In this document: in pieces, positions 1 through 64,000 of the stretch | How positions within the stretch are numbered: position 1 is the stretch's first letter | How the letters are laid out: the number at the start of each line of letters is the position of its first letter | From: Verrucomicrobiales bacterium | GTDB lineage: Bacteria > Verrucomicrobiota > Verrucomicrobiia > Verrucomicrobiales > DEV007 | Length of the DNA: 64,000 nt | Reading direction: 5' to 3' | NCBI GenBank assembly: GCA_029213195.1 | Contig: JARGNI010000010.1 | Coordinates: 62,001-126,000 of the forward strand | Notes under the pieces: generated by a model | Database searches by the model: none | Told to the model about the DNA's origin: nothing | What the model saw: only the letters and a program-made list of their open reading frames with translations | Program-made: the position numbers and the translations under genes

Positions 1-530
1 ATCCCGCGCCCATCGAGCCTGACAAATCACTCCAGGGAGTCGAGGAGGTGAAGATGATGTATGACCTCATCGTCGCAGCTCTCCAGGTTGATACCTCACG
101 GGTATTTTCCTATCGCCAACCCCTCGATACCTTGATCCGAAGCATGGGCGCGACCATCACGGCTCACAACATGAGTCACTATGAACCCGGCACTCGCATG
201 GAGGTCTCGAAACAGCGAGACCAGAAACAATCCGAGTTGTTTGCCCATTTCCTCGATCGATTGAAGGGCGTCAAGGAATCGGATGGCAGCAGCCTTTTCG
301 ATCACACCACGGTGACTCTTGGAAGCAACATTCACTCCATCCACTACCTGACCAACTGTCCGACGATCGTTGCCGGAGGCGGAGCCGGGATTCAACACGG
401 AAGGCACATCGTCACTCCCGAAAAAACGCCCCTCTGCAATCTCTGGCTCAGTCTTCTCCAGGGATCCGGGCTCGAGGCGGAAACGCATGGGGATTCTACG
501 GCAACGCTACCTCAGTTGTTCGAGGTGTAG
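1..530 (+). CDS. DUF1552 family secreted protein, C-terminal part (5' end outside window)
   Basis: The reading frame is open from base 3, so the gene begins before the window; the GTG at 48 is internal, not a start. About 175 C-terminal residues are visible. They show the usual DUF1552 ending: a stretch with MSHYEPGT, then SLFDHTTVTLGSN, a glycine-rich AGGGAGIQHGRH and TPLCNLWLSLL. The family is common in Planctomycetes and Verrucomicrobia, is normally Tat-exported and is encoded after a DUF1592-type cytochrome protein; its biochemical role is not established. It converges on a second DUF1552 gene (780-2138), so two such loci probably meet tail to tail here. The family call is firm; the function is unknown. 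Confidence 0.85.
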   Translation, partial: PAPIEPDKSLQGVEEVKMMYDLIVAALQVDTSRVFSYRQPLDTLIRSMGATITAHNMSHYEPGTRMEVSKQRDQKQSELFAHFLDRLKGVKESDGSSLFDHTTVTLGSNIHSIHYLTNCPTIVAGGGAGIQHGRHIVTPEKTPLCNLWLSLLQGSGLEAETHGDSTATLPQLFEV

Positions 531-570
531 GGATCTTCCAGAGTTCGATCGAAGCGAGGCCAGAGAAAGA

Positions 571-597
571 CGGACAACGAGGACGTTGTCCCTCCAT
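571..597. repeat. 27-nt dispersed hairpin repeat, single copy
   Basis: A perfect 8-bp stem (572-579 with 584-591, GGACAACG/CGTTGTCC) encloses the loop AGGA. The whole 571-597 stretch is identical, in reverse complement, to 31015-31041 and 31127-31153 inside the tandem repeat downstream of ffh. It lies between two convergent genes and may act as a bidirectional transcription stop, although there is no T-run. Confidence 0.75.
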
Positions 598-693
598 TTG
601 TTCCCCAGGCAATCGATCCTTGCACAGTTTTCCACGAAGGGAGATTGGGCTTGTGATCGCCGCTTCCGTATTCCTCCACGTGCGCGTAAGTAG

Positions 694-713
694 CGGAGCC
701 TGCAAGGGCTCCG
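694..713. repeat. Short intergenic hairpin
   Basis: CGGAGCC at 694-700 pairs with GGCTCCG at 707-713 around a 6-nt loop. It lies in the 249-bp space between the convergent DUF1552 genes. It resembles the other intergenic stem-loops in this window in form but not in sequence. Nothing else is recognisable in 531-779. Confidence 0.55.
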
Positions 714-779
714 ACCATCGCGCTGCCTGACCTCAACGTTTCGGAATTTTTACAAATCCCCCTACCAGGACAGCAACAA

Positions 780-2138
780 TCAAGATCCTTTCACCCCCGA
801 AACTTCGCCGGAACTGTCGGCAAATCGATCCATCTCCAGCCCCATCATGCGGGCCTGGGTCAGCCAGAGATTGGCGAGTGGTGTTCCCTCGGCCATGTTG
901 ATGTGCTGCCCCGTCTGAGTGACACGACCGCCACCGGCCATGATGATGGGCAGGTCGTTGTATTGATGGGTGGAACCATCCCCGAGTCCGGACCCGTAGG
1001 TGAACAAGGTATTGTCGAGCAGCGTCGTTCCATCCGCCTCCTCCATCTGGTTCATTCGCCCTAACAGGTAGGCGAACTGCTCCATGTGAAACCGGTCCAC
1101 CTCGAGGAGTTGGTCGATCATCTTGGTCTGGTTGTGAGACATCCCATGGTGGCTCAACGGTTTGTCGGAAATCTCTTCAAACAGGTAAGGGGTATCCCAT
1201 CGCTCCGGACCGACCATGAACGTCGCTACATTCGTGAGCCCGGTCTGCAAGGCGACCACCATGAGATCGCCCATCAAGCGGATGTATTCCCCCCTAGGCA
1301 AATAGGCCTCGGGCGGCTCCTCGAAGTCGACTTGAGCGAGTTCCGCTTTCATCTTTTCGAGGCGATCCATCTGCATTTCGATGGCACGGATAGACTCGAA
1401 ATATTCATCAAACTTCTGGCCATCGACATATCCCAGGTCCTTCTGCAATGACTTGGCATCCTCGAGAACGAGGTCGGTCACATCGCGATAGCGATCGATC
1501 TCCCCGGTTGAGAAGAGACGGCGATACATCTTTCTCGGATCTCGAATCGAGGGCGCGAGATGTCCCGTGCCATACCAGGAAATATTGTCGAAATAGATCG
1601 ATTCCTTGTTGTCCTTGTGACTGTTGCAACTGAACTCCAGCGTCCGAAACGGAGTCTTCTGCCCGACATGATCAGCCACGAGATGATCCAGCGTCCGGTC
1701 CAGCGGCCAGGCTGTCCCCTCGATCGTGTAGGGCTCGGCGCTGCTGAGATAACAAGAGGCACACTGCGCATGCACATCGGTTCCCTGCTGAAAGGTTCGA
1801 TCCATTCCCGTAATCAGATTGATCTGGTCCTTGAAATCCGCGAGGGGCTGCAAGGTCGGAGTCAAATTCTCAAGTGGCTTGACGAAAGGATTCGGGTCCT
1901 GCTTGTCGAGCGACTTCATGACGTTCCCCAGGTTCCCCTTCGGAATAATGGAATTTGCTTCACCGGGAAAGAATCCTCGTCGAACGACTCCGATCGGAAC
2001 GTAAAAATGGGCCATTCGCAATGGCACTGCTTTCGCCGCATGGGCCGTTGTTCCGAGACTCTCCAGCGCAGGCAGTGCCAGGGCCGCTCCTCCGATTCCT
2101 CGGAGAAAGTTTCGTCGGGAGGGATTCCGTTTCTTCAT
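780..2138 (-). CDS. DUF1552 domain-containing protein, Tat-exported
   Basis: 452 residues. The N-terminus has a twin-arginine signal (SRRNFLRG followed by a hydrophobic stretch and an alanine-rich cleavage region near residue 34). The body is DUF1552 throughout, with MSHNQTKM, LLDNTLFTYGSGLGDG and the glycine-rich MAGGGRVTQTGQH near the C-terminus. The gene lies 36 bp downstream of a DUF1592-type cytochrome protein on the same strand, the standard pairing for this family, so the two are almost certainly co-transcribed and probably act together in the periplasm. No catalytic mechanism is known. Full length for the family, with no sign of damage. Confidence 0.9.
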   Translation of the reverse strand: MKKRNPSRRNFLRGIGGAALALPALESLGTTAHAAKAVPLRMAHFYVPIGVVRRGFFPGEANSIIPKGNLGNVMKSLDKQDPNPFVKPLENLTPTLQPLADFKDQINLITGMDRTFQQGTDVHAQCASCYLSSAEPYTIEGTAWPLDRTLDHLVADHVGQKTPFRTLEFSCNSHKDNKESIYFDNISWYGTGHLAPSIRDPRKMYRRLFSTGEIDRYRDVTDLVLEDAKSLQKDLGYVDGQKFDEYFESIRAIEMQMDRLEKMKAELAQVDFEEPPEAYLPRGEYIRLMGDLMVVALQTGLTNVATFMVGPERWDTPYLFEEISDKPLSHHGMSHNQTKMIDQLLEVDRFHMEQFAYLLGRMNQMEEADGTTLLDNTLFTYGSGLGDGSTHQYNDLPIIMAGGGRVTQTGQHINMAEGTPLANLWLTQARMMGLEMDRFADSSGEVSGVKGS

Positions 2139-2174
2139 GATGATCTCTTCACTGAACAGGGGAAAGCGCTCGGC

Positions 2175-4274
2175 TCAACCCTGTTTGTTTTCCGCGACCT
2201 GATTGGATGGTGCGGGAATGGTCTTGGTTTGGAAAGGTTCACTCCGGATCACTTCCTTGATCAAGGTCTGAATCAGGTAGTCGTCTTCGGCTACGTTCTG
2301 AGCAATCTCATCGAGAGCTATCTGGTCGGCCGGCCCCAATTCACGGGCAAGGGCAAAGCTCAGGAGATGACCGGCAAGCCCGCGCGCAAAGCGATCTTTC
2401 TCTGCGAGAATCGCATCCTTGAACTCGATCACGCTTTCGAAACGATGCTTCCGAAAGAGGGTCCCTTCCATGTCGACGTCCCGCCCATTCTCATAAACTT
2501 CGCGCCAGGTGCCGATAGGGCTGTAGTTCTCTAAGGCGAATCCCAGGGGATCGATCTGCTCGTGGCAGCCTTTGCAATCGGATCGCTCTCGGTGCTTGGC
2601 AAGACGCTCCCGCAGGGTCAAGTGAGCTTCTTCCTCGGTGGGTTCCTCTCCCAGGGCAGGCACATCGGCGGGAGGCGGGTTGGGTGGATTGTTGAAGATC
2701 ACGGTGGCGAGCCAGGCGCCTCTCGTAATTGGCTGGGTTCGCTCGGGACCGGAGGTCATTGTCATCACAGCAGCGTTGGTGATGAGTCCTCCGTTGCGAC
2801 GGTCCGATATCGGGACCCGATCAAAACGCAAGGCGGTGACGCCTCCGCGATTCACTCCACTCCCCTGGACCTTGGCCGGACTGAGATCACTTTCCAGCAC
2901 GCCGTAAGCTTCTTCAAGCAGGCCCGAACGATAAGTGAAGTCCGAATCGATGAACTGGGTGATCGACTGATTCTCGATCAACACCGTTTCAAAAAGCAAC
3001 AAGGGTTCCAGCATCATGTGCATGCTGTCTCGATATTTGCTGAAATAAAATTTCGGAAAATGCTCCGGGTCCGGAACTGCAGAAATGATCCGTTCCAACT
3101 GCAACCACTGCGCCGGAAAGCTGTCACAAAATCGCTTCAACTTGCGATCCTTGAGCATTCTTTCGATCTCGGAATTCAGCACCTCTTCCTCCTGCAGAGA
3201 GCCCTCCGCCGCGAGTTTCAGCAGGGTCTCGTCAGGAATACTTCCCCAGAGGAAGAAAGAGAGCCGAGAGGCGAGCTCGTAGTCATCGAGAGTTTGAACG
3301 CCCTCCGAGTCACCACCCTGGTCATACAGGTAGAGAAACTTGGGTGATGAGATCGTCGCTGCCGCCACCGATTTCATGGCCTCGGAGAACTCCCCTCCCG
3401 AGTCGAGCTGATGCATAACATGATCGGTGTATCGAGCGAGGACCTCGTCGGCCACAGGTCTCCGGAAGGCTTTGGTTAGAAATGGTCTCAGACGAGATTC
3501 CACCTCCTCCCGAAGATCCTCGGACGACTTGGGTTCGACGAAGAAGGAATTCCAGATCCCGACGTTGCGAGCTCCGAAATCCTTACTCTCCGTGATCGAC
3601 TGTCCAAGCGTCAGGAACGCCTCCATCAAGAGTGGTGACAGCGACAGGTGATCGGCCTGGTTGTCATATCCGTGTTCCGCCCTGAGATCCTGGGGAAACG
3701 CGGCAACCCCTGCGAGGCGTGGCTCGATCATCTGGGATTTACCCAGGGGCCGACTTCCCACCTTCACCATTTCCGCCATCTTCCCCGTCTCCGGCTGGAA
3801 GTAGCCGCTGTGTTCCCGCATCATGCGTTCGGGCAGAGTGAAGACATTGCACTTGAGATCGAAGAGGTCGATCACGGCATTATGATATTGAAACCGATTC
3901 ATCCTCCGAATCGGGGTGTGCGTGTAGGCTTTGTCCTCCGTCACCGACTGGTGGAGGAGCGCATCCAGTTTCGAAAGGAGCTCTTTTCGTTTTTCCGGCT
4001 CGATCTGGGGCTCATCCTCAGGAGGCATTTCCTCAAAATCGATCACGTCGACCAAGGTCTGGAGAAGTTCGGGATCAGCCGTGAGATCCTCAACGCTCTT
4101 GATCTCCCGAAGATCCACTTTCCCCTTCACCTTCCCATCCTGTCCATGGCACTGAATGCAGTTCTTCTGAAAGACATCCAGGACAAGTTCTTCCCCCGCC
4201 CGCAACGAGCAAAGAAAACCGGAAAAAAGGAGCAAGGTGGCAAGCGCACCCGGATGGAACCGACGAATGAACAT
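2175..4274 (-). CDS. DUF1592/DUF1588/DUF1585 multidomain haem protein
   Basis: 699 residues from the ATG at 4274. That start gives a clean signal peptide (MFIRRFHPGALATLLLFSG) and avoids the 57-residue extension that would run into the divergent gene at 4388. A c-type haem site, CIQCH, is at residues 39-43. DUF1587 follows (RRMNRFQYHNAVIDLF), then DUF1595 (FLTKAFRRPV), DUF1592 (LASRLSFFLWGSIPDE), DUF1588 with a second CKGCH near residue 569, and DUF1585 at the C-terminus. This is the standard order for these PVC proteins. They are predicted periplasmic redox proteins of unknown substrate, partnered with the DUF1552 gene directly downstream. Confidence 0.92.
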   Translation of the reverse strand: MFIRRFHPGALATLLLFSGFLCSLRAGEELVLDVFQKNCIQCHGQDGKVKGKVDLREIKSVEDLTADPELLQTLVDVIDFEEMPPEDEPQIEPEKRKELLSKLDALLHQSVTEDKAYTHTPIRRMNRFQYHNAVIDLFDLKCNVFTLPERMMREHSGYFQPETGKMAEMVKVGSRPLGKSQMIEPRLAGVAAFPQDLRAEHGYDNQADHLSLSPLLMEAFLTLGQSITESKDFGARNVGIWNSFFVEPKSSEDLREEVESRLRPFLTKAFRRPVADEVLARYTDHVMHQLDSGGEFSEAMKSVAAATISSPKFLYLYDQGGDSEGVQTLDDYELASRLSFFLWGSIPDETLLKLAAEGSLQEEEVLNSEIERMLKDRKLKRFCDSFPAQWLQLERIISAVPDPEHFPKFYFSKYRDSMHMMLEPLLLFETVLIENQSITQFIDSDFTYRSGLLEEAYGVLESDLSPAKVQGSGVNRGGVTALRFDRVPISDRRNGGLITNAAVMTMTSGPERTQPITRGAWLATVIFNNPPNPPPADVPALGEEPTEEEAHLTLRERLAKHRERSDCKGCHEQIDPLGFALENYSPIGTWREVYENGRDVDMEGTLFRKHRFESVIEFKDAILAEKDRFARGLAGHLLSFALARELGPADQIALDEIAQNVAEDDYLIQTLIKEVIRSEPFQTKTIPAPSNQVAENKQG

Positions 4275-4387
4275 GATCTGTTGCAGCCTATCGGATCGAA
4301 TTCGACTTCCAAGGTCCGGGTTCAGGCCCTTCTCCAGAGAAGCCGCCTCTTGACGACTCCTCCAAGAGCACGTCGACTTCCCTACAC

Positions 4388-5170
4388 ATGAAAGCATGTC
4401 CCCACCTTTTTGCAGGCTTCTGCCTCGCTCTTGCCAGTCTTCCACTCGGGATGCCAGATATCACACGTGCTGAGGAGCATTCCACGACACCGGCCTCCCG
4501 GCAGACTGTTCAAACGCTACCAGAGAAAGTCGCGGAAAAAACGGACAACCTCAACGACCAGTTCTGGCTCTATCTCCCAAAGCGCTATCACGAGGCAGAA
4601 GATGTGAAACTCCCCCTCATTATCTACCTCCACGGCAGCAGTCGCCGAGGTCGCGACGTCGAGCAGGTCAAGGCCAACGGGATTCCTCCGCTTCTCGATG
4701 GGATGGAGGATTTCGACTTTATCGTCGCCTCGCCCCAGGCGCTGGCGAACTATCGCTGGCAGGAATGCTGGCAACCGGACGATCTCATTCTCCTCCTCGA
4801 TCACCTCCTCGCCAACTACCGGATCGATCCCGCTCGCGTTTACCTCACCGGACTCAGCATGGGTGGATACGGCACCTGGGCCTGCCTTAGCAAGCATGCC
4901 GACCGATTTGCCGCCGCGATTCCGATCTGCGGTGGCGGCGACCCGGCCTGGGCGCCAGCGATGAAAGGCCTACCGATCTGGGCTTTCCATGGGGAGGATG
5001 ACTATGTCGTTCCCATCGCCCGGTCCGAGGAGATGGTAGAAGCGGTCAAAGAGGCCGGCGGAAAAGTGAAGTTCACCCGCTATCCGGATACCGGACATGA
5101 TTCCTTCACCCAGACCTATGCAAATCCCGAGATCTTCCGTTGGCTCCTTCAACAGTCTCGCGAGAAGTGA
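4388..5170 (+). CDS. Secreted alpha/beta-hydrolase (esterase/peptidase-like)
   Basis: 260 residues with a Sec signal peptide covering about 1-29. The fold markers are clear: an oxyanion-hole strand IIYLHGSS near 78-85, the nucleophile elbow GLSMGG with Ser157, an acid in HGEDDYVVP (Asp205 most likely) and the catalytic His237 in DTGHDSF. The spacing fits the phospholipase/carboxylesterase or dienelactone-hydrolase-like group often found in polysaccharide-degrading PVC bacteria, where it is a candidate deacylase of sugar or phenolic esters. The substrate is not visible from sequence. It is divergent from the DUF1592 gene across a 113-bp promoter region and convergent with the large gene that ends at 5198. 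Confidence 0.85.
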   Translation: MKACPHLFAGFCLALASLPLGMPDITRAEEHSTTPASRQTVQTLPEKVAEKTDNLNDQFWLYLPKRYHEAEDVKLPLIIYLHGSSRRGRDVEQVKANGIPPLLDGMEDFDFIVASPQALANYRWQECWQPDDLILLLDHLLANYRIDPARVYLTGLSMGGYGTWACLSKHADRFAAAIPICGGGDPAWAPAMKGLPIWAFHGEDDYVVPIARSEEMVEAVKEAGGKVKFTRYPDTGHDSFTQTYANPEIFRWLLQQSREK

Positions 5171-5197
5171 CCTGCCCAACTCGGACTCGCCCTTCTT

Positions 5198-8100
5198 CTA
5201 CTCTTTTCTTTTTGCGTTGTAGCGCCCTTCGATACGGAGGGTGCCATCCGAGTGAAGCAGGTGACCAAGGTTCCCCTCGAGAACGACGCGATCGGCAGCC
5301 TTCTTCGTGACTCCGCGTTTCCAGATGACTTCTTCACCGTTGCGGAGAATGCAAACCCCATCGGCCGTAAACTCCCGGGTATAAGTCTTCAGATACGTCC
5401 AGGTTCCCAGAATATTGTGTCCCTCGAGCGTCACCTTGGGTTGGGGAGGCGCAGGAGGCGGCGGTCCATCGAGCACCGGGACTGGGATATCGACCACTTC
5501 GAAATCGGGTGACAAGGGAGACAGCTTCTTGAGTTTGAGATTCCGAAACTCGATCGGCGCCCCCTCGGACTCGAGACAAAGATATCCAGAGGCAGGCTCG
5601 ATCTGATCTCCTCCCGAAACTTCCACTCCGTTGACCCAGAGCCGGACTTCTCCTTTCACGGCCTTCACGTGATAGTGATTCCACTGGAAGATGCCGCGTG
5701 TCGTTTCCTGGGAAGGAAAGCTCCGGCGTCCTTGAGGTCCAACCGGCGGGAAAGGGTTCATTTTCACGGGTCCGACGGTAAAGACATCGCCGTGACTCGT
5801 GAACCAATCACCCGGTTTCCCAAACTGTTTCTCGTAGACTTCCTTATACCCCAAATCGAGAACCTGGACCTCGATTCCGTGCGGCAATCGCGCCCTTCCC
5901 GCCGCACAGTTGATCAAGGATGGATTGCTGGCCCAGACAAAGACGCCGGAGTTCCCGCCCTTTTTCTTGTGCATCCACTCACACACAAATTCGAAGTCGG
6001 TCAGGGGCTCGCGATAGCGAATCACTCCGGTCGGTCTCCCGGTGCAGTAGACATGCCCCCCATCCCACTTCCAGGTATCGGTGTAGCAATTCACGTTGAG
6101 GAAATCCTCCTCTCCAAGGCTGACCCATTCCGGGCCGGAGGTGTCGACCAAAGCCGGTGCTTCGGGAACGTCTTCGTCGGTTTCTCCGAGGGTGTGCAGA
6201 TACTCGGCCACATCGCGGACATTCTGATCCGTCATCGCCATCTCTGCGGCTGATGGCATCCAGGATTCCTTGGGAAACTCCACCTGAGCCCCGGATCTCC
6301 GGAAGAGGATCTTGCGAGTCTCGCCTCCCATCAACTTCACTTTCAGCGATCCGGCATGCCAGCTGTAGTTGGAGAGCAACCCTTCGATGACATGCTGACC
6401 TTTCTTCAGTCGAACGGGCTTGCCATAGCCATGCGCAAGTTTGGCATCGGGATCGACGATCTCCTGGATGATCTCTTCGACGGTTCGCTGACCACCCCAG
6501 TGAGTCAGGTCCGGGCCGAAGGCGACCCCGCTCCCACCAATGCGATGACACATGACGCAACGAGCGGACTGGAGAGCCCCCTGCTCGCGATCTCCCGGCA
6601 ATTTGGCGATCACGGCGGCCTCGGAAAGCGTGGCATCGGGGTCTCCTCCGAAGCTCTCGGGAATCACGCTACTGAAATCGACATAACGTCCCTGGAGCTC
6701 GTTCAGGTCTTTCGCGATGATTTCATCGATCGTGACCTGGTAGCCTTCACCTGCAGTCCAGGGAAGATCTCCAATTTTCTCCAGTCGCGCTTTGCGGTCA
6801 GCTCGATCTTCTGGAGTTCGGAAACTGGCGAAGGCCATCGCAAGATGGCGGAATTCCTCCAATTCCGGTTTCTGCGATCGGATGCAGGTATCGAGATCCG
6901 CAATTGCCTTGCTCGTATGCAACCGCCAGGCGAGGTCCTTCGCCTTGGTTCCCCAATCGGTAGCTTCTCCAAATAGTGCAGCGACCAACTCTCGGTATAC
7001 CTCCTCTTCCTTCCCTGTAAAGGCGATGCCGAGGGCCTCGAGAGCATACCGATCCGAAGCTTCATAGCCGGCAATCAAGGTGTTCAAAATATGCCGACAG
7101 TCAGAAAAGGAAACGTCGCGAAGGGAAAGCGCCACCTCCCGCCTCACCGCAGCGGAAGTCGCCGATGCGAGAAGGGCCGCCCGATTCAGCATTCCATCCG
7201 GATCGCCAAGGCGGAGAGCTCGATAGGCGGTAACAACGAGACGCTCGTCTTCGTCCTTGAGAAAGTTTTCGACATCGGCGACACCCGACTCCCCCATCTG
7301 CGCCAGGATCCAGATTCCCCGAGCTATGGCTTTCGGATCGGACTCTCTGCGACTCATCCAATTCTTTACCGACTCCGTGACCGGCTCGCCTTTTCCAACC
7401 AGCAGCCAAGCGGCATGAGAGCGAATATTCACCGCCGGACTCTCGAGCGCTGCGAGAAGACCGGGAACGGTTTCGAAATCGACTTCGGGGCTTGCCTCGG
7501 TCTTGCTCCCCTTTCGAGAGATCCGATAAATCGTTCCGCTGACCTGGTTCGTTCTCCGGCTCGTGTCATTGTAGAAGTCACTCAGCAGGAGGCTGCCATC
7601 TGGGGCAACGACAACATCGGTGGGGAGAAAGTGCCGCCCCTTTTCGCCCACCTTCAGGGAAAGAAAGGGTTCGTGCTCTCCCAGGTCGTAATGGGACCCC
7701 TCGAGCTTGGGACGAGTCATCATGACTTCCTTTCTCACCATGCAACAATTCAAATAGATGCCTGCGAGACCGAGCGTGTCATCTTCGATCAGGGCATTGC
7801 CGGTCGGCGATCCCGCGCCATACACGGATCCCGGAGGACAGGCTCCCGGGTAGTTCTCCCGCCAGTGGGACCGCGAATACCGCAGGCTCTTGTCCCATCC
7901 TTCCGGCTCCTCCCAAGTCTTCGCCACCTCTTCCCAGGATCGGCTACCATCACGGAGATCGGCGTAACCCATATTCCCATATTCCATCACCCAGGACGAA
8001 CGGCAATGAGCAGGGTCGTCATTGTCGCTTTGATAGACGTCTCCAAAGGCACTCACCGCCATATCATGGGGATTCCGCATATTGTGCCCAGTCGCCGCGA

Positions 8101-8827
8101 GTCCGGTCCCGTCGGGATTGATCCGCATCGTCACCCCGCCAACGTAGACGTGACCGTCCGAGCTTGCTTTTCCGATCGCCTCAGGAAACCCGTAGTAACA
8201 ACCCGAGAGAAAGTGTCGCCCATCCTTGGTCTGGACGTCCGCCCCGCAGTTCCCGAAAGAGAAATGCCATTGCCCGCTCGGAGCTCCAACCACCGCGTGC
8301 AGGGTATGATCATGTCGGTCATTCTTAAATCCGGTCAGGAACACCTCCCGCTTGTCGATTTCGGGATCGAACAATGCATTCCGATCGACATCGGTATAGA
8401 CGATGATCGACGGCGTCGCCGATAGAACGATCCGATTGTCAAAGACTGCTATGCCGAGGGGCGCGTGACGCAGCCCCGTCTCCGAAACAAAGACATGCGA
8501 TCGATCGGCCTTGCCATCTCGGTCCGAATCCTCGACCACGATGATGGACTGTCCCGTCGCAACCCGTCGTCCCTGGTTGTAATCGATCCCTTCGGTCGCC
8601 CAGACTCGCCCCTTGGCATCGACGTCCATCGCCACGGGAGAGAAGATCAACGGAGATTGCGCCCAGACCTCGATCTTCAGATCTTCCGCAGCGAGGTCAA
8701 ACGCTTCCACGGGAACAAACTCAGCCGGTCCAGCGGACTCGGCGAAACTTTCTCGATCGGGAGCCTGACTGAAGACCAGGGACGATAAGAATCCTGTCAG
8801 GAACAAAACGGGAATCAGTAGTTTCAT
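5198..8827 (-). CDS. PVC-type propeller/HEAT/CxxCH protein fused to DUF1080
   Basis: 1,209 residues from the ATG at 8827, preferred over the ATG at 8845 because it opens directly into a signal peptide (MKLLIPVLFLTGFLSS). Residues about 30-430 form the membrane-bound-dehydrogenase-like beta-propeller typical of PVC bacteria (MDVDAKGRVWATEG at its start). A helical HEAT-like region follows, then a mono-haem domain with CVMCH near residue 757. A DUF1080 (3-keto-disaccharide hydrolase, concanavalin-like) domain lies at about 900-1100 (KKGGNSGVFVWAS), with an extra C-terminal domain of about 80 residues. It sits 18 bp after a sulfatase on the same strand. Likely a periplasmic carbohydrate oxidation/hydrolysis enzyme; activity inferred only. 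Confidence 0.88.
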   Translation of the reverse strand: MKLLIPVLFLTGFLSSLVFSQAPDRESFAESAGPAEFVPVEAFDLAAEDLKIEVWAQSPLIFSPVAMDVDAKGRVWATEGIDYNQGRRVATGQSIIVVEDSDRDGKADRSHVFVSETGLRHAPLGIAVFDNRIVLSATPSIIVYTDVDRNALFDPEIDKREVFLTGFKNDRHDHTLHAVVGAPSGQWHFSFGNCGADVQTKDGRHFLSGCYYGFPEAIGKASSDGHVYVGGVTMRINPDGTGLAATGHNMRNPHDMAVSAFGDVYQSDNDDPAHCRSSWVMEYGNMGYADLRDGSRSWEEVAKTWEEPEGWDKSLRYSRSHWRENYPGACPPGSVYGAGSPTGNALIEDDTLGLAGIYLNCCMVRKEVMMTRPKLEGSHYDLGEHEPFLSLKVGEKGRHFLPTDVVVAPDGSLLLSDFYNDTSRRTNQVSGTIYRISRKGSKTEASPEVDFETVPGLLAALESPAVNIRSHAAWLLVGKGEPVTESVKNWMSRRESDPKAIARGIWILAQMGESGVADVENFLKDEDERLVVTAYRALRLGDPDGMLNRAALLASATSAAVRREVALSLRDVSFSDCRHILNTLIAGYEASDRYALEALGIAFTGKEEEVYRELVAALFGEATDWGTKAKDLAWRLHTSKAIADLDTCIRSQKPELEEFRHLAMAFASFRTPEDRADRKARLEKIGDLPWTAGEGYQVTIDEIIAKDLNELQGRYVDFSSVIPESFGGDPDATLSEAAVIAKLPGDREQGALQSARCVMCHRIGGSGVAFGPDLTHWGGQRTVEEIIQEIVDPDAKLAHGYGKPVRLKKGQHVIEGLLSNYSWHAGSLKVKLMGGETRKILFRRSGAQVEFPKESWMPSAAEMAMTDQNVRDVAEYLHTLGETDEDVPEAPALVDTSGPEWVSLGEEDFLNVNCYTDTWKWDGGHVYCTGRPTGVIRYREPLTDFEFVCEWMHKKKGGNSGVFVWASNPSLINCAAGRARLPHGIEVQVLDLGYKEVYEKQFGKPGDWFTSHGDVFTVGPVKMNPFPPVGPQGRRSFPSQETTRGIFQWNHYHVKAVKGEVRLWVNGVEVSGGDQIEPASGYLCLESEGAPIEFRNLKLKKLSPLSPDFEVVDIPVPVLDGPPPPAPPQPKVTLEGHNILGTWTYLKTYTREFTADGVCILRNGEEVIWKRGVTKKAADRVVLEGNLGHLLHSDGTLRIEGRYNAKRKE

Positions 8828-8845
8828 AAGATTGGGTTCATCCAT

Positions 8846-10240
8846 TCAACGCACCTCGACATCCTCTGCCCAGGCTCGATACAGCCCCAACAGCCTTTGA
8901 ACGAGGTCTGGATTTTGTGAGGAGTAATCAACCGTCTCGGGCTCCGCATTGCTGAGAGAATAAAGCAAATAGCGGGGTTCATTACCTCCCTTTCCAGGAG
9001 GGGAACCGATCAGCTTCCACTCCCCTTCTCTTACCGCCCATCGGTTCTGCCACTGAAAGTAGAGAACAGGATGAGCGGTCGGAGCATCCGGAGAGTCGAT
9101 GATGGGTTGGAGACTGCGACCATCGAGCTCCACGTTTGGAAGATCGACCCGACACCACTCCATCAGGCTGGGATACCAATCCATGATCGTGACGATCTGA
9201 TCTCGGACCACTCCCTGGGGAAGCTTGGCCGGCCAGCTGACCATAGCTGGAACCCGCACGCCGCCCTCGAGAAAGCTCCCCTTCGCACCGATCCATTTGC
9301 CCGTATTCCCGCCGCCACCATGAGCGCTATAGTAGTGGCCCTTCGGAAATCCACTCGCATGATCCTCAATGTCGATCGGACCTTTGTCCTCCACGGAATG
9401 GCCGTTATCACTCTGAAAAATGACGATCGTATTCTCCGTCAGCGAAAGTTCATCGAGTTTCTCCAGGACCAACCCGATGTAGTGATCGGTGGTCGTTGTA
9501 ATCGCAGCGTAGGACCTGCGAGGCATGGGAAGGTGCTCATACATTTTCGTATGCTCTTCCAAAGCCTGCTCGGGATAATGAGGGATATTGAATCCCAGGT
9601 AGAGTAGAAATGGCTGGTCGGTATTCTTCTCCACGAACTCGAGCGCCCGATCCGTGATCAATTCGGGAAAATACTCCCCTTTCCGGAATACCTCCTCCGT
9701 TCCTTCGTAGAGATCGTGATACCCTTTTCCATGGAGAAAGAAATGGTTGTAGTTGTCGATGAATCCGTTTCGGATTCCGAAAAACTCATCGAATCCCTGT
9801 TTCATCGGTCCGAAGTCGCGATGAGACCCCACGTGCCACTTTCCGAACAGCGCAGTCCGATACCCAGCCGTTTTCAGCGCCTCGGCGATCGTCACTTCGT
9901 CGAGAGCCATATTTCGACCATCAGGCCCTTTCATGTTCCCCTGGGTCCAGGAGTTGATCCCGGATCGCTGAGGATGGCGTCCCGTGAGAAGCGCGGCTCT
10001 CGACGGACAACAAACCGTGTGAGCGTAGGCTTGGGTAAAGCGAATCCCATGAGCTGCGATTCGGTCCATGTTCGGGGTATGAAGATCATTCGATCCGTAG
10101 CACCCCGCATCGAGCGTCCCTTGATCATCCGTATAAAAGATCACCACGTTGGGCCGTTTTCCCTCCTCATCGCATAAGGCGAGACAGGGAAAAAAAGCAA
10201 ACGCCAATAGCGAGAGGGAAAGAAAGGGGAAGATTCTCAT
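8846..10240 (-). CDS. Secreted sulfatase (formylglycine-dependent)
   Basis: 464 residues from the ATG at 10240, chosen because it begins a signal peptide (MRIFPFLSLSLLAFAFF); the longer frame from 10312 adds 24 unlikely residues. Family S1 arylsulfatase features are present: metal-binding DD in IFYTDDQG, the formylglycine motif CCPSRAALLTG with Cys77 as the residue to be oxidised, and GKWHVGS further on. The order and SYAAITTTTDHYIG region suit the arylsulfatase A / N-acetylgalactosamine-6-sulfatase group. It precedes the DUF1080/haem giant by 18 bp, so desulfation and further attack on a sulfated glycan are probably co-expressed. No anaerobic maturase or FGE gene is in the window. Confidence 0.93.
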   Translation of the reverse strand: MRIFPFLSLSLLAFAFFPCLALCDEEGKRPNVVIFYTDDQGTLDAGCYGSNDLHTPNMDRIAAHGIRFTQAYAHTVCCPSRAALLTGRHPQRSGINSWTQGNMKGPDGRNMALDEVTIAEALKTAGYRTALFGKWHVGSHRDFGPMKQGFDEFFGIRNGFIDNYNHFFLHGKGYHDLYEGTEEVFRKGEYFPELITDRALEFVEKNTDQPFLLYLGFNIPHYPEQALEEHTKMYEHLPMPRRSYAAITTTTDHYIGLVLEKLDELSLTENTIVIFQSDNGHSVEDKGPIDIEDHASGFPKGHYYSAHGGGGNTGKWIGAKGSFLEGGVRVPAMVSWPAKLPQGVVRDQIVTIMDWYPSLMEWCRVDLPNVELDGRSLQPIIDSPDAPTAHPVLYFQWQNRWAVREGEWKLIGSPPGKGGNEPRYLLYSLSNAEPETVDYSSQNPDLVQRLLGLYRAWAEDVEVR

Positions 10241-10437
10241 AAGCTCGTTGATCACAGTCTTCGATGGATGGGGGAACGCCAGAAGGCCGCCCAGGGGAAA
10301 TCGATCACTCATACGAATCAGGAATCGAATCGTAATCCTCTGCTGGATACAAGCCCGGAGGAGACCTCATTATTCCCTGATCCCGCAACCTTGCGATTCG
10401 ACAAGTCGGTAACGAACCCCATAGCCTGCGAACTGAA

Positions 10438-12000
10438 ATGAACTTCAGAAGCCTTCTCCTTGCACTCCTATGTGCCATTCAATCCGATTCGGTTCTCTTT
10501 GCGGAGCAGGAGGACCAGACCCTACCCAGAGGATATCGAGAGGTCGGTGAAGACAAGGCGGAAGCCATCAAGGAACTCTGTGTCGCGACGGCAAACACCG
10601 GTCTTTTCTCCGGAGCTGTGCTCGTCGCAGAAAAAGGAGAAGTCCTCTACCAAGGTGCGTTCGGACTCGCGAACCGAGAATGGGAAATTCCGAACACCGT
10701 CGACACCAAATTTCGGCTCGCCTCGGTCAGCAAACAGTTCTGCGCAGTTCTCATCCTGCAATTGGCCCAGGAAGGAAGGATCGGACTGGACGATGTGATC
10801 ACGGATCACTTGCCCTGGTATCGAGCAGACACCGGCGACCGAATTACAATTCACCACCTCCTCAGCCACCAGTCCGGAATCAAGGACTACACCGCGAGTT
10901 ACGACTACCGCAGCACGATCTCACGACTCCCGTTCCAGAAGGACGAATTCATCAAGATCTATTGCAGTGATGACCTCATCCACGAGCCCGGAACCCTTTA
11001 CGCCTACTGCAACGCTGGATACTCCATCCTCGGACGAATCATTGAGAAAGTGACTCGCAAGTCTTTTGAAACCAACCTGCAAGAACGCATTTTTACACCA
11101 CTTCGGATGAACGAAAGTGGCTACGATCGAAACAGCAAGATCCTTGAGAAACGTGCCAGTGGCTATACCCGAGGAATATTCGAATACACCAATGCTGACT
11201 ACCTGGACATGGACTCCTCACCGGGAGCCGCTGGAGCACTCTATTCGACAATCGGAGACATGTTTCGCTGGGATCGAGCCCTCTACACCGATCTACTTCT
11301 CAATGAAAAATATCGACGGCTCATGTTCACGCCCAATCGTGATGTGCCCGAGGTCAAAGCCGCAGGAGGTCGTCCCCAGAGTCGCTACGGATACGGATGG
11401 CAAATCTATACGACAACGCATCCGGTTACGAAGCGCAGAACCAAAGTCGTCAACCATGGCGGTGCCATCAGCGGCTTCAGAGCCATGGAACATCGGCTCG
11501 TCGAGGAGGATGCTTTTGTTATTCTCCTCTGCAACCAGGGAGACGATTTCGGGAAGTCCGACGTCTGGAACGCGGTCACCCGGCTCGGAAGGGAACTGAT
11601 CCATCTCGTCACCGACCAACCCTATCGCCTCCCCGGTGCTCCTCCTGTTTCCCAGGAACTAAGGATCTATCAAATCGTGCAGGAACAGGATGTGGATGCA
11701 GCCATCGCTTGGTTCAAGGACAACGGGAAACCTTCCGCATGGGGAGGTAGCACCATCGCCGTATCTGAGAAACTTCTCGAGGAGGGAAAGGTGGAGGCTG
11801 GGCTACAACTGATGGACTTCGAAGTGGAACAATCCCCCGGAAAGGTGTGGATCCTGAGAAAAGCGACCGAGACCTTCCTTCGCTATGGGGAGCCCGAAAA
11901 GGCAATGAGAGTTGCACAACTCGCCCTTGAGCGAAAACCTGAGGATGAACGACTTCTGGGCCTCCTCAATGATGCCAAGGAAGATCTCAAGAGGAAGTAG
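10438..12000 (+). CDS. Serine hydrolase, beta-lactamase class C family
   Basis: 520 residues with a signal peptide in the first 22. The penicillin-binding/class C beta-lactamase catalytic set is intact: SVSK with Ser96 and Lys99, YCN with Tyr190, and an HGGAISGF element in place of KTG. The C-terminal 120 residues look like short helical repeats (TPR-like), which are absent from true beta-lactamases. Homologues act as esterases, D-aminopeptidases or peptidoglycan-modifying enzymes, so resistance should not be inferred. It is divergent from the sulfatase (197-bp gap) and convergent with the outer-membrane protein gene. Confidence 0.88.
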   Translation: MNFRSLLLALLCAIQSDSVLFAEQEDQTLPRGYREVGEDKAEAIKELCVATANTGLFSGAVLVAEKGEVLYQGAFGLANREWEIPNTVDTKFRLASVSKQFCAVLILQLAQEGRIGLDDVITDHLPWYRADTGDRITIHHLLSHQSGIKDYTASYDYRSTISRLPFQKDEFIKIYCSDDLIHEPGTLYAYCNAGYSILGRIIEKVTRKSFETNLQERIFTPLRMNESGYDRNSKILEKRASGYTRGIFEYTNADYLDMDSSPGAAGALYSTIGDMFRWDRALYTDLLLNEKYRRLMFTPNRDVPEVKAAGGRPQSRYGYGWQIYTTTHPVTKRRTKVVNHGGAISGFRAMEHRLVEEDAFVILLCNQGDDFGKSDVWNAVTRLGRELIHLVTDQPYRLPGAPPVSQELRIYQIVQEQDVDAAIAWFKDNGKPSAWGGSTIAVSEKLLEEGKVEAGLQLMDFEVEQSPGKVWILRKATETFLRYGEPEKAMRVAQLALERKPEDERLLGLLNDAKEDLKRK

Positions 12001-12084
12001 ATCCTTTTCCCGTCGGCCTCGAAGTGCTCCCGATTGATCCCTAAAACGGAGCAGGAAGAGGGAAATTTCTGGTGGTAACGACGC

Positions 12085-12114
12085 AAAAAAGGGCCAGGAG
12101 CTACCTCCAGACCC
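12085..12114 (-). terminator. Rho-independent terminator for the outer-membrane protein gene
   Basis: On the minus strand a GC-rich stem with one mismatch and one wobble (12091-12114, GTAG loop) is followed by six T residues (A-run at 12085-12090 on the plus strand). The flank AAAAGGG on the other side may let it also stop the plus-strand transcript of the serine hydrolase. It lies 36-65 bp after the stop at 12150. Confidence 0.75.
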
Positions 12115-12149
12115 TTTTCCAACCAAGGTTCGTAAATACTACGAAAAAA

Positions 12150-12836
12150 TTAGAAGTGGATACGAGCTCCGACGGTCACCGCGGAGTAGTCCTCGCCGAG
12201 GTCAGCTGCAAACTTGAGCGCAAGGTGATCGGTGAGGTGGAAGAGCACTCCAGGATTGAAGACCCATCCTTCATCATTGATGTTGAGACCAGCAGGAACT
12301 CCCTCACGACCGAAGTAGAACGCTTTGGCAAATCCTTCGAGGCGACCGGCGCGAGCACGGATACCAGGCCCGACATAGTAACCCCAGGAATCAAAGGACT
12401 GAATTCCGTTTCCGTTGGCGGTGATGTCACGATGGTCGAAGCCACCCTCGAAAGTGAGGTCGATGCACTTCGCGAGACTGTAGCGAGCACCAAGTCCGAG
12501 ACGATAAGAATGCTCTTCGAGACCATTGCTTACGCCATTGAGGAAATAGTCGGCATCGGTGTTGGTGTAGCTACCGGTGAGAAAGAAGGTATCTCCGAGC
12601 GACTTGGAGAAGCTGATGCCGAGACGGTCTGCATCGTCGTTCAGGAACGCGTTGCTGAAATCTGCCTGCCCGTAATCGAGATCGATGAAATCATAGGAGA
12701 GACAGGGGTGGCACTCGACAGGTGCTTTGCAGTCGGTGATGGGCTGCGCAGGAACAGGTCCGGCAGAAGCCGCAACTGGAACCAAAGAAGCAAACGCAAG
12801 GATGAGCGGTGTCTTTTTCATATTGTTGTTTGTCAT
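12150..12836 (-). CDS. Small outer-membrane beta-barrel protein
   Basis: 228 residues (or 223 if the second ATG, at 12821, is used). A signal peptide with an ASAGP-type cleavage site is followed by a short Cys-containing stretch (CKAPVECHPCLSYDF). Amphipathic strands alternate after that, with aromatic girdles such as FFLTGSYTNTDADYF and WGYYVGPGIRARAG. The chain ends in a C-terminal Phe (VGARIHF), the usual outer-membrane insertion signal. Eight or so strands are likely. No enzymatic motif is visible. It stands alone, with its own AT-rich promoter region and terminator, so it may be abundantly expressed. Function unknown; the barrel call rests on pattern and not on a named family. Confidence 0.75.
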   Translation of the reverse strand: MTNNNMKKTPLILAFASLVPVAASAGPVPAQPITDCKAPVECHPCLSYDFIDLDYGQADFSNAFLNDDADRLGISFSKSLGDTFFLTGSYTNTDADYFLNGVSNGLEEHSYRLGLGARYSLAKCIDLTFEGGFDHRDITANGNGIQSFDSWGYYVGPGIRARAGRLEGFAKAFYFGREGVPAGLNINDEGWVFNPGVLFHLTDHLALKFAADLGEDYSAVTVGARIHF

Positions 12837-12885
12837 TGAGTTAAAAAAGTTGAGTGGAATCAGGACGAATCCTTAACTTTTTCGA

Positions 12886-12914
12886 ATATTACGGGAATCT
12901 TAACTAATTTGCAA
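12886..12914 (-). promoter_or_regulatory. Sigma70-like promoter of the outer-membrane protein gene
   Basis: Minus strand: TTGCAA (12909-12914), a 17-nt spacer, then TAATAT (12886-12891), in a markedly AT-rich stretch. Predicted transcription start near 12879, giving a leader of about 43 nt with no Shine-Dalgarno-like sequence. Confidence 0.55.
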
Positions 12915-13118
12915 TTAAATTTTGTTATTTTCATAATTTTCGCGATGGAGACGTGAGGAATTACAAACATTCGATGAAAACTTTGTAGATTCGTTAGACT
13001 GCTTTCCCTTTTCCTGTCTTGCAGCGGAGACTTTCCGAAGAGCCTGGACTGAGGTCGGACGCGTCGCCTAGTCTGCGACTTGCGCTCAAGAGAGAAATCC
13101 AAGTTGGGTTCCCCCCAC

Positions 13119-14051
13119 CTACTCAGAAACCTCTCCCAAGAGTAGCGTGCGCATCTCCCTGGGAGTCGAATCCCGAATTCCCCCGCGATTGGCACCTGTG
13201 ATCCACCAGTAGATCATTCCCGCATCGGAACAATCGAACTTGTTGGTCTGAAAACGCACCACCCCGTCCCGCTCGGCGTAAGAGAGCCGCTCCCATATCC
13301 ACCTCATCGCAGGATCGGAATGCACCTTCGCCCAGTCCCACTCAGCGATCCGGGTCTGCAATCCCACATTCTGGTCCCCGATCTGGTGTTCCCGGACCCC
13401 GAACTGAAGAATCTGTTTCCAGGTGAAATGGTCTCCACTGTTGTCATTCGCGGGATGATGAGAGACGACATGCACGTAGCGAGACTTCTTGGCATCGGCT
13501 TCTGCAAGGGCAAACCCGATCACATCGGGCTCCCCGGCTTCGATGATCCAGAGAGGATTGCCCACCGACGAGGCATTGATAGCGTCTTTCAAATTTTCGA
13601 CCGCAGCGTGCTGCTCGACCCGACAGTTGAAAACCTTTTCAACAGCCGGAAAGGGCCCGAAAAACGCAATCCCTTCTTCGCACAGCTTCTGAAGCACGGA
13701 TTGCCTGCGCAGCTCATCTTCCTTGGAAATCGGGTTTCTTGATCCGCGAAATGGCTCGAGGTCACAGGAATGCGACAAGTGAACGAGGCGATCCTCCAAC
13801 CCGGCCCCATTCAGGAGTCCCAGCATGACGGCCGTCGCACCGATATCGTCCGGATCGGAAGAATTGCCATCGGCCACAAATGCCAACCGCCCCGCCGGAG
13901 GCTGAATGCGAAGCGTTTTTGTCTCCTGGGCTTCCTCGGAGATGCCCCTCACATTCTGCGCCCTGGCTGGAGTCACCATCGCGAGGAAAATCAGACCGAG
14001 TCCCCCGATGGAGGCAACTCTTGAAATCATCAGCAGGGCAGGCCCTTTCAT
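13119..14051 (-). CDS. Secreted nucleoside-hydrolase-like protein
   Basis: 310 residues from the ATG at 14051. This start is fixed by a 4-base ATGA overlap with the stop of the upstream gene, which indicates translational coupling. A signal peptide (VASIGGLGLIFLAMVTPARA) precedes LAFVADGNSSDPDDIGATAV. The DPDD stretch resembles the calcium-binding Asp cluster of nucleoside hydrolases and the DUF1593 group. Later VVSHHPANDNSGDHF and KFDCSDAGMIYWW are conserved-looking but unassigned. Related PVC proteins are annotated as hypothetical, so hydrolysis of N- or O-glycosides is only a possibility. Its partner is the SHD1 protein directly upstream. Confidence 0.65.
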   Translation of the reverse strand: MKGPALLMISRVASIGGLGLIFLAMVTPARAQNVRGISEEAQETKTLRIQPPAGRLAFVADGNSSDPDDIGATAVMLGLLNGAGLEDRLVHLSHSCDLEPFRGSRNPISKEDELRRQSVLQKLCEEGIAFFGPFPAVEKVFNCRVEQHAAVENLKDAINASSVGNPLWIIEAGEPDVIGFALAEADAKKSRYVHVVSHHPANDNSGDHFTWKQILQFGVREHQIGDQNVGLQTRIAEWDWAKVHSDPAMRWIWERLSYAERDGVVRFQTNKFDCSDAGMIYWWITGANRGGIRDSTPREMRTLLLGEVSE

Positions 14052-14866
14052 CGCAGTTCGTTCCACTTCCTCAGGAACTCCTGATCCGCTTTGCTGAGAG
14101 ACTCCAAAGGGAGTTCGTAGCGCCGTCCCTTGATCAAGCAAATCAAGACACCTGCTCGCAATTCCATGAGCTCCGCCTCGATCTTACGACCTTCCCGATT
14201 GGTAAGAACGCGTTCGGGCCGGGAGGAAGATGTCTGGTCCCTCCTATCGACCACCTTGCTCTCCGGTGGGTTATCTCGCTGGGCCGTTTTGACTCCGATG
14301 TCCTCGTGCACCAAGAGGATCCGATCGAAGTTGAAATTCTTGGAGCGACCGGAGATCGTCAATTCGTAGACTTCCCCGGCTTTCAATTGATAGATCGCAG
14401 GATGCTTCTTGTGGTTCACGTCGAGGAGGGTCGTCCACCCCCACCCGTCCGGTTTTCCTCCGAACATCTTGGTATCGCTTTTCAAAACACTCATGGGAGC
14501 AGTCGTGGCGCTTTGAAAATCGCCCTTGAGCGCCACATAGCAGTCATTGCAGATGTCCTCCCGTTTCGAGATCAACCGCTTCCTCGCTCGCAAGGTCAGC
14601 TGGTACTTCCCAGATTTCTGAATCTGGAAGTGGTATTTCAGAGGCGATTTCGGAGGCCCCATCTCCGGCTTGTTTCCCGTAAACTCAAGATGACAACTCC
14701 CCTGGAAGTCGGCAACATCCGATTTCTTTTCCCACTGGCCCAAACGCGAGTTGGTCGATTCCGCCTCGATGGCGACGACCCCTTTACTCTCCAGGAAAGT
14801 CTTCTCTTCCGCCGACCAGAGGAAACCAGAAAACACGAAGGGGATCAGCAGACAAAAACCACGCAT
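14048..14866 (-). CDS. Secreted CBM-like protein with C-terminal SHD1 domain
   Basis: 272 residues with a Sec signal (MRGFCLLIPFVFSGFLWSA). Residues about 25-190 form a beta-rich, carbohydrate-binding-like module (VVAIEAEST, YHFQIQKSGKYQLTLRAR, VYELTISGRSKNFNFDRILL), which reads like a CBM6/35-type fold. After a polar linker the last 60 residues match the SHD1 (Sla1 homology 1) pattern seen in many PVC exported proteins (NREGRKIEAELMELRAGVLI ending in LPLESLSKADQEFLRKW). It overlaps the nucleoside-hydrolase-like gene by 4 bases. Probably an adhesive or substrate-presenting partner; this role is inferred. Confidence 0.72.
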   Translation of the reverse strand: MRGFCLLIPFVFSGFLWSAEEKTFLESKGVVAIEAESTNSRLGQWEKKSDVADFQGSCHLEFTGNKPEMGPPKSPLKYHFQIQKSGKYQLTLRARKRLISKREDICNDCYVALKGDFQSATTAPMSVLKSDTKMFGGKPDGWGWTTLLDVNHKKHPAIYQLKAGEVYELTISGRSKNFNFDRILLVHEDIGVKTAQRDNPPESKVVDRRDQTSSSRPERVLTNREGRKIEAELMELRAGVLICLIKGRRYELPLESLSKADQEFLRKWNELR

Positions 14867-14946
14867 GGAAAGAAGACTTTCCTTCCGGTCTATGATATTT
14901 CCCTCTCACCCGCAATCGAAACTCCTGCTTTTTTCCAAACCTCATC

Positions 14947-16107
14947 ATGCCGAATCGCTGGAACATGGAACGAGCCGTCAAGGAACGTCCGCCTACTCTC
15001 CACCCCCTCGCCGGTGCGAGCCTCGGCAACTATCTCAGCAAGGTTGGAAGGAACGGGCCTTACGACTCCCGGTCCCGCATCCCCCGTGTCGTCGCCACCG
15101 CGGCAAACCTGCTTCGATTCCCGCTCTCTCGGATGCAGGCACTCCTCCACGACAAGGAGATTTTCTCCCGAGAGATCCAGGTGGGTCCGATCTTTGTTGT
15201 CGGTCACTGGCGAAGCGGGACCACGCACCTGCACAATATCCTCAGTGCCGATCCACAGTTCGGTTGGATTTCGTTCATCCAGACCGTGATGCCATGGGAT
15301 ATGCTCCTTGAGAAAAGACTTCCCTTCCTTCGCAGTCTGATTTCGCGAGAGTTACCTGAAAAACGCGGAACCGACAACGTCGCCTTGTCTATCGATTCCC
15401 CCCAGGAAGAAGAATGGGCTCTCGCCAATCTCAACGAACTCTCCTTCTTCAACTGCTACTATTTCCCTCAGAATTACGAATATCACTTTCGACGCGGGGT
15501 ACTCCTCGAGAACGTTACCAGAGAGGAAAAATCCGCACTCGAACACGCCTACGTCCGCCTCGTGAAGACACTTCACTATGTTCACGAAGAAGAGAAACCT
15601 CTCCTCTTCAAGAACCCCTCTGCCACGGCGCGGATGCCCATGCTCAAGAAGCTGTTCCCGAACGCAAAGTTTGTTCATATCGTCCGAAATCCCTACTCTG
15701 TCTTCGCCTCGAGCCTGGCACGCTACCCACGACTCATGTCAGCGTTCTCCTGGCAGGAGTTTGCCGATATCGCTTTCGAGGACCATACCAAGCTAGCCTA
15801 CGAGTCGCTCATGAGACGCTATCTGAAAGATCGTGAACTCATCCCTCCCGAAGACCTGGTCGAAACCAGCTACGAAGCTCTCACCGAAAACCCTCTCCGT
15901 GAAGTGACCAGAATCTACGAGAAATTCGAGATCCCGTTCCAGGAGAACTCTCTCCCTTCGATGCAGGATTACCTGGAGACGCTCTCCTCTTATCAGAAGA
16001 ACACTCATCAACTCACCCAGGAGCAAGTCGACCACATACGGAATCACTGGCAATTCGCATTGGAAGAATGGGGCTACGAAATGCCCGGGATCGAGGTCGT
16101 TCCTTAG
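14947..16107 (+). CDS. Sulfotransferase family protein
   Basis: 386 residues, no signal peptide, cytoplasmic. The PAPS 5'-phosphosulfate loop is clear in VGHWRSGTTHLHN (Arg89-Thr93) and the 3'-phosphate site in HIVRNPYSVFASS. The overall pattern matches the Sulfotransfer_3 group, which transfers sulfate from PAPS to lipids, glycans or small molecules. It is divergent from the SHD1 gene across 80 bp, with a candidate -10 TATGAT at 14891. Its presence beside several secreted sulfatases means this cell probably both adds and removes sulfate; the acceptor is unknown. A start six codons in (ATG at 14965) is possible. Confidence 0.85.
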   Translation: MPNRWNMERAVKERPPTLHPLAGASLGNYLSKVGRNGPYDSRSRIPRVVATAANLLRFPLSRMQALLHDKEIFSREIQVGPIFVVGHWRSGTTHLHNILSADPQFGWISFIQTVMPWDMLLEKRLPFLRSLISRELPEKRGTDNVALSIDSPQEEEWALANLNELSFFNCYYFPQNYEYHFRRGVLLENVTREEKSALEHAYVRLVKTLHYVHEEEKPLLFKNPSATARMPMLKKLFPNAKFVHIVRNPYSVFASSLARYPRLMSAFSWQEFADIAFEDHTKLAYESLMRRYLKDRELIPPEDLVETSYEALTENPLREVTRIYEKFEIPFQENSLPSMQDYLETLSSYQKNTHQLTQEQVDHIRNHWQFALEEWGYEMPGIEVVP

Positions 16108-16141
16108 GCCTTCATCCAATCAGGTTCCAGTCCCCCCAAGG

Positions 16142-17965
16142 CTACCCTTTGAGAGAGCTGATCTCCTTGGTGCAACGGCGAAGGCGATCCACATTGATGA
16201 GAAGAATGTTCTGGATCAGCTTCGGATAGATCGGGTTCCCCGCCTCCTGCAGAGTTTTCAAACGATCCACGGACAGCGTGTAGCAGGTGGATGCATCGTC
16301 GGCAATGACATCAGCCGAACGCGGACTCCCATCGACCACGGCGAGGTCTCCAAAGCAAACCCCGGGTTCGAATGCGGCAATCCTCTGCGCTTTTCGGCCA
16401 GGATTTTCCGATCGGTGATAAATACTAACCGTTCCTTTCGCAAGGAGGTAGATCTGTTTCGCCTCAGCCCCCTGCTTGACGATACAGGCCCCCGCCTCAA
16501 ACCCTTCCATCTCCAGCATACCCTCCACCGTAGAGAGCTCCTCCGAAGTCAGGGCAGAAAAGATATCGAAATCATGGAAGGGAACGATTCCTGAGACCAT
16601 GGGTTTGGTGACGTTCGCTTCGACGATCCAGTTCTCGCAGGTCTCCAATGCCACGTCCAACTCATCGCAGAAAAGGACATCACAGGTCTGGGCATCGAAC
16701 TTCTCTCGAGTCAGCGCGTGATGCGGATCGACCAGGATCAGCGTCTTGCCCTCTTCCTTCAAAGAAGAGGCAAGCTGGAGAATCAAATCTTCGGCCGCGC
16801 TGTCCGTCAGCCCCGTCCGAGCGAGGTCAATGACGAAGGTCGAAACCCCGTCCTCCAATTCGCTCGCTGACCGGATCAATCTCTCGGTCGCACTGTAGAA
16901 GAGATCACCCTGCATCTCGAATACCACAATGCTCTCTCCATGCTCGAGAATGGCATCATTGTGCGTTTTGGGGCGCTGACGGTTCGACCCGACATCACTC
17001 AGCCGATAAATTCTTCGGATCACAGTTTCCGAAAGCACCGGGTAGTTGAACAGATGAAGATTGAACCGGCGCGAGAGTTCCTTGAAGGTCGCCACCCCGC
17101 GAACACTGTTCCCTTTCGGGTCCAGGCGAGGGGAGAAAACAGCAACTCCCAACTGTCCCGGGAGAACACCGAGAATACCTCCCCCGACACCGCTCTTCGC
17201 TGGCAGTCCGACATTGAAAATCCACTCCCCGCTATAGTCATACATCCCACAAGTGCTCATGACACTGAGCACCTTCTCCACATTCTCAGGCTCGAGGACG
17301 CGTTTGTGAGTGATCGGATTCATTCCCCCATTGGCCAGTGACGCCGCCATGACCGCAAGATCTCGGCAATTGACCAGGATCGAGCATTGTTTGAAATAAA
17401 CCTCCACGGCCTCGTCCACGGGATCATCGAGCATCTCGAAATTCCGGAGAAGATTCGCAATTGCACGATTTCGGAAACCTGTCCTGCTTTCGGATTGGTA
17501 GACAGATTCATCCACCCGGAGATCTCTCGCTGCGAATTCGCTGAATCGAGAACGAACCTTTTCAAAACGTTCTTCGAAGTCCTTGCCAGGTACCATCCCA
17601 GTCGCGGTGATGGCGCCGGCGTTGATCATCGGGTTGAGGGGGCGCCCAGTTTCGGGATCCAGACTGATGGAATTGAAGGCCTCTCCCGAAGGCTCGACCC
17701 CGATTCGCTTGGAGACCGCGTCGAAGCCAAATTCATCGAGAATCATTCCATACGAGAAAGCCTTTGAGACGGATTGGATAGTGAACTCCTGATCGGAGTC
17801 TCCCACTTCGTAGATATGGCCATCGGCCGTGATGATACAGATGCCAAACCAGTCAGGATCAGCCTTCGCCAGCTCCGGAATGTAGTCGGCTAGATCTCCG
17901 CCATCGAGCGACCGATAGGTCTCATGGAGTTGCTTGATGATCTGGGAAATAACGCTGGGCTTCAT
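16142..17965 (-). CDS. glsA: Glutaminase A fused to STAS and cyclic-nucleotide-binding domains
   Basis: 607 residues, about twice the length of a plain glutaminase. Residues 1-305 are glutaminase A, with the serine-dependent catalytic pair Ser65 and Lys68 in SVSK and the family blocks FNSISLD, MINAGAI and KSGVGGGILG. It converts glutamine to glutamate and ammonia. About 325-430 is a STAS-like domain (VVFEMQGDLFYSATERL, TFVIDLARTG). About 455-595 is a cNMP-binding domain with the phosphate-binding cassette FGDLAVVDGSPRSADV including the key Arg. Such fusions exist in other bacteria and suggest activity gated by cAMP or a similar ligand. No signal peptide. Confidence 0.92.
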   Translation of the reverse strand: MKPSVISQIIKQLHETYRSLDGGDLADYIPELAKADPDWFGICIITADGHIYEVGDSDQEFTIQSVSKAFSYGMILDEFGFDAVSKRIGVEPSGEAFNSISLDPETGRPLNPMINAGAITATGMVPGKDFEERFEKVRSRFSEFAARDLRVDESVYQSESRTGFRNRAIANLLRNFEMLDDPVDEAVEVYFKQCSILVNCRDLAVMAASLANGGMNPITHKRVLEPENVEKVLSVMSTCGMYDYSGEWIFNVGLPAKSGVGGGILGVLPGQLGVAVFSPRLDPKGNSVRGVATFKELSRRFNLHLFNYPVLSETVIRRIYRLSDVGSNRQRPKTHNDAILEHGESIVVFEMQGDLFYSATERLIRSASELEDGVSTFVIDLARTGLTDSAAEDLILQLASSLKEEGKTLILVDPHHALTREKFDAQTCDVLFCDELDVALETCENWIVEANVTKPMVSGIVPFHDFDIFSALTSEELSTVEGMLEMEGFEAGACIVKQGAEAKQIYLLAKGTVSIYHRSENPGRKAQRIAAFEPGVCFGDLAVVDGSPRSADVIADDASTCYTLSVDRLKTLQEAGNPIYPKLIQNILLINVDRLRRCTKEISSLKG

Positions 17966-18123
17966 AGTAGCAGAAGCAACACTTCAATAGCAATTTCCAT
18001 GCCACCGTGCCCTCAACTCGCTGCGCATCAAATAAACGTGGCGAACCGTTGCCTCGATTTGTCTTTCACAAGGGCCATGGTGCGCCAATTTCAGACCAGA
18101 CCGGGAGGATTCGATAGCACCCA

Positions 18124-19701
18124 TCACCTGCTTTTCGGAGCATATTCCTCATACGTAGGAGCCTCGTATTTCTCGCGAAGTCGATCGTATTCCGCTCGGA
18201 GTTCGATGAGGGTCTCTCCATAACTCGGGTCTTCGTGCACGCTCTTCATTTCCTGAGGATCGTTCACCAAGTCGAAGAGGTTCCATTCGTCGGTCTCTGG
18301 AAAATAGATCAGCTTGTGCCGGTGCGTCCTCACTCCAAAGTGCTGCGGCACCCGATGCTCGCCCAGTTCATAGTAGGCGTAGTAGACTGAGGTCCTCCAA
18401 TCCTCTACCGATTCTCCTTTCAGAATCGGGACCAGCGATTCGCCTTGGATCTCGGCTGGCACAGGCTCTCCAGCAATCTCCAAGAAGGTCGGTGCGTAAT
18501 CGATGTTCTGGATCAAAGCCTCGGGACGAGCGCCTGGCTCGATCACCCCGGGCCAGCGAACCACAAAAGGCATCTGAAACGATTCCTCGAACATCCATCG
18601 TTTGTCATACCAGCCATGTTCCCCCAGGAAAAATCCCTGATCGGAGGAATAGATGACCACGGTATTCTCAGCAAGACCGTTGTCCTCGAGATACTGCAGC
18701 ATCCGGCCAACACTCTCATCGACCGCCTTTACCGTGGCGAGGTAGTTCTTGATATAACGTTGATACTTCCATCGAACGAGGTCCTCATGACTCAGCTTTC
18801 CCGCAGAAAAATCGGCGAGAAAGGCTTGGTTTTTCGGAGCAAAATGCGCATCCCAGACCTCCTTCTGAGCCTCCGTCATCCGATTGTATTCCGGGGTTCC
18901 ATACCGGTTCGGGCCGGGCAGCGGAATGTCTCCCATTTCGTCCTTCCGCAACTTCACGTCATAGGCCCAATCGAAGTGTCGATCCAGCTCCATCTCGTTC
19001 GCCGCGAGCAGTGCGCTGCGGTCTGCATAGTCGTCGAACAAGGTCTCGGGTTCGGGGATCTCGATTCTCTCGAACGCGCCGAGGTGACGAAGCGCCGGGG
19101 AGAAGGTTCGATGAGGAGCCTTGTGCTGGCACATCAGGAAAAATGGTTTGTCAGGGTCCCGTTGCTCCAGCCAATCGATCGCTTTGTCAGTGGTGATATC
19201 CGTGGCGTATCCCTCGTATCTCACCGTCTCCCCGCTCATCTGAATAAAGGCGGGGTTGTAATAACTCCCCTGCCCCGGGAGGATCTCCCAGAAGTCGAAC
19301 CCCACCGGATGAGATTTGAGGTGCCATTTCCCCACCACCGCCGTCGCATACCCGGTTGCCTGCAAGGCCTTTGCGACCGTCCACTGGCTCTGGTCGAACG
19401 GGGTCCGGCTGTTTCTCAAGAAGCCGTTCTTGTGACTGTGTTTTCCTGTCAGGATGCTGGCGCGCGACGGACCACAAATCGAATTGGCGCAGAAGGAATT
19501 GCGAAACAAGGCCCCCTCTTTCGCAATGCGATCGATGTGCGGAGTCGGCGCCACCTCCTTGAGCGGACCACCATAGGCGGAGATCGCCTTCAAGGCGTGG
19601 TCATCGCTGAAGAGAAAGAGGATGTTCGGTCGAGTTTCGTTTCCCTTGATCGAGAAACAGAGAACGAAGAGCAGAAAGCAGCAGGAAAGGAAGGTTTTCA
19701 T
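18124..19701 (-). CDS. Secreted sulfatase (formylglycine-dependent)
   Basis: 525 residues from the ATG at 19701, which begins a signal peptide (MKTFLSCCFLLFVLCFSIKG); the upstream extension to 19776 is not credible. It carries the DD metal site in FLFSDDHALKAI, the formylglycine motif CGPSRASILTGKH with Cys76, and GKWHLKS. GEHGWYDKRWMFEESFQMP and the downstream layout resemble the N-sulfoglucosamine / choline-type S1 subgroup and differ from the sulfatase at 8846. It lies 158 bp before the glutaminase on the same strand but has no obvious functional link to it. The substrate is probably a sulfated glycan. Confidence 0.92.
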   Translation of the reverse strand: MKTFLSCCFLLFVLCFSIKGNETRPNILFLFSDDHALKAISAYGGPLKEVAPTPHIDRIAKEGALFRNSFCANSICGPSRASILTGKHSHKNGFLRNSRTPFDQSQWTVAKALQATGYATAVVGKWHLKSHPVGFDFWEILPGQGSYYNPAFIQMSGETVRYEGYATDITTDKAIDWLEQRDPDKPFFLMCQHKAPHRTFSPALRHLGAFERIEIPEPETLFDDYADRSALLAANEMELDRHFDWAYDVKLRKDEMGDIPLPGPNRYGTPEYNRMTEAQKEVWDAHFAPKNQAFLADFSAGKLSHEDLVRWKYQRYIKNYLATVKAVDESVGRMLQYLEDNGLAENTVVIYSSDQGFFLGEHGWYDKRWMFEESFQMPFVVRWPGVIEPGARPEALIQNIDYAPTFLEIAGEPVPAEIQGESLVPILKGESVEDWRTSVYYAYYELGEHRVPQHFGVRTHRHKLIYFPETDEWNLFDLVNDPQEMKSVHEDPSYGETLIELRAEYDRLREKYEAPTYEEYAPKSR

Positions 19702-19891
19702 CGCAAGGCCCCGAATCTTATCGCAGGCCACGACTTTGGATAGCAGATTATCGACGTCATGGAGCCATGTGGTCAATGAACTCGAATTCGAACGGCTCGT
19801 TTCGAAAACGAGACAACTTCGTCCGGACAGTCCACTCTTCTACCGCTACGAAAACAGCAACCTCGGGCTTGTCACCATTCTTCTCTCCGAT

Positions 19892-20497
19892 ATGATCGGA
19901 GCCATGATCACTCTGGATTGCTGTGCTACCCGCCCTTTCTTCGTGTTGTCATTTCTCCTGATCGTTCTCTCGTCCCTTCCCCGAAACGCGACAGCCGACT
20001 CGCAGTATGAACGAGACTTGAAGCGGCTTCGCGAGTTCCACCGGGAGGCGATCGAGCGAGCGGTGGAACCCGTCAACAAGAGATACTTCCAGGAATTGGA
20101 AACCCTCCTCAAGCGAGCCACTTTCGATGGGGATCTGGACACGGCTCTGCTCATCCAAAAGGAAATGCAACGGATCGCACCCGCCCAATCCGGTGCAGCA
20201 GGTTTTGTCGGCGAATGGGAATACCAGGAAAACGGCAAGACCTATCGCAGGATCATCCTCTCGGACGGAAAAGTGGAATTGTGGCGGAACGGCCAGAACT
20301 GGAAGAAAGATTCCGACAGCTATTGGTGGGAAGGGTTCACTTGGCGAAAAGCCGGCAAAGCTATCGAGATTTACAGCGACGGTGGAAACAAGTTCTATGT
20401 CTGGAGGCTCGAAGGGAACGACACCGTTGAACAGGAAGATCTCAAGAGCGGAAAGAAAACCAAGATGACCCGCGCCCCCAAAGCCTGGAGGAAGTGA
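19892..20497 (+). CDS. Small secreted protein, helical N-half plus beta-rich C-half
   Basis: 201 residues from the ATG at 19892 (197 from 19904). The long upstream extension is antisense to the sulfatase and is rejected. A hydrophobic segment (FFVLSFLLIVLSSLPRNATA) is a signal peptide. Next is a charged helical stretch that looks like a short coiled coil (YERDLKRLREFHREAIERAV, then RYFQELETLLKRATFDGDLD), a pattern recurrent in small PVC exported proteins. The C-half holds a compact beta domain with GFVGEWEYQENGKTYRRI and several Trp residues. No enzyme family recognised. It has a 190-bp divergent promoter region shared with the sulfatase. Confidence 0.6.
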   Translation: MIGAMITLDCCATRPFFVLSFLLIVLSSLPRNATADSQYERDLKRLREFHREAIERAVEPVNKRYFQELETLLKRATFDGDLDTALLIQKEMQRIAPAQSGAAGFVGEWEYQENGKTYRRIILSDGKVELWRNGQNWKKDSDSYWWEGFTWRKAGKAIEIYSDGGNKFYVWRLEGNDTVEQEDLKSGKKTKMTRAPKAWRK

Positions 20498-20719
20498 ATT
20501 TCCCGGAGCGGATGCATTCGTTGAGCTCTGAATCGTGAGTCCTCGAGGGAAGTCAGGTCAACACACACACAACACCACCATTCATTTCCTGCGCAATCCG
20601 CCAGAGTCCACCACGCAAGGCCACGCAATCGTGCAGTATCCGAATTGAAATTTCTCTTCTACCCTATTCTCTGTCCGTAGCACCTCGGATCCATATCAAG
20701 AACCAATTTAGCAAATACC

Positions 20720-22060
20720 ATGAAGAAATCCCCTAGCACCTCACGCCGTCGATTCATCGCCGGAGCCGCTGGAGCCATCGCGGCCCCTACCATCATTCCG
20801 TCATCCGTGCTCGGCCAGAATGCACCGAGCAACCGAGTCAACATGGGCTTCGTTGGGATGGGCAACCGGGGCCGAGGTGTCATGTCCGCCCTCATGAATC
20901 ACAAGCAGGCCCATGGCGTCGCTGTCTGTGACCTCCACAAGAGCTACAAGGCACCCAACAACGGAAATCCCCAGGGACTCGACGTAGGCCTCGAAATTCT
21001 CAACAAGGCAAACGCCAAGAAAGGCGGCGCCGAATCCGGGGTAAAAGGGTACGCCGACTACCGCGAGATGATCGCCAACGAAGATCTCGACGCCATCATG
21101 GTCGCAACGCCGGATCACTGGCACGCCCTGGTTTGCATGGAGGCGGCAAGGAAGGACATCGACATCTATTGCGAAAAGCCAATTACCCACCTCTTTGCCG
21201 AGGGCTATCATCTCCATCGAGAAGTGGCGAAACGTGATCTTATTTTCCAGGTCGGATCTCAGCAACGCTCCGACGGAAAGTTTCGCCAGGCCGTTGAGCT
21301 TGTGCGCAATGGAGTCATCGGAAAAATCCAGAAAGTCGAGGTCGGTTTGCCGAAAGGAAGAACCAGCGCCCAGGGAGACACGACGATCAAGGAACCGCCT
21401 GCCGGACTGGACTACGAGATGTATTGTGGTCCCAGTGAAAAGCTGCCCTTCATGGAAGCCCGCTATCACTGGAACTGGCGCTGGCACCTGAACTTCGGTG
21501 GCGGACAGCTCATGGACTGGATCGGGCACCACAACGACATTGCTCACTGGGGTCTTGGCATGGACAAGGCCGGGCCCGAGAAGGTCGAAGCCAGGAACTT
21601 TGAGTATATCGACGATCTGATGGATGTCTATGATTCACCTGTGAACTACGAATTCGTCAGCCAGTATCCCGGTGGCATTGAAGTCGTGGTTTCTTCCAAC
21701 AATACGATGGGAACCAAGTGGATCGGAGAAGACGGCTGGGTCTACGTGACTCGAGGCAAAATCGAAGCTTCCAATCCCAAGTGGCTTGCCAAAGATTTCG
21801 TCGCCGGAGACTGGAAAGCTTACCACCCCGGTGCCGGCCACCAGAGCAACTTCGTTGAGGGTGTCATCAACCGCAAAGAATGCATTTGCACCGCTGAAAC
21901 CGGTCACCGTTCGGCTACGCCCGGACACATTGCCTATGTTTCCCACAACCTGGGACGCCCCGTCGAGTGGGATTCCAAGGCCGAGAAAGTGGTTGGCGAT
22001 GACGAAGCCCAGAAGATGCTCATGGCGCTTCCTTACCGTGGCGATTGGAAACTGGTCTAA
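20720..22060 (+). CDS. Gfo/Idh/MocA family oxidoreductase, Tat-exported
   Basis: 446 residues. A twin-arginine signal (SRRRFIAGAAGAIAAPTI) is followed by the NAD(P)-binding Rossmann motif GFVGMGNRGRGV. The family motif CEKPITH (equivalent to the EKP motif, whose Lys is catalytic) comes later, as does VGSQQRSDGKFRQAVELV. The C-terminal substrate domain contains HYHWNWRWHLNFGGGQLMDW-type aromatic residues. Such Tat-exported members are abundant in PVC bacteria and are thought to act on sugars or sugar acids in the periplasm with tightly bound cofactor. It is monocistronic, followed by a terminator at 22091. The substrate cannot be read from sequence. Confidence 0.92.
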   Translation: MKKSPSTSRRRFIAGAAGAIAAPTIIPSSVLGQNAPSNRVNMGFVGMGNRGRGVMSALMNHKQAHGVAVCDLHKSYKAPNNGNPQGLDVGLEILNKANAKKGGAESGVKGYADYREMIANEDLDAIMVATPDHWHALVCMEAARKDIDIYCEKPITHLFAEGYHLHREVAKRDLIFQVGSQQRSDGKFRQAVELVRNGVIGKIQKVEVGLPKGRTSAQGDTTIKEPPAGLDYEMYCGPSEKLPFMEARYHWNWRWHLNFGGGQLMDWIGHHNDIAHWGLGMDKAGPEKVEARNFEYIDDLMDVYDSPVNYEFVSQYPGGIEVVVSSNNTMGTKWIGEDGWVYVTRGKIEASNPKWLAKDFVAGDWKAYHPGAGHQSNFVEGVINRKECICTAETGHRSATPGHIAYVSHNLGRPVEWDSKAEKVVGDDEAQKMLMALPYRGDWKLV

Positions 22061-22090
22061 GACGTTTCTCCACAGCTCATCACTCCTTGC

Positions 22091-22124
22091 AACAGGGTGT
22101 CGTCGTCGACGGCACCCTGTTTTG
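22091..22124 (+). terminator. Rho-independent terminator after the oxidoreductase gene
   Basis: AACAGGGTG (22091-22099) pairs with CACCCTGTT (22113-22121). An inner CGTCG/CGACG pair extends the stem, and a short T-rich tail follows. It lies 31 bp after the stop at 22060. Confidence 0.8.
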
Positions 22125-22278
22125 CTTTCCGCTCCTGGTGACAAGACTCTCGCTGGCAAAGTGACCCATCGCCGACCTCGATCGGTAATTCGGCACGGTC
22201 GGATTCACCCTTTTGCGAATCGGAGCATCCTTGTGATTGCATTCGCCCGTCCCGAAGGATTCGTGCTACCCTCCCCCC

Positions 22279-23238
22279 ATGAGGTCAGTACGCCTTCTTT
22301 TCTTCGGATTCCTTCTCATCTGCATCTTTGGCTTGCTTGCGGTGCGAGGGACCTTCCTGGCAAAGGGAAACGAAAAGAGTTTCCAAGCACCCGAAACAAC
22401 GAATCGGATCGCCGCCATCGGGAGTCTCCGATACCTGCCGGCTGAAGAGCAAAAAGCCTTCTCGGCGGGAAGCGCCTTTGTCCCGAAAAGGCCACCCGAG
22501 CCGTCCGACTGGCTGGCCCAGCATCGCGAACCAGGGCAAACCTTTGATCAATTCCTGCGAACCCGGCGGAACCTCTTTCAACCTCCCCGCGTCACCCTCT
22601 ATGTCCAGCCGATCGGAGCCTTTGAGAACGAGGCGGCAAAGGTCCTTGAAGAGGTCGCCTCCTATGCGCAGATCTTTTTTGACGCGGAGGTTCGCCTGCA
22701 GAATCCGGTTGCCGCTGAAACCCTCGAGCTTACGACACGGAAAAATCCATTCGGAGGTCAGGAACAATTCTTATCGACTGATGTCCTCGATTGGCTTGAA
22801 AAGGACTTGCCGGCAGATGCCTACGCCCGGATCGCGGTGACGATGACGGATCTTTATCCGGACCCGACATGGAATTTCGTATTCGGACAAGCCTCTCTGC
22901 AGGAGCGCGTCGGAGTCTACAGTTTCCATCGCTATGGAAAAGCCGGAACCCCTCAGTTTCTTCGCCGATGCCTGAGAGTTTTCTCTCATGAAACAGGCCA
23001 CATGTTCACCTTCTATCATTGCATTCACTTCGAATGTCTCATGAACGGAAGCAATCACCTCGAAGAATCCGATCGAACGCCTCTATTCCTTTGTCCCGTT
23101 TGCCTGCGAAAACTTCATGCAGCCAATGCATTTACAATCCGGAATCGCTACCAAGAAATGGGTCGTTTTTTCCAAGGAGCAGGACTGGAAGCGGAAGCGA
23201 TTTGGATCGACAGGAGATTAAGCGAGATTGGTGAGTGA
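22279..23238 (+). CDS. Membrane-anchored archaemetzincin-like zinc protease
   Basis: 319 residues from the ATG at 22279. The earlier ATG at 22237 adds a proline-rich stub and breaks the membrane segment, so it is not used. Residues about 5-30 are a signal anchor. The metzincin zinc site is intact: His237-Glu238, His241, His247, followed by Cys248, Cys253, Met255 and a later CPVC, matching the archaemetzincin pattern HExxHxxGxxHCxxxxCxM with CxxC. The Gly of the signature is Thr244 here. Archaemetzincins are thought to be peptidases, but their substrates are poorly known. A possible -10 (TACCCT at 22267) is 6 nt before the ATG. Confidence 0.82.
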   Translation: MRSVRLLFFGFLLICIFGLLAVRGTFLAKGNEKSFQAPETTNRIAAIGSLRYLPAEEQKAFSAGSAFVPKRPPEPSDWLAQHREPGQTFDQFLRTRRNLFQPPRVTLYVQPIGAFENEAAKVLEEVASYAQIFFDAEVRLQNPVAAETLELTTRKNPFGGQEQFLSTDVLDWLEKDLPADAYARIAVTMTDLYPDPTWNFVFGQASLQERVGVYSFHRYGKAGTPQFLRRCLRVFSHETGHMFTFYHCIHFECLMNGSNHLEESDRTPLFLCPVCLRKLHAANAFTIRNRYQEMGRFFQGAGLEAEAIWIDRRLSEIGE

Positions 23239-23449
23239 GGACGAGGCTCAAAGTCCGAGTCACCTCTCATCATGCCCCTGACAAGCGAAGATACCAACGC
23301 TGGAGAAGTTTCGCTATTGCAGCGGTCATCATCATCATTCGAGCGAAACTTGGCATATGCAGATCTAAATTCCATGGTCCTAGTTTCGAAGAAGCATTTC
23401 TGTCGAAACCTCGACAAGACCGCGGGAAGAGCGGCCCTGGATAACGCAT

Positions 23450-24430
23450 CTAGTCCTGCACGCGGATCGACCTTTCTCGCGAATCCGCCACCAGGGCAAA
23501 TCCACCGCTGAGAGGACGATTCCAGAAAAGGCTGTAGCCATCCGTTCCGTCCGAGAATAGAAACGAATCATTGTGGAGAGGCGGACCACCCGAGAGTAGC
23601 GCTTCCTTGTTGGGAAAACCTCCCCGCCTGTCTCGATATCCTTCTGCAAATTCGCGAATCTCCTTCCAATCCTGACGGAATCGAAGCTCTTCCCATTGGT
23701 AAGCTGACTCCACACCGAGAAAGAACAAAGAGGTGAGCCCGAAGACCCATCGCCGCTGCTGGCTTTGCTGCATCGCCCCCAGGATGACGAGGAATGAGCA
23801 CAGTATTCCTCCAAAAAGGAGCCACTGTCCCCAACGAGGCATGCTCCCGTCAGAAGCGGGAGCGGAGGCCTCCACGATGGCACCTGGATCATCGGTCATC
23901 GGAATGACGATTTCAGCATTGGACGCCACTCCCATCATCCCGACCCCCATTGCGATTCCGATCGCCAGCCCTGCCGGAATCAGACCGAAGAGCCAGTTCT
24001 TTCGCCAAATGATTCCCGGCCAGGCAAAGATGATAACAGGGACATGAAAAAGCAACACGGCGGCGAGCGTCGCAGCACCTTCTGCCCCATAGCTCCAGGG
24101 GCGCACGTTCAAGCAGAGATAGATCGCCCATAGCAGCACGCCTACCGAAACCAGCCTGCGAAGAGTCTCGATGCGAGAAGAGCTCGCCGGGGCGACGACA
24201 CCATCAATCCCGTGCGCGATTTCATGAGGACTCCCCATTTCCTGCAAAGCCAAGTCGACCGCGTCCTTTTCGGAATCGCCAGCATCCATCTCTGCCGCGA
24301 TCCGATCCAGGAGGTCGGACTCGATCTCCGTTCGAATGTCTTCCTTTTGCCTTCGGGATCCCGAGAGACTTTCCTCCATCTCGTCGAGAAATCCTTCGAT
24401 TCGTTCACGATTTTCCTTCTTCATGATCAC
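23450..24430 (-). CDS. HAAS-domain membrane protein (PadR partner)
   Basis: 326 residues; a start at the internal ATG (24424) is equally possible. The first 75 residues are a soluble helical HAAS-type domain (ERIEGFLDEMEESLSGSRRQ, then ALQEMGSPHEIAHGIDG), typical of proteins encoded next to PadR regulators. About five hydrophobic segments follow between residues 90 and 260 (for example LAAVLLFHVPVIIFAWPGII and LIPAGLAIGIAMGVGMMGVA). The soluble C-terminal tail has a pilin-like look (FAEGYRDRRGGFPNKEALLS). It overlaps padR by 20-26 bases, so the pair is translated as a unit. In known pairs the membrane protein senses envelope stress or lipophilic compounds; the signal here is unknown. Confidence 0.72.
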   Translation of the reverse strand: MIMKKENRERIEGFLDEMEESLSGSRRQKEDIRTEIESDLLDRIAAEMDAGDSEKDAVDLALQEMGSPHEIAHGIDGVVAPASSSRIETLRRLVSVGVLLWAIYLCLNVRPWSYGAEGAATLAAVLLFHVPVIIFAWPGIIWRKNWLFGLIPAGLAIGIAMGVGMMGVASNAEIVIPMTDDPGAIVEASAPASDGSMPRWGQWLLFGGILCSFLVILGAMQQSQQRRWVFGLTSLFFLGVESAYQWEELRFRQDWKEIREFAEGYRDRRGGFPNKEALLSGGPPLHNDSFLFSDGTDGYSLFWNRPLSGGFALVADSRERSIRVQD

Positions 24431-24764
24431 ATTCTTCGAGGATGGCGTTTACAGACCTGGTGAAGCGAGCCCACTCCTCGGCTCGAACTCGCTGCACCTT
24501 TCTGCCCTCGGCAGTCAGAGAATAGACTTTCCGCTTCTTTCCCTTGGGCGGGATTTCCCACTTCGCACGAATCCAACCCTCTCTTTCCAGTCGATACAGA
24601 ACCGGATAAAGGGTCCCTTGCTTGAACTCGAAATCCCCATTTCCGCGATCGGCCAACGTCATCAGGATCTCGTACCCATACATCGAATTGTCCCGCAGCA
24701 GAGACAGCAGCACCAGGTCGGTGCTGCTCCGAATCAGCTCTGAGGAAAATCGTGACGAACCCAT
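24405..24764 (-). CDS. PadR family transcriptional regulator
   Basis: 119 residues, the usual size of the short PadR group. The winged-helix N-domain is clear (LVLLSLLRDNSMYGYEILMT, FKQGTLYPVLYRLEREGWI, KGKKRKVYSLTAEGRK), followed by a short C-terminal dimerisation helix. PadR proteins are dimeric repressors released by small ligands. The ATG at 24764 is 7 bp from a perfect 9-bp palindrome that overlaps its own promoter, so autorepression is very likely. The gene overlaps the HAAS membrane protein downstream. No Shine-Dalgarno sequence is present, and the promoter position suggests a leaderless message. Confidence 0.92.
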   Translation of the reverse strand: MGSSRFSSELIRSSTDLVLLSLLRDNSMYGYEILMTLADRGNGDFEFKQGTLYPVLYRLEREGWIRAKWEIPPKGKKRKVYSLTAEGRKVQRVRAEEWARFTRSVNAILEECDHEEGKS

Positions 24765-24771
24765 GCGTCAC

Positions 24772-24792
24772 ATATTATGCGTGGCATAATAT
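24772..24792. promoter_or_regulatory. Palindromic operator for PadR autoregulation
   Basis: ATATTATGC (24772-24780) and GCATAATAT (24784-24792) form a perfect inverted repeat around GTG. It covers the predicted -10 and most of the spacer of the padR promoter, so a bound dimer would block RNA polymerase. The core ATGC/GCAT spacing differs from the classic ATGT-N8-ACAT PadR site. Confidence 0.7.
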
Positions 24793-24801
24793 AAAAGTCA
24801 A
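24774..24801 (-). promoter_or_regulatory. padR promoter, probably giving a leaderless transcript
   Basis: Minus strand: TTGACT (24796-24801), 16-nt spacer, CATAAT (24774-24779). Nine bases separate the -10 from the ATG at 24764, so the transcript would start within about 3 nt of the start codon. Confidence 0.6.
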
Positions 24802-24844
24802 TAGGTTCCACGAGTGGATAGGAGGAATGCCGATCGCGCTTGCC

Positions 24845-25480
24845 TCAACTCTCCTTCCAAAGCGCGAGCTCTCGACGCAGGTTGGCTCTTCCTCTCGCCT
24901 CGAAGTCCGCAAACTCGGGACTGCGAAAAAGAGTTCCGGAGAGGAGCTGCTCAAGAAGTGCAATCCGACCTTTCCGGAAGGCTGCCTCGGGAACGGCAGC
25001 ATACTCCTTGCGGATCGCCCGCCGGTAGACCTCATACGAACCCTCCTCCGCTGCCAGGATACTCAAATCGATGTCACGAAGAAGGTCCGCCTCCCTGCTC
25101 TCCCGGACGCTCTTTTCGTGATCGGTTGCGAGGATGAGTTGCCTGACCGTTTCGATTCGTTCCCAAGGGCAGGAATCACGAAACTTCTGCACGAAATATT
25201 CGGCACTGGCTGCCTCATTCTCACCGGACAAGGGATCGTAAATCACATCATGAAACCAGATCGCCAGCTCGATGCCCCTTCGATCCCCTGTCTCAAGTCT
25301 CGAGAAGACTCCCAGCATCTGATCGAGATGATCGAGATTGTGATAGCAACGATGCGGCTCCGAATACCGAGCCTCCAACTCGCGCCAGAGTTTCTCTGCC
25401 GCAGATCGAGCCATCCCCGCTTCTTCGGTGACGCGCAAAAACGAATCCTTTGTCGCAAAATTCCGTTGGCTTCCCGGCAT
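24845..25480 (-). CDS. HD-superfamily metal-dependent phosphohydrolase
   Basis: 211 residues, cytoplasmic. It matches the predicted HD phosphohydrolase family COG4339: RCYHNLDHLDQML supplies the first His cluster, WFHDVIYDP the HD pair at 77-78, and DIDLSILAAEE a later Asp. These proteins bind divalent metals, but their substrates are not established. It is the last gene of a minus-strand run, 12 bp after the M28 peptidase gene. The 80 bp after its stop holds the padR promoter and operator. Confidence 0.85.
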   Translation of the reverse strand: MPGSQRNFATKDSFLRVTEEAGMARSAAEKLWRELEARYSEPHRCYHNLDHLDQMLGVFSRLETGDRRGIELAIWFHDVIYDPLSGENEAASAEYFVQKFRDSCPWERIETVRQLILATDHEKSVRESREADLLRDIDLSILAAEEGSYEVYRRAIRKEYAAVPEAAFRKGRIALLEQLLSGTLFRSPEFADFEARGRANLRRELALWKES

Positions 25481-25492
25481 GGCATCTGTCCC

Positions 25493-26527
25493 CTACCAAT
25501 CCGGCGAGTATTTCTCGATCAATTGCAGGACGATCTTGGCCGAGATCTCCAGACTCTCCGGGCTCAGTTTGTCCATCGTATCCGAAGGGGTGTGTTGGTA
25601 AGGATATTCGGAGTCGAGAACCTGGAACGCGGGAACGCCAGCAATCACATTGAGAGGAATATGCCCCCCGACCATGGATTTCGGACTGATCCCGACCGTG
25701 GAACCAAATTCGAGATCCCTTCCCGCTGTGGCCAGATCTCTCGCCATCTTCTGAAGAGAGTGCTGAACCGCAAGGATGTCCACGACATAGCCACTTCGAT
25801 CTTTCGTCTCGGCAAGAGCTTCGAGTCCCGCGCTGGGGATCTGGATCGCGGCCCGAATTCGGAGATCCCGCCCTCCTGACATGCCCACCAGGATTCCCCA
25901 GCCTGGTCGTCGCCTTTCCGGAAGAACGAGCAGTTCTTTCGCGTAGTGCCGACTTCCGTAGAGCCCGTCTCTCGAGGTAATGCGGGGCCCCTGCGCCTCC
26001 TCCCCGTCAAAGAATACCAGCTCGAGCTCCTCGGCGATCGACGGCTGCAAGCGAAGAACCCTCGCCAACTCGAGGAGGACCCCAACCCCACTCGCTCCGT
26101 CATTCGCCCCGACATGGGAAAACCCTTCGAATCGCTTCGTGTCGTAGTGGGCGCACAAAACACCGTGGATCGGCTCCTCCCAGCGGTTCGGCCCGAATCG
26201 CGCCCTGACATTGACAAATTCCTGCTCACCTGCTGGCGTATCGACAATGAAGCTTTCCCGCTTCACGACCCAGCCCAACTCTCCCAACTGATCACCAAGA
26301 TAGTCCTGGCTCTTCTCCCACGCAGGGGAACCCGTTGGTCTTGGACCGAACCCGACGAGGCTACGAACCTGGGCAAAGGCAAAGTCGCCGGAGACCTCAT
26401 CGACCAGCGTAGACTCCGGATCATATTCTCGCTCGGGCTTACCACACCCCGCGAGGAGAAGACCGAAAATCGACAAGATGAGAATAACAGGGAACTGTCT
26501 TGCGAATACCTGGGAGGATCGAGTCAT
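25493..26527 (-). CDS. M28 family lipoprotein, glutaminyl-cyclase-like
   Basis: 344 residues. A lipoprotein signal ends in LLLAGC with Cys28 as the lipidated residue. The M28/glutaminyl-peptide cyclotransferase fold is marked by CAHYDTK, VGANDGASGVG (zinc Asp), FFDGEEAQGPR (catalytic Glu and zinc Glu) and YQHTPSDTMD (zinc His). Bacterial and animal glutaminyl cyclases have DDHIPF before this last site; here it reads GGHIPL, so one conserved Asp is absent. It could be an aminopeptidase or a pyroglutamate-forming cyclase. It is 18 bp downstream of parB and 12 bp upstream of the HD gene. Confidence 0.85.
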   Translation of the reverse strand: MTRSSQVFARQFPVILILSIFGLLLAGCGKPEREYDPESTLVDEVSGDFAFAQVRSLVGFGPRPTGSPAWEKSQDYLGDQLGELGWVVKRESFIVDTPAGEQEFVNVRARFGPNRWEEPIHGVLCAHYDTKRFEGFSHVGANDGASGVGVLLELARVLRLQPSIAEELELVFFDGEEAQGPRITSRDGLYGSRHYAKELLVLPERRRPGWGILVGMSGGRDLRIRAAIQIPSAGLEALAETKDRSGYVVDILAVQHSLQKMARDLATAGRDLEFGSTVGISPKSMVGGHIPLNVIAGVPAFQVLDSEYPYQHTPSDTMDKLSPESLEISAKIVLQLIEKYSPDW

Positions 26528-26545
26528 GCCGTCGACAGGACGATC

Positions 26546-27469
26546 CTAATCCAGTGAAATCCCCATCAACTCGAGAACACGGCCCAGGTCCTCGTTGCCA
26601 TAGTATTCGATCTCGATCTTGCCGCGCTTGTCGCCATGTTGGATCGCCACATTCGTCGCGTATCGACTCCGCAGCTGATCCTGGATCTGTCGAATGTAGG
26701 CTTCGGCCTGGGGAGAGACTTTGCCCTTCTTTGGCTTTTTCGCCGTGGTCTTCCCGTTGATCTGCTCCGATACCAATTTCTCGGTATCACGGACATTCAA
26801 TTTCTTGCGGACCACCATGTCCGCGAGGAGACGCTGTTCGGCCTTGGTCTTGATCCCCAGAATGGCCTTGGCATGACCGGAGGAAATCAATCTCTGCGAG
26901 ACGAGGTTCTGCACCTCCGGATCGAGGTCGAGGAGGCGGATGGAATTGGAAACCGTAGCGCGATTTTTCCCCACCCGCTGGGCGATCTCGTCCTGCTTGA
27001 GACCAAAATCACTGGCGAGTCGAGCATAGGCCTCTGCCTCTTCGAGAGGATCGAGATCTTCCCGTTGAAGATTCTCGATCAGCGCCATCTCGAGAACGTC
27101 GCGATCGGAAGCCTCCCGCAAGATGATGGGAACTTCCTCGAGCCCGAGCTTGGTCGAGGCTCGCCAGCGTCGTTCTCCGGCGATGAGTTCGTAGCTCCCC
27201 GCGACCTCTCGCACGATAAGCGGCTGAATCACTCCATGCTCACGAATCGAATCGACCAACTCGTCGAGATTGTCTTCGTGAAATCGTTTCCTCGGCTGGA
27301 GCGGCGAGGGAACCACCTTCTCCAGCGAGACTCGGAGCACGCGCTCTCCTGTTGCCGCATCCGATTCATCCGCCTTGGAAGGCCCGGCGACGGGAACGGA
27401 ATCCGGCGTGCGAATCAGGGCATTGAGCCCCTTTCCGAGCCCTTTTTTGGCGGATTTCCCGGATGGCAT
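26546..27469 (-). CDS. parB: ParB/Spo0J chromosome-partition protein
   Basis: 307 residues with the classic N-terminus KKGLGKGLNALI. The ParB CTP-binding/nuclease-like domain contains SPLQPRKRF, SIREHGVIQPLIVR and IAGERRWRA. The helix-turn-helix region follows (LKQDEIAQRVGKNRATVSNS), and a C-terminal dimerisation segment comes last. It binds parS and organises the origin region. Unusually, no parA/soj gene is adjacent; its neighbours are a glutaredoxin upstream and an M28 lipoprotein downstream. No exact match to the canonical parS palindrome was noticed in the window, although nearby parS sites would be expected close to the origin. Confidence 0.93.
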   Translation of the reverse strand: MPSGKSAKKGLGKGLNALIRTPDSVPVAGPSKADESDAATGERVLRVSLEKVVPSPLQPRKRFHEDNLDELVDSIREHGVIQPLIVREVAGSYELIAGERRWRASTKLGLEEVPIILREASDRDVLEMALIENLQREDLDPLEEAEAYARLASDFGLKQDEIAQRVGKNRATVSNSIRLLDLDPEVQNLVSQRLISSGHAKAILGIKTKAEQRLLADMVVRKKLNVRDTEKLVSEQINGKTTAKKPKKGKVSPQAEAYIRQIQDQLRSRYATNVAIQHGDKRGKIEIEYYGNEDLGRVLELMGISLD

Positions 27470-27509
27470 GAAGAAGACGTGTAAGTAGACTTAGAGCATC
27501 GAAAGATGG

Positions 27510-27893
27510 CTACTCGATGATGCGGACATTCGGAGTCCCACCGCCCATGTTAGCTCTTGCTTCCGCTTCCATCGCAGCATGCTGCTCGTCGGTGCAGGCC
27601 GAGTCGATCGGGGCGTCCGGAGCTTCATCACTCTTGGCAAGCAAACCCTGCTCGGTCATCCAGGCTTCGACTTCCTCCCCACTGACATCCGCGAGCATCG
27701 TCCCATTGACCACGACACAGGGAGACAGCGGCTGACCGCTTTTCTGCTCCATTTCCCAGCGAAATGCGGGATTCTTGATGATGTCTTTCTCTTCCCACTC
27801 AAGCCCATACTTCCGGAAAACGGAGCGAACACCTTCGCTCCAGCCGCAGAAAGTCTTGAGGTAAGCCGTTATTTCGATGTTTTGATCTGCCAT
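27510..27893 (-). CDS. Monothiol glutaredoxin-like protein
   Basis: 127 residues from the ATG at 27893; the longer frame to 28019 adds 42 residues with no domain and runs into the divergent promoter region. Thioredoxin-fold features: strand IEITAYLKTFCGWS with active-site Cys16-Gly-Trp-Ser19 (a CxxS, monothiol arrangement), then KDIIKNPAFRWEM, and a cis-Pro region QPLSPCVVVNG. A 35-residue acidic tail with one Cys follows. It lies 40 bp upstream of parB and may head that transcript. Likely a cytoplasmic disulfide/glutathione-type reductase or Fe-S related protein. Confidence 0.83.
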   Translation of the reverse strand: MADQNIEITAYLKTFCGWSEGVRSVFRKYGLEWEEKDIIKNPAFRWEMEQKSGQPLSPCVVVNGTMLADVSGEEVEAWMTEQGLLAKSDEAPDAPIDSACTDEQHAAMEAEARANMGGGTPNVRIIE

Positions 27894-28073
27894 GATAAAA
27901 GAGGATAGTTTCGTGAAAACAAGTAAGCCACCCTCCGAGAATTCGCAAATCCCATCGGACTGATTCGCAAATGTAGGTTTCGACGTCGGCACCTCGCCCA
28001 GATTCCTTTTCTCCTCCATTCATCCACGGCCCGAGCTGGCGCCCCGGATTGCCGCACCCGCATGATTTCACGG

Positions 28074-28101
28074 TTTCCATCGACTCAGACTTGGGTATAC
28101 T
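28074..28101 (+). promoter_or_regulatory. Candidate promoter of the polysaccharide deacetylase gene
   Basis: TTTCCA (28074-28079), 16-nt spacer, TATACT (28096-28101). The predicted start near 28108 falls after the ATG at 28105, which supports initiation at the next ATG, 28123. The same TTTCCA-16-TA.ACT layout precedes rsgA. Confidence 0.5.
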
Positions 28102-28122
28102 TTTATGACCCCTCATTTTCTC

Positions 28123-29493
28123 ATGATTCCAAAGTCATTGTCTGCGCTCATCCTGGTTGTTGGCGCCTTCTCCCTTGTATCTCTGACCAGTTGTGAGAAA
28201 GCCGCGCCCCTTGTCGAGAGGGTGAAGTCCGCACTCGACCGGGAAGTGATCACCGATGAAGAGGTGACTCCCGTCGTTGTCGACATCCCGCCGCCACCCG
28301 AGCCCGTCGCGATGGAGCCGATCATCAACAAGGAGGCCCGCGTCTCCATTCTCGGTTATCACGACTTCACCGAAGGGCGCTCGAGCAACGACATGGTCCT
28401 GAATATCGACGATTTTCGGCGACAGATGGAAGCGATCAAGGCGGCCGAACTCCCTGTCATCAGCATGCGTCAGTTTCTCGATTGGAAACAGGAGAAGGCC
28501 GACATCCCGGAGCAATGCGTCATGATCACGATCGACGATGGCTGGAAGGCGACCCACACTCTTGCCATGCAGGTGCTCAAGGAATTCGATTTTCCTTTTA
28601 CCGTGTTTCTCTACAAGAATTACATCGGCGTTGGGGGACGGTCCATGACCCACGAAGAAGTTCGTGAAATTGCCGCGAACGGCGGCACCCTCTCCAGCCA
28701 CTCGATCAGTCACCAGAACATGTCGAAACGTGGAGGACGCTCCGAGGAAGCCTACACCGAGTGGCTCAAGGAAGAACTCGAAGAATCTTACCGATTCCTC
28801 GAAGAAACATTTGGGGACACCGGCGCCGTTGTGAAGACTTTTGCCTTTCCCTATGGAATCTACAACGACCAGGTGCTCCAGCTCGCCCAGGATTTCGGCT
28901 ACGAAGCCTGCTTCACCGTCAATGGAAAGAAGACCAACTGGGACACGAAGGACATGGAGATCGGACGGTATGTTGTCCATGGGACGACCCTGGCGAACTT
29001 TGATCCCGCTCTCAATTTTGGAGGCGGAAACCTGACGACATCAGGAAGAAAGCTCATGACGGAGGCGACGACCGAGGACGGCACCGAAAGAGGCCCCCTC
29101 GTCACGGTTCGCCCTCCTGACGGTTCGCTCATCGGCAACCGACTCCCCCTCATCGAGGTCGACCTCGGAAAGCTGGAAGGAGTGCGGCCTGACAGCATCA
29201 CGATGAGGATTTCCGGCTTTGGAAAAGTGCCCCACACCTTTGACACCGAGACCGGGAAACTCACCTACCAGATTCCCCAGCGACTTCGCCTGAACGAAAG
29301 CTCGGTCCAGGTCAGCTTTCGACATGCCGGAAATGACGATACGGAAAAGATCGGATGGATGTTTTCTCTCGACCGCACCGCGGACTACCTCTCCTCCGAG
29401 ATGACCACTCCGGGGAGCAACGAGACGCTTCCTCGTCCCGATGCCTCGGAGGAGGCTGAAACTGGCTCCCCAACTGCCTCGCCGTCCCTCTGA
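28123..29493 (+). CDS. Polysaccharide deacetylase family lipoprotein
   Basis: 456 residues from 28123 (462 from 28105). A lipoprotein signal ends in SLTSCEK. NodB-type deacetylase motifs are present: MITIDDGWKATH (catalytic Asp and metal Asp), SSHSISHQN (metal His pair) and FAFPYGIYN. The enzyme probably removes N- or O-acetyl groups from an envelope or dietary polysaccharide in a metal-dependent way. A 140-residue C-terminal extension after about residue 310 is beta-rich (VRPPDGSLIGNRLPLIEVDL, IPQRLRLNESSVQVSFRHAG) and looks Ig- or cadherin-like, followed by a low-complexity tail. Divergent from the glutaredoxin gene. Confidence 0.88.
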   Translation: MIPKSLSALILVVGAFSLVSLTSCEKAAPLVERVKSALDREVITDEEVTPVVVDIPPPPEPVAMEPIINKEARVSILGYHDFTEGRSSNDMVLNIDDFRRQMEAIKAAELPVISMRQFLDWKQEKADIPEQCVMITIDDGWKATHTLAMQVLKEFDFPFTVFLYKNYIGVGGRSMTHEEVREIAANGGTLSSHSISHQNMSKRGGRSEEAYTEWLKEELEESYRFLEETFGDTGAVVKTFAFPYGIYNDQVLQLAQDFGYEACFTVNGKKTNWDTKDMEIGRYVVHGTTLANFDPALNFGGGNLTTSGRKLMTEATTEDGTERGPLVTVRPPDGSLIGNRLPLIEVDLGKLEGVRPDSITMRISGFGKVPHTFDTETGKLTYQIPQRLRLNESSVQVSFRHAGNDDTEKIGWMFSLDRTADYLSSEMTTPGSNETLPRPDASEEAETGSPTASPSL

Positions 29494-29568
29494 CGACCCC
29501 GAACTTTCCGAGGCAGCCCGCGTCGGCTCCTCCCCCCTTTTCCGATTTCCCTCCTCCCCCTTTCTCTT

Positions 29569-30912
29569 ATGTTCAATTCCCTTTCTGACAATCTCCAGGA
29601 AACCTTCAAGAAGCTTCGCGGACACGGCAAACTCTCCGAGAAGAACATCTCGGACGCCCTTCGCGAAATTCGACTGGCTCTTCTCGAGGCTGATGTCGAG
29701 TTCAGTGTCGCCAAGGACTTCATCGCCCGCGTCAAAGAACAGGCGATGGGCGAGACCGTGCTGAAGAGCATCAAGCCGGGGCAACAAATCGTGAAGATCT
29801 TCAACGATGAGCTCGCCGAGCTCCTCGGTGGAGACGCCGCCCCTCTCGATCTCAATCCACCGGCCCGTATTCTGATGGTCGGACTGAATGGTGCGGGAAA
29901 AACGACTACCTCGGCCAAGCTCGCCCTGCATCTCCGCAAGGAGGGTCGCCGGCCACTTCTGATCGCCTGCGACTTGTATCGCCCTGCGGCGGTGGAGCAA
30001 TTGGTAACTCTCGGAAAACAGATCGATGTCCCGGTTTTCCGGCCCGAGCCGGGAGAGACCGATGTTCTCAAGGTCGCCAAGGCCGCCTTGAAGTGGGCCG
30101 AAGATCAGAATGGCACCGCCTTCATCTTCGATACCGCCGGTCGCCAGGAAGTCGACGATGCCTTGATCGAAGAACTGAAAGGGCTCAAGAAATTCCTCGA
30201 TCCACGCGAAACCCTTCTCGTCGCGGACTCTGCCACCGGTCAGCAGGCCGTGAGCGTTGCCGAGACTTTCGACAACAGCATCGGCGTGACTGGACTGGTC
30301 CTGACCAAGCTCGACGGAGATGCCCGGGGCGGAGCCGCTCTTTCAATGCGGACGGTCACCAACAAGCCGATCAAGTTTGCTGGTGTCGGAGAGAAGATGT
30401 CCGACTTCGAAGCGTTCGTCCCCGATCGGATGGCAGGACGGATCCTCGGCATGGGTGATGTCGTCGGCCTCGTCGAGGCAGCCGCCGAAGCCATGGACGA
30501 GCAGGAGGCCCTCCGCATGGCGGAGCGGATGAAAAAGTCGAAGTTCGACTTCGACGACTTCCTTGCCCAGATGCGAATGATGAACAAGATGGGTGGTCTC
30601 CAGAACATCCTGGGCATGATGCCCGGGATGGGAGACAAGCTCAAGGGAGTCGATCTCGACGAGAAGCGGATGAAACATGTCGAGGCGATCGTTCTCTCGA
30701 TGACTCCGAAGGAGCGAAGCCGACCCGAGATCATCAAGGCATCCCGTCGGAAACGGATTGCGGCCGGTAGCGGCACCAGCGTGACCCAGGTCAATGGGCT
30801 CCTCAAGCAGTTCGGCCAGATGCGCAAGATGATGCGCAGCAAGGGCAAGATGAACCAGATGATGAAACAGTTTGGTGGCGGCGGAGGCATGGGAGGAAAG
30901 CTCCCGTTTTAA
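29569..30912 (+). CDS. ffh: Signal recognition particle protein Ffh
   Basis: 447 residues, full length. The N domain starts at MFNSLSDNLQETFKKLRG; the GTPase G domain has G1 GLNGAGKTTT (105-114), DTAGR and TKLDGDARGG; the methionine-rich M domain binds 4.5S RNA (RMMNKMGGLQNILGMMPGMG) and ends in a Gly-rich tail. It targets nascent membrane and secreted proteins to the translocon together with FtsY, which is not in this window, and no SRP RNA gene was recognised. The ATG at 29569 is preceded by a pyrimidine-rich stretch without Shine-Dalgarno. A 112-bp tandem repeat lies immediately downstream. Confidence 0.97.
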   Translation: MFNSLSDNLQETFKKLRGHGKLSEKNISDALREIRLALLEADVEFSVAKDFIARVKEQAMGETVLKSIKPGQQIVKIFNDELAELLGGDAAPLDLNPPARILMVGLNGAGKTTTSAKLALHLRKEGRRPLLIACDLYRPAAVEQLVTLGKQIDVPVFRPEPGETDVLKVAKAALKWAEDQNGTAFIFDTAGRQEVDDALIEELKGLKKFLDPRETLLVADSATGQQAVSVAETFDNSIGVTGLVLTKLDGDARGGAALSMRTVTNKPIKFAGVGEKMSDFEAFVPDRMAGRILGMGDVVGLVEAAAEAMDEQEALRMAERMKKSKFDFDDFLAQMRMMNKMGGLQNILGMMPGMGDKLKGVDLDEKRMKHVEAIVLSMTPKERSRPEIIKASRRKRIAAGSGTSVTQVNGLLKQFGQMRKMMRSKGKMNQMMKQFGGGGGMGGKLPF

Positions 30913-30959
30913 AGCGCCCCTGCTTTCCAGCCAGATCGTAATTCCGGCAACGGACACCC

Positions 30960-31208
30960 TCGGAACGCTTGTGCATCCCGCTACGGGAGGAACGCGGCGC
31001 GAGGTTTGCAGCGGATGGAGGGACAACGTCCTCGTTGTCCGCGGTCGAGAAGGGGCTGCGAGAGCGACAGGTCGGAACGCTTGTGCGTTCCGCTACGGGA
31101 GGAACGCGGCGCGAGGTTTGCAGCGGATGGAGGGACAACGTCCTCGTTGTCCGCGGTCGAGACGGGGCTGCGAGAGCGACAGGTTGGAACGCTTGCGCGT
31201 TCCCCTAC
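30960..31208. repeat. 112-bp tandem repeat, 2.2 copies, two hairpins per unit
   Basis: Unit 1 is 30960-31071, unit 2 is 31072-31183, and a diverged partial unit 3 is 31184-31208. Units 1 and 2 differ at only a few positions. Each unit carries hairpin A (GGAACGC-TTGT-GCGTTCC, perfect in unit 2, at 31074-31092) and hairpin B (GGACAACG-TCCT-CGTTGTCC, at 31021-31040 and 31133-31152). The 112-bp period is not a multiple of three, so the frames that stay open through it are chance. It fills most of the 346-bp gap between the 3' ends of ffh and rlmI; the remainder holds nothing recognised. Confidence 0.9.
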
Positions 31209-31258
31209 CTCCCTGATCCAGCGGAAAGGCCCGCCATTCCGAGTGATCCTCCAAGCCG

Positions 31259-32428
31259 CTAAAACCCTCCCATCAGTTGAAAGGTGAAACCTTTCAGGTA
31301 TCGCGTCTCGGGCAAAGTGGCAATGACAGGATGATCCTGCCGCTGGGTGTGTTGATCGATCACGCGGAGAGTCTTCTTGGCATCCACCGAAGCATCACAG
31401 ATCATGTCGAAGAACTCCTTCTCGCTGACATGATGACTGCAACTGTAAGTCGACAGTATGCCGCCACGCTCGAGAAGTTTCATCGCCCGAAGGTGGATCT
31501 CCTTGTAGCCGCGCATGGCTCCGGCGACCGACTTTCGATTCTTCGTAAATGACGGAGGGTCGAGAACAATGAGGTCGTATTTCTCCTCGGTCCCCTCCGC
31601 CTCTTTCAGAAAATCGAAAACATTCGCCTCGACCGCGTCGATCGTCATCCCGTTCCGCTCCGCATTGTTCCGGGTCGCCTCAATCGCAGAGGCACTGATA
31701 TCGACCGCTTTCACGGAGGCAGCACCCGCCTTGGCAGCATGCAGTCCGAAGCCCCCCTGGTTGCAGAAGCAATCGAGCACCTTCTTCCCTGCGGAAAGCC
31801 GAGCCACCGCCGCATAGTTGTCGAGTTGGTCGAGATAGATCCCCGTCTTCTGCCCTTCGAGAAGATCGACCTCCTGACGGATCCCATTCACCTCGATTTC
31901 AAAGGCTCCTCCCCACTCACCGGCCAGGACGCCCGTTACGGGATCGAGACCCTCTGCCTTCCGAATCGCCGAATCGTTTCTTTCGATGACCACAATCTCC
32001 CCGAACTGCTTTTCAAGCGCTGCCACCAGCAAATCCTTTCTCCGATCCATTGCGAGCGTCAATGTCTGCAGCACGAAGTGGAAACCGTATCGGTCGATCA
32101 CCACTCCGGGAAGCCCATCCGCCTCGCTCCAAACCAGCCGATAGAGTGAACCCTCCAAGCCCATGGTTTCACGCAAGGCCTGCGCTCTCTGGATACGGCG
32201 CTCGAAAAATTCGGCATCCAGTTCCTGTTTTCTTCTCGAGATCCGCCTCGCCACGATTTGAGACTCGGGGTTGTAGATCGCGGTTCCCAAGGGACGATCT
32301 TTGAAATCCTTGAGAGTGACCAGTTCGCCAGGCTCAGGATTGCCAAAGCTCTTCTGGATCTCGCTGGCATAGACCCAGTCATGACCATGAAAAATACGGG
32401 AGCGGGGCTTGATAACGAGTCCAGGCAT
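31259..32428 (-). CDS. rlmI: Class I SAM-dependent rRNA methyltransferase, RlmI-like
   Basis: 389 residues from the ATG at 32428; the extension to 32524 lacks any family match. The N-terminal PUA-type RNA-binding region reads LVIKPRSRIFHGHDWVYASE. A linker (DGLPGVVIDRYG, QTGIYLDQ-like KTGIYLDQ) leads to the Rossmann methyltransferase domain: VLDCFCNQGGFGLHAAKAGA, then VLDPPSFTKNR as the catalytic cytosine-methylation loop and YSCSHHVSEKEF. RlmI makes m5C in 23S rRNA. The gene is convergent with ffh across the tandem repeat and divergent from the DUF1592 operon (about 150 bp). Confidence 0.9.
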   Translation of the reverse strand: MPGLVIKPRSRIFHGHDWVYASEIQKSFGNPEPGELVTLKDFKDRPLGTAIYNPESQIVARRISRRKQELDAEFFERRIQRAQALRETMGLEGSLYRLVWSEADGLPGVVIDRYGFHFVLQTLTLAMDRRKDLLVAALEKQFGEIVVIERNDSAIRKAEGLDPVTGVLAGEWGGAFEIEVNGIRQEVDLLEGQKTGIYLDQLDNYAAVARLSAGKKVLDCFCNQGGFGLHAAKAGAASVKAVDISASAIEATRNNAERNGMTIDAVEANVFDFLKEAEGTEEKYDLIVLDPPSFTKNRKSVAGAMRGYKEIHLRAMKLLERGGILSTYSCSHHVSEKEFFDMICDASVDAKKTLRVIDQHTQRQDHPVIATLPETRYLKGFTFQLMGGF

Positions 32429-32581
32429 GCGCGGAGCGTCGTTCAGAATTGCCCTCCCGTCAAAAGGACGAAAATCACACTGACATCGGCTCCTGACCCG
32501 ATTGGACACCCCATTTGCGTGCATTCATGTCCCCAGTATGCGTACCCTGACCCGGCCGCTCTCCTTCGTAAGCTATTACAG

Positions 32582-34906
32582 ATGTATAAAGCTTTTCCCA
32601 AGTCCCTGCTCTTTCTCGGCCACCTCCTCCTGGCAGGGAGCATCGTGATCTCCGGAAAAGCGATCGATCTTGAGAATCACCCGGGGAAAGCCATTTACCA
32701 GAAACTTTGCCTGGAGTGTCATGGGGCAACGGGAGAAGGCGCCGATGATCTGGACGTGGACCCTCTCGTTGGAACACGAACGATCGAGTCCCTCGCGGGG
32801 CGGATCGACCGGACGATGCCGGAGGATGAAGAGCACCTCTGCGTCGGTGACGATGCGAAGAAGGTCGCCGAGTATGTCTACCACGCTTTCTATTCCCCTG
32901 AGGCGCAGGCAAAGCTGCAACCGGTGACCACCGAATTGACGCGCCTCACCGCGCCGCAGTTGCAGAATTCCGTTACCGACCTGATCGGTTCTTTTCTCAA
33001 TCCTGGGCACAATCCCGAGATCACCAACCGCGGACTCAAGGGGTCCTATACACTCGACGATCGAAAGCGCGCCGGGAACAACGATTACAAACGGGAACAG
33101 TTCGACCGAATCGATCCTCAGATCCGGTTCGACTTTGGCTCCGGCATTCCGGAACTCCCCGAAGGGAAGGAAAGCAAGATGACCCAATTCCGGATCACCT
33201 GGCGAGGGTCGATCTATGCGCGCGATACCGGCATCTACGAGTTTACCCTTCGAACGAGAAATGGAGCCAAGCTCTACATCAACGAACACGACACGAAGCT
33301 GGAACCCACGATCGATGCGTGGGTCGCCCCGAACAATGAAGTTCGGGAAGAGAGTGAAAAGGTAAAGCTGCTCGGTGGACGCCGATACTATGTCACTCTC
33401 GAGTTTTTCAAATACAAGGAGGAGAAGAGTCTCATCGAACTGCTCTGGAAAACGCCCCATGGCCCCCGCGAGCCCATTCCGAACCGGTACCTGACCACAG
33501 ATCATTCTCATCCCGTCTTTGTCGCTCAAACCACCCTCCCCGCCGACGACCGCAGCTACGGCTACGAACGCGGCAGCAGCGTGTCACGCGTCTGGCTGGA
33601 CGCTCTGACTTCGACAGCCTTCGAGGCAGCCGACCATGTCATCAAGAACCTCGATCGCCTCGCCCGCACCAAGGATGACGACCCCGAACGAGAAAAGAAA
33701 TTGAAAGACTTTGCCGCCGAGTTCACCTCGCGCGCCTTTCGACGACCACTCCGCGGGAACGAACGAGATCTCTACGTCGAGAAACACTTCCGCGAAACGG
33801 AAAGCCTCGAGGACGCGATTCGCCGGACCGTGATCTATGGAGTGACCTCACCTTATTTTCTCTATCCGGGGACATCCTTCGATTCCCCTCGAGGTCCCTG
33901 GGCGCGGGCCAGTGCATTAGCCCTGTCACTCTGGGATTCTCTACCGGACCAGAAGCTGAGAAATCACGCTCAGAATGGAAACCTGGAGAAACCGAAATTC
34001 GTCGAACAGGAAGCGTGGCGCATGCTTCACGATGGAAGAGCTCGAAACAAGATGAACGGATTCTTCGAGCACTGGCTCGAGCTGTCCCGCGCTGACGACA
34101 TGGCCAAGGATACCCAGAAGTTTCCCGACTACTCCGATGGCATGCTTACGGACCTTCGCACTTCCCTCGACCTCTTCATCGAGGACATTGTCTGGAGCGA
34201 GGCATCGGACTACCGCAAGCTCCTCCTTTCCGACCATCTCTACCTGAACGGTCGTCTCGGGAAAATCTACGGAAAACCGGATTTGAAGGGCGGCTTCCAG
34301 AAGGTCTCGCTACCCGCTGAGGGCCGGACTGGAGTCATCACACACCCGTTTCTACTCACCGCATTTTCCTATCACAACAATACCTCCCCCATTCATCGAG
34401 GAGTCTTCCTGACCAAAAACATCGTGGGGCTGCCACTGAAACCTCCCCCGGAAGCCATCGAGTTCGAGGACAGCAAGTTTCCGCCCAACCTCACAATGCG
34501 TGAGAAAGTGACCGAGATGACCCGAGCCAAGGCCTGCATGGCCTGTCATTCCATGATCAATCCTCTCGGGTTCAGTCTCGAAAAATACGACGCGATTGGT
34601 CGTTGGAGAACCGAGGATCAAGGCAAGCCGATCGATGACGACAGCGTCCTCAGGACGGACTACGGAAACCAGATCGACATCAAGGGCCCTCGTGATGTCG
34701 CGGAGTATGCTGCCAACTCCCCGGCTGCCCACGCCGCCTTCATCCGTCAGCTTTTCCACCACGCCACCAAGCAACCCCTGCTCGCCTACGGGGTCGATAC
34801 CGAGGACCGCCTCGTCGAGCACTTCCGGAATACTAATTTCAATATTCGCCATCTCCTCGTGGAGATCGCCGTGACTGCCACCAATCCTTCTCTTCCTGAC
34901 TCATGA
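32582..34906 (+). CDS. DUF1592-type multidomain haem protein with PA14 domain
   Basis: 774 residues from the ATG at 32582; the long upstream frame overlaps rlmI and has no signal peptide. Signal peptide about 1-26, then a cytochrome-like CLECH at 43-47. An embedded PA14 domain (FRITWRGSIYARDTGIYEFT, TRNGAKLYI) lies at about 180-300; this domain is missing from the paralogue at 2175. DUF1595 (FTSRAFRRPLRG), DUF1592 (ASALALSLWDSLPDQ), DUF1588 with CMACH at 652-656 and DUF1585 follow. It overlaps the DUF1552 gene by 4 bases (ATGA). Predicted periplasmic redox protein with carbohydrate-binding ability from PA14; substrate unknown. Confidence 0.92.
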   Translation: MYKAFPKSLLFLGHLLLAGSIVISGKAIDLENHPGKAIYQKLCLECHGATGEGADDLDVDPLVGTRTIESLAGRIDRTMPEDEEHLCVGDDAKKVAEYVYHAFYSPEAQAKLQPVTTELTRLTAPQLQNSVTDLIGSFLNPGHNPEITNRGLKGSYTLDDRKRAGNNDYKREQFDRIDPQIRFDFGSGIPELPEGKESKMTQFRITWRGSIYARDTGIYEFTLRTRNGAKLYINEHDTKLEPTIDAWVAPNNEVREESEKVKLLGGRRYYVTLEFFKYKEEKSLIELLWKTPHGPREPIPNRYLTTDHSHPVFVAQTTLPADDRSYGYERGSSVSRVWLDALTSTAFEAADHVIKNLDRLARTKDDDPEREKKLKDFAAEFTSRAFRRPLRGNERDLYVEKHFRETESLEDAIRRTVIYGVTSPYFLYPGTSFDSPRGPWARASALALSLWDSLPDQKLRNHAQNGNLEKPKFVEQEAWRMLHDGRARNKMNGFFEHWLELSRADDMAKDTQKFPDYSDGMLTDLRTSLDLFIEDIVWSEASDYRKLLLSDHLYLNGRLGKIYGKPDLKGGFQKVSLPAEGRTGVITHPFLLTAFSYHNNTSPIHRGVFLTKNIVGLPLKPPPEAIEFEDSKFPPNLTMREKVTEMTRAKACMACHSMINPLGFSLEKYDAIGRWRTEDQGKPIDDDSVLRTDYGNQIDIKGPRDVAEYAANSPAAHAAFIRQLFHHATKQPLLAYGVDTEDRLVEHFRNTNFNIRHLLVEIAVTATNPSLPDS

Positions 34907-36249
34907 ACGCCCTCGAACGATCCCTTCAAAACCGACGCCAGTTCCTTCGCCGACTCGGAATTACCGGAGCGGCAGCCCCCTTCCTCTCCGGTTTGCCCGG
35001 AATGAGCTCCGCACTCGGTGCCCAGGCGGGATCGAAGAAGCGGGTCGTGATCATGTTTTCACCCAACGGAACGATCCCAGATGAATTCTGGCCGGAAGGG
35101 GAAGGAAAGGACTTCAAGTTCAAGCGCATCCTCAAGCCGCTCGAGAAGTATCGGAACCGGATGACGGTGATGAATGGGATCAACAACCGGATCGGTGGAG
35201 ATGGAGACCGTCACATGCGTGGCATGAGCTGTCTCCTCACCGGAACCGAGCTTTTCCCCGGAAACATTCAGGGCGGCTCCGACTCCCCTGCCGGATGGGC
35301 GAGCGGCATTTCCATCGACCAGGAGATCAGGAATTTCTTCCAGTCTCGCGAAGACACCGCAACCCGTTTCGGATCGCTCGAATTCGGAGTCGCAGTTCCG
35401 AACCGTGCCGACCCGTGGACTCGGATGTCCTACGCCGGCCCAAACCAGCCCGTCGCTCCCATCGACGATCCCCGGAAGATGATGGAGAAACTCTACGGCA
35501 AGATGGATGACAAGGAGAGTCTCGTCAGCGTCGTCGACGAAGTTCGCACCGATCTCCAAAAAATCTCCAGTCAACTCGGAGCCGAGGACCGAGCACTCCT
35601 CGACAAGCACCTCAGCCTGGTCCGCGATCTGGAAACCGAACTTTCCCGGAGTGACGAAGACACCGAGCTCGCCCATCCCGTCCCCGAAGTAGATCCGACG
35701 ATCGAGCTCGTCAATGACAACACACCACGTCTCTCCCGAATCCAGATCGACTTGCTCGTCAATGCTCTCGCCAACGACATGAGTCGTGTCGCAACGCTGC
35801 AATACATGCGCTCGGTGGGTCAGGCTCGGATGAACTGGCTGGGGATCGAGGAAGGCCACCACGGCCTCTCTCACGAACCCGACAACAACAAGGAAGCCGT
35901 CGAAAAACTCACGAAGATCAATGAGTGGTTCTGCGGCGAGCTGGCCTACCTCGTCGAGAGGCTCGACCAGACTCCGGAGCCAGGCCAGGACGGCAGCATG
36001 CTCGATCACACTCTCGTTGTCTGGCTGAACGAGCTCGGAAAAGGAAATTCTCACACCTTGAACAACATTCCCTTTGTCCTCATCGGCGGAGAAAAATCCA
36101 CCGGATTCCAGATGGGTCGCTACTTCAAGGCCCCCAAGGACACCGCCCACAACCGACTCTGGTTGGCCATCGCGAGAGCAATGGGTCACGAGATCGAGAC
36201 CTTTGGTACGGCAAAATATTGCGAGGGTGGTCCACTGGATCTCGCGTAG
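34903..36249 (+). CDS. DUF1552 domain-containing protein, Tat-exported
   Basis: 448 residues. The N-terminus carries a twin-arginine signal (NRRQFLRRLGITGAAAPFL). The DUF1552 body starts with KKRVVIMFSPNGTIPDEFWP and contains DRHMRGMSCLLTG, MLDHTLVVWLNELGKGNSHT and a C-terminal HNRLWLAIARAMGHE. In the other two DUF1552 proteins here a glycine-rich AGGG follows the HTL/NTL block; this one has FVLIGGEKSTG, a distinct subtype. Its start codon overlaps the stop of the DUF1592/PA14 gene, so translation is coupled. Function unknown, presumably joint with the upstream protein. Confidence 0.9.
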   Translation: MNALERSLQNRRQFLRRLGITGAAAPFLSGLPGMSSALGAQAGSKKRVVIMFSPNGTIPDEFWPEGEGKDFKFKRILKPLEKYRNRMTVMNGINNRIGGDGDRHMRGMSCLLTGTELFPGNIQGGSDSPAGWASGISIDQEIRNFFQSREDTATRFGSLEFGVAVPNRADPWTRMSYAGPNQPVAPIDDPRKMMEKLYGKMDDKESLVSVVDEVRTDLQKISSQLGAEDRALLDKHLSLVRDLETELSRSDEDTELAHPVPEVDPTIELVNDNTPRLSRIQIDLLVNALANDMSRVATLQYMRSVGQARMNWLGIEEGHHGLSHEPDNNKEAVEKLTKINEWFCGELAYLVERLDQTPEPGQDGSMLDHTLVVWLNELGKGNSHTLNNIPFVLIGGEKSTGFQMGRYFKAPKDTAHNRLWLAIARAMGHEIETFGTAKYCEGGPLDLA

Positions 36250-36258
36250 CGAGATTCG

Positions 36259-36366
36259 TCTCGATCTTGCTCCTGATCCTACTCTTACTCCAAGTCGATT
36301 CCCGTTTTCCCAACCGTTTTGGTTGATCGACTGCCCACGGCGGAAGAATTAAGAGCAAGATCAAGA
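36259..36366. repeat. Spaced inverted repeat between convergent genes
   Basis: Fourteen-base arms (36259-36272 and 36353-36366) match with one mismatch and are 80 bp apart. They lie between the stop of the DUF1552 gene and the stop of tspO. They may be a degenerate remnant of a repeat or a weak bidirectional stop. Confidence 0.45.
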
Positions 36367-36376
36367 AAATGGACGT

Positions 36377-36847
36377 TCAGTTCAGCACCCAGTAGCCCGC
36401 GTTGAGATAGGTCGCGTAGCCGACCCAGATCGAATACGGGATCATGAGTCGACCAGCTGCCTTGTGGAGACGGCGAAACCTGACGATCGTGATCACGATC
36501 GCCACGAGAAGCACTCCAATAACAACGAGCGCCAAGCCCAGTTGATGGGCTCCGAAAAAAATGGGGGTCCACGCGAGGTTCAAAACCATCTGGAAGAAGA
36601 ACCACCCCAGAGAAACTTGCTTCTCTTTTCCCGAAGGAGCGAAATGCCAGAACAAGGCCAACGAAACTCCGATCAAGGCATAGAGCGTCGTCCAGACCGG
36701 TCCAAAGACCCAGTTCGGAGGAACCCCGGGCGGTTTTTCAAGCTCACGATACCAGGTCTCGATCTGGCTGCTTGTCACGAAAGCGCCTAGCCCTCCCAGC
36801 AGGTTGATGACGAACACACAAATCAAGATCTTAAGCCAGAGTTTCAT
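36377..36847 (-). CDS. tspO: TspO/MBR family membrane protein
   Basis: 156 residues with five hydrophobic segments, the standard TspO size. Family blocks are intact: WYRELEKPPGVPPNWVFGPV and WTTLYALIGVSLALFW after TM1, LNLAWTPIFFGAHQLGLALV in the middle, and LMIPYSIWVGYATYLNAGYW at the end. TspO binds porphyrins and in bacteria affects tetrapyrrole turnover and stress responses. No tetrapyrrole genes are nearby. It is divergent from rsgA across a 183-bp region containing a hairpin repeat. Confidence 0.95.
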   Translation of the reverse strand: MKLWLKILICVFVINLLGGLGAFVTSSQIETWYRELEKPPGVPPNWVFGPVWTTLYALIGVSLALFWHFAPSGKEKQVSLGWFFFQMVLNLAWTPIFFGAHQLGLALVVIGVLLVAIVITIVRFRRLHKAAGRLMIPYSIWVGYATYLNAGYWVLN

Positions 36848-36909
36848 AACAGGGTCTCCGAGACTAGACCGAAAGATTCAAAACGAGAAGCGGATTCCAT
36901 GCAAAGCCC

Positions 36910-36969
36910 CCTCGGAACGGTGGCCCGTTCCGATACGGTTCTGTAGCGCAAGGTGCAAACCTTCCGAGG
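36910..36969. repeat. Compound hairpin repeat in the tspO-rsgA intergenic region
   Basis: A perfect 9-bp stem TCGGAACGG/CCGTTCCGA (36912-36920 with 36925-36933, loop TGGC) is followed by a smaller AAGGT-GCAA-ACCTT hairpin (36950-36963). Outer arms CCTCGGAA/TTCCGAGG (36910-36917 with 36962-36969) could close the whole element instead. The first stem, the TACGG after it and a GCGC-AGGT core align with hairpin A and its flank in the 112-bp repeat, so the two appear related. Confidence 0.6.
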
Positions 36970-36997
36970 CACGATCCCCAGCTTCACCGATTCCTGC

Positions 36998-37025
36998 TTT
37001 CCAACGCGCAGGCTTGTCCTACACT
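36998..37025 (+). promoter_or_regulatory. rsgA promoter, probably giving a leaderless transcript
   Basis: TTTCCA (36998-37003), 16-nt spacer, TACACT (37020-37025), then five bases to the ATG at 37031. The predicted transcription start coincides with the start codon. Confidence 0.5.
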
Positions 37026-37030
37026 TCCGT

Positions 37031-38158
37031 ATGACTCTCATCGAGTTGGGCTGGAATCCCGAACATGCCAAGGCCTTCGCTCCCTACGAGAAGCGAGGTT
37101 GGGTACCCGCGCGCCTGATTCGTGACAACAAGATCACCTATGGCGCCCTCCTCGAGGATGGAGACGAGTACGAAGTCATCATGGGAGGAAAGGTCTATCA
37201 TGACGCTTCCTGCGACGCCGAACTCCCCGCCGTAGGTGACTGGGTTGCCCTCGAGATCGGCACGGGCGACCTCGATACCGTGATCCGGGCTCGCCTTCCC
37301 CGGCAAACCTGTTTCTCTCGAAAGGCTCCGGGAAAGACCAGCGAGGAGCAGGTCATCGCGGCCAATGTCGACCTCGTCTGCATCGTCACGGACGCTGGGA
37401 CCGACTTCAACCTTCGCCGTATGGAGCGATACTTCACCTTGATCGCACGTAGCGGAGCCCGTGCCATCGTTCTCGTCAACAAGTCCGATCTCCACTCCGA
37501 TGAGCAGAATCGGGAAGCCGCCGAGGCAATCCGCGCAATCAGTCCGGACGCCAAAGTCCTCATCACCAGCGCCCGGGAGGGACAAAATGTGAAAGCGATC
37601 CGGGAGTTTCTCACCCCCGGGGTCTCGATCACCTTTGTCGGCTCAAGCGGAGTCGGAAAATCATCCCTCATCAACGCCCTCCTCGGCGACGAGTGGCAGG
37701 AAGAAGGAGAGGTCAACGAAGTCACCGGAAAAGGGCGCCATACCACCACCGCACGCGAGCTCATGGTCCTCCCCGAAGGTGGGATCCTGATCGACAATCC
37801 CGGTATCCGCGAGGTCCAGATGTGGACGGACGAAACGACCCTGCGCGAAAAATTTTCCGATATCGAAGCTCTCGCGCAGCAGTGCAAGTTCCATGATTGC
37901 AAACACGGCACCGATGCAGGGTGTGCGATCCGCGAAGCGGTGCAGTCAGGGGATTTGTCCCCGGAGCGTTTCGAAGGCTATCTCAAGCTCGATGAAGAAA
38001 TCGACCATCTCAAAAAACGCCTCAAGAAACGCAAGATGACGATCGAAAGAAGGAACAAACGTGATCATCGTATCAAGGCGCGCAACCTTGCCGATCGCAT
38101 CGACTACGAGCGCGAGCAGAAACCGAAGCCCGGAGCCTTTCCCTACGATGAAGATTAA
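37031..38158 (+). CDS. rsgA: Ribosome small-subunit-dependent GTPase A
   Basis: 375 residues from the ATG at 37031; the 26-residue extension to 36953 runs across the hairpin repeat and promoter. It is a circularly permuted GTPase: OB-fold (LPAVGDWVALEIG), G4 LVNKSD first, then G1 VGSSGVGKSSLINALLG, G3 DNPGIRE, and the zinc-binding CKFHDCKHGTDAGC. RsgA checks late maturation of the 30S subunit. Its last 11 bases overlap the start of engB, so the two ribosome-assembly GTPases are co-expressed. Confidence 0.95.
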   Translation: MTLIELGWNPEHAKAFAPYEKRGWVPARLIRDNKITYGALLEDGDEYEVIMGGKVYHDASCDAELPAVGDWVALEIGTGDLDTVIRARLPRQTCFSRKAPGKTSEEQVIAANVDLVCIVTDAGTDFNLRRMERYFTLIARSGARAIVLVNKSDLHSDEQNREAAEAIRAISPDAKVLITSAREGQNVKAIREFLTPGVSITFVGSSGVGKSSLINALLGDEWQEEGEVNEVTGKGRHTTTARELMVLPEGGILIDNPGIREVQMWTDETTLREKFSDIEALAQQCKFHDCKHGTDAGCAIREAVQSGDLSPERFEGYLKLDEEIDHLKKRLKKRKMTIERRNKRDHRIKARNLADRIDYEREQKPKPGAFPYDED

Positions 38159-38744
38159 GACCGCCCGATTTGCCACCAGTGCCGATGGACTCGAATCCTG
38201 CCCCATCGCCGAGCTTCCCGAGTTCGCCTTTATCGGACGATCCAACGTAGGGAAGTCGTCCCTGATCAACATGCTCGTGAACCAGAAAGGGCTCGCGCGC
38301 GTTTCGCAGAAACCGGGGCACACCCGCCTCATCAACTACTACGTCGTCAACGAGGACTGGTGTCTCGTCGACCTGCCAGGGTATGGCTATGCCAAGGCTC
38401 CCAAGGCGGAGCGATACCGCTTCAACGATTTCGTCGCCGACTACCTTGAATTTCGCGAGGGCTTGCAACATGTCTTTGTCCTCATCGACAGTCGGCTTCC
38501 ACCGCAGAAAATGGATATCGATTTCCTGACCTGGCTCGTGGAAAAGGAGGTTCCTTTTTCCCTTGTCTTCACCAAGACCGACAAGACCAAGAAGGGACAA
38601 TTGCAGACCAACCTGACGTTGTTTCTCGAAACGCTGGGAGACTATGTCGAAGGAGTCCCTCCCTTTTTCCTGACCTCAGCCAAAGACAAGAAAGGCCGAC
38701 AAGATCTCATCAGGCGACTTGGTGAACTGGTGCGCCAGGCCTGA
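38148..38744 (+). CDS. engB: Ribosome-biogenesis GTPase EngB/YsxC
   Basis: 198 residues from the ATG at 38148, which overlaps rsgA by 11 bases. G1 is GRSNVGKSSLINML, the characteristic EngB switch region is KPGHTRLINYYVV, G3 is DLPGYGYAKA and G4 is TKTDK. It is needed for 50S subunit assembly in bacteria where tested. The neighbour downstream (25 bp) is unrelated in function, so the transcript probably continues by read-through. Confidence 0.95.
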   Translation: MKIKTARFATSADGLESCPIAELPEFAFIGRSNVGKSSLINMLVNQKGLARVSQKPGHTRLINYYVVNEDWCLVDLPGYGYAKAPKAERYRFNDFVADYLEFREGLQHVFVLIDSRLPPQKMDIDFLTWLVEKEVPFSLVFTKTDKTKKGQLQTNLTLFLETLGDYVEGVPPFFLTSAKDKKGRQDLIRRLGELVRQA

Positions 38745-38769
38745 CACCCCTACCAAAATTCTCTCCCGC

Positions 38770-39669
38770 ATGAAACGACGCACTCTCCTCTCAGGCCTTA
38801 CTGCCAGCTCGGCGGCTCTTCTCGGAAGCAATCTGAAGGCAGCTCCTGAGGTAGCCTTCACCCTGAACTACGCACCCCATTTCGGGATGTTCAAACACTC
38901 GGCGCCCGGCGGCCTGCTCGAGGAATTGCAGTTCGCCTACGATCATGGCTTTCGCGCTTGGGAAGACAATGGCATGGGCACCCGCCCGCTCGAGGACCAA
39001 AAAGCGATCGCGGCAAAGATGGAGAAGCTGGAGATGACGATGGGAGTGGTCTCCGCCAAGACTGGCATCAAGTCCCTCAACTTCGCATCCCAGGATGAAG
39101 AGGCCCGACAACTCGTTCTGGATCAGATCAAGGACACTATCGAGGTCGCGAAACGGGTCAACGCAGGCTACATGACGCTCGTCCCCGGCCAGCTCGATCC
39201 CCGCTGGCCGCGAGAGATTCAGTATGCGAATTGCATCGAACTCCTGCGACGGGCGGTCGAACTGGTCGAACCCCACAACATCACCTTGGTCATGGAACCT
39301 CTGAACCGTTTCCGGAACCACCCCGGTTCCTTTCTCGAAACCGTAACCGAAGGCTATCTCGTCTGCTCTGCCGTCGACCACCCCAACTGCAAGGTGCTCT
39401 ACGACCTCTATCACCAGCAGATCGCGGGGGGAAACCTGATCCCTCTCTTCGATCTCTGTCGCGATCAGATCGGCTATCTCCAGGTCGGAGACAACCCCGG
39501 ACGAAAAGAACCCGGCACCGGTGAGATCAACTACACCAAAGTCTTCGCTCACGTTCACGCTTCAGGTTTCAAAGGCATCGTGGGGATGGAACATGGCAAC
39601 GCCAATCCGGGGATCGAAGGCGAGCAGGCGGTCATCGAATCGTATCGAACGGTCGACCCCGGTTCCTGA
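38770..39669 (+). CDS. TIM-barrel sugar isomerase-like protein, Tat-exported
   Basis: 299 residues from the ATG at 38770. A twin-arginine-like signal (MKRRTLLSGLTASSAALLG) is followed by a xylose-isomerase-type TIM barrel of the hydroxypyruvate-isomerase group: FTLNYAPHFGMF at strand 1, ITLVMEPLNRF with a metal Glu, VLYDLYHQQIAGG with Asp and His, and IGYLQVGDNPGR. These supply the usual divalent-metal ligands. Periplasmic versions are common in PVC genomes; substrates are probably keto sugars, but this is unproven. Same strand as rsgA-engB, 25 bp downstream. Confidence 0.87.
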   Translation: MKRRTLLSGLTASSAALLGSNLKAAPEVAFTLNYAPHFGMFKHSAPGGLLEELQFAYDHGFRAWEDNGMGTRPLEDQKAIAAKMEKLEMTMGVVSAKTGIKSLNFASQDEEARQLVLDQIKDTIEVAKRVNAGYMTLVPGQLDPRWPREIQYANCIELLRRAVELVEPHNITLVMEPLNRFRNHPGSFLETVTEGYLVCSAVDHPNCKVLYDLYHQQIAGGNLIPLFDLCRDQIGYLQVGDNPGRKEPGTGEINYTKVFAHVHASGFKGIVGMEHGNANPGIEGEQAVIESYRTVDPGS

Positions 39670-39797
39670 GAGAATTCAACCCTTTTCAATCCGTGACCTG
39701 ACGGGGTTAATCGATGCACAGTTTTGCGGGTTTATGCGAAAGCGGACAAGGCTTCTCTTTTGACAGCTCGTCGGGAATCCCTTTTCGTATATGTGTT

Positions 39798-40157
39798 ATG
39801 AGCGACTCCAATTGCGAAATCCACACCAACCATGATCACCAGCACGGTGCTGACTGCGGCCATACCGCAATCAAACATGGTGATCACATCGACTATCTCC
39901 ACGACGGCCACCTCCATCACCAGGAAGCCAACGGAGTAGTCGAAGAGCACGTCATCCCTGTGACCGAAACCAACCCTGATGGCTGTCAGGATCATGACCA
40001 CCAGGCCTGCCACGAAGATGGACACGTCCATGGACCCGGCTGTGGTCACGAAGCGGTTCCCCACGGCGATCACGTCGACTATCTCGTCGATGGACACCTC
40101 CATCATCCACACGGCGATCACTGCGATGATCACGGACCCGTAGAGGTAGTTTCCTAA
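39798..40157 (+). CDS. His-rich metal-binding protein with two repeated modules
   Basis: 119 residues from the ATG at 39798; the longer frame from 39714 adds an unrelated leader. 26 of 119 residues are His and six are Cys. Two 22-residue modules, Cys20-His41 and Cys82-His103, share the pattern CGHxAxxHGDHxDYLxDGHLHH, so the protein arose by internal duplication. No signal peptide. Similar small proteins in other bacteria are linked with zinc or nickel homeostasis, so a cytoplasmic metal buffer or chaperone is plausible. It stands alone and ends in a strong terminator. The upstream 128 bp contains TTGACA (39759) and TATATG near the ATG, but with poor spacing. Confidence 0.75.
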   Translation: MSDSNCEIHTNHDHQHGADCGHTAIKHGDHIDYLHDGHLHHQEANGVVEEHVIPVTETNPDGCQDHDHQACHEDGHVHGPGCGHEAVPHGDHVDYLVDGHLHHPHGDHCDDHGPVEVVS

Positions 40158-40188
40158 CCAAACCGATCACTTTCCGATTTTCGAAGAG

Positions 40189-40214
40189 ACCGTCACGAGA
40201 GTGACGGTTTTTTT
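40189..40214 (+). terminator. Strong rho-independent terminator
   Basis: ACCGTCAC pairs with GTGACGGT (40189-40196 with 40201-40208) around GAGA, followed by an unbroken run of T residues to 40214. It stops the His-rich protein transcript and insulates the convergent TRAP operon. Confidence 0.93.
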
Positions 40215-40294
40215 CGTGAGAGCGCTTCAAGCTATTGCAGAGGGAGAAAGGCACCGAGTTCTATCCTATTCTCTGCCATACAAATAGCAGATGC

Positions 40295-42277
40295 CTACGA
40301 AATCTCGCGACGACCCGCAACCCGGGTCACCATGGCCACGATCACCAGCAAGGCGACACCTCCAAGATCGTGGATCGTGAGCATCCACTCTTTCGGGAAC
40401 AAGATGGCGTCCCCGGGATAGAGCATCAGGGCAGCCGCTACAAAAAGGAGACATCGCGAACCGGTTTTCAAACGGACGAGCAAGTAGCCTGACAAACCTC
40501 CAGCAAAGGCAACAATTCCCAAGGCCGCGATCGTCGTCGCATAGATCACCAGGATTACCGAAGGCGATTCTCCGCCCGGCGCCAGCAACAACAACTCAGG
40601 CCGGAAAACAAACATGAACGGCAGGGTGAACCCGACCAAGGCGACGCGAAAAGCAGCCATGCTCGTCGGGATAATCTTCGAACCTGCTACCGAGCTCGCC
40701 GCGTAGGCCGCGAGAGCTACCGGAGGCGTCACCATGCTCATCATGCCAAAGTAGAAGATAAAGAAATGAGCAGCCAGGGGAACCACTCCAAGTTTTCCCA
40801 ACACCGGTCCCACGAGGGTTGCCATGAGAAGATAACAGACCACCGAAGGCAGCCCCATCCCGAGAACGAGCGAACCCACCATGATGAGAAGCAAGGCACC
40901 GAGGAGGTTGTTCTCCGCCATCGGCAGAATGAGGGCGGGAAATCGCGTTCCGACTCCTGTCAGGGTCACCACTCCGATGATGATCCCGACACAGGCTGCC
41001 GCACAGATCAGCGGTACAACATCCCGACCGGCTCCGCGGATGGCCTCCACGAACCTGGTCCAGGTCAGTCGGGTTTCCGGACGAAAAAAGCTGAGCGTAA
41101 TCAACACGAGCAGGGCAAAAGTGACGGCCCGGAAAGGGGTAAATCCCATGATCAGGAAGGCGATCAAACTGGCCAGCGAAGCCGCGAAGAGGACTCCCTT
41201 GTAGGGTTCGAGTTTGACCGGCTCGTCGATGATCTTTTTCCCCTTCTCCACTGCCTCGGAGTCTTCTGGATCGCTGGGCTCCTCTTCGACGGCTGGAGCA
41301 GAAGCAATTCGGAGAGAATGAAAGTGCACGAAAAGAAAGAGCGAAAGATAATAGAGAATCGCCGGGATGAGGGCTGACTGGATGATCTGCAAATAGGTAA
41401 CGGCGGGCTGGACGATCTCCAGCATCAGGTAGGCTGCGGCACCCATCACCGGTGGCACCAGCGCTCCCCCGGAACTCGAAGCCGCCTCGATTCCTCCCGC
41501 AATCTCTCGCTTGAAGCGAGCCGCCCGCATCATCGGAATGGTAAAGGTGCCGGTGGTGACCACATTGGCGACCGCACTGCCGGACAAGGATCCCATGAAT
41601 CCGCTGCTGACTACCGCTACCTTGGCGGGAGCCCCAACACTGTTTCGGAAGATTCTTCGGGCAAACTCGATAATGAATCCGGTTGCTCCGGTCGCCCCGA
41701 GAAACGCTCCGAATACGACAAAGAGAAACACGTAGCGAAACATGACCCCAAGGGCGACGCCGAAGACACCCTGACCATGTAGAACGGTTTGGGCCACGGT
41801 GCGGTCAAGGTCATAGCCACGATGAGGAATCAACCAATTCGGCAAACTCGGCCCGAAAAGGGCATACGTGAGAAACAGGATCGCAAGAATAGGTAGCGCC
41901 CATCCCATGCAGCGACGAGCTGATTCCAACACCAGGATCAAGAGCACGACCGCGACAAAGATGTCGAGCCCCGTCTCTTGTCCGGGCCGATTCCCGAGCG
42001 GCTGTCCATCCAACCAGAGTGCCCGGAAGAGAGTCTCGGTCTGCGTGATGATGAAACCGCAGGCCAACACCGCCAGCACCGCCAGCGTGCCATCGAGAAC
42101 TCGCGACCACTTCTTTCCACTCCATTTCTTGCGGAGCGGAAAATTCAAAAAACAGAGCACCAGTCCCGCCATCGCAAAAACGGCGAGACTCGACTGGGGC
42201 TGAAAAAGCGGGTAGTTGACCTCCCACAGCGTAAAAACGATGAGGATCCCTGCGATCAGCGAATTCAGGATTTTCAT
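40295..42277 (-). CDS. TRAP transporter fused permease subunit (TAXI type)
   Basis: 660 residues from the ATG at 42277; the frame could begin at a TTG 12 bases earlier, which is less likely. It is the single-chain fusion of the small (4 TM) and large (12 TM) TRAP permease subunits. DctM-like signatures include GSLSGSAVANVVTTGTFTIP, GALVPPVMGAAAYLMLEI and GMGLPSVVCYLLMATLVGP. A cytoplasmic acidic loop (EEEPSDPEDSEAVEKGKK) separates membrane blocks. It works with the TAXI solute receptor encoded 51 bp upstream to import a carboxylate such as glutamate or a 2-oxoacid, driven by an ion gradient. Confidence 0.95.
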   Translation of the reverse strand: MKILNSLIAGILIVFTLWEVNYPLFQPQSSLAVFAMAGLVLCFLNFPLRKKWSGKKWSRVLDGTLAVLAVLACGFIITQTETLFRALWLDGQPLGNRPGQETGLDIFVAVVLLILVLESARRCMGWALPILAILFLTYALFGPSLPNWLIPHRGYDLDRTVAQTVLHGQGVFGVALGVMFRYVFLFVVFGAFLGATGATGFIIEFARRIFRNSVGAPAKVAVVSSGFMGSLSGSAVANVVTTGTFTIPMMRAARFKREIAGGIEAASSSGGALVPPVMGAAAYLMLEIVQPAVTYLQIIQSALIPAILYYLSLFLFVHFHSLRIASAPAVEEEPSDPEDSEAVEKGKKIIDEPVKLEPYKGVLFAASLASLIAFLIMGFTPFRAVTFALLVLITLSFFRPETRLTWTRFVEAIRGAGRDVVPLICAAACVGIIIGVVTLTGVGTRFPALILPMAENNLLGALLLIMVGSLVLGMGLPSVVCYLLMATLVGPVLGKLGVVPLAAHFFIFYFGMMSMVTPPVALAAYAASSVAGSKIIPTSMAAFRVALVGFTLPFMFVFRPELLLLAPGGESPSVILVIYATTIAALGIVAFAGGLSGYLLVRLKTGSRCLLFVAAALMLYPGDAILFPKEWMLTIHDLGGVALLVIVAMVTRVAGRREIS

Positions 42278-42328
42278 GATCGGCGCCAAAAAGAGGTCAT
42301 TCCCACACGGTCCTCCGAAAAGAAGGCA

Positions 42329-43336
42329 CTACTCCGACCAGATTCCGATCTCCTTGTAGAACCGGATTGCACCGGGATGGAAATCGGTTCCAACCGGACG
42401 AGCCGCATTCTTGGGATTGATTGCTTTCCCAGCTGGGTGCTTGGCCACGACTTCCTCACGATTCTCGTAGAGGGCCTTGGTCAGCTGATAGACGGTCTCT
42501 TCATCCTTGGCTGCGGAAGTGATCAGGTGCATGGACCCCACGTTCAGACAGGGATAGTCCACATCCTGTCCTCGATAGGTTCCCGCCTTGACAAGGGCCG
42601 GATGGAAGAAGGCATATTCGTCGATCAACTTCTGCCGGGCTTCCTCCTCGAAAGGAACAAAGAGAATGTCACCGGAAGCACAAGCCTGGGTGATCGATGC
42701 GGTCGGGATTGCTCCTCCAAGGAAAGCCGCTGCAGCTGATCCGTCAGAGAGCATATCGACCGCAGCGGGTTGAGTCCCGTAGAGAGGCGTCAGGTCGGCG
42801 AGTTTCACTCCGTGGGCCTCGAGGATGGGCTCCACGAAATGCTCAAAGCCGGCACCGGGAGGTCCAATCACGACCCGCTTCCCTTTCAGGTCGGCCATTG
42901 TCTTCACCCCGGAGTCCTTCGGAGTGATGAAAAATGCGACGTTCGGCGCCAGGGTCACCACGGATTGAATAGGCTGAGGCGTTTCCCAATCCCGTCCGCC
43001 ACGAGATGCAAAATAGCTAATGGCCGCATTGGCCATCGCCAGGTCCAGTTCATCGCCGGCGAGGCGTCGGATATTTTCCTGCGTGCCCATCGTCGCCTCG
43101 GCAGTCACGACCCAGTTGCCACCCTCGGCGTGGGTTCCCAATACTTCGGCAATCGCGCCACCGACCACGAAGAAGGCTCCCCCCGGAGGCGCTGTGCCCA
43201 CACTGAGAAACTGTTTCTTGCCGGATCCGCTATCGGAGCCATCTCCGGATTCCTCCGAGGAATTGCAACCGACGAGAAGAGAGCCGGCGATACAGATTGC
43301 GGAAAGAGTTTGCCAGGTGGGGGAAGAGAAAATCAT
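42329..43336 (-). CDS. TAXI family TRAP solute-binding lipoprotein
   Basis: 335 residues from the ATG at 43336, chosen because a lipoprotein signal follows (AGSLLVGC); the frame from 43414 is too long. A Ser/Gly-rich linker (SSEESGDGSDSGSGKK) precedes the receptor domain LSVGTAPPGGAFFVVGGAI. Typical TAXI elements follow: TEATMGTQENIRRL-like AEATMGTQENIRRL, LKGKRVVIGPPGAGFE and a C-terminal YLNVG-like CLNVGSMHLITSA. It captures a carboxylate ligand and delivers it to the fused permease. The lipid anchor keeps it at a membrane. Confidence 0.93.
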   Translation of the reverse strand: MIFSSPTWQTLSAICIAGSLLVGCNSSEESGDGSDSGSGKKQFLSVGTAPPGGAFFVVGGAIAEVLGTHAEGGNWVVTAEATMGTQENIRRLAGDELDLAMANAAISYFASRGGRDWETPQPIQSVVTLAPNVAFFITPKDSGVKTMADLKGKRVVIGPPGAGFEHFVEPILEAHGVKLADLTPLYGTQPAAVDMLSDGSAAAAFLGGAIPTASITQACASGDILFVPFEEEARQKLIDEYAFFHPALVKAGTYRGQDVDYPCLNVGSMHLITSAAKDEETVYQLTKALYENREEVVAKHPAGKAINPKNAARPVGTDFHPGAIRFYKEIGIWSE

Positions 43337-43512
43337 GATGAGCAAAGGAATACGTCCTGAGTGTCCCGTTTCGACGGAGAAAATCAAGGGGCGGCTTTGG
43401 ATTGCGTGGGTCAATCGCTTCCGTGAAGCCCGTCACCGAAGCGAGTATGCCAAGCGAGGGCGTTTGGACTATCCACCAAATGACACGAAGACATCGGATC
43501 CGATTTCCATAC

Positions 43513-43536
43513 GGAGGGGCAAGCTCCTGCCCCTCC
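43513..43536. repeat. Perfect 9-bp stem-loop between hrpA and the TAXI gene
   Basis: GGAGGGGCA (43513-43521) pairs with TGCCCCTCC (43528-43536) around AGCTCC. It is preceded by ATACGG, as is hairpin A of the other repeats. It is 74 bp after the hrpA stop on that strand and could serve as its transcription stop, but no T-run follows. Confidence 0.6.
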
Positions 43537-43609
43537 AGGAGTTGATGCCCTATTCGACAACAACGCTCCCCTCTTGTGCCGGATTGGGGCCGACCTGGGC
43601 ACATGCCTC

Positions 43610-46600
43610 TCACTTCATCCGCGCCCGAACCTCGGGAGCAAAAAATTTCAGACGCAGTTCTTCGTCCGCCCCGATCAGCTCCGCTTTCACAATTGCCTCG
43701 GGACAACGCCCGCATTCGCAGGTCAGTTCTTCCTGCCAAAGGGAAAAGGACTCCTCCTCGTAGCGCTCCAATTTGTCGAGATCCTTGAATGGCGCTGCGC
43801 CGACCATTCGAGTGAGTCGGGCCTCCAGCCCCTGGAGAAAACCAATTCTCCGACTGACACCGCCGGCGACCAACCACCCAGGAGCGAGCAACTGAGCAAA
43901 ATGGGCACGGGCATCGGCAATCGATTCCTCGTGCCCTGGCTGTTCTGTTTCAAGAAGCCCGCCGACTCGATCCGCCACCGCCAGCAACCGGCTCACGGTG
44001 CCGCACCATCTCGATGCCGTTTCGAAAAGCGAGCGTTCAGCGCCCGCGGCGGCTCTCTCCCACTCCTCCAGAGTAAGCGGACTACCGAGAAGATCGCCGA
44101 GAATCCCAAGAAGGAGATCGTCGCGATTGCGTCCGGCTCCTGGCCCAAGATTCGAAAGGAGCAGGGCTTCATCGGGAGCAAGAAATGTGAGTCCCTCTTT
44201 CTCCTCCCCAGGCCTGGGAGTCGACGACCGTTTTGCCGGAAGAGGCGTCTTTGCTTGCACGGGCTCAGTCGCCCCGAAAGCAGCCGCAAGAGAGCCAAAT
44301 CCATCACTGGCTTTCCCAGGCTTCTGGGAAGCGGGCGACACAGACTTCGTCCGCGCTTTGGATGCGGATTGTGAGAACAAAACGGCCAGCAAGCGCTTTA
44401 CCGGCTCCGGGTGAGTGACCTCGAACAACTTTGCGACGCCGAGCCGGTGCTGAAAGGAAGCACATGGCCAGGACGCAAACAGCTGCAGCGCGGGGAACGA
44501 CTTCCCAGGATCGTAGAGCCTGGGGTATCCTGTCGTTCGCCGGTCCAGGGAAACTTCTTTCGGCAAATCGCCAAAGGACCAGTTGGTAACTTTTGCCTGC
44601 TCGTATTTCCCCCGGGCAACGATGGCGAATCGTTTCTGTACCCGATCAGCGAGACTCGTCTGTAGTTCGACAAGTTCTTTCCCGACTCCTACGACCTTTC
44701 CGCTGTCGTCGAACACCTCAAATCGCATCCGTAGATGTTCGGGCATACGGCTCAAATCAAAGGAACCTTCGGACAATTCGACTTCGTAGCTCTCGTGAAG
44801 AAATTCGAGGAAGGCATCAAGCAATCCCAGGTCCGGAACGTAGTCCCACCACGCATCGACAAAATGCTCGGCGACCTCGCGATTCGCGGGGAGAAGAGTT
44901 CGAGTTTCTTTGGGGAGGCATCGGAGCAGCACTGAAACTTTTTCCTCCAGCCATCCCGGGACAAGCCATTCGCCAAACCATTCCGGCAGGTGCGGCAACT
45001 CGACCAGGGGAATCTCGAGGGTCATCCCGTCCCCGGGATCGGAAGGATTGTGGAGATACCGCACGCGCATCTCGTGTTCGCCATCCGGCGAAAGGATGGT
45101 GTCCGGAAAGTTCTCCACCGGGATGGGTTCCTGCTGCGGGAGGAGGCAATCCTCCAGCGCAAGATTGATGACGCCCTCCTCTTCCCCAGCGACCCATTTC
45201 TCGAAATCCTTCTGGGTGCAGATCGATTCGGGGAGACGATCCTCGTAGAACGAAACAATCGCTTCGGGATGGATGAGCCCATTGAGACGACGCAGCTTGT
45301 GCTCGAGTCGCTCGGCAGCCCGCAGGGTTTCCCGATTTCGTTTCAGCACAGGAATCGGCGAGCGGGTATTGCCATTCACGAGTGCTTCCAGCAGGAAAAC
45401 CTCCCGGGCGACACGACGATCGATACGACCGTAGTGAATGGGGCGCTTTTCGACGACGGGAAGTCCAAACGCGATGACTCGCTCTTCGCCATAGACAGCC
45501 CCCTGCTCTTTTGACCACTGGGGGTTCTGGTAACGATAGCGGCAGAGATGAGGCGCAACTTTCTCAAACCAGCCCGGATCGAACATGGCAGCGTTGCGGG
45601 CATAGAGTTTCGCCGTCTCGACCATCTCGAAGGCCATGACCCAGGCCGGGGCGCTGCCAAAGATTCCCGACCCTGGAAATAGCCAGAAAGTGGAGTTGCG
45701 AGCGCCTTTGTATCCCTTCTTCTGCCCCTGGTGCATTCCGATCTGGGATGGAATCGCAGCAAGAATGGCGCGGTGTAGCGGCTCCGAGTAGGTGTCCTTC
45801 GGATCGGCAAGCTTCTTTCCTGCCGGAGGCAGCTTCCATTTCAGCTCCCGCAAGGTGTCACGAATCTCCCGATAGAGATTTCGCCACTCCTGGACTCGAC
45901 GGTAGTTGAGAAAGTTCTTCTGGCAGAACTTGCGAAGCTGGTTATTGGACTTCCCCCGAGCCTCGTCGATGGCGTGCCACCAGCGAAGCCATCCTGTGAA
46001 ATCCGAACGCTTGTCGCGAAACTGGCCGTGCGCACTGTCGGCCGCTTCCTGCTTCTCCTTGGGACGCTCCCTCGGGTCCTGCACCGTCAGGGCGCTGGCG
46101 ATGATGATTCCTTCGAAAAGGCAGTTTTCTTCCTGTGCCCCGACAAGGATGCGCCCTACCCGGGGATCGAGCGGAAGGCGCGCGAGGGTATGCCCGATCC
46201 CGGTCATCTCGATGTGCTTCCCCTTCTTGTCGATCGCCCCAATTTCTTCAAGCGTTCGGTAGGCCTGGGCAACGCGCTTGGCCTGGGGAGGGTCGACAAA
46301 GGGAAACTCGAGGGGATCGCCCAACCCGAGGTGCTCCATCTGGAGAACGACGCCGGCGAGATTGGAGCGCAAAATCTCGGGATCGGTGTATTCGTCGCGC
46401 CACTCGAAGTCTTCTTCCGAGTAGAGTCGAACGCAGATGCCTTCACTGACACGACCACAACGTCCTCGACGTTGACGGGCACTCGCTTTCGAAATCGGCT
46501 CGACCTGGAGCCGCTGGATACCCGATCCCGGATCATGGCGACTGATCCGGGCAATTCCAGAGTCGATGACGAAACGAATTCCTGGAATGGTCAGCGAGGT

Positions 46601-47557
46601 CTCCGCAACATTGGTCGCAAGGATGATGCGGCGTCGACCCGTGACCGGATTGAAAACCGCCTGTTGTTCTTTCCCCGCCTGCCGAGCAAAGAGAGGAAGG
46701 ACCATCGTGTCGGGATACTTTCGCCCCTCGAGAAGCTCCGCGGCGTCGCGAATCTCCCGCTCCCCAGGCAGAAAGACGAGGGTGTCCCCGAGCCGATCTT
46801 CTTCTCCCAGGTCCTCCACCGCCCTGGCGATCTGGTCGGAAAGATGTTCCCGCTCGTGCGTCGGCTCCTGGTAGCGGTCCTCGACGGGAAAGGTACGCCC
46901 CTCGACCTCGACAACGGGGGCTCCGCTGAAAAACTCCGAGAACGAGCCGGCATCGAGGGTAGCCGAGGAAATAAGGATCTTGAGATCCTTTCTTCGTTTC
47001 AGGATGCGGTGGAGATAACCGAGAATGAAATCGATGTTGAGCGATCGCTCGTGGGCCTCATCGATGATGAGCGTGTCGTATTGCTTCAGGTTCCGATCCG
47101 CCCGTGTCTCGGCGAGGAGGACACCGTCGGTCATGAACTTCACCGCCGTGGTTTTCCGGTCTGTGCGATCCTCGAATCGGATCTGGTAGCCGACCTCTTT
47201 TCCAAGTGGCACCTGCAGTTCGTCGGCGACCCGCTTGGCCACGGAAGTCGCAGCGATCCGTCGCGGCTGAGTGCATCCGATGCGCCTGCCATCCGTCCCC
47301 CGCCCCATTTCGAGCGCGATCTTCGGCAACTGCGTGGTCTTCCCGGATCCGGTATCGCCACAGACGATGACGACCTGGTTTTTCGAGAGTGCCTCGCGAA
47401 TCTCCTCGCGTCTTCGCGAAACGGGGAGATTCTCTGGAAAGTGAATCTTCAAGAGAGAAGACCCTTCCTCTATGGCCCGGGACTTGCAAGCAAGGAGGCG
47501 ATCCTGAAATCGCAAAGCCGTTTGCGAGGAGTCGTTCTCACCGTATCTTCCCGGCAA
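43610..47557 (-). CDS. hrpA: ATP-dependent RNA helicase HrpA
   Basis: About 1,315 residues. The DEAH-box core has Walker A GDTGSGKTTQ (67-76), DEAHERSLNIDFILGY, SATLDAGSFS and QRRGRCGRVSEGICVRLYS. HA2 and OB domains follow (GAIDKKGKHIEMTGIGHTLA), then the long DUF3418 C-terminal region of full-size HrpA. HrpA acts on RNA and rescues stalled ribosomes in E. coli. No ATG is available at the 5' end: the frame opens with TTG at 47557, overlapping the divergent VOC start by 3 bases, and another TTG occurs about 36 codons in. The true start is therefore uncertain, but the helicase core is unaffected. Confidence 0.93.
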   Translation of the reverse strand: MPGRYGENDSSQTALRFQDRLLACKSRAIEEGSSLLKIHFPENLPVSRRREEIREALSKNQVVIVCGDTGSGKTTQLPKIALEMGRGTDGRRIGCTQPRRIAATSVAKRVADELQVPLGKEVGYQIRFEDRTDRKTTAVKFMTDGVLLAETRADRNLKQYDTLIIDEAHERSLNIDFILGYLHRILKRRKDLKILISSATLDAGSFSEFFSGAPVVEVEGRTFPVEDRYQEPTHEREHLSDQIARAVEDLGEEDRLGDTLVFLPGEREIRDAAELLEGRKYPDTMVLPLFARQAGKEQQAVFNPVTGRRRIILATNVAETSLTIPGIRFVIDSGIARISRHDPGSGIQRLQVEPISKASARQRRGRCGRVSEGICVRLYSEEDFEWRDEYTDPEILRSNLAGVVLQMEHLGLGDPLEFPFVDPPQAKRVAQAYRTLEEIGAIDKKGKHIEMTGIGHTLARLPLDPRVGRILVGAQEENCLFEGIIIASALTVQDPRERPKEKQEAADSAHGQFRDKRSDFTGWLRWWHAIDEARGKSNNQLRKFCQKNFLNYRRVQEWRNLYREIRDTLRELKWKLPPAGKKLADPKDTYSEPLHRAILAAIPSQIGMHQGQKKGYKGARNSTFWLFPGSGIFGSAPAWVMAFEMVETAKLYARNAAMFDPGWFEKVAPHLCRYRYQNPQWSKEQGAVYGEERVIAFGLPVVEKRPIHYGRIDRRVAREVFLLEALVNGNTRSPIPVLKRNRETLRAAERLEHKLRRLNGLIHPEAIVSFYEDRLPESICTQKDFEKWVAGEEEGVINLALEDCLLPQQEPIPVENFPDTILSPDGEHEMRVRYLHNPSDPGDGMTLEIPLVELPHLPEWFGEWLVPGWLEEKVSVLLRCLPKETRTLLPANREVAEHFVDAWWDYVPDLGLLDAFLEFLHESYEVELSEGSFDLSRMPEHLRMRFEVFDDSGKVVGVGKELVELQTSLADRVQKRFAIVARGKYEQAKVTNWSFGDLPKEVSLDRRTTGYPRLYDPGKSFPALQLFASWPCASFQHRLGVAKLFEVTHPEPVKRLLAVLFSQSASKARTKSVSPASQKPGKASDGFGSLAAAFGATEPVQAKTPLPAKRSSTPRPGEEKEGLTFLAPDEALLLSNLGPGAGRNRDDLLLGILGDLLGSPLTLEEWERAAAGAERSLFETASRWCGTVSRLLAVADRVGGLLETEQPGHEESIADARAHFAQLLAPGWLVAGGVSRRIGFLQGLEARLTRMVGAAPFKDLDKLERYEEESFSLWQEELTCECGRCPEAIVKAELIGADEELRLKFFAPEVRARMK

Positions 47558-47913
47558 TGATCGAGGTCGAAAAAATCAAATACACCATCTGGGCAGCCGA
47601 CACCGATCGCGCGGTGCGCTTCTACACCGACACCTTCGGTGCCGAGGTCGTGAAGCAGAACCCTCACATCACCGAGCTCGACATCGTGGGAGGTCTCCTC
47701 TCGATCCATAGCGGTGGAGAGGGAAAGAAAACCTGGACCGGGATCACCCTGCAAGTCGCCGACGTTGTCGTCGGCGCAAAGGAAGTGATGGCTGCCGGAG
47801 GCCAATGCCCGCGCGAGCCCCAACCCGAAGACGGAGAACCTCCCCATCTCGCGATGTGTATCGACCCGGAGGGAAACGAATTCATGCTGACACGCGATCG
47901 CAGCGGAGATTGA
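47557..47913 (+). CDS. VOC family (glyoxalase/bleomycin-resistance fold) protein
   Basis: 118 residues from the ATG at 47557; the frame upstream is antisense to hrpA. A single beta-alpha-beta-beta-beta repeat pair is seen: IKYTIWAADTDRAVRFYTDT at the N-terminus and GITLQVADVVVGAKEVMAAG, ending in HLAMCIDPEGNEFML. The metal-ligand residues of glyoxalase I can be guessed only partly. Small members bind or modify diverse ligands, so no reaction is assigned. It overlaps hrpA's candidate start head to head and is followed after 6 bp by the DUF4336 gene, so these two are one transcript. Confidence 0.85.
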   Translation: MIEVEKIKYTIWAADTDRAVRFYTDTFGAEVVKQNPHITELDIVGGLLSIHSGGEGKKTWTGITLQVADVVVGAKEVMAAGGQCPREPQPEDGEPPHLAMCIDPEGNEFMLTRDRSGD

Positions 47914-47919
47914 AGAATC

Positions 47920-48600
47920 ATGGCCGAGCTGATTTCCATCGACGAAAACGTCTGGGTGCAGAAGCACTCGCTCCGTCTCATCGGAATGGAGATGGGGAGA
48001 AATGTCACGATCCTGCGACTGGAAAGCGGTCATCTGATTCTCCACTCGACCGCCGCTTTTTCGGAAGAGGATCGCAAAGCCATCGAGAGCCTGGGCGAGC
48101 CGGCCTGGCTGCTCGATGCCACCAATTTTCATGATACCCTCGTCTCCGAGGGCCGGTCCGTTTTTCCGCTCCTCCCCTACTTCGCACCCGAAGGGTTTCC
48201 CGGAGCTTCGAACTCCCTCCTTTTCACGGATCCGCCTGAAGAATGGGACGGGGAAGTCGATCTAATCAAGATCGAGGGAATGCCCAAGATCAATGAACAT
48301 GTGGTTTTTCATCGAGCTTCCGGCACCCTGGTTGTCGCCGATCTTCTTTTCAACCAACCCGAAGAAGTCACGGGCTGGACACGAACCGGGCTCCGCATGA
48401 TCTCCGGGATCCGAGAGCACCCCGGCTGCAGCCGCATGTATCGGTTTATGATCCGCGACCGCGGCGCTTTCGAAGCTTCGCTCCACCAGATTCTCGAACT
48501 CCCCTTCCGACGGATCGTCGTCGGTCATGGAGACCCCATCGAGATGGATGCGCGGACGAAGATGCGATCCATCTTTCTCGACCTCGGCTACGCGGTCTGA
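47920..48600 (+). CDS. DUF4336 domain-containing protein
   Basis: 226 residues, cytoplasmic. It matches the DUF4336 type, a relative of the metallo-beta-lactamase fold: an N-terminal WVQKHSLRLIGMEMGRNVTI region, ILHSTAAFSEEDRKAIESLG, a central HVVFHRASGTLVVADLLFN and a late VVGHGDPIE. The classic HxHxDH zinc motif is not seen where expected, as is usual for this family, so hydrolase activity is doubtful. It follows the VOC gene by 6 bp and its last 13 bases overlap the convergent ABA4-like gene. Confidence 0.82.
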   Translation: MAELISIDENVWVQKHSLRLIGMEMGRNVTILRLESGHLILHSTAAFSEEDRKAIESLGEPAWLLDATNFHDTLVSEGRSVFPLLPYFAPEGFPGASNSLLFTDPPEEWDGEVDLIKIEGMPKINEHVVFHRASGTLVVADLLFNQPEEVTGWTRTGLRMISGIREHPGCSRMYRFMIRDRGAFEASLHQILELPFRRIVVGHGDPIEMDARTKMRSIFLDLGYAV

Positions 48601-49022
48601 GCGGACCGGCGCTTGTTGATCACTCCGAGGAGGACCAGGAAAAGCAACAATCCCACTGGGCCGAAGAGGAAGGTCAAAATCATCGGGATCACGATCCATC
48701 CGTGCCTGATTTCTTCGCGCTTCGCCTTCTCGAGAATCCAGCACCCGACAAAAAAGTCGAAAGCGAGATAGTGAAGCCACCCTGCCACGACGACCCAGGG
48801 CTGGGTAAACAGGGCGGTAACCTGGGCCAGCGTCTGGAAGCCACCTTCCTCATTGGGTTCGGCGAGAATCATCGCGGCGATGTAGACAAGAGCGAAAAGG
48901 ATGGGAACCGCGAAACGAACGATGCGAAAAAGGGCCGGAGTCCAGCGCGCTGCCGCGATGAGATAGACCCACGAGAAGAACGCGATGGAGTTGACGATGC
49001 TGAAAACGGTTTCGGGAGTCAT
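48588..49022 (-). CDS. ABA4-like family membrane protein
   Basis: 144 residues with four hydrophobic segments. It matches the DUF4281/ABA4-like family (WVYLIAAARWTPALFRIVRF, WLHYLAFDFFVGCWILEKAK, VIPMILTFLFGPVGLLLFLV). The plant ABA4 protein is required for neoxanthin formation; bacterial members have no settled role, and no carotenoid genes are nearby. The start ATG at 49022 lies 44 bp after the stop of the propeller gene on the same strand. Its 3' end overlaps the DUF4336 gene. Confidence 0.85.
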   Translation of the reverse strand: MTPETVFSIVNSIAFFSWVYLIAAARWTPALFRIVRFAVPILFALVYIAAMILAEPNEEGGFQTLAQVTALFTQPWVVVAGWLHYLAFDFFVGCWILEKAKREEIRHGWIVIPMILTFLFGPVGLLLFLVLLGVINKRRSAQTA

Positions 49023-49066
49023 GTCCGGTAAGGTGCTGTGGGGCTTTCAAGAATGCTGGCGCGAGA

Positions 49067-50992
49067 CTACTCGACCAGTTGGAGATGATCGATATTGGCA
49101 CCGCTCCGATCGAGCGCTTCCAAGGTAATGGTGTTCTCGCCCTGAGTCAGTTGGACCTTCTGGCTCAGGTCCTCCCAGCTCCCCCATCCCCCGGTCGACG
49201 GAAAGGGGAGGGTTTCGACCTCGCGATCGTTCACCTTAAGCTTCAAGGGACGCCCCCGACTGTCTCCGAGCGCATAACGAATGACGATCTCGTGCTCACC
49301 TGCCGTTTCTGCCTCGACCGTCCACGTCACGGACTGGTCCCCCGAACCAAAGTCGATGAATCCCGTTCCCGAAAAGCCCTCGTACCTGGCGTGATGGGAC
49401 GGCCCTTTCACGAGAGCGTCCTCGGCTTCATACACGACTCCGCGAGGATCCTTCACCGGAACCGGCTTGGTTGGGATCGATACTTTCGAAGACTTCGCTT
49501 TTCCTGCCTGGAGAGGTTCCGGGGGAGTATTCTCCAGAAGACGGTTTACCGTGTAGGCGACAAGCCGATTGCCCAGTTCATCCCCGTCCTGAGAAGAAAT
49601 CTCTCCGATGGTCACCTCATGGATGTGCCAGGCTTCAAGTTCTTCAAGATGAACCTCGACGACTCGTCCCCCATTCAAGATCTCGATCGACTCGACCGCT
49701 ACTGGGGTCACGTCCATCTGCGGGGAACCATAGGAGGCGTGATATTGATAGTAGTAGCGTTGAAACGGCCAATTCCCGATCTCTTTTGCCGATGCCTCAT
49801 CAACCGGCTTGGTGAAGGTGAACCGGAATCCAGTCCGGGTGAGGTTCACATCCTCTACCTCGAAGGGCATCTCGCCATTCCACTCGACTCGCTGAATGCC
49901 TTCGCTGCCTGCCCAGGAATGCTTGGTTTGCCCCACGTAGAGACTTCCATCGGGTGCCCAGTCCATTCGATTGCAACCTCGCTGGAGAGAACCTCCGTCG
50001 ATGAACGGAATACAGGCTCCCTGCAATTCACCCCCGACTTCTTCGAGCATCACTCGCATGATGCGGGCTTTGTTCATCTCCCCGACGAGAAGTTGGCCGG
50101 TAAAGGGTCCGAAATTCGCTTTCTCCGAGATCGCCAGAACCTGGGTCGATGAGTTCGCCATCGAGCCATGAGGAAAAACAACGCAGGCCCGCGTGCGAAG
50201 TTTCGCAAGTTCCTCGATTGGAGTTTCCAACGGAACGCCTTCGAAGTCCTCTTTCCAGGCAAGACTCGCGACATGGCCGTAGAAGCGTCCCTCCTGGACG
50301 TGGAACAGTTTGCTGGAGCCAACCCAGTCGCCCTGGTTGTCGGTCACAAAGAGATTTCCCTTAAGGTCGAAACCCAGCCCATTCGGCGTCCGATGCCCGT
50401 AGCTCCACGGGATCGTTTCACCGTCCTTGGTCAACTTCACGACGCAACCGCGATACGGAGTGGAGGCATGCATCCTGCCAGGACGCCCTCGCGGATCGAA
50501 TTCGCCACGAACGATGGTGCGGACTCCGTCTCCTGCGGATCCGGTTCCCAATGCGAAAAAGTAATTCCCCTTCTCGTCGCGAACGGGCGTGAAATGAAAT
50601 TCGTGGTAGTTCCCCGACATCCCGAACTGATCGGTCAGGACTTCGTAGTCATCCGCTTTTCCGTCACCGTCCGTGTCGCTCACCCGGGTCAGTTCAGGAC
50701 GTTGCGAGACGACCAGTTCCGTATTGGAAATCGCGATGACTCCGAGTGGATTGTGCAATCCTTCGGCAAAGAGGGTCCAGGCTTGGGACTCGGTGTCGTA
50801 GAGAAAGATTTCTCCGCTGGGCAGACAGACGACGAGTCGTCCATCGGGAAGAAAGGTGAGTCCGTCGATTTGCTTGGTCGAAAACTTGGAGGGTGGCACC
50901 GGAATATTTGTCACCGAGTACTGCGGCGCAGTATCTGCCTTCGCAAGAAAGCAACTCAGGGAAAGGAAAAGGCAGGAAAAGAGAGATTTCAC
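49067..50992 (-). CDS. Secreted beta-propeller protein with C-terminal CBM-like domain
   Basis: 641 residues from a GTG at 50992 that forms a 4-base GTGA overlap with the upstream cytochrome gene. Signal peptide 1-19. Residues about 40-390 are a PVC-type propeller of the membrane-bound dehydrogenase/sorbosone dehydrogenase kind (DGLTFLPDGRLVVCLPSGEI, RVSDTDGDGKADDYEVL, NGLGFDLKGNLFVTDNQGDW). An Ig-like region follows at about 400-490. A CBM6/35-like module at 525-640 begins VVYEAEDALVKGPSHHARYE and ends in GANIDHLQLVE. Together with the haem protein upstream this could oxidise a sugar and pass electrons on; inferred. Confidence 0.83.
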   Translation of the reverse strand: MKSLFSCLFLSLSCFLAKADTAPQYSVTNIPVPPSKFSTKQIDGLTFLPDGRLVVCLPSGEIFLYDTESQAWTLFAEGLHNPLGVIAISNTELVVSQRPELTRVSDTDGDGKADDYEVLTDQFGMSGNYHEFHFTPVRDEKGNYFFALGTGSAGDGVRTIVRGEFDPRGRPGRMHASTPYRGCVVKLTKDGETIPWSYGHRTPNGLGFDLKGNLFVTDNQGDWVGSSKLFHVQEGRFYGHVASLAWKEDFEGVPLETPIEELAKLRTRACVVFPHGSMANSSTQVLAISEKANFGPFTGQLLVGEMNKARIMRVMLEEVGGELQGACIPFIDGGSLQRGCNRMDWAPDGSLYVGQTKHSWAGSEGIQRVEWNGEMPFEVEDVNLTRTGFRFTFTKPVDEASAKEIGNWPFQRYYYQYHASYGSPQMDVTPVAVESIEILNGGRVVEVHLEELEAWHIHEVTIGEISSQDGDELGNRLVAYTVNRLLENTPPEPLQAGKAKSSKVSIPTKPVPVKDPRGVVYEAEDALVKGPSHHARYEGFSGTGFIDFGSGDQSVTWTVEAETAGEHEIVIRYALGDSRGRPLKLKVNDREVETLPFPSTGGWGSWEDLSQKVQLTQGENTITLEALDRSGANIDHLQLVE

Positions 50993-52149
50993 GGTGTGAC
51001 GGGAGTTGCTGGATTTTTCTCAATGATCGTGACTTGGAAGTCGGTCGAATCGGACTTGGTGACCCTCAGAACTCCGTCGTCGGAGAGCGCCCCTTTCGAA
51101 GTAGAAACATCCGCCAAGTCACTGATGGTAAGACGCATCGCAAGTTCTGCGGGCGGACTCAACGAAAATGACCTCACGATTCCGAGGCCAACCGAGGTCG
51201 CTCGAATCGATTCCCGAATCTCATAGTCTCCGAGGGAGACCCGGAACTCGGGATAGCCATCGAGAAGCCGGTAGCCTCGATATCGGGGAGCCTCGGAGAC
51301 CCCTTCGATCTGAAATGGAAAATCGCTAGCCTCGGTGGTGTCGTAGAACGGCTCTTTCCGATTCGTCGCGGCGAGAACGTCATAGTCTTCCGGCTTCAGG
51401 AGACTCGATTTTGCCCGGTAGTAGGGAACCCCATTGAATTCGGCCACCGGCTTTCCATTGCTTGACCAGTGGACCTGGTTTCCCCGGATGAATCCTCCCT
51501 TGGTCCAAGCGTATCTCAGTCGGCATTCCCCGGCATCCCAGCAGAAATACTGATTCCCTGGCAAGGCAACCGCGAAAGCAGCTGGGGAAGCTCCCGGCAT
51601 GAAGGTCCGATAAACGATGGGTTCGGTCACCGTGGTCAACAGATCGTCGAAGCTGGGTTCGAAAGTTCCGTTCCTTCTTCGATATTCTTTCTCAAAAGGA
51701 AAGGCTTTGAGCAGTGATTCCGGGGTGTAGACGGCTTCCGGAAGCTCGGCTCTTGCCTTGGCCACTTCCTTCGCGGTGACCATACGTTCCTCGTTCCCCC
51801 AGGCATGATTCACGTAGGAAACGATCGCAGCGATCTTGGCATCATCGAACAGCAGCTGGGGTGGCATCGCCGAGTAGTATCGCTTTCCGTTCACCTTGAT
51901 CGGGCCCGCGAGCCCCCGCAACGTAATGGCAATGGTTCGATCCGCACTCCCTTTGAGCCAGTCGCTCCCAGCGAGTGGCGGGATCGACCCGGGCTGCCCC
52001 TTCCCATCCTCCATGTGACAGGCAACACAAGAGCCCGCGCTGTTGTAGAGCGCCTTGCCTTCTTCGATGATTTTGGAATCGGGAGCTGCCAGGCTGGAGG
52101 AAACTCCGACTCCCCAGAAGGCGAGCAAAGCGAGAATTCGTGAATGCAT
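50989..52149 (-). CDS. Secreted cytochrome c with C-terminal beta-rich domain
   Basis: 386 residues. Signal peptide about 1-22. A class I cytochrome c domain covers about 25-120, with the haem site CVACH (41-45), a Met ligand likely in YYSAMPPQ, and DAKIAAIVSYVNHAWG closing the fold. The remaining 260 residues are beta-rich with many Tyr (FCWDAGECRLRYAWTKGGFI, YRGYRLLDGYPEFRVSLGDY); this pattern occurs in several PVC cytochromes but has no named function that I recognise. It is translationally coupled to the propeller gene downstream (GTGA overlap), making an electron-carrier/dehydrogenase pair plausible. Confidence 0.85.
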   Translation of the reverse strand: MHSRILALLAFWGVGVSSSLAAPDSKIIEEGKALYNSAGSCVACHMEDGKGQPGSIPPLAGSDWLKGSADRTIAITLRGLAGPIKVNGKRYYSAMPPQLLFDDAKIAAIVSYVNHAWGNEERMVTAKEVAKARAELPEAVYTPESLLKAFPFEKEYRRRNGTFEPSFDDLLTTVTEPIVYRTFMPGASPAAFAVALPGNQYFCWDAGECRLRYAWTKGGFIRGNQVHWSSNGKPVAEFNGVPYYRAKSSLLKPEDYDVLAATNRKEPFYDTTEASDFPFQIEGVSEAPRYRGYRLLDGYPEFRVSLGDYEIRESIRATSVGLGIVRSFSLSPPAELAMRLTISDLADVSTSKGALSDDGVLRVTKSDSTDFQVTIIEKNPATPVTP

Positions 52150-52402
52150 AGGAAAAATTGACTACGATCCTTCACCACCCCAGGGGATTCTCAACCCGAG
52201 AAAACTACGTGTTTTCCCGATTTCCCGGGGTGCCTCGAAAACCTTTCAGCCAGGGCACGGATACGGAACCGAGGGAAGAAGTCCACTTCGCAAAGCCTGT
52301 TTTTTCCATTGCCTTTGCCGTTCGGGCATCGAGCATCAGGTGCATTTTCCACGGACATCGCTTTCGTTTGCAACTTTGGCGTGCTCCCCGCGTTTCTCTT
52401 CC

Positions 52403-54496
52403 ATGCCCCTTTTCATCGTCGCGATCTTCGTCAGTGCCTTTCTGCTCTTCCAGGTGCAGCCCGTGATCGCACGTTTCATCCTCCCCTGGTATGGAGGAAG
52501 CCCGGCGGTGTGGACGACCTGCCTGCTCTTTTTCCAGACAGGACTGCTCCTCGGTTATGCCTATGCCCACAGTCTCGTTACCGTTTTCCGGAGAAAGCGC
52601 CGGGTTCAAGTGGGCATCCACCTCGGACTCCTTCTCGTGGCGTTGATCCTTCTCCCCATCACTCCGGAAGCACCCGCAGTCGATCTTGAGAAATCTGGTT
52701 CCCCAGTTTGGGAGATCCTGATCCTTCTCGCAGGCAGCGTCGGGGTGCCCTACCTCCTGCTCTCGGCGTCCGGCCCGCTGTTCCAGCATTGGTTCGCAGA
52801 ATGCCATCCCGGAAAGTCTCCCTATCGACTCTATGCCATCTCCAATGTGGGTTCCCTGCTCGGACTTCTTTCCTATCCCTTCCTCATCGAGCCAACCCTG
52901 GGGGTCACGAAGCAGGCTCTGTTCTGGTCCTTTGGATTCGTGGTCTTTGCCGTCGTGACTCTCCTTGTGGGCTGGCGACTGGTGAAAAAGGGGAAGGACG
53001 ACGCCCTTCCGGGGTTTCTTTCGGATCAGGGCGGTTCTCGCCTCACGATTCGTTCCGTCGCTCTCTGGGTCGCCCTCGCCGCCACCGGGACCATGCTGCT
53101 GCTGTCTCTGACCAACCAGGTCTGTCAGGATGTCGCGGTGATTCCCTTCTTCTGGGTGGTCCCCCTCTCCCTCTATCTCCTCACCTTCGTGATCTCCTTT
53201 GATCATCCGCGTTGGTATAAGCGGTTCGTCTGGATTCCGCTGGCAGCGATTTCGGTGGGAGGAGTTGTCTACCTGCTGCTACAGCAATTCTCGGATGAGG
53301 AAATGCATTTTGCCGGTCAGCTGGCAATCTATCTTGCTGCGATCTTCTGCGGATGCCTCGTTGCCCATGGAGAAATGGTTCGGAAAAAACCACCTGCTCG
53401 TCAGCTCACCGCCTTCTATCTCGCAATCGCCTTCGGAGGTGCGCTCGGCGGCCTTTTTGTCAGTGTCATCGCTCCCCTCATCTTCGACGGATACTGGGAG
53501 CTTCACATCAGCTTTCTCGTTCTCACGCTCCTCGCCGCCGTCCTGATCCTCAGCGATCTGCGAACTTCCCGGTGGGCCGTTCGGCTAGGGGCCGTCCTGG
53601 GTTCCCTCGCTATCTGGGCGGTGCTTTCCATCGCCCTGGAAAGACACAAATCCATTGCCGAGGACGAAGTAATCGACTCGCGGAGAAGTTTCTACGGGGT
53701 TCTCCGGGTTTACGAGGAGGGATACGAGACGGTCGATCAGTATCGCTCCATCTATCATGGCCGGATCAGTCATGGCATGCAGTATACCGATCCGAGCTTC
53801 GAAGATCTGCCCACGACCTACTACACCGAAAACAGTGGCGTGGGGCTTGCCTTTCGCTTTCATCCGGCTCGGCTCGAAAACAGTGAAGCGCCGCTCCACG
53901 TTGGGGCCATCGGGCTGGGCTCGGGCACGGTCATGACCTACTCGAAGGAGAAAGATCGGTTTCGATTTTACGAGATCAATCCGCAGGTCGAGGAGCTGGC
54001 CCGGAAACACTTCACCTTCCTCGAGAACGGAGAGGGAGAGGAGACAGTCGTCCTGGGAGATGCTCGAATCACCCTGCAGGAAGAGCTTCGCACGCAGGGA
54101 TCTCAGGAGTTCGATCTCCTCATTGTCGATGCCTTTTCAGGAGATGCCATTCCGCTTCATCTCCTCACCGATGAATCGATGGAGCTCTACTGGAAGCACC
54201 TGAAACCAGGTGGAGTGCTTGCAGTTCACATCAGCAATCTCCATCTCGACCTCAGCCCTCCCGTTCGAACGCTTGCCGAAAAGCATTCCCTCGATGCCAT
54301 CCCCATTGAACACGACCCCACCGATAACGAAGTAACGGCCTACTATTCAGACTGGGTACTGCTGACTCGAAATCCGAAGCTCCGCGAACAAATCGAGGCC
54401 GAAGGCTATAACACCTTCTGGTATGAAGAAGAGTATGATCCCGTTCTTTGGACCGATGACTACAGCAATCTCCTGCACGTCATCCGGTGGGATTGA
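52403..54496 (+). CDS. Fused MFS-type membrane protein / spermidine synthase-like methyltransferase fold
   Basis: 697 residues from the ATG at 52403; the frame back to 52055 has no membrane start. About 420 residues of hydrophobic segments (VAIFVSAFLLFQVQPVIARF at the N-terminus) precede a soluble Rossmann domain of the spermidine-synthase kind: VGAIGLGSGTVMTYS, RFYEINPQVEELARKHF, GDARITLQEEL, LIVDAFSGDAIPLHLLT and GGVLAVHISN. Such fusions are widespread, but polyamine synthesis by them has generally not been shown; the membrane half may move the product. It is convergent with the SDR gene, and the two stop codons abut. Confidence 0.88.
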   Translation: MPLFIVAIFVSAFLLFQVQPVIARFILPWYGGSPAVWTTCLLFFQTGLLLGYAYAHSLVTVFRRKRRVQVGIHLGLLLVALILLPITPEAPAVDLEKSGSPVWEILILLAGSVGVPYLLLSASGPLFQHWFAECHPGKSPYRLYAISNVGSLLGLLSYPFLIEPTLGVTKQALFWSFGFVVFAVVTLLVGWRLVKKGKDDALPGFLSDQGGSRLTIRSVALWVALAATGTMLLLSLTNQVCQDVAVIPFFWVVPLSLYLLTFVISFDHPRWYKRFVWIPLAAISVGGVVYLLLQQFSDEEMHFAGQLAIYLAAIFCGCLVAHGEMVRKKPPARQLTAFYLAIAFGGALGGLFVSVIAPLIFDGYWELHISFLVLTLLAAVLILSDLRTSRWAVRLGAVLGSLAIWAVLSIALERHKSIAEDEVIDSRRSFYGVLRVYEEGYETVDQYRSIYHGRISHGMQYTDPSFEDLPTTYYTENSGVGLAFRFHPARLENSEAPLHVGAIGLGSGTVMTYSKEKDRFRFYEINPQVEELARKHFTFLENGEGEETVVLGDARITLQEELRTQGSQEFDLLIVDAFSGDAIPLHLLTDESMELYWKHLKPGGVLAVHISNLHLDLSPPVRTLAEKHSLDAIPIEHDPTDNEVTAYYSDWVLLTRNPKLREQIEAEGYNTFWYEEEYDPVLWTDDYSNLLHVIRWD

Positions 54497-55264
54497 TCAA
54501 TCCGTCTTGTAAGGCCAATGAGTCTTGGTCCAGAGGCCCCCATCGACATAGATCGTCTGACCCGTCACGAAATCAGCGCCGTCTCCAGCCAGGTGAACCA
54601 CCATGCGGGCAATATCGGCCGGATACCCGATGCGCCCCATCGGGGTCAGCGGCGACCAGGTGCCTGCGTAGTCGTCGGATTCTTCTCGGGTGCGCTCGAT
54701 CTCGATGGCACCGGGAGCGACACAGTTGACGCGAATTCCATATTGCCCCAGCTCGCAGGCACTCACCCGGGTCAGTTGATCGAGTCCCCCCTTGGACGCG
54801 CAATAGTCGACGAGATTCAGGAAAGGCTGCTTGTTGGCTCCGGATCCGATGTTGATGATGGATCCCCCCTTCTTCTGATCTCTCATGATGCGTCCTGCCA
54901 TCTGGGTGCAGAGAAAACTGCCCTTGAGATTGGTGCGAATCGTCTTGTCCCAGTCCGCCTCCTCCAGCTCAAGCAACGGAGCAAAGGTCTGCCGCCCGGC
55001 ATTGTTGACCAGGCAGTCCAGCCCCCCGAGCTCGGCGACAACCGCAGAGAACATTGCCTCCACGTGATTCTTATTTCCGACATCGCCTGAAACGGTGAAA
55101 CAGCGTCGCCCTTTATGCTCCACCACCGACCGGGTCTCTTCTGCGCCGGCTTCGTCACTGTGGTAGTTGATCGCTACATCCCATCCATCCTCGGCGAGTC
55201 CGTAGGCGATGCCTCGACCGACTCCTTTGCTGGCTCCTGTGACAAATGCAACTCGTGAACTCAT
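54497..55264 (-). CDS. Short-chain dehydrogenase/reductase (SDR)
   Basis: 255 residues from the ATG at 55264; the 109-residue extension to 55591 is rejected as non-homologous. Classical SDR: cofactor motif TGASKGVGRGIA, NNAG in CLVNNAGR, a catalytic Ser in NIGSGANKQPF, and YCASK with the Tyr-Lys pair, then ELGQYGIRVNCVAPGAIEIE. The C-terminal YVDGGLW is typical of 3-oxoacyl/sugar-type reductases (FabG-like, glucose-1-dehydrogenase-like). The substrate cannot be fixed. Stops abut those of the MFS fusion in the palindrome TGATCA at 54494-54499. Confidence 0.9.
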   Translation of the reverse strand: MSSRVAFVTGASKGVGRGIAYGLAEDGWDVAINYHSDEAGAEETRSVVEHKGRRCFTVSGDVGNKNHVEAMFSAVVAELGGLDCLVNNAGRQTFAPLLELEEADWDKTIRTNLKGSFLCTQMAGRIMRDQKKGGSIINIGSGANKQPFLNLVDYCASKGGLDQLTRVSACELGQYGIRVNCVAPGAIEIERTREESDDYAGTWSPLTPMGRIGYPADIARMVVHLAGDGADFVTGQTIYVDGGLWTKTHWPYKTD

Positions 55265-55572
55265 AGCAGAAAATCTCTCATCCAAGGATCGTGATATCTT
55301 CGGAAAGTCAACGGAATATCTATGGTGAGCCCCCCGCTTCCCTTTCAAGGAAACTCTCACCAACTGAGATGGGGCGAGCCCACCCCTGACGAGCTTACCC
55401 ATTTCTCGCGAAAGCCTTCTTCGATGCTCGTGCTCTCGAAGTCGAGGCTCAGGCCTCCTGCCCCCGTTTCCGGACCAACGACAAAGCCGCGGTCGCCGGT
55501 CATGCAGCAGGCAGGAAGTGAGGAAAAAGCACCCCTTCCGCGAACAAATCCCTCCCTCATTCCGGGCTTGAC
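55265..55572. other. 308-bp intergenic region without a recognised gene
   Basis: Both neighbours are transcribed outwards, so it should hold two promoters. On the minus strand TTGACT (55308-55313) could be a -35 for the SDR gene, but no good -10 stands at the right distance. Frames on either strand have composition and content typical of chance frames. A frame at 55357-55677 on the minus strand shows no family match. Confidence 0.5.
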
Positions 55573-55986
55573 TTGATCGATGGGTATGCAACGGGTTTCC
55601 GGTTGAAGAAATCGGGCTTCATTCTTTGTATCCTCGCTACCACCGTCGTCACGGAGGTCCATTGGGCCGTGATGCAATCGGTAACGTGGGTGGCGATGAT
55701 CCAGACTTCCAATTCTTCGGCCACGCTGGGGGAGAAGCTCCTCTCAACGATCTCGGGAGAAGCTCCCTGCGATCATTGTGAAGCGCTCGCCGAGGAGAAA
55801 GGAGCCTCACGCTCCGAAGTTCTTTCGATGATCGGTCAGGCTCCGCTTCTGGCGCCGACGCCATGGCAAAAGGCCAGCACCTCGCGGACTGACATTTATC
55901 TCTTTTTGCTTCGCGAAGGGTCCTCTTCGACCCCGCTTCCCGGAGCATCTCCCCCGCTTCCGCCTCCGGAAGAAACGGTTTCCTAG
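55573..55986 (+). CDS. Small membrane-anchored protein with CDHC motif
   Basis: About 127-137 residues; the start is uncertain (TTG at 55573, or TTG at 55603 just before the hydrophobic segment). KKSGFILCILATTVVTEVHW is a single N-terminal membrane or signal segment. HWAVMQSVTWVAMIQ follows, then EKLLSTISGEAPCDHCEALA, and a Pro-rich low-complexity tail. This combination (HWxxxQxxxW, then a CxxC in a GxxPCxxC context) is familiar from small PVC and proteobacterial proteins encoded beside outer-membrane and metal-related genes; no function is assigned. It lies 123 bp before the outer-membrane protein gene. Confidence 0.6.
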   Translation: MIDGYATGFRLKKSGFILCILATTVVTEVHWAVMQSVTWVAMIQTSNSSATLGEKLLSTISGEAPCDHCEALAEEKGASRSEVLSMIGQAPLLAPTPWQKASTSRTDIYLFLLREGSSSTPLPGASPPLPPPEETVS

Positions 55987-56109
55987 AACCTCCTCCTCAG
56001 CAATTCGAAGCCGAATTCGCTGATCTTTTCTCAGCAGCTCCCCTCCGGGATCTTGTTGATCGTCGCAGCGCCTGCGCTGCGCCAAACCAACCTATTGATA
56101 CCTATTTCT

Positions 56110-57168
56110 ATGAAACCTTTTTCGATTTTTTCTACTCTCCTTCTCATTTCCACCGTCGCCCTGCAAGCGGGCGATGATGCCTCCACCAAGCAACCCATCC
56201 TGGACCCCAAGGACTGTCACGATGTGCCCTACGATTGCCATCGGGTCGATGCTCATGCTCCGATCGGGGTGATGGGAGACCATACGCACCATGCGGGTGA
56301 GTTCATGGCCTCCTATCGCTACATGTTCATGCAGATGCGCCCCAACTTCGTGGGTAGCAGTGAAGTCTCCGCCGGTTCTCAGCTGAGTCCGACCGGATTC
56401 CGGGTCATGCCGCAGGACATGCAGACGGAAATGCACATGTTCGGTCTGATGTATGCTCCCACCGACGACCTGACGCTCGCTTTCATGCTGCCACAGATCG
56501 ACAAGTCGATGCAGCATCTCGTCATCAACGGAACGACCTTCCGGACCAACACCAACGGCGTCGGCGATTTCAAATTCGGCGGTCTTCTCGATATCTTCGA
56601 AGAAGGCAATTCGAAGATGCATCTCAACCTCATGATGTCCGCTCCCACCGGATCCACGACCGAAACCGGTTTTGTTCCTCCGGCAGGACGCGTCGTTCGC
56701 CTCCCCTACCCCATGCAGTTGGGATCCGGAACCTGGGATCTCAAACCCGGGATCACCTACGCCGAGCAATGCCGGAACTATTCCTGGGGAGCCCAGCTCC
56801 TCGGAACGGTCCGCCTCGGCACAAACGACGAAGGATATTCCCTCGGAGACGATATCACAGCGAACCTTTGGGGGGCTTTGAAGCTGAGCGATTCTCTCAG
56901 CACCTCGCTGCGCCTCTCCGCGACATCCTGGGGAGATATCGATGGCCGAGATCCTCTCATTGCTCTTCCCGTGCCCACGGCACGTCCTGACCTCCGAGGG
57001 GGTGAGCGAGTCGACCTTTTCTACGGAATCAACTATCTCTTCCGGAAGGGACCGCTCTCTGGACACCGACTCGCCGTCGAGGCCGGCATTCCGCTCCACC
57101 AGGACCTTGATGGTCCCCAGTTGGGAATGGACTGGATGATGACGGTCGGTTGGCAGAAGGCATTCTAA
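56110..57168 (+). CDS. Met- and His-rich outer-membrane transporter-like protein
   Basis: 352 residues from the ATG at 56110. Signal peptide about 1-20. The mature N-terminus has a block HAPIGVMGDHTHHAGEFMAS followed by YRYMFMQMR and VMPQDMQTEMHMFGLMYAP, very rich in Met and His. The rest is beta-barrel-like, resembling the MetA-pathway phenol-degradation/transporter superfamily, and ends in an aromatic residue (MMTVGWQKAF). Related proteins are often found next to copper or other metal handling genes, so a copper-linked role is a reasonable guess. It lies between the CDHC protein and a cytochrome c on the same strand. Confidence 0.78.
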   Translation: MKPFSIFSTLLLISTVALQAGDDASTKQPILDPKDCHDVPYDCHRVDAHAPIGVMGDHTHHAGEFMASYRYMFMQMRPNFVGSSEVSAGSQLSPTGFRVMPQDMQTEMHMFGLMYAPTDDLTLAFMLPQIDKSMQHLVINGTTFRTNTNGVGDFKFGGLLDIFEEGNSKMHLNLMMSAPTGSTTETGFVPPAGRVVRLPYPMQLGSGTWDLKPGITYAEQCRNYSWGAQLLGTVRLGTNDEGYSLGDDITANLWGALKLSDSLSTSLRLSATSWGDIDGRDPLIALPVPTARPDLRGGERVDLFYGINYLFRKGPLSGHRLAVEAGIPLHQDLDGPQLGMDWMMTVGWQKAF

Positions 57169-57185
57169 TCACCGAGATAACGTGA

Positions 57186-57215
57186 TTTACATACCGGGGG
57201 CGAAACCGCTATTCT
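57186..57215 (+). promoter_or_regulatory. Candidate promoter of the cytochrome c gene, leaderless
   Basis: TTTACA (57186-57191), 18-nt spacer, TATTCT (57210-57215), then seven bases to the ATG at 57223. It lies in the short space after the outer-membrane protein gene, so the cytochrome may be made independently of it. Confidence 0.4.
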
Positions 57216-57222
57216 CGTGGGA

Positions 57223-57666
57223 ATGAGAACAGCATTTCGCCCTTTTTTCTGCCTGCTCGCCTGCACCGCGACATTTTCAGTTGCTACCCTCGAGTCGCAG
57301 GAAAAGAAAGAGAGTGCTCGCCCGGTCATTCCGAAAGGCAGTGTCGCTGCAGGCAAAACCATCTTTGTCGCGAAGGGCTGCTACCAGTGCCACTCTGCGG
57401 GCGAAATCAAATTCCCTGTCTCAGAACTCGAGGAGACTCTCGTGATCGAGTTGGGAGGCGAAAAACAGCAAGCCTGGAGTCGAGACGATTACGCCCGAGC
57501 AATCCTGAACCCCAACCATACCGTCTCTCCCGATTATGAGAAGGCGATGATGATCCTGGGAGATCACTTTAAAGCCGTGAACTCTCCCATGCCGGGATTC
57601 AACGACATTCTCACCGCGTCCGATCTGATTCATCTCAGCACCTTCCTCACCAGTCTCCCTGAATAG
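57223..57666 (+). CDS. Secreted mono-haem cytochrome c
   Basis: 147 residues from the ATG at 57223, preferred to the GTG at 57217. Signal peptide about 1-24. The haem attachment site is CYQCH (53-57), and a Met axial ligand is likely in NSPMPGF near 125; LIHLSTFLTSLPE closes the fold. It resembles single-haem c-type subunits attached to dehydrogenases or oxidases. It sits 54 bp after the Met/His-rich outer-membrane gene and 21 bp before DUF3500, in one direction, so it may be part of one system. Confidence 0.88.
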   Translation: MRTAFRPFFCLLACTATFSVATLESQEKKESARPVIPKGSVAAGKTIFVAKGCYQCHSAGEIKFPVSELEETLVIELGGEKQQAWSRDDYARAILNPNHTVSPDYEKAMMILGDHFKAVNSPMPGFNDILTASDLIHLSTFLTSLPE

Positions 57667-57687
57667 ACTTCCTTACCCAAAATCCCT

Positions 57688-58656
57688 ATGAAACGCCGAT
57701 CCTTCCTCCGAAATTCCGTTGCTTCCACGGCCGCGCTTTGCGCGACGCCATCTCTCTTTGCAGCCAAGAAATCCGCCGAACCGGAAACGGTCGTGAAGTC
57801 GCTCTTTGATTCCCTGACCGACGCGCAAAGAAAGGAACTGACCTTCGACTTTGCCCACCCCCTTCGCACCAAGATCTCGAACAACTGGCACATCACGAAA
57901 CAGCGGATCGGGAACTTTCTCGACGAGGACCAGAACGCCATGGTCAAAGAAATTTTCCTCAAGGCACACTCCGAGGAATACGCCGAGACGGTTTATCAGC
58001 AGGTCGTCCACGACAGCGGAAAGAAGGGATTTGAAGATTCCTCCATCGCCATTTTTGGCGAACCCGGAACAGGAGACTTCGAGTTCGTCCTCACCGGCCG
58101 TCACACGACACGGAGGATCGATGGAGACTCGGTCGCCGGGAAAGCCTTCGGAGGCCCGATCTTCTACGGACACGCGGCCGACGGATTCTACGAGGGCCGG
58201 GATCATCCGGGCAATGCCTACTGGTATCAAGCGAAGGCTGCCAACCAGGTCTACCAACTTCTCGACGGCAAGCAGCAGGAGAAAGCCCTCCTCGAATACG
58301 AGCCTGCCGATGATGCCTCCACGATCAAGTTGAAACGGGCCGCCGGAGACCTACCCGGACTTTCCTTTGCTGACATGACCAGCGATCAACAGGAGGGCGT
58401 GCAGAACATTCTCAAGGAATTGCTGCTCCCCTTCCGCGAGGTCGACCGAAAGGAGTCGATGAAGTTGATCAAGAAAGCGGGCATGGAAAACCTCCATCTC
58501 TCCTTCTACGAGGAAGGCGACATCGGAAACGACAAGGTCTGGGACAACTGGAGAATCGAAGGCCCCCACATGGTCTGGTATTTCCGGGGAGCTCCCCACG
58601 TTCATACCTGGGTTCACATCTCAGACCCGGACACCCCGCGCGAAAAGCGGGGCTGA
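57688..58656 (+). CDS. DUF3500 domain-containing protein, Tat-exported
   Basis: 322 residues. A twin-arginine signal (MKRRSFLRNSVASTAALC) precedes a DUF3500 body: FDFAHPLRTKISNNWHIT, FEFVLTGRHTTRRIDGDSV, AFGGPIFYGHAADGFYEG with His residues, and WRIEGPHMVWYFRGAPHVHT near the end. The conserved His-rich patches hint at metal binding, but no activity has been shown to my knowledge. It follows the cytochrome c gene by 21 bp and is closed by a hairpin at 58681-58729. Confidence 0.88.
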   Translation: MKRRSFLRNSVASTAALCATPSLFAAKKSAEPETVVKSLFDSLTDAQRKELTFDFAHPLRTKISNNWHITKQRIGNFLDEDQNAMVKEIFLKAHSEEYAETVYQQVVHDSGKKGFEDSSIAIFGEPGTGDFEFVLTGRHTTRRIDGDSVAGKAFGGPIFYGHAADGFYEGRDHPGNAYWYQAKAANQVYQLLDGKQQEKALLEYEPADDASTIKLKRAAGDLPGLSFADMTSDQQEGVQNILKELLLPFREVDRKESMKLIKKAGMENLHLSFYEEGDIGNDKVWDNWRIEGPHMVWYFRGAPHVHTWVHISDPDTPREKRG

Positions 58657-58680
58657 TTCAGCAGCGATTGTCCTTTTCGA

Positions 58681-58729
58681 AAATGCGGCCCTCGCGCGAC
58701 AGGAAAGTCGCCCGGGGCCGTTTGCATTT
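58681..58729 (+). terminator. Hairpin terminator after DUF3500
   Basis: CGGCC (58686-58690) pairs with GGCCG (58716-58720), and an inner GCGAC/GTCGC pair (58696-58700 with 58707-58711) closes around AGGAAA. AAATG and CATTT extend the outer ends, and TTTGCATTT follows. Likely end of the 55573-58656 transcript. Confidence 0.6.
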
Positions 58730-58774
58730 GGCCGTGCTCGGTGGAAGAATTCGTTGTTCGAATAGAAGTGCCCC

Positions 58775-60400
58775 ATGACCGACTTTGCCTACCACAAACC
58801 ATTCCCTCTCGGATCCGATTCCACGGAGTATCGACTCGTCACCACCGAGGGCATCGAGACCACCGAGTTCGAGGGACAAGAGATTCTCAAGGTTTCCCCC
58901 GAGACGCTCACGAAACTGGCGAACGAAGCGGTGAAGGACATCTCCTTCATGCTTCGCCCCGGTCATCTTCAGCAGGTCGCCGCCATTCTCGACGACGAGG
59001 AAGCGACCGACAACGATCGCATGGTCGCACTGACCCTGTTGCGAAATGCCGAGATTGCGGCCCGGGGAATTCTACCCATGTGCCAGGATACCGGAACCGC
59101 CATCGTCGTTGGCAAAAAAGGTCAGCAGGTCTGGACCGGAGCCAACGATGAAGAAGCCCTCGCTGCCGGCATCTGGAAGGCCTACCAGGAAGAGAACCTG
59201 CGCTACTCGCAGATGGCACCGCTGACCCTCTTTAACGAGGTCAACACGAAGAGCAATCTCCCTGCCCAGATCGAACTCTATGCCACCGAGGGCGACGCCT
59301 ACGAATTTCTTTTCATCACCAAGGGAGGAGGCTCGGCCAACAAGACCTTTCTCTACCAGGAGACCAAGGCACTGCTCAATGAGAAGACTTTCGTCGACTG
59401 GGCCGTCGGCAAGATGGCCACTCTCGGCACCTCTGCCTGCCCGCCCTATCACATGGCTTTTGTCGTGGGGGGAACCAGTGCCGAGATGACCCTGAAAACC
59501 GTGAAGCTCGCCTCGACCCGCTACTACGACGAACTCCCCACCGAGGGCAGTGACAAGGCCCAGGCTTTCCGCGATGTCGAGATGGAGAAACGCCTCCTCG
59601 CCGAAGCCCGGGAAGTCGGAATCGGAGCGCAGTTCGGAGGAAAATATTTTGCCCTCGATGTTCGCGTCATCCGCCTGCCTCGCCACGGAGCGAGCTGCCC
59701 TGTCGGACTCGGGGTCAGCTGCTCGGCCGACCGTCAGGCCAAGGCCAAGATCACCAAGGACGGCGCTTTTCTTGAGCAACTGGAAACCAATCCCGGGCAA
59801 TACATCCCGGAGAAGTGGAAGGATCACCAATTCCACGGAGTCGCTGTCGATCTCAATGCCGGAATGGAGGAAACCTTGAAGACGCTGTCCCAGTATCCGG
59901 TCACGACCGCGCTCGAACTGACCGGAACGATCATTGTCGCTCGAGACATCGCTCATGCGAAGCTCCGCGAGATGATCGAAGAGGGAAAAGATCTCCCCGA
60001 CTACTTCAAGGAATACCCGGTCTACTACGCCGGCCCGGCAAAGAAACCCGACGGCATGCCGAGCGGGTCCTTCGGGCCCACCACGGCCGGACGAATGGAT
60101 CCCTACGTCGAACTCTTCCAGTCTCGGGGAGCCTCCATGGTCATGATCGCCAAAGGAAACCGGAGCCAGCAGGTGACCGATTCCTGCAATAAGCATGGCG
60201 GATTCTACCTGGGCTCCATCGGAGGTCCCGCGGCCATCCTTGCCCAGAATCATATCAAGAAAGTCGAAGTCCTCGACTTTCCGGAGCTCGGAATGGAAGC
60301 CGTCTGGAAAATCGAGGTGGAGAAGTTCCCCGCCTTCATTCTCGTGGATGACAAGGGGAATGATTTCTTTCGCGATCTGAATTCCTGCCCAGTCTCTTGA
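58775..60400 (+). CDS. fumA: Class I (Fe-S dependent) fumarate hydratase
   Basis: 541 residues, the full single-chain length with the alpha and beta parts joined. It interconverts fumarate and malate in the TCA cycle using a [4Fe-4S] cluster. The three cluster cysteines are probably Cys103 (MCQDTGTA), Cys222 (GTSACPPYH) and Cys316 (GVSCSADR). Substrate-site blocks such as [32 protein letters not shown] and [19 protein letters not shown] are intact. The symbol is by family; fumA and fumB cannot be told apart here. It is transcribed alone, with a possible stem at 60403-60426 downstream. Confidence 0.95.
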
Positions 60401-60492
60401 CCGGGGATTCCTGCTGCGTCATCCCCCAATCTCGCCAAATCGTTTCCAAGATGAGACTGGCTGGCAGCACGTCAATTCGCTACACTACAGCC

Positions 60493-61017
60493 ATGAGATC
60501 GCTTTCAGCCTGTTTTCTTTTCTCCCTGCTCCTGGTCGGTTCTTCCATCGGCCAGGATTCCTTAATTTCGAAGCATCCCTTCTTTTCCCCCATGCTGGAT
60601 GGCTCCTGGACTGAGAAGGGAGAGATGGCTCTCCCCCAGGGCGCTGTGGCCGGGGAGTCTACCTCGGAAGCCAAGGCGATCCTCGGAGGGCAATGGATTC
60701 AGCAGGACGGCAAGGCGGCATTTGGCAGCACCAACTGGGAATGGCGCTGGATGTTTCGACTCGCAAAAACACAAGACGGAAAGGAAGTCGTCCAGGCACG
60801 CTGCATGGATACCAATGGACAAGTCGCTGACTACCTGGGCGAGATTATGAACGATGGAAAAGTTCTGCGCCTTTCCCGATCTCTCAGCGAAACCGTCAAA
60901 AATGTCATCCAGGTCACGAACCAGGACGATGGCGGTCGACTCGTCGAAGTGGCCATCATCGACAACACAGGGAAAACCTCGCTGCAATACAAAGCATTGG
61001 GAAAGAAGAACCCGTAA
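60493..61017 (+). CDS. Small secreted DUF1579-like protein
   Basis: 174 residues from the ATG at 60493 (the frame back to 60397 has no signal). Signal peptide about 1-19 (MRSLSACFLFSLLLVGSSIG). The mature part is a single beta-barrel-like domain with FFSPMLDGSWTEKGEM, ILGGQWIQQDGKAAFG, WEWRWMFRLAKTQDGKEVVQ and a final VEVAIIDNTGKTSLQYKALG, similar to DUF1579-type lipocalin-like proteins. Function unknown; ligand binding is possible. A -10-like TACACT lies 6 nt before the ATG. Confidence 0.65.
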   Translation: MRSLSACFLFSLLLVGSSIGQDSLISKHPFFSPMLDGSWTEKGEMALPQGAVAGESTSEAKAILGGQWIQQDGKAAFGSTNWEWRWMFRLAKTQDGKEVVQARCMDTNGQVADYLGEIMNDGKVLRLSRSLSETVKNVIQVTNQDDGGRLVEVAIIDNTGKTSLQYKALGKKNP

Positions 61018-61032
61018 ATCCCTCTTTTCCCC

Positions 61033-62064
61033 TTGCCAGCCGACTACCAGAACGAGATCCGTCTCGAGGAACCTCATCGTTTCGAGACGAACTCGGCACT
61101 CGTCGCCGAACCTGCGGAGGGAGAAACCTTGATTCGGATTCGCCGAATCGGGGTTTGCGGAACCGACATTCACGCCTTCCACGGACGACAGCCCTTCTTC
61201 GAATACCCGAGAATCCTCGGACATGAACTGGGAGCCGAAGTCGTTGCCTCGCAAGGGCACTCCGACCTGTCCCCTGGAGACTGGGTCACCGTCGAACCCT
61301 ATCTCAACGATCCGGAATCCCCTGCATCCCGGAAGGGAAAAACCAACTGCTGTGAGTCCCTTCGCGTTCTCGGAGTCCACACTGATGGCGGGATGCGCCC
61401 CTACCTCACGGTTCCGACGACCAAACTTCATCGCACCGGCAAGGCAACCCTGGACCAACTCGCACTCGTCGAGATGCTCTGCATCGGTCAGCATGCCGTG
61501 AACCGCAGCTTCGCGAGCCCGACCGATCGCGCCCTCATCCTCGGGACCGGTCCCATCGGCTTGAGCGTCCTGACCTTTCTCCAGAATCGAACTCAAAACG
61601 TTGCCGTCGCCGACATCAGCGAGACCCGCCTCGAGTTCTGCCGCGAGGCATTTGGGATCGAAGAAACGATTCTCGTGGAGCCAGGGCAGTCTCTCGAGCC
61701 TTCCGTGAGAGACGCCTTCGGTGGAGAGCTACCTGACCTCCTCTTCGATGCGACAGGAAACCGGGACTCGATGGCTTCCACTTTCGATCTGGCCGCCCAT
61801 GGCGCCCGCATCGTCTTTGTCGGACTTTTCCAGGGAGAGGTTCGCTTTGATGACCCCAATTTTCATCGACGAGAGTTGACCCTGTTGGCGAGTCGAAACG
61901 CGACGGCAAAAGAGTTCGGTGAGGTCATTTCGGCGATCGAAACCCGTGCCATCGACACTTCCGCGTGGGTCACCCATCGGATGGCCCTCGCAGATGTTCC
62001 TGCGGAGTTTCCCAAGACGATCGCGGATCCGAGCCTGCGCAAGGCGATCATCGACTGCGACTGA
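61033..62064 (+). CDS. Zinc-type alcohol dehydrogenase lacking the structural zinc site
   Basis: 343 residues, initiated at TTG (61033); the first in-frame ATG is about 120 codons in, after the catalytic zinc site, so TTG is preferred. Medium-chain family: catalytic zinc ligands Cys42 (VCGTD), His64-Glu65 (GHELG) and probably Glu147, and the NAD fold GTGPIGLSVL at 171-180. The usual four-Cys structural zinc lobe is reduced: only Cys106-Cys107 remain near residues 90-110. It resembles the L-threonine/sorbitol/L-galactonate dehydrogenase group. It directly follows the small secreted protein (15 bp) and precedes the acetylesterase. Confidence 0.85.
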   Translation: MPADYQNEIRLEEPHRFETNSALVAEPAEGETLIRIRRIGVCGTDIHAFHGRQPFFEYPRILGHELGAEVVASQGHSDLSPGDWVTVEPYLNDPESPASRKGKTNCCESLRVLGVHTDGGMRPYLTVPTTKLHRTGKATLDQLALVEMLCIGQHAVNRSFASPTDRALILGTGPIGLSVLTFLQNRTQNVAVADISETRLEFCREAFGIEETILVEPGQSLEPSVRDAFGGELPDLLFDATGNRDSMASTFDLAAHGARIVFVGLFQGEVRFDDPNFHRRELTLLASRNATAKEFGEVISAIETRAIDTSAWVTHRMALADVPAEFPKTIADPSLRKAIIDCD

Positions 62065-62107
62065 AGCGTCCTCCTACCGACTCCCGCAGAAAGGCACTTT
62101 TTAGCGG

Positions 62108-62136
62108 TTGCACCCCGGCCTGGATTTCTTTACAAC
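62108..62136 (+). promoter_or_regulatory. Candidate promoter of the acetylesterase gene, leaderless
   Basis: TTGCAC (62108-62113), 17-nt spacer, TACAAC (62131-62136), then seven bases to the ATG at 62144. Confidence 0.45.
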
Positions 62137-62143
62137 CCGCAGC

Positions 62144-63688
62144 ATGAAGATTCATGCTGTCCTCACGATCCTTGCCGCCTTGTCCTGGTTTGCCACCCCG
62201 GCCCAGGCCGAACTGCGCCTCCCTTCCATTTTCGGACACCACATGGTGCTCCAGCGTGACATGGAGAATCCCGTCTGGGGCTGGGCGGAGCCAAACGCCA
62301 CGGTCAAAGTAACGTTTGCGGGAGAAACTCGCGAAGCCAAGGCGGATGAGAAAGGCCACTGGAAGCTCAACATCAAGTCTCTCCAGGGATCCAGCCACGC
62401 CCTCAATCTCAAGATCGAGTCCGGCAACGAGTCGATTCTCCTCTCCAACATTGTCATCGGCGAGGTCTGGGTTTGCTCGGGACAGTCGAACATGCAGTGG
62501 TCGGTCGCTCAGTCTTACGATCCCGACCTCGAAATCGCGACCGCCAACTACCCCAACATCCGCATGATCAGTGTTCCCCAGGTCGGGACACAGGAATTGC
62601 AGGATGATTTTGAAGGGCAATGGGAAATCTGCACGCCTGCGACCGTCAGCCAGTTTTCCGCCGTCGGGTATTTTTATGGCCGACAGCTTCATCAAACACT
62701 CGGAGTGCCCGTTGGGCTGATCGACAATGCCTGGGGTGGTTCCGCGGCGGAAGCCTGGGTCAAGCGCGACGTTCTCGAAGAGGATGGCCGCTTCAACACC
62801 TACATCCAGGAATGGGTCGAAAGGGAAAGAACCTTCGACTGGGACAAGATGGTCGCAGACTGGAAGGTCAAGGCCGATCAGGCAAAAGCAGACGGAAAAA
62901 ATGCACCACGCTATCCCCGGAACGTCATGGCCGGACAGCATCGTCCCGGCAACCTCTGGGCGGGTGTTCTCAACCCCATTATTGGATACGGAATCCGGGG
63001 AACGATCTGGTACCAGGGCGAGAGCAATGCCGGACGCGCCTACCAGTATGACGACTTGTTCAGCCTCATGATCACCGAGTGGCGCAAGGCGTGGGGACAG
63101 GGAGACTTCCCCTTCTACTGGGTGCAGCTCGCCGATTTTCGAGACGAAGTCGACGAACCTGTCGAGAGCGATTGGGCGGAACTCCGAGAAGCGCAATCCA
63201 ACACCCTGGCTCTCCCGAATACGGGGCAGGCTGTCATCTATGATATCGGAGAAGGCCGCGACATTCACCCCCGGGACAAGCAGAATGTGGCGAAACGGCT
63301 TGCCCGAATCGCGCTGGCTCGTGACTACGGTCTCCAGATTCCCTACAAGAGTCCTTCTTTCAAAAGCATGGAGGTCCAGGGCAACAAGGCCATCCTCACC
63401 TTCCAGGATGTAGGCAGCACTCTCTATACCTTCGATGTTCGCGAAGCCGTCGGATTCGTCGTCGCTGGCGAAGACAAAGTGTGGCACAAAGCGACTGGGA
63501 AACTCCTCGGTCAGGACAAAATCGAAGTGACCAGCCCCGCCGTGGAAACCCCTGTCGCAGTGCGTTATGCCTGGGCGACCAATCCCGTTGCCAACCTCAT
63601 GAGCCGCGAGGGACTTCCGGTCGATCCGTTCCGGACCGACGACTGGCCGTTGTCGACCGAACCAGTGGCGGCTGAGCAGGCAGAGTAA
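62144..63688 (+). CDS. Secreted sialate O-acetylesterase family protein
   Basis: 514 residues from the ATG at 62144. Signal peptide 1-22 (ends ATPAQAEL). SGNH-type esterase: nucleophile Ser115 in CSGQSNMQW, an oxyanion/Asn block TIWYQGESNA, and a catalytic acid-His pair in IGEGRDIHPRDKQ. An Ig-like segment follows the catalytic part (VQGNKAILTFQDVG). The family removes O-acetyl groups from sialic acid or from acetylated plant and algal glycans; in PVC bacteria xylan or algal acetyl esters are likelier than host sialic acid. No sialidase is present. It lies 80 bp downstream of the dehydrogenase gene. Confidence 0.9.
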   Translation: MKIHAVLTILAALSWFATPAQAELRLPSIFGHHMVLQRDMENPVWGWAEPNATVKVTFAGETREAKADEKGHWKLNIKSLQGSSHALNLKIESGNESILLSNIVIGEVWVCSGQSNMQWSVAQSYDPDLEIATANYPNIRMISVPQVGTQELQDDFEGQWEICTPATVSQFSAVGYFYGRQLHQTLGVPVGLIDNAWGGSAAEAWVKRDVLEEDGRFNTYIQEWVERERTFDWDKMVADWKVKADQAKADGKNAPRYPRNVMAGQHRPGNLWAGVLNPIIGYGIRGTIWYQGESNAGRAYQYDDLFSLMITEWRKAWGQGDFPFYWVQLADFRDEVDEPVESDWAELREAQSNTLALPNTGQAVIYDIGEGRDIHPRDKQNVAKRLARIALARDYGLQIPYKSPSFKSMEVQGNKAILTFQDVGSTLYTFDVREAVGFVVAGEDKVWHKATGKLLGQDKIEVTSPAVETPVAVRYAWATNPVANLMSREGLPVDPFRTDDWPLSTEPVAAEQAE

Positions 63689-63762
63689 CGTCGTTTTTCG
63701 AAGGCCGCTTGCCATTCTCTTCCCATCCGCCCGCTCACTGAACCTTTTTCCCACTTCGCATC

Positions 63763-64000
63763 GTGTCTGAAACTCCCGCCGCACCAGCTTCGCTCGTCGA
63801 AGATCCGCCATCCCGACTCCGCGGGATGCTTCGCTATCTCGGACCGGGATTCATTCTCTCGGCTTCGATCGTGGGTTCGGGGGAGTTGATTGCAACGACC
63901 GCGCTGGGAGCCGAAGCCGGGTTTGTCGCGCTGTGGGTGATCCTCGTCAGCTGCCTCGTCAAAGTTTTCGTCCAGTTGGAGTTTGGGAAACACGCCATCC
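63763..64000 (+). CDS. Nramp-family-like metal transporter, N-terminal part (runs off window)
   Basis: The frame opens at GTG 63763 and has no stop before the window end; 79 residues are visible. After a short cytoplasmic tail, LRYLGPGFILSASIVGSGEL begins TM1, followed by TM2 (EAGFVALWVILVSCLVKVFV). The position of the canonical DPGN metal-binding motif of Nramp/MntH reads VGSGE, so this belongs to the divergent Nramp-like group with an untested substrate. Only 74 bp separates it from the acetylesterase gene, on the same strand. Confidence 0.75.
   Translation, partial: MSETPAAPASLVEDPPSRLRGMLRYLGPGFILSASIVGSGELIATTALGAEAGFVALWVILVSCLVKVFVQLEFGKHAI

Follow-up and report, generated by a model that had tools for sequence, protein, structure and literature searches.

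Little is known, as far as we are aware, about the way in which copper passes the outer membrane. A porin-like protein has been reported in copper transit in Rhizobium (PMC6011978), and the TonB-dependent copper transporters of the CrtA type are described as outer-membrane barrels encoded behind a copper leader ORF, with PCuAC and ScoI in a few of their operons (PMC12914433). CruR of Bordetella pertussis (bp2923, DUF2946; PMC9426467) is a small CxxC protein with a C-terminal PP at near-fixed spacing. It is encoded by the first gene, which a long C-rich gap separates from that of a copper-linked transporter of the outer membrane, and the Arg of its RAPP motif is reported to be required for arrest in vitro (PMC12992588). 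CutF of Rhodobacter capsulatus (PMC9973294) has a hydrophobic N-terminal segment, a Cys pair and a C-terminal proline-rich motif, and a structured gap separates it from a copper gene. The COG4313/PF13557 channels, represented by Pput2725 (PDB 4rl8) and FapF (PDB 5o65), are barrels with an N-terminal segment ahead of strand 1; the 4rl8 barrel is described as 12-stranded (PMC4493636).

We analysed a 64,000-nucleotide stretch of a Verrucomicrobiales genome (the window). Four ORFs follow each other on its + strand, as a preliminary description had stated, and encode a small CDHC protein, an outer-membrane protein (OMP), a cytochrome c and a DUF3500 protein; the family assignments of the last three are confirmed by PF13557, PF00034 and PF12006, respectively. 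We estimate a probability of about 60% that the locus consists of two unrelated modules, A (55603-57168) and B (57223-58656), and that module A comprises a copper-responsive leader and a Met-rich outer-membrane channel.

The longest form of the small ORF starts at TTG 55573. Its alignment with relatives places the true start probably at TTG 55603, giving a protein of 127 aa (55603..55986, + strand). The hydrophobic N-terminal segment is visible in the alignment. The CDHC codons (55768..55779, + strand) define a putative Cu(I) site of the nascent peptide, and the C-terminal PPP (55960..55968, + strand) a putative translation-arrest motif. Residues C60, C63, P125, and P126 (numbering from 55591) are invariant in a 25-sequence alignment. 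The distance from CxxC to PP is 61 residues in the window, a value shared by 8 of 24 sequences; it is 61-63 in 18 of the 24, 59-65 in 21, and 70-73 in the other three. The last PP is followed by Arg in 17 of 25 sequences and by Trp in four, and one sequence of the 25 has Arg two positions ahead of it; the window copy reads PPPEETVS and has Arg at neither position. Compared with the CutF-type rule, the leader measures 127-137 aa, carries PPP within its last 8 residues and is separated from the OMP gene by 123 nt.

A profile of the small protein, seeded partly with proteins from these same loci, gives a same-strand match upstream of the OMP gene in 19 of 20 fetched loci from the genus and the order, and in 7 of 20 from the phylum. 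A leader-like ORF lies ahead of 50 of 122 OMP genes, compared with 8 of 954 control genes; under the rule applied, the other 72 OMP genes lack one. The small protein has no Pfam family at E up to 1 and no NCBIfam match. None of the 25 small-protein sequences matches PF11162 (DUF2946) in Pfam, and hhalign against DUF2946 covers 14 columns with a probability of 2.1% (E 0.023). As homology to DUF2946 was not found by Pfam, NCBIfam or hhalign, the resemblance to CruR is one of design only. Searches for phage families at E 0.01 gave no match for the small protein or the OMP. The small ORF looks like a CruR/CutF-type copper-responsive leader, a better reading than that of a structural membrane protein.

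The leader-OMP intergenic region (55987..56109, + strand) is C-rich (43 C and 22 G, a C/G ratio of 1.95) and structured, with a fold z of -4.05 over its 123 nt and a last stem at about 56065-56080. Both properties recur in relatives. The median C/G ratio is 1.72 in 24 of the 27 loci that have a leader-OMP pair on one strand and 1.14 in 153 controls (p 5.5e-8), and fold z is -2.26 (n=23) versus -0.56 in controls (n=80; p 1e-4). The last stem ends 26-29 nt ahead of the OMP start in the window, and 19-35 nt ahead of the start in 16 of 23 folded gaps. A hairpin shielding the Shine-Dalgarno sequence, as in CutF, was sought, and a Shine-Dalgarno-like 4-mer occurs in the last 20 nt of only one of 24 gaps. 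Given this rarity and the distance of the stem, Rho-type attenuation seems likelier than CutF-type shielding. The nascent leader would sense copper through its CxxC and would arrest, or fail to arrest, at the C-terminal PP motif. The outcome would set either the transcription of the OMP mRNA, by CruR-like Rho-type attenuation, or its translation, as in CutF.

The OMP (56110..57168, + strand; 352 aa) scores 23.7 bits against PF13557 (curated cut-off 22), and 34 of 49 family sequences match this profile at E 0.001 or better. Its AlphaFold2 model (pLDDT 91) aligns with 4rl8 over 254 residues (Z 25.4, rmsd 2.4) and with FapF (5o65) at Z 24.3. Among the structural matches listed, COG4313 and FapF are the best and none is a TolC-type duct. 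The family has at least 585 pattern matches; among those listed, 556 are confirmed relatives from many phyla, of which the best 80 were kept.

Ten Met and two His are invariant in 49 OMP sequences from many phyla. Met occupies 10 of the 35 invariant columns versus 20 of the 352 residues overall (hypergeometric p 2e-6); the two His columns are not a significant enrichment (p 0.30). The segment M55-H60 (56272..56289, + strand), with M55, H58, and H60 invariant, precedes the first strand at the plug position; the structural alignment with 4rl8 begins at residue 53. The Met residues of the barrel are M66, M72, M74, and M76 in strand 1 (56305..56337), M104, M108, M110, and M114 in strand 2 (56419..56451), and M126 and M134 in strand 3 (56485..56511), all on the + strand; M72 is present in 91% and M108 in 97% of the sequences. 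The MHMFGLMY cluster noted earlier corresponds to residues 108-115. Eight of the ten invariant Met lie in strands 1-3, all at even positions. Once Met is excluded, the Met-bearing face is the more polar one in strands 1 and 3; strand 2 gave the opposite result in this hydropathy test. Met on one face of the three strands, together with the Met/His segment at the plug position, would pass Cu(I) or a copper complex across the outer membrane, and this passage would supply cuproenzymes such as haem-copper oxidases. We predict that the OMP is a copper-regulated, TonB-independent outer-membrane copper channel, in which the metal, the arrest and the direction of flow are what we infer.

Copper genes are found near some members of the family. 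Among 120 OMP loci, PCuAC is present in 11 (adjoining the OMP gene in 10), SCO in five, a multicopper oxidase in two, and cco genes in one. For individual members, Pfam confirmed the assignment of PCuAC, of SCO, of multicopper oxidase and of a CusF-SCO fusion. The order leader, OMP, PCuAC is seen in Methyloligella sp. GL2 (L251), for example. Screening with a small number of seeds gave no PCuAC, SCO, cco or multicopper-oxidase match at 104 of the 120 loci. DUF2946-type leaders are found at 13 of the 120 loci with a local profile, the 13 proteins recovered being also those used to build it; four were scanned, three scoring above the Pfam cut-off and one below. One genome of the same genus (G313) has the order ccoNO, ccoP, ccoG, DsbD_2, ccoI-type ATPase, small protein, OMP, so that a whole cbb3-oxidase operon adjoins the module. 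Co-occurrence of the OMP and cbb3 within the genus was not found, a strong FixO match being present in 11 of 18 genomes with the OMP and 6 of 11 without it (29 of 33 genus genomes, four OMP-less ones omitted). For the first two genes, the copper link proposed earlier is supported by the conserved Met, by the copper chaperones encoded near some family members and by the anatomy of the leader ORF, and module A is probably copper-related.

Copper could also flow the other way. The OMP would then serve copper (or silver) efflux or tolerance, the leader turning it on at high copper in the way that CutF acts on the multicopper oxidase CutO; CutF is reported to increase its target on copper (PMC9973294). 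Locus L169 has an RND ACR_tran gene immediately ahead of the OMP gene, and loci L264 and L266 carry the multicopper oxidase matches. However, the genes commoner among the copper neighbours found are PCuAC, SCO and those of cbb3, which point to the copper supply of oxidases, and COG4313, the closest solved fold, has been proposed as an uptake channel (PMC4493636). We consider efflux unlikely, though plausible.

The PF13557 match and the similarity to 4rl8 (Z 25.4), for which uptake of hydrophobic compounds has been proposed (PMC4493636), would suit a conventional COG4313 channel that carries hydrophobic molecules, with Met residues that are structural or adapted to a greasy substrate and a small ORF that is merely a conserved small protein. 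The 104 loci with no copper gene found nearby agree with this, but the ten Met and two His that do not vary across the 49 sequences, which come from many phyla, the copper-chaperone neighbours and the leader-like ORFs upstream do not, and we regard an ordinary channel as distinctly improbable.

Module B is formed by the cytochrome c (57223..57666, + strand; PF00034, 27.7 bits), whose single CxxCH reads CYQCH and which has a conserved Met within NSPMPxF, and a divergent DUF3500 protein (57688..58656, + strand; PF12006, 64.1 bits, cut-off 27.2). The N-terminus of the latter, MKRRSFLR, reads by eye as a twin-arginine signal, in agreement with the Tat export suggested earlier; RRxF followed by L or I is kept in the 12 close relatives aligned and absent in seven distant ones. 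H139, H304, and H306 are invariant in 20 sequences. The single-protein fold was too low in confidence (pLDDT 37) and was not used. A relative has been solved (PDB 9x86, 'Amc20'; E 7.5e-56); among the literature matches listed, no related paper was recognised by title for 'Amc20', and no paper on the function of DUF3500 was found, judged by title. Module B is probably a periplasmic redox pair of cytochrome c and Tat-type DUF3500. Nothing found in this analysis links either protein to a metal.

The hairpin previously taken as the end of the block (CCCCGC..GCGGGG, 58634-58652) lies within the last DUF3500 codons, has no T-run and is absent from the terminator scan. For the region 58615-58775, predicted folding is no more than marginally stronger than in shuffled sequences (z -1.30). 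A class I fumarase gene starts at 58775 on the same strand and is the immediate downstream neighbour of DUF3500 at 8 of 20 fetched loci, so the block has no clear end there.

The separation of the modules is seen in the genus. The small protein and OMP genes lie at most 2 kb apart in 14 of 15 genomes, and the cytochrome c and DUF3500 genes in 20 of 22, whereas the OMP and DUF3500 genes do so in one of the 16 genomes having both, that of the window, which alone among them has the module A/module B junction (57169..57222). Left out of these counts are weak DUF3500 matches, which are paralogues apart from two fragments (G311:C103, G315:C249), and weak matches to paralogues of the cytochrome; split matches of a single gene were merged. 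The counts in this analysis are not phylogenetically independent and include at least three duplicate loci. Of 19 loci from the genus, five have a planctomycete-type cytochrome gene (c10) and a DUF1552 gene (c7) immediately after the OMP gene, and at a sixth one ORF intervenes. In the window's genome, the best c7 match and its c10 neighbour share contig C65 with c31 and c32, an arrangement also seen in relatives. The SDR gene upstream in the window is kept at 7 of the 19 loci. A rearrangement would have brought module B beside module A. The preliminary description's single system for the uptake or oxidation of a metal or metal complex, which the adjacent, co-oriented and closely spaced genes favour here, has hardly any chance of being right: the linkage counts reject a conserved four-gene unit, each half sits in its own block in relatives, the genes trailing the OMP at 6 of 19 loci are on another contig here, and the gene-neighbourhood check that it suggested shows that the four families do not co-occur elsewhere in the genus, by its own measure a refutation.

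More tentatively, the OMP may represent a widespread new family of small TonB-independent barrels in which ten Met (eight invariant, two above 90%) on three neighbouring strands form a ladder that conducts Cu(I) and which, in Verrucomicrobiota, have their own class of copper-sensing arrest-peptide leaders, with a distinct CxxC-to-PP spacing, to supply respiratory oxidases; we see this broader picture as possible rather than probable. No report linking this OMP family to copper was found among the titles and abstract openings listed, and the main texts of the CruR (PMC9426467) and CutF (PMC9973294) papers do not mention Verrucomicrobiota. If the prediction is true, a small Met-rich barrel of many phyla, often behind a copper-leader-like ORF, would be a simple and testable second route for copper, and copper arrest-peptide control would extend to Verrucomicrobiota.

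Module A shares with CruR the small CxxC protein, the C-terminal PP at near-fixed spacing and the order of leader, long C-rich gap and outer-membrane gene. In contrast, the window leader has no DUF2946 Pfam match, its motif is PPPE (PP then R in 17 of 25 sequences) instead of RAPP, and the spacing from CxxC is 61 residues (61-63 in 18 of 24) compared with about 45 in CruR. The target is predicted to be a COG4313-type barrel rather than a TonB-dependent transporter, and the host belongs to Verrucomicrobiota. The leader resembles CutF in its hydrophobic N-terminal segment, Cys pair, C-terminal prolines and structured gap, and differs in having CxxC where CutF has CxxxC, in its target, in a last stem that ends 26-29 nt ahead of the OMP start, and in the rarity of Shine-Dalgarno-like 4-mers (1 of 24 gaps). 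The barrel fold and the N-terminal segment ahead of strand 1 are common to the OMP and the COG4313/PF13557 channels, from which the invariant Met/His set distinguishes the OMP family; the profile matches solved relatives solely within its positions 148-274, which come after the Met strands. CrtA, too, is a barrel of the outer membrane whose gene follows a copper leader ORF, but its orthologues are described as TonB-dependent transporters of 707-911 aa without conserved Met or Cys (PMC12914433), whereas the OMP is a barrel of 352 aa with conserved Met.

The four open reading frames (ORFs) lie in order on one strand (+) of the window, as the preliminary description had it: a small CxxC protein (55603-55986), an outer-membrane protein (OMP, 56110-57168), a cytochrome c (57223-57666) and a DUF3500 protein (57688-58656). 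For the small ORF, TTG 55603 is the most likely start codon, since the proteins of its relatives begin there. In a Pfam search, the small protein matches no family, the OMP matches PF13557 at 23.7 bits (cut-off 22), and the cytochrome and the DUF3500 protein match PF00034 and PF12006, respectively.

Each protein was searched in 56 genomes, 33 of the genus and the remainder relatives. Linkage (a distance of at most 2 kb) was counted only in genus genomes where both proteins of a pair are present, with weak paralogue matches left out. The small protein and the OMP are linked in 14 of 15 such genomes, and the cytochrome and the DUF3500 protein in 20 of 22. The OMP and the DUF3500 protein are linked in a single genome out of 16, namely the window's own; in one other they share a contig, 243 kb apart. 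The four genes are thus not a conserved unit, and the joint copper or metal envelope system proposed earlier for 55573-58656 is not supported.

Because many genomes are fragmented, lack of linkage across contigs is weak evidence taken alone, and gene order provides stronger evidence for two modules. The upstream SDR gene of the window is common to 7 of 19 fetched genus OMP loci. Directly after the OMP, 5 of the 19 carry c10 and then c7, neighbor families for which the one member scanned has planctomycete-type cytochrome domains and DUF1552, respectively; a sixth locus (L179) has both after one intervening ORF, and the remaining 13 show different followers or reach the locus end. Of 20 fetched loci, 8 have fumarase as the gene immediately after DUF3500, and in 7 of these 8 an alcohol-dehydrogenase-like gene comes next; fumarase and the latter gene are immediate neighbors in 7 of the 8 fetched loci having both. 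The window holds this same order, save for one small ORF (60397-61017, +) between fumarase and the alcohol-dehydrogenase-like gene, which has a DUF1579 match under the cut-off. The best DUF1552 match in the window's genome (70% identity) is on contig C65, where a c10 gene adjoins it and genes of families c31 and c32 are nearby, as in relatives with the OMP-c10-c7 order. One DUF1552 protein has 33 matches within a single genome (G000), a large paralogous set. The junction at 57169-57222 may be a misjoin in the assembly; given the neighbor orders in relatives and the location of c7 and c10 on C65, it is best read as a rearrangement in the window's lineage.

The aligned cytochrome shows a single CxxCH and a conserved Met in NSPMP. 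At E 1e-5 it is matched in 25 of the 56 genomes searched, all within the genus (1 of 14 genera); the DUF3500 subfamily reaches further, with matches of 52-54% identity in five genomes from a single additional family of the order. H139, H304, and H306 are kept in divergent and canonical DUF3500 members (20 sequences). A DUF3500 relative has been solved (PDB 9x86, 'Amc20'), for which our literature search found no publication. A natural guess is that the two proteins form a putative periplasmic redox pair. We found no evidence of a metal substrate for them, and the idea of a role in copper handling is supported for the small protein and OMP half of the locus, not for this one. At 49067-52149 (-) of the window, a cytochrome c gene adjoins that of a DUF7133/GSDH protein with CBM6/CBM35 matches; these two could be an unremarkable periplasmic pair for sugar oxidation.

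The surroundings of the OMP were searched with a few seed proteins in 120 loci (40 + 80), including apparent repeats (L212 of L178, L278 of L153, and L283 of L154). A PCuAC, SCO, cco or multicopper-oxidase match is observed in 16 loci: 11 have PCuAC (in 10 of them it adjoins the OMP and is co-oriented with it), 5 have SCO, 2 a multicopper oxidase, and 1 cco genes. DUF2946-type leaders are found in 13 loci, using a profile built from the same 13 proteins; 3 of 4 scanned with Pfam are over the cut-off. In G313, a genome of the same genus, a cbb3 oxidase operon runs on one strand into the small protein and OMP (L184, G313:C115:34000-45860, positions 979-10643), in the order ccoNO, ccoQ-sized ORF, ccoP, ccoG, DsbD_2, ccoI-type ATPase, small protein, OMP; past what the Pfam domains give, the cco names are our presumption. 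The window's genome contains one SCO match, and a ccoNO match on a contig other than the window's. Among 29 of the 33 genus genomes, OMP presence does not track cbb3: FixO is matched strongly in 11 of the 18 that have the OMP and in 6 of the 11 that lack it. A two-component kinase is present in 10 of the 120 loci, at most three genes away in 8. In L154, L231, L256, L263, L268, L274, L283, and L287, a histidine kinase and a response-regulator-like gene stand beside the OMP, mostly divergent, and may together sense copper or redox state; the kinase scanned, from L229, has a PilS-like transmembrane domain.

The OMP alignment (49 sequences, many phyla) has 35 invariant columns, of which 10 are Met (p 2e-6) and 2 are His (p 0.30). 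AlphaFold2, run from this alignment, predicts a barrel (mean pLDDT 91). The closest structural matches of the model are 4rl8, a COG4313 channel (Z 25.4, rmsd 2.4 over 254 residues), and FapF (Z 24.3). Eight invariant Met are found in strands 1-3, every one at an even position: 66, 74, and 76 in strand 1, 104, 110, and 114 in strand 2, and 126 and 134 in strand 3. Met also occupies positions 72 and 108 in >90% of sequences, 106 in 87% of the family (T in the window), and 124 in 81% (A in the window). With Met left out, the even face is more polar in strand 1 (-2.12 vs -0.57) and strand 3 (-0.88 vs 0.55), which suits the lumen side; strand 2 gives the opposite outcome (0.18 for the even face vs -1.00). 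We infer that the Met residues are placed toward the lumen. M55, H58, and H60 precede strand 1, where COG4313 channels have a barrel-closing N-terminus, according to the available text of PMC4493636. M202 is located outside strands 1-3 and this segment.

In the verrucomicrobial small-protein family, CxxC and PP are invariant and little else is conserved (mean column identity 19%). The two motifs are 59-65 residues apart in 21 of 24 proteins (25 aligned, one without PP in the last 25 residues), and 45-50 apart in 9 of 10 DUF2946-type proteins that precede the OMP elsewhere (13 aligned, 3 without CxxC). Neither Pfam nor hhalign comparison supports membership of the small protein in DUF2946, which was rejected. 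A leader-type ORF (60-260 aa, C-x2/3-C, PP in the last 15 residues, stop at most 450 nt upstream) precedes 50 of 122 OMP genes vs 8 of 954 other genes. The latter were restricted to genes of 150 aa or more that do not lie near a locus end, a filter not applied to OMP genes. The gaps between small protein and OMP are rich in C (C/G has a median of 1.72 in 24 of the 27 one-strand pairs vs 1.14 in 153 controls) and structured (fold median z -2.26, n=23, vs -0.56 in 80 sampled controls). The sequence TGTACCCTRTT appears four times in the gap of L180 and three times in that of L181, and in none of the other 22 gaps compared. In L190 (genome G324, 6400-8347), two small-protein-like pieces are split by a 402-aa ORF on the opposite strand, presumably a transposase, which might have inserted into a leader or close to one.

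This leaves the small protein and OMP as a candidate module made of a copper leader and a channel. Two known copper-responsive leaders, CruR (PMC9426467) and CutF (PMC9973294), are described in the available text of these sources: each is small, has a Cys pair as well as a proline motif at its C-terminal end, and regulates the copper gene that follows its own. An arginine of CruR is required for arrest in vitro, as stated in the available text of PMC12992588, whereas this residue is not at the same place in the verrucomicrobial small protein. Our confidence is slightly lower because this difference and the strand 2 result count against parts of the mechanism. By analogy with CruR, the C-rich gaps would point to Rho-type attenuation, and the small protein is a candidate for working like CruR or CutF, a likeness in mode of action.
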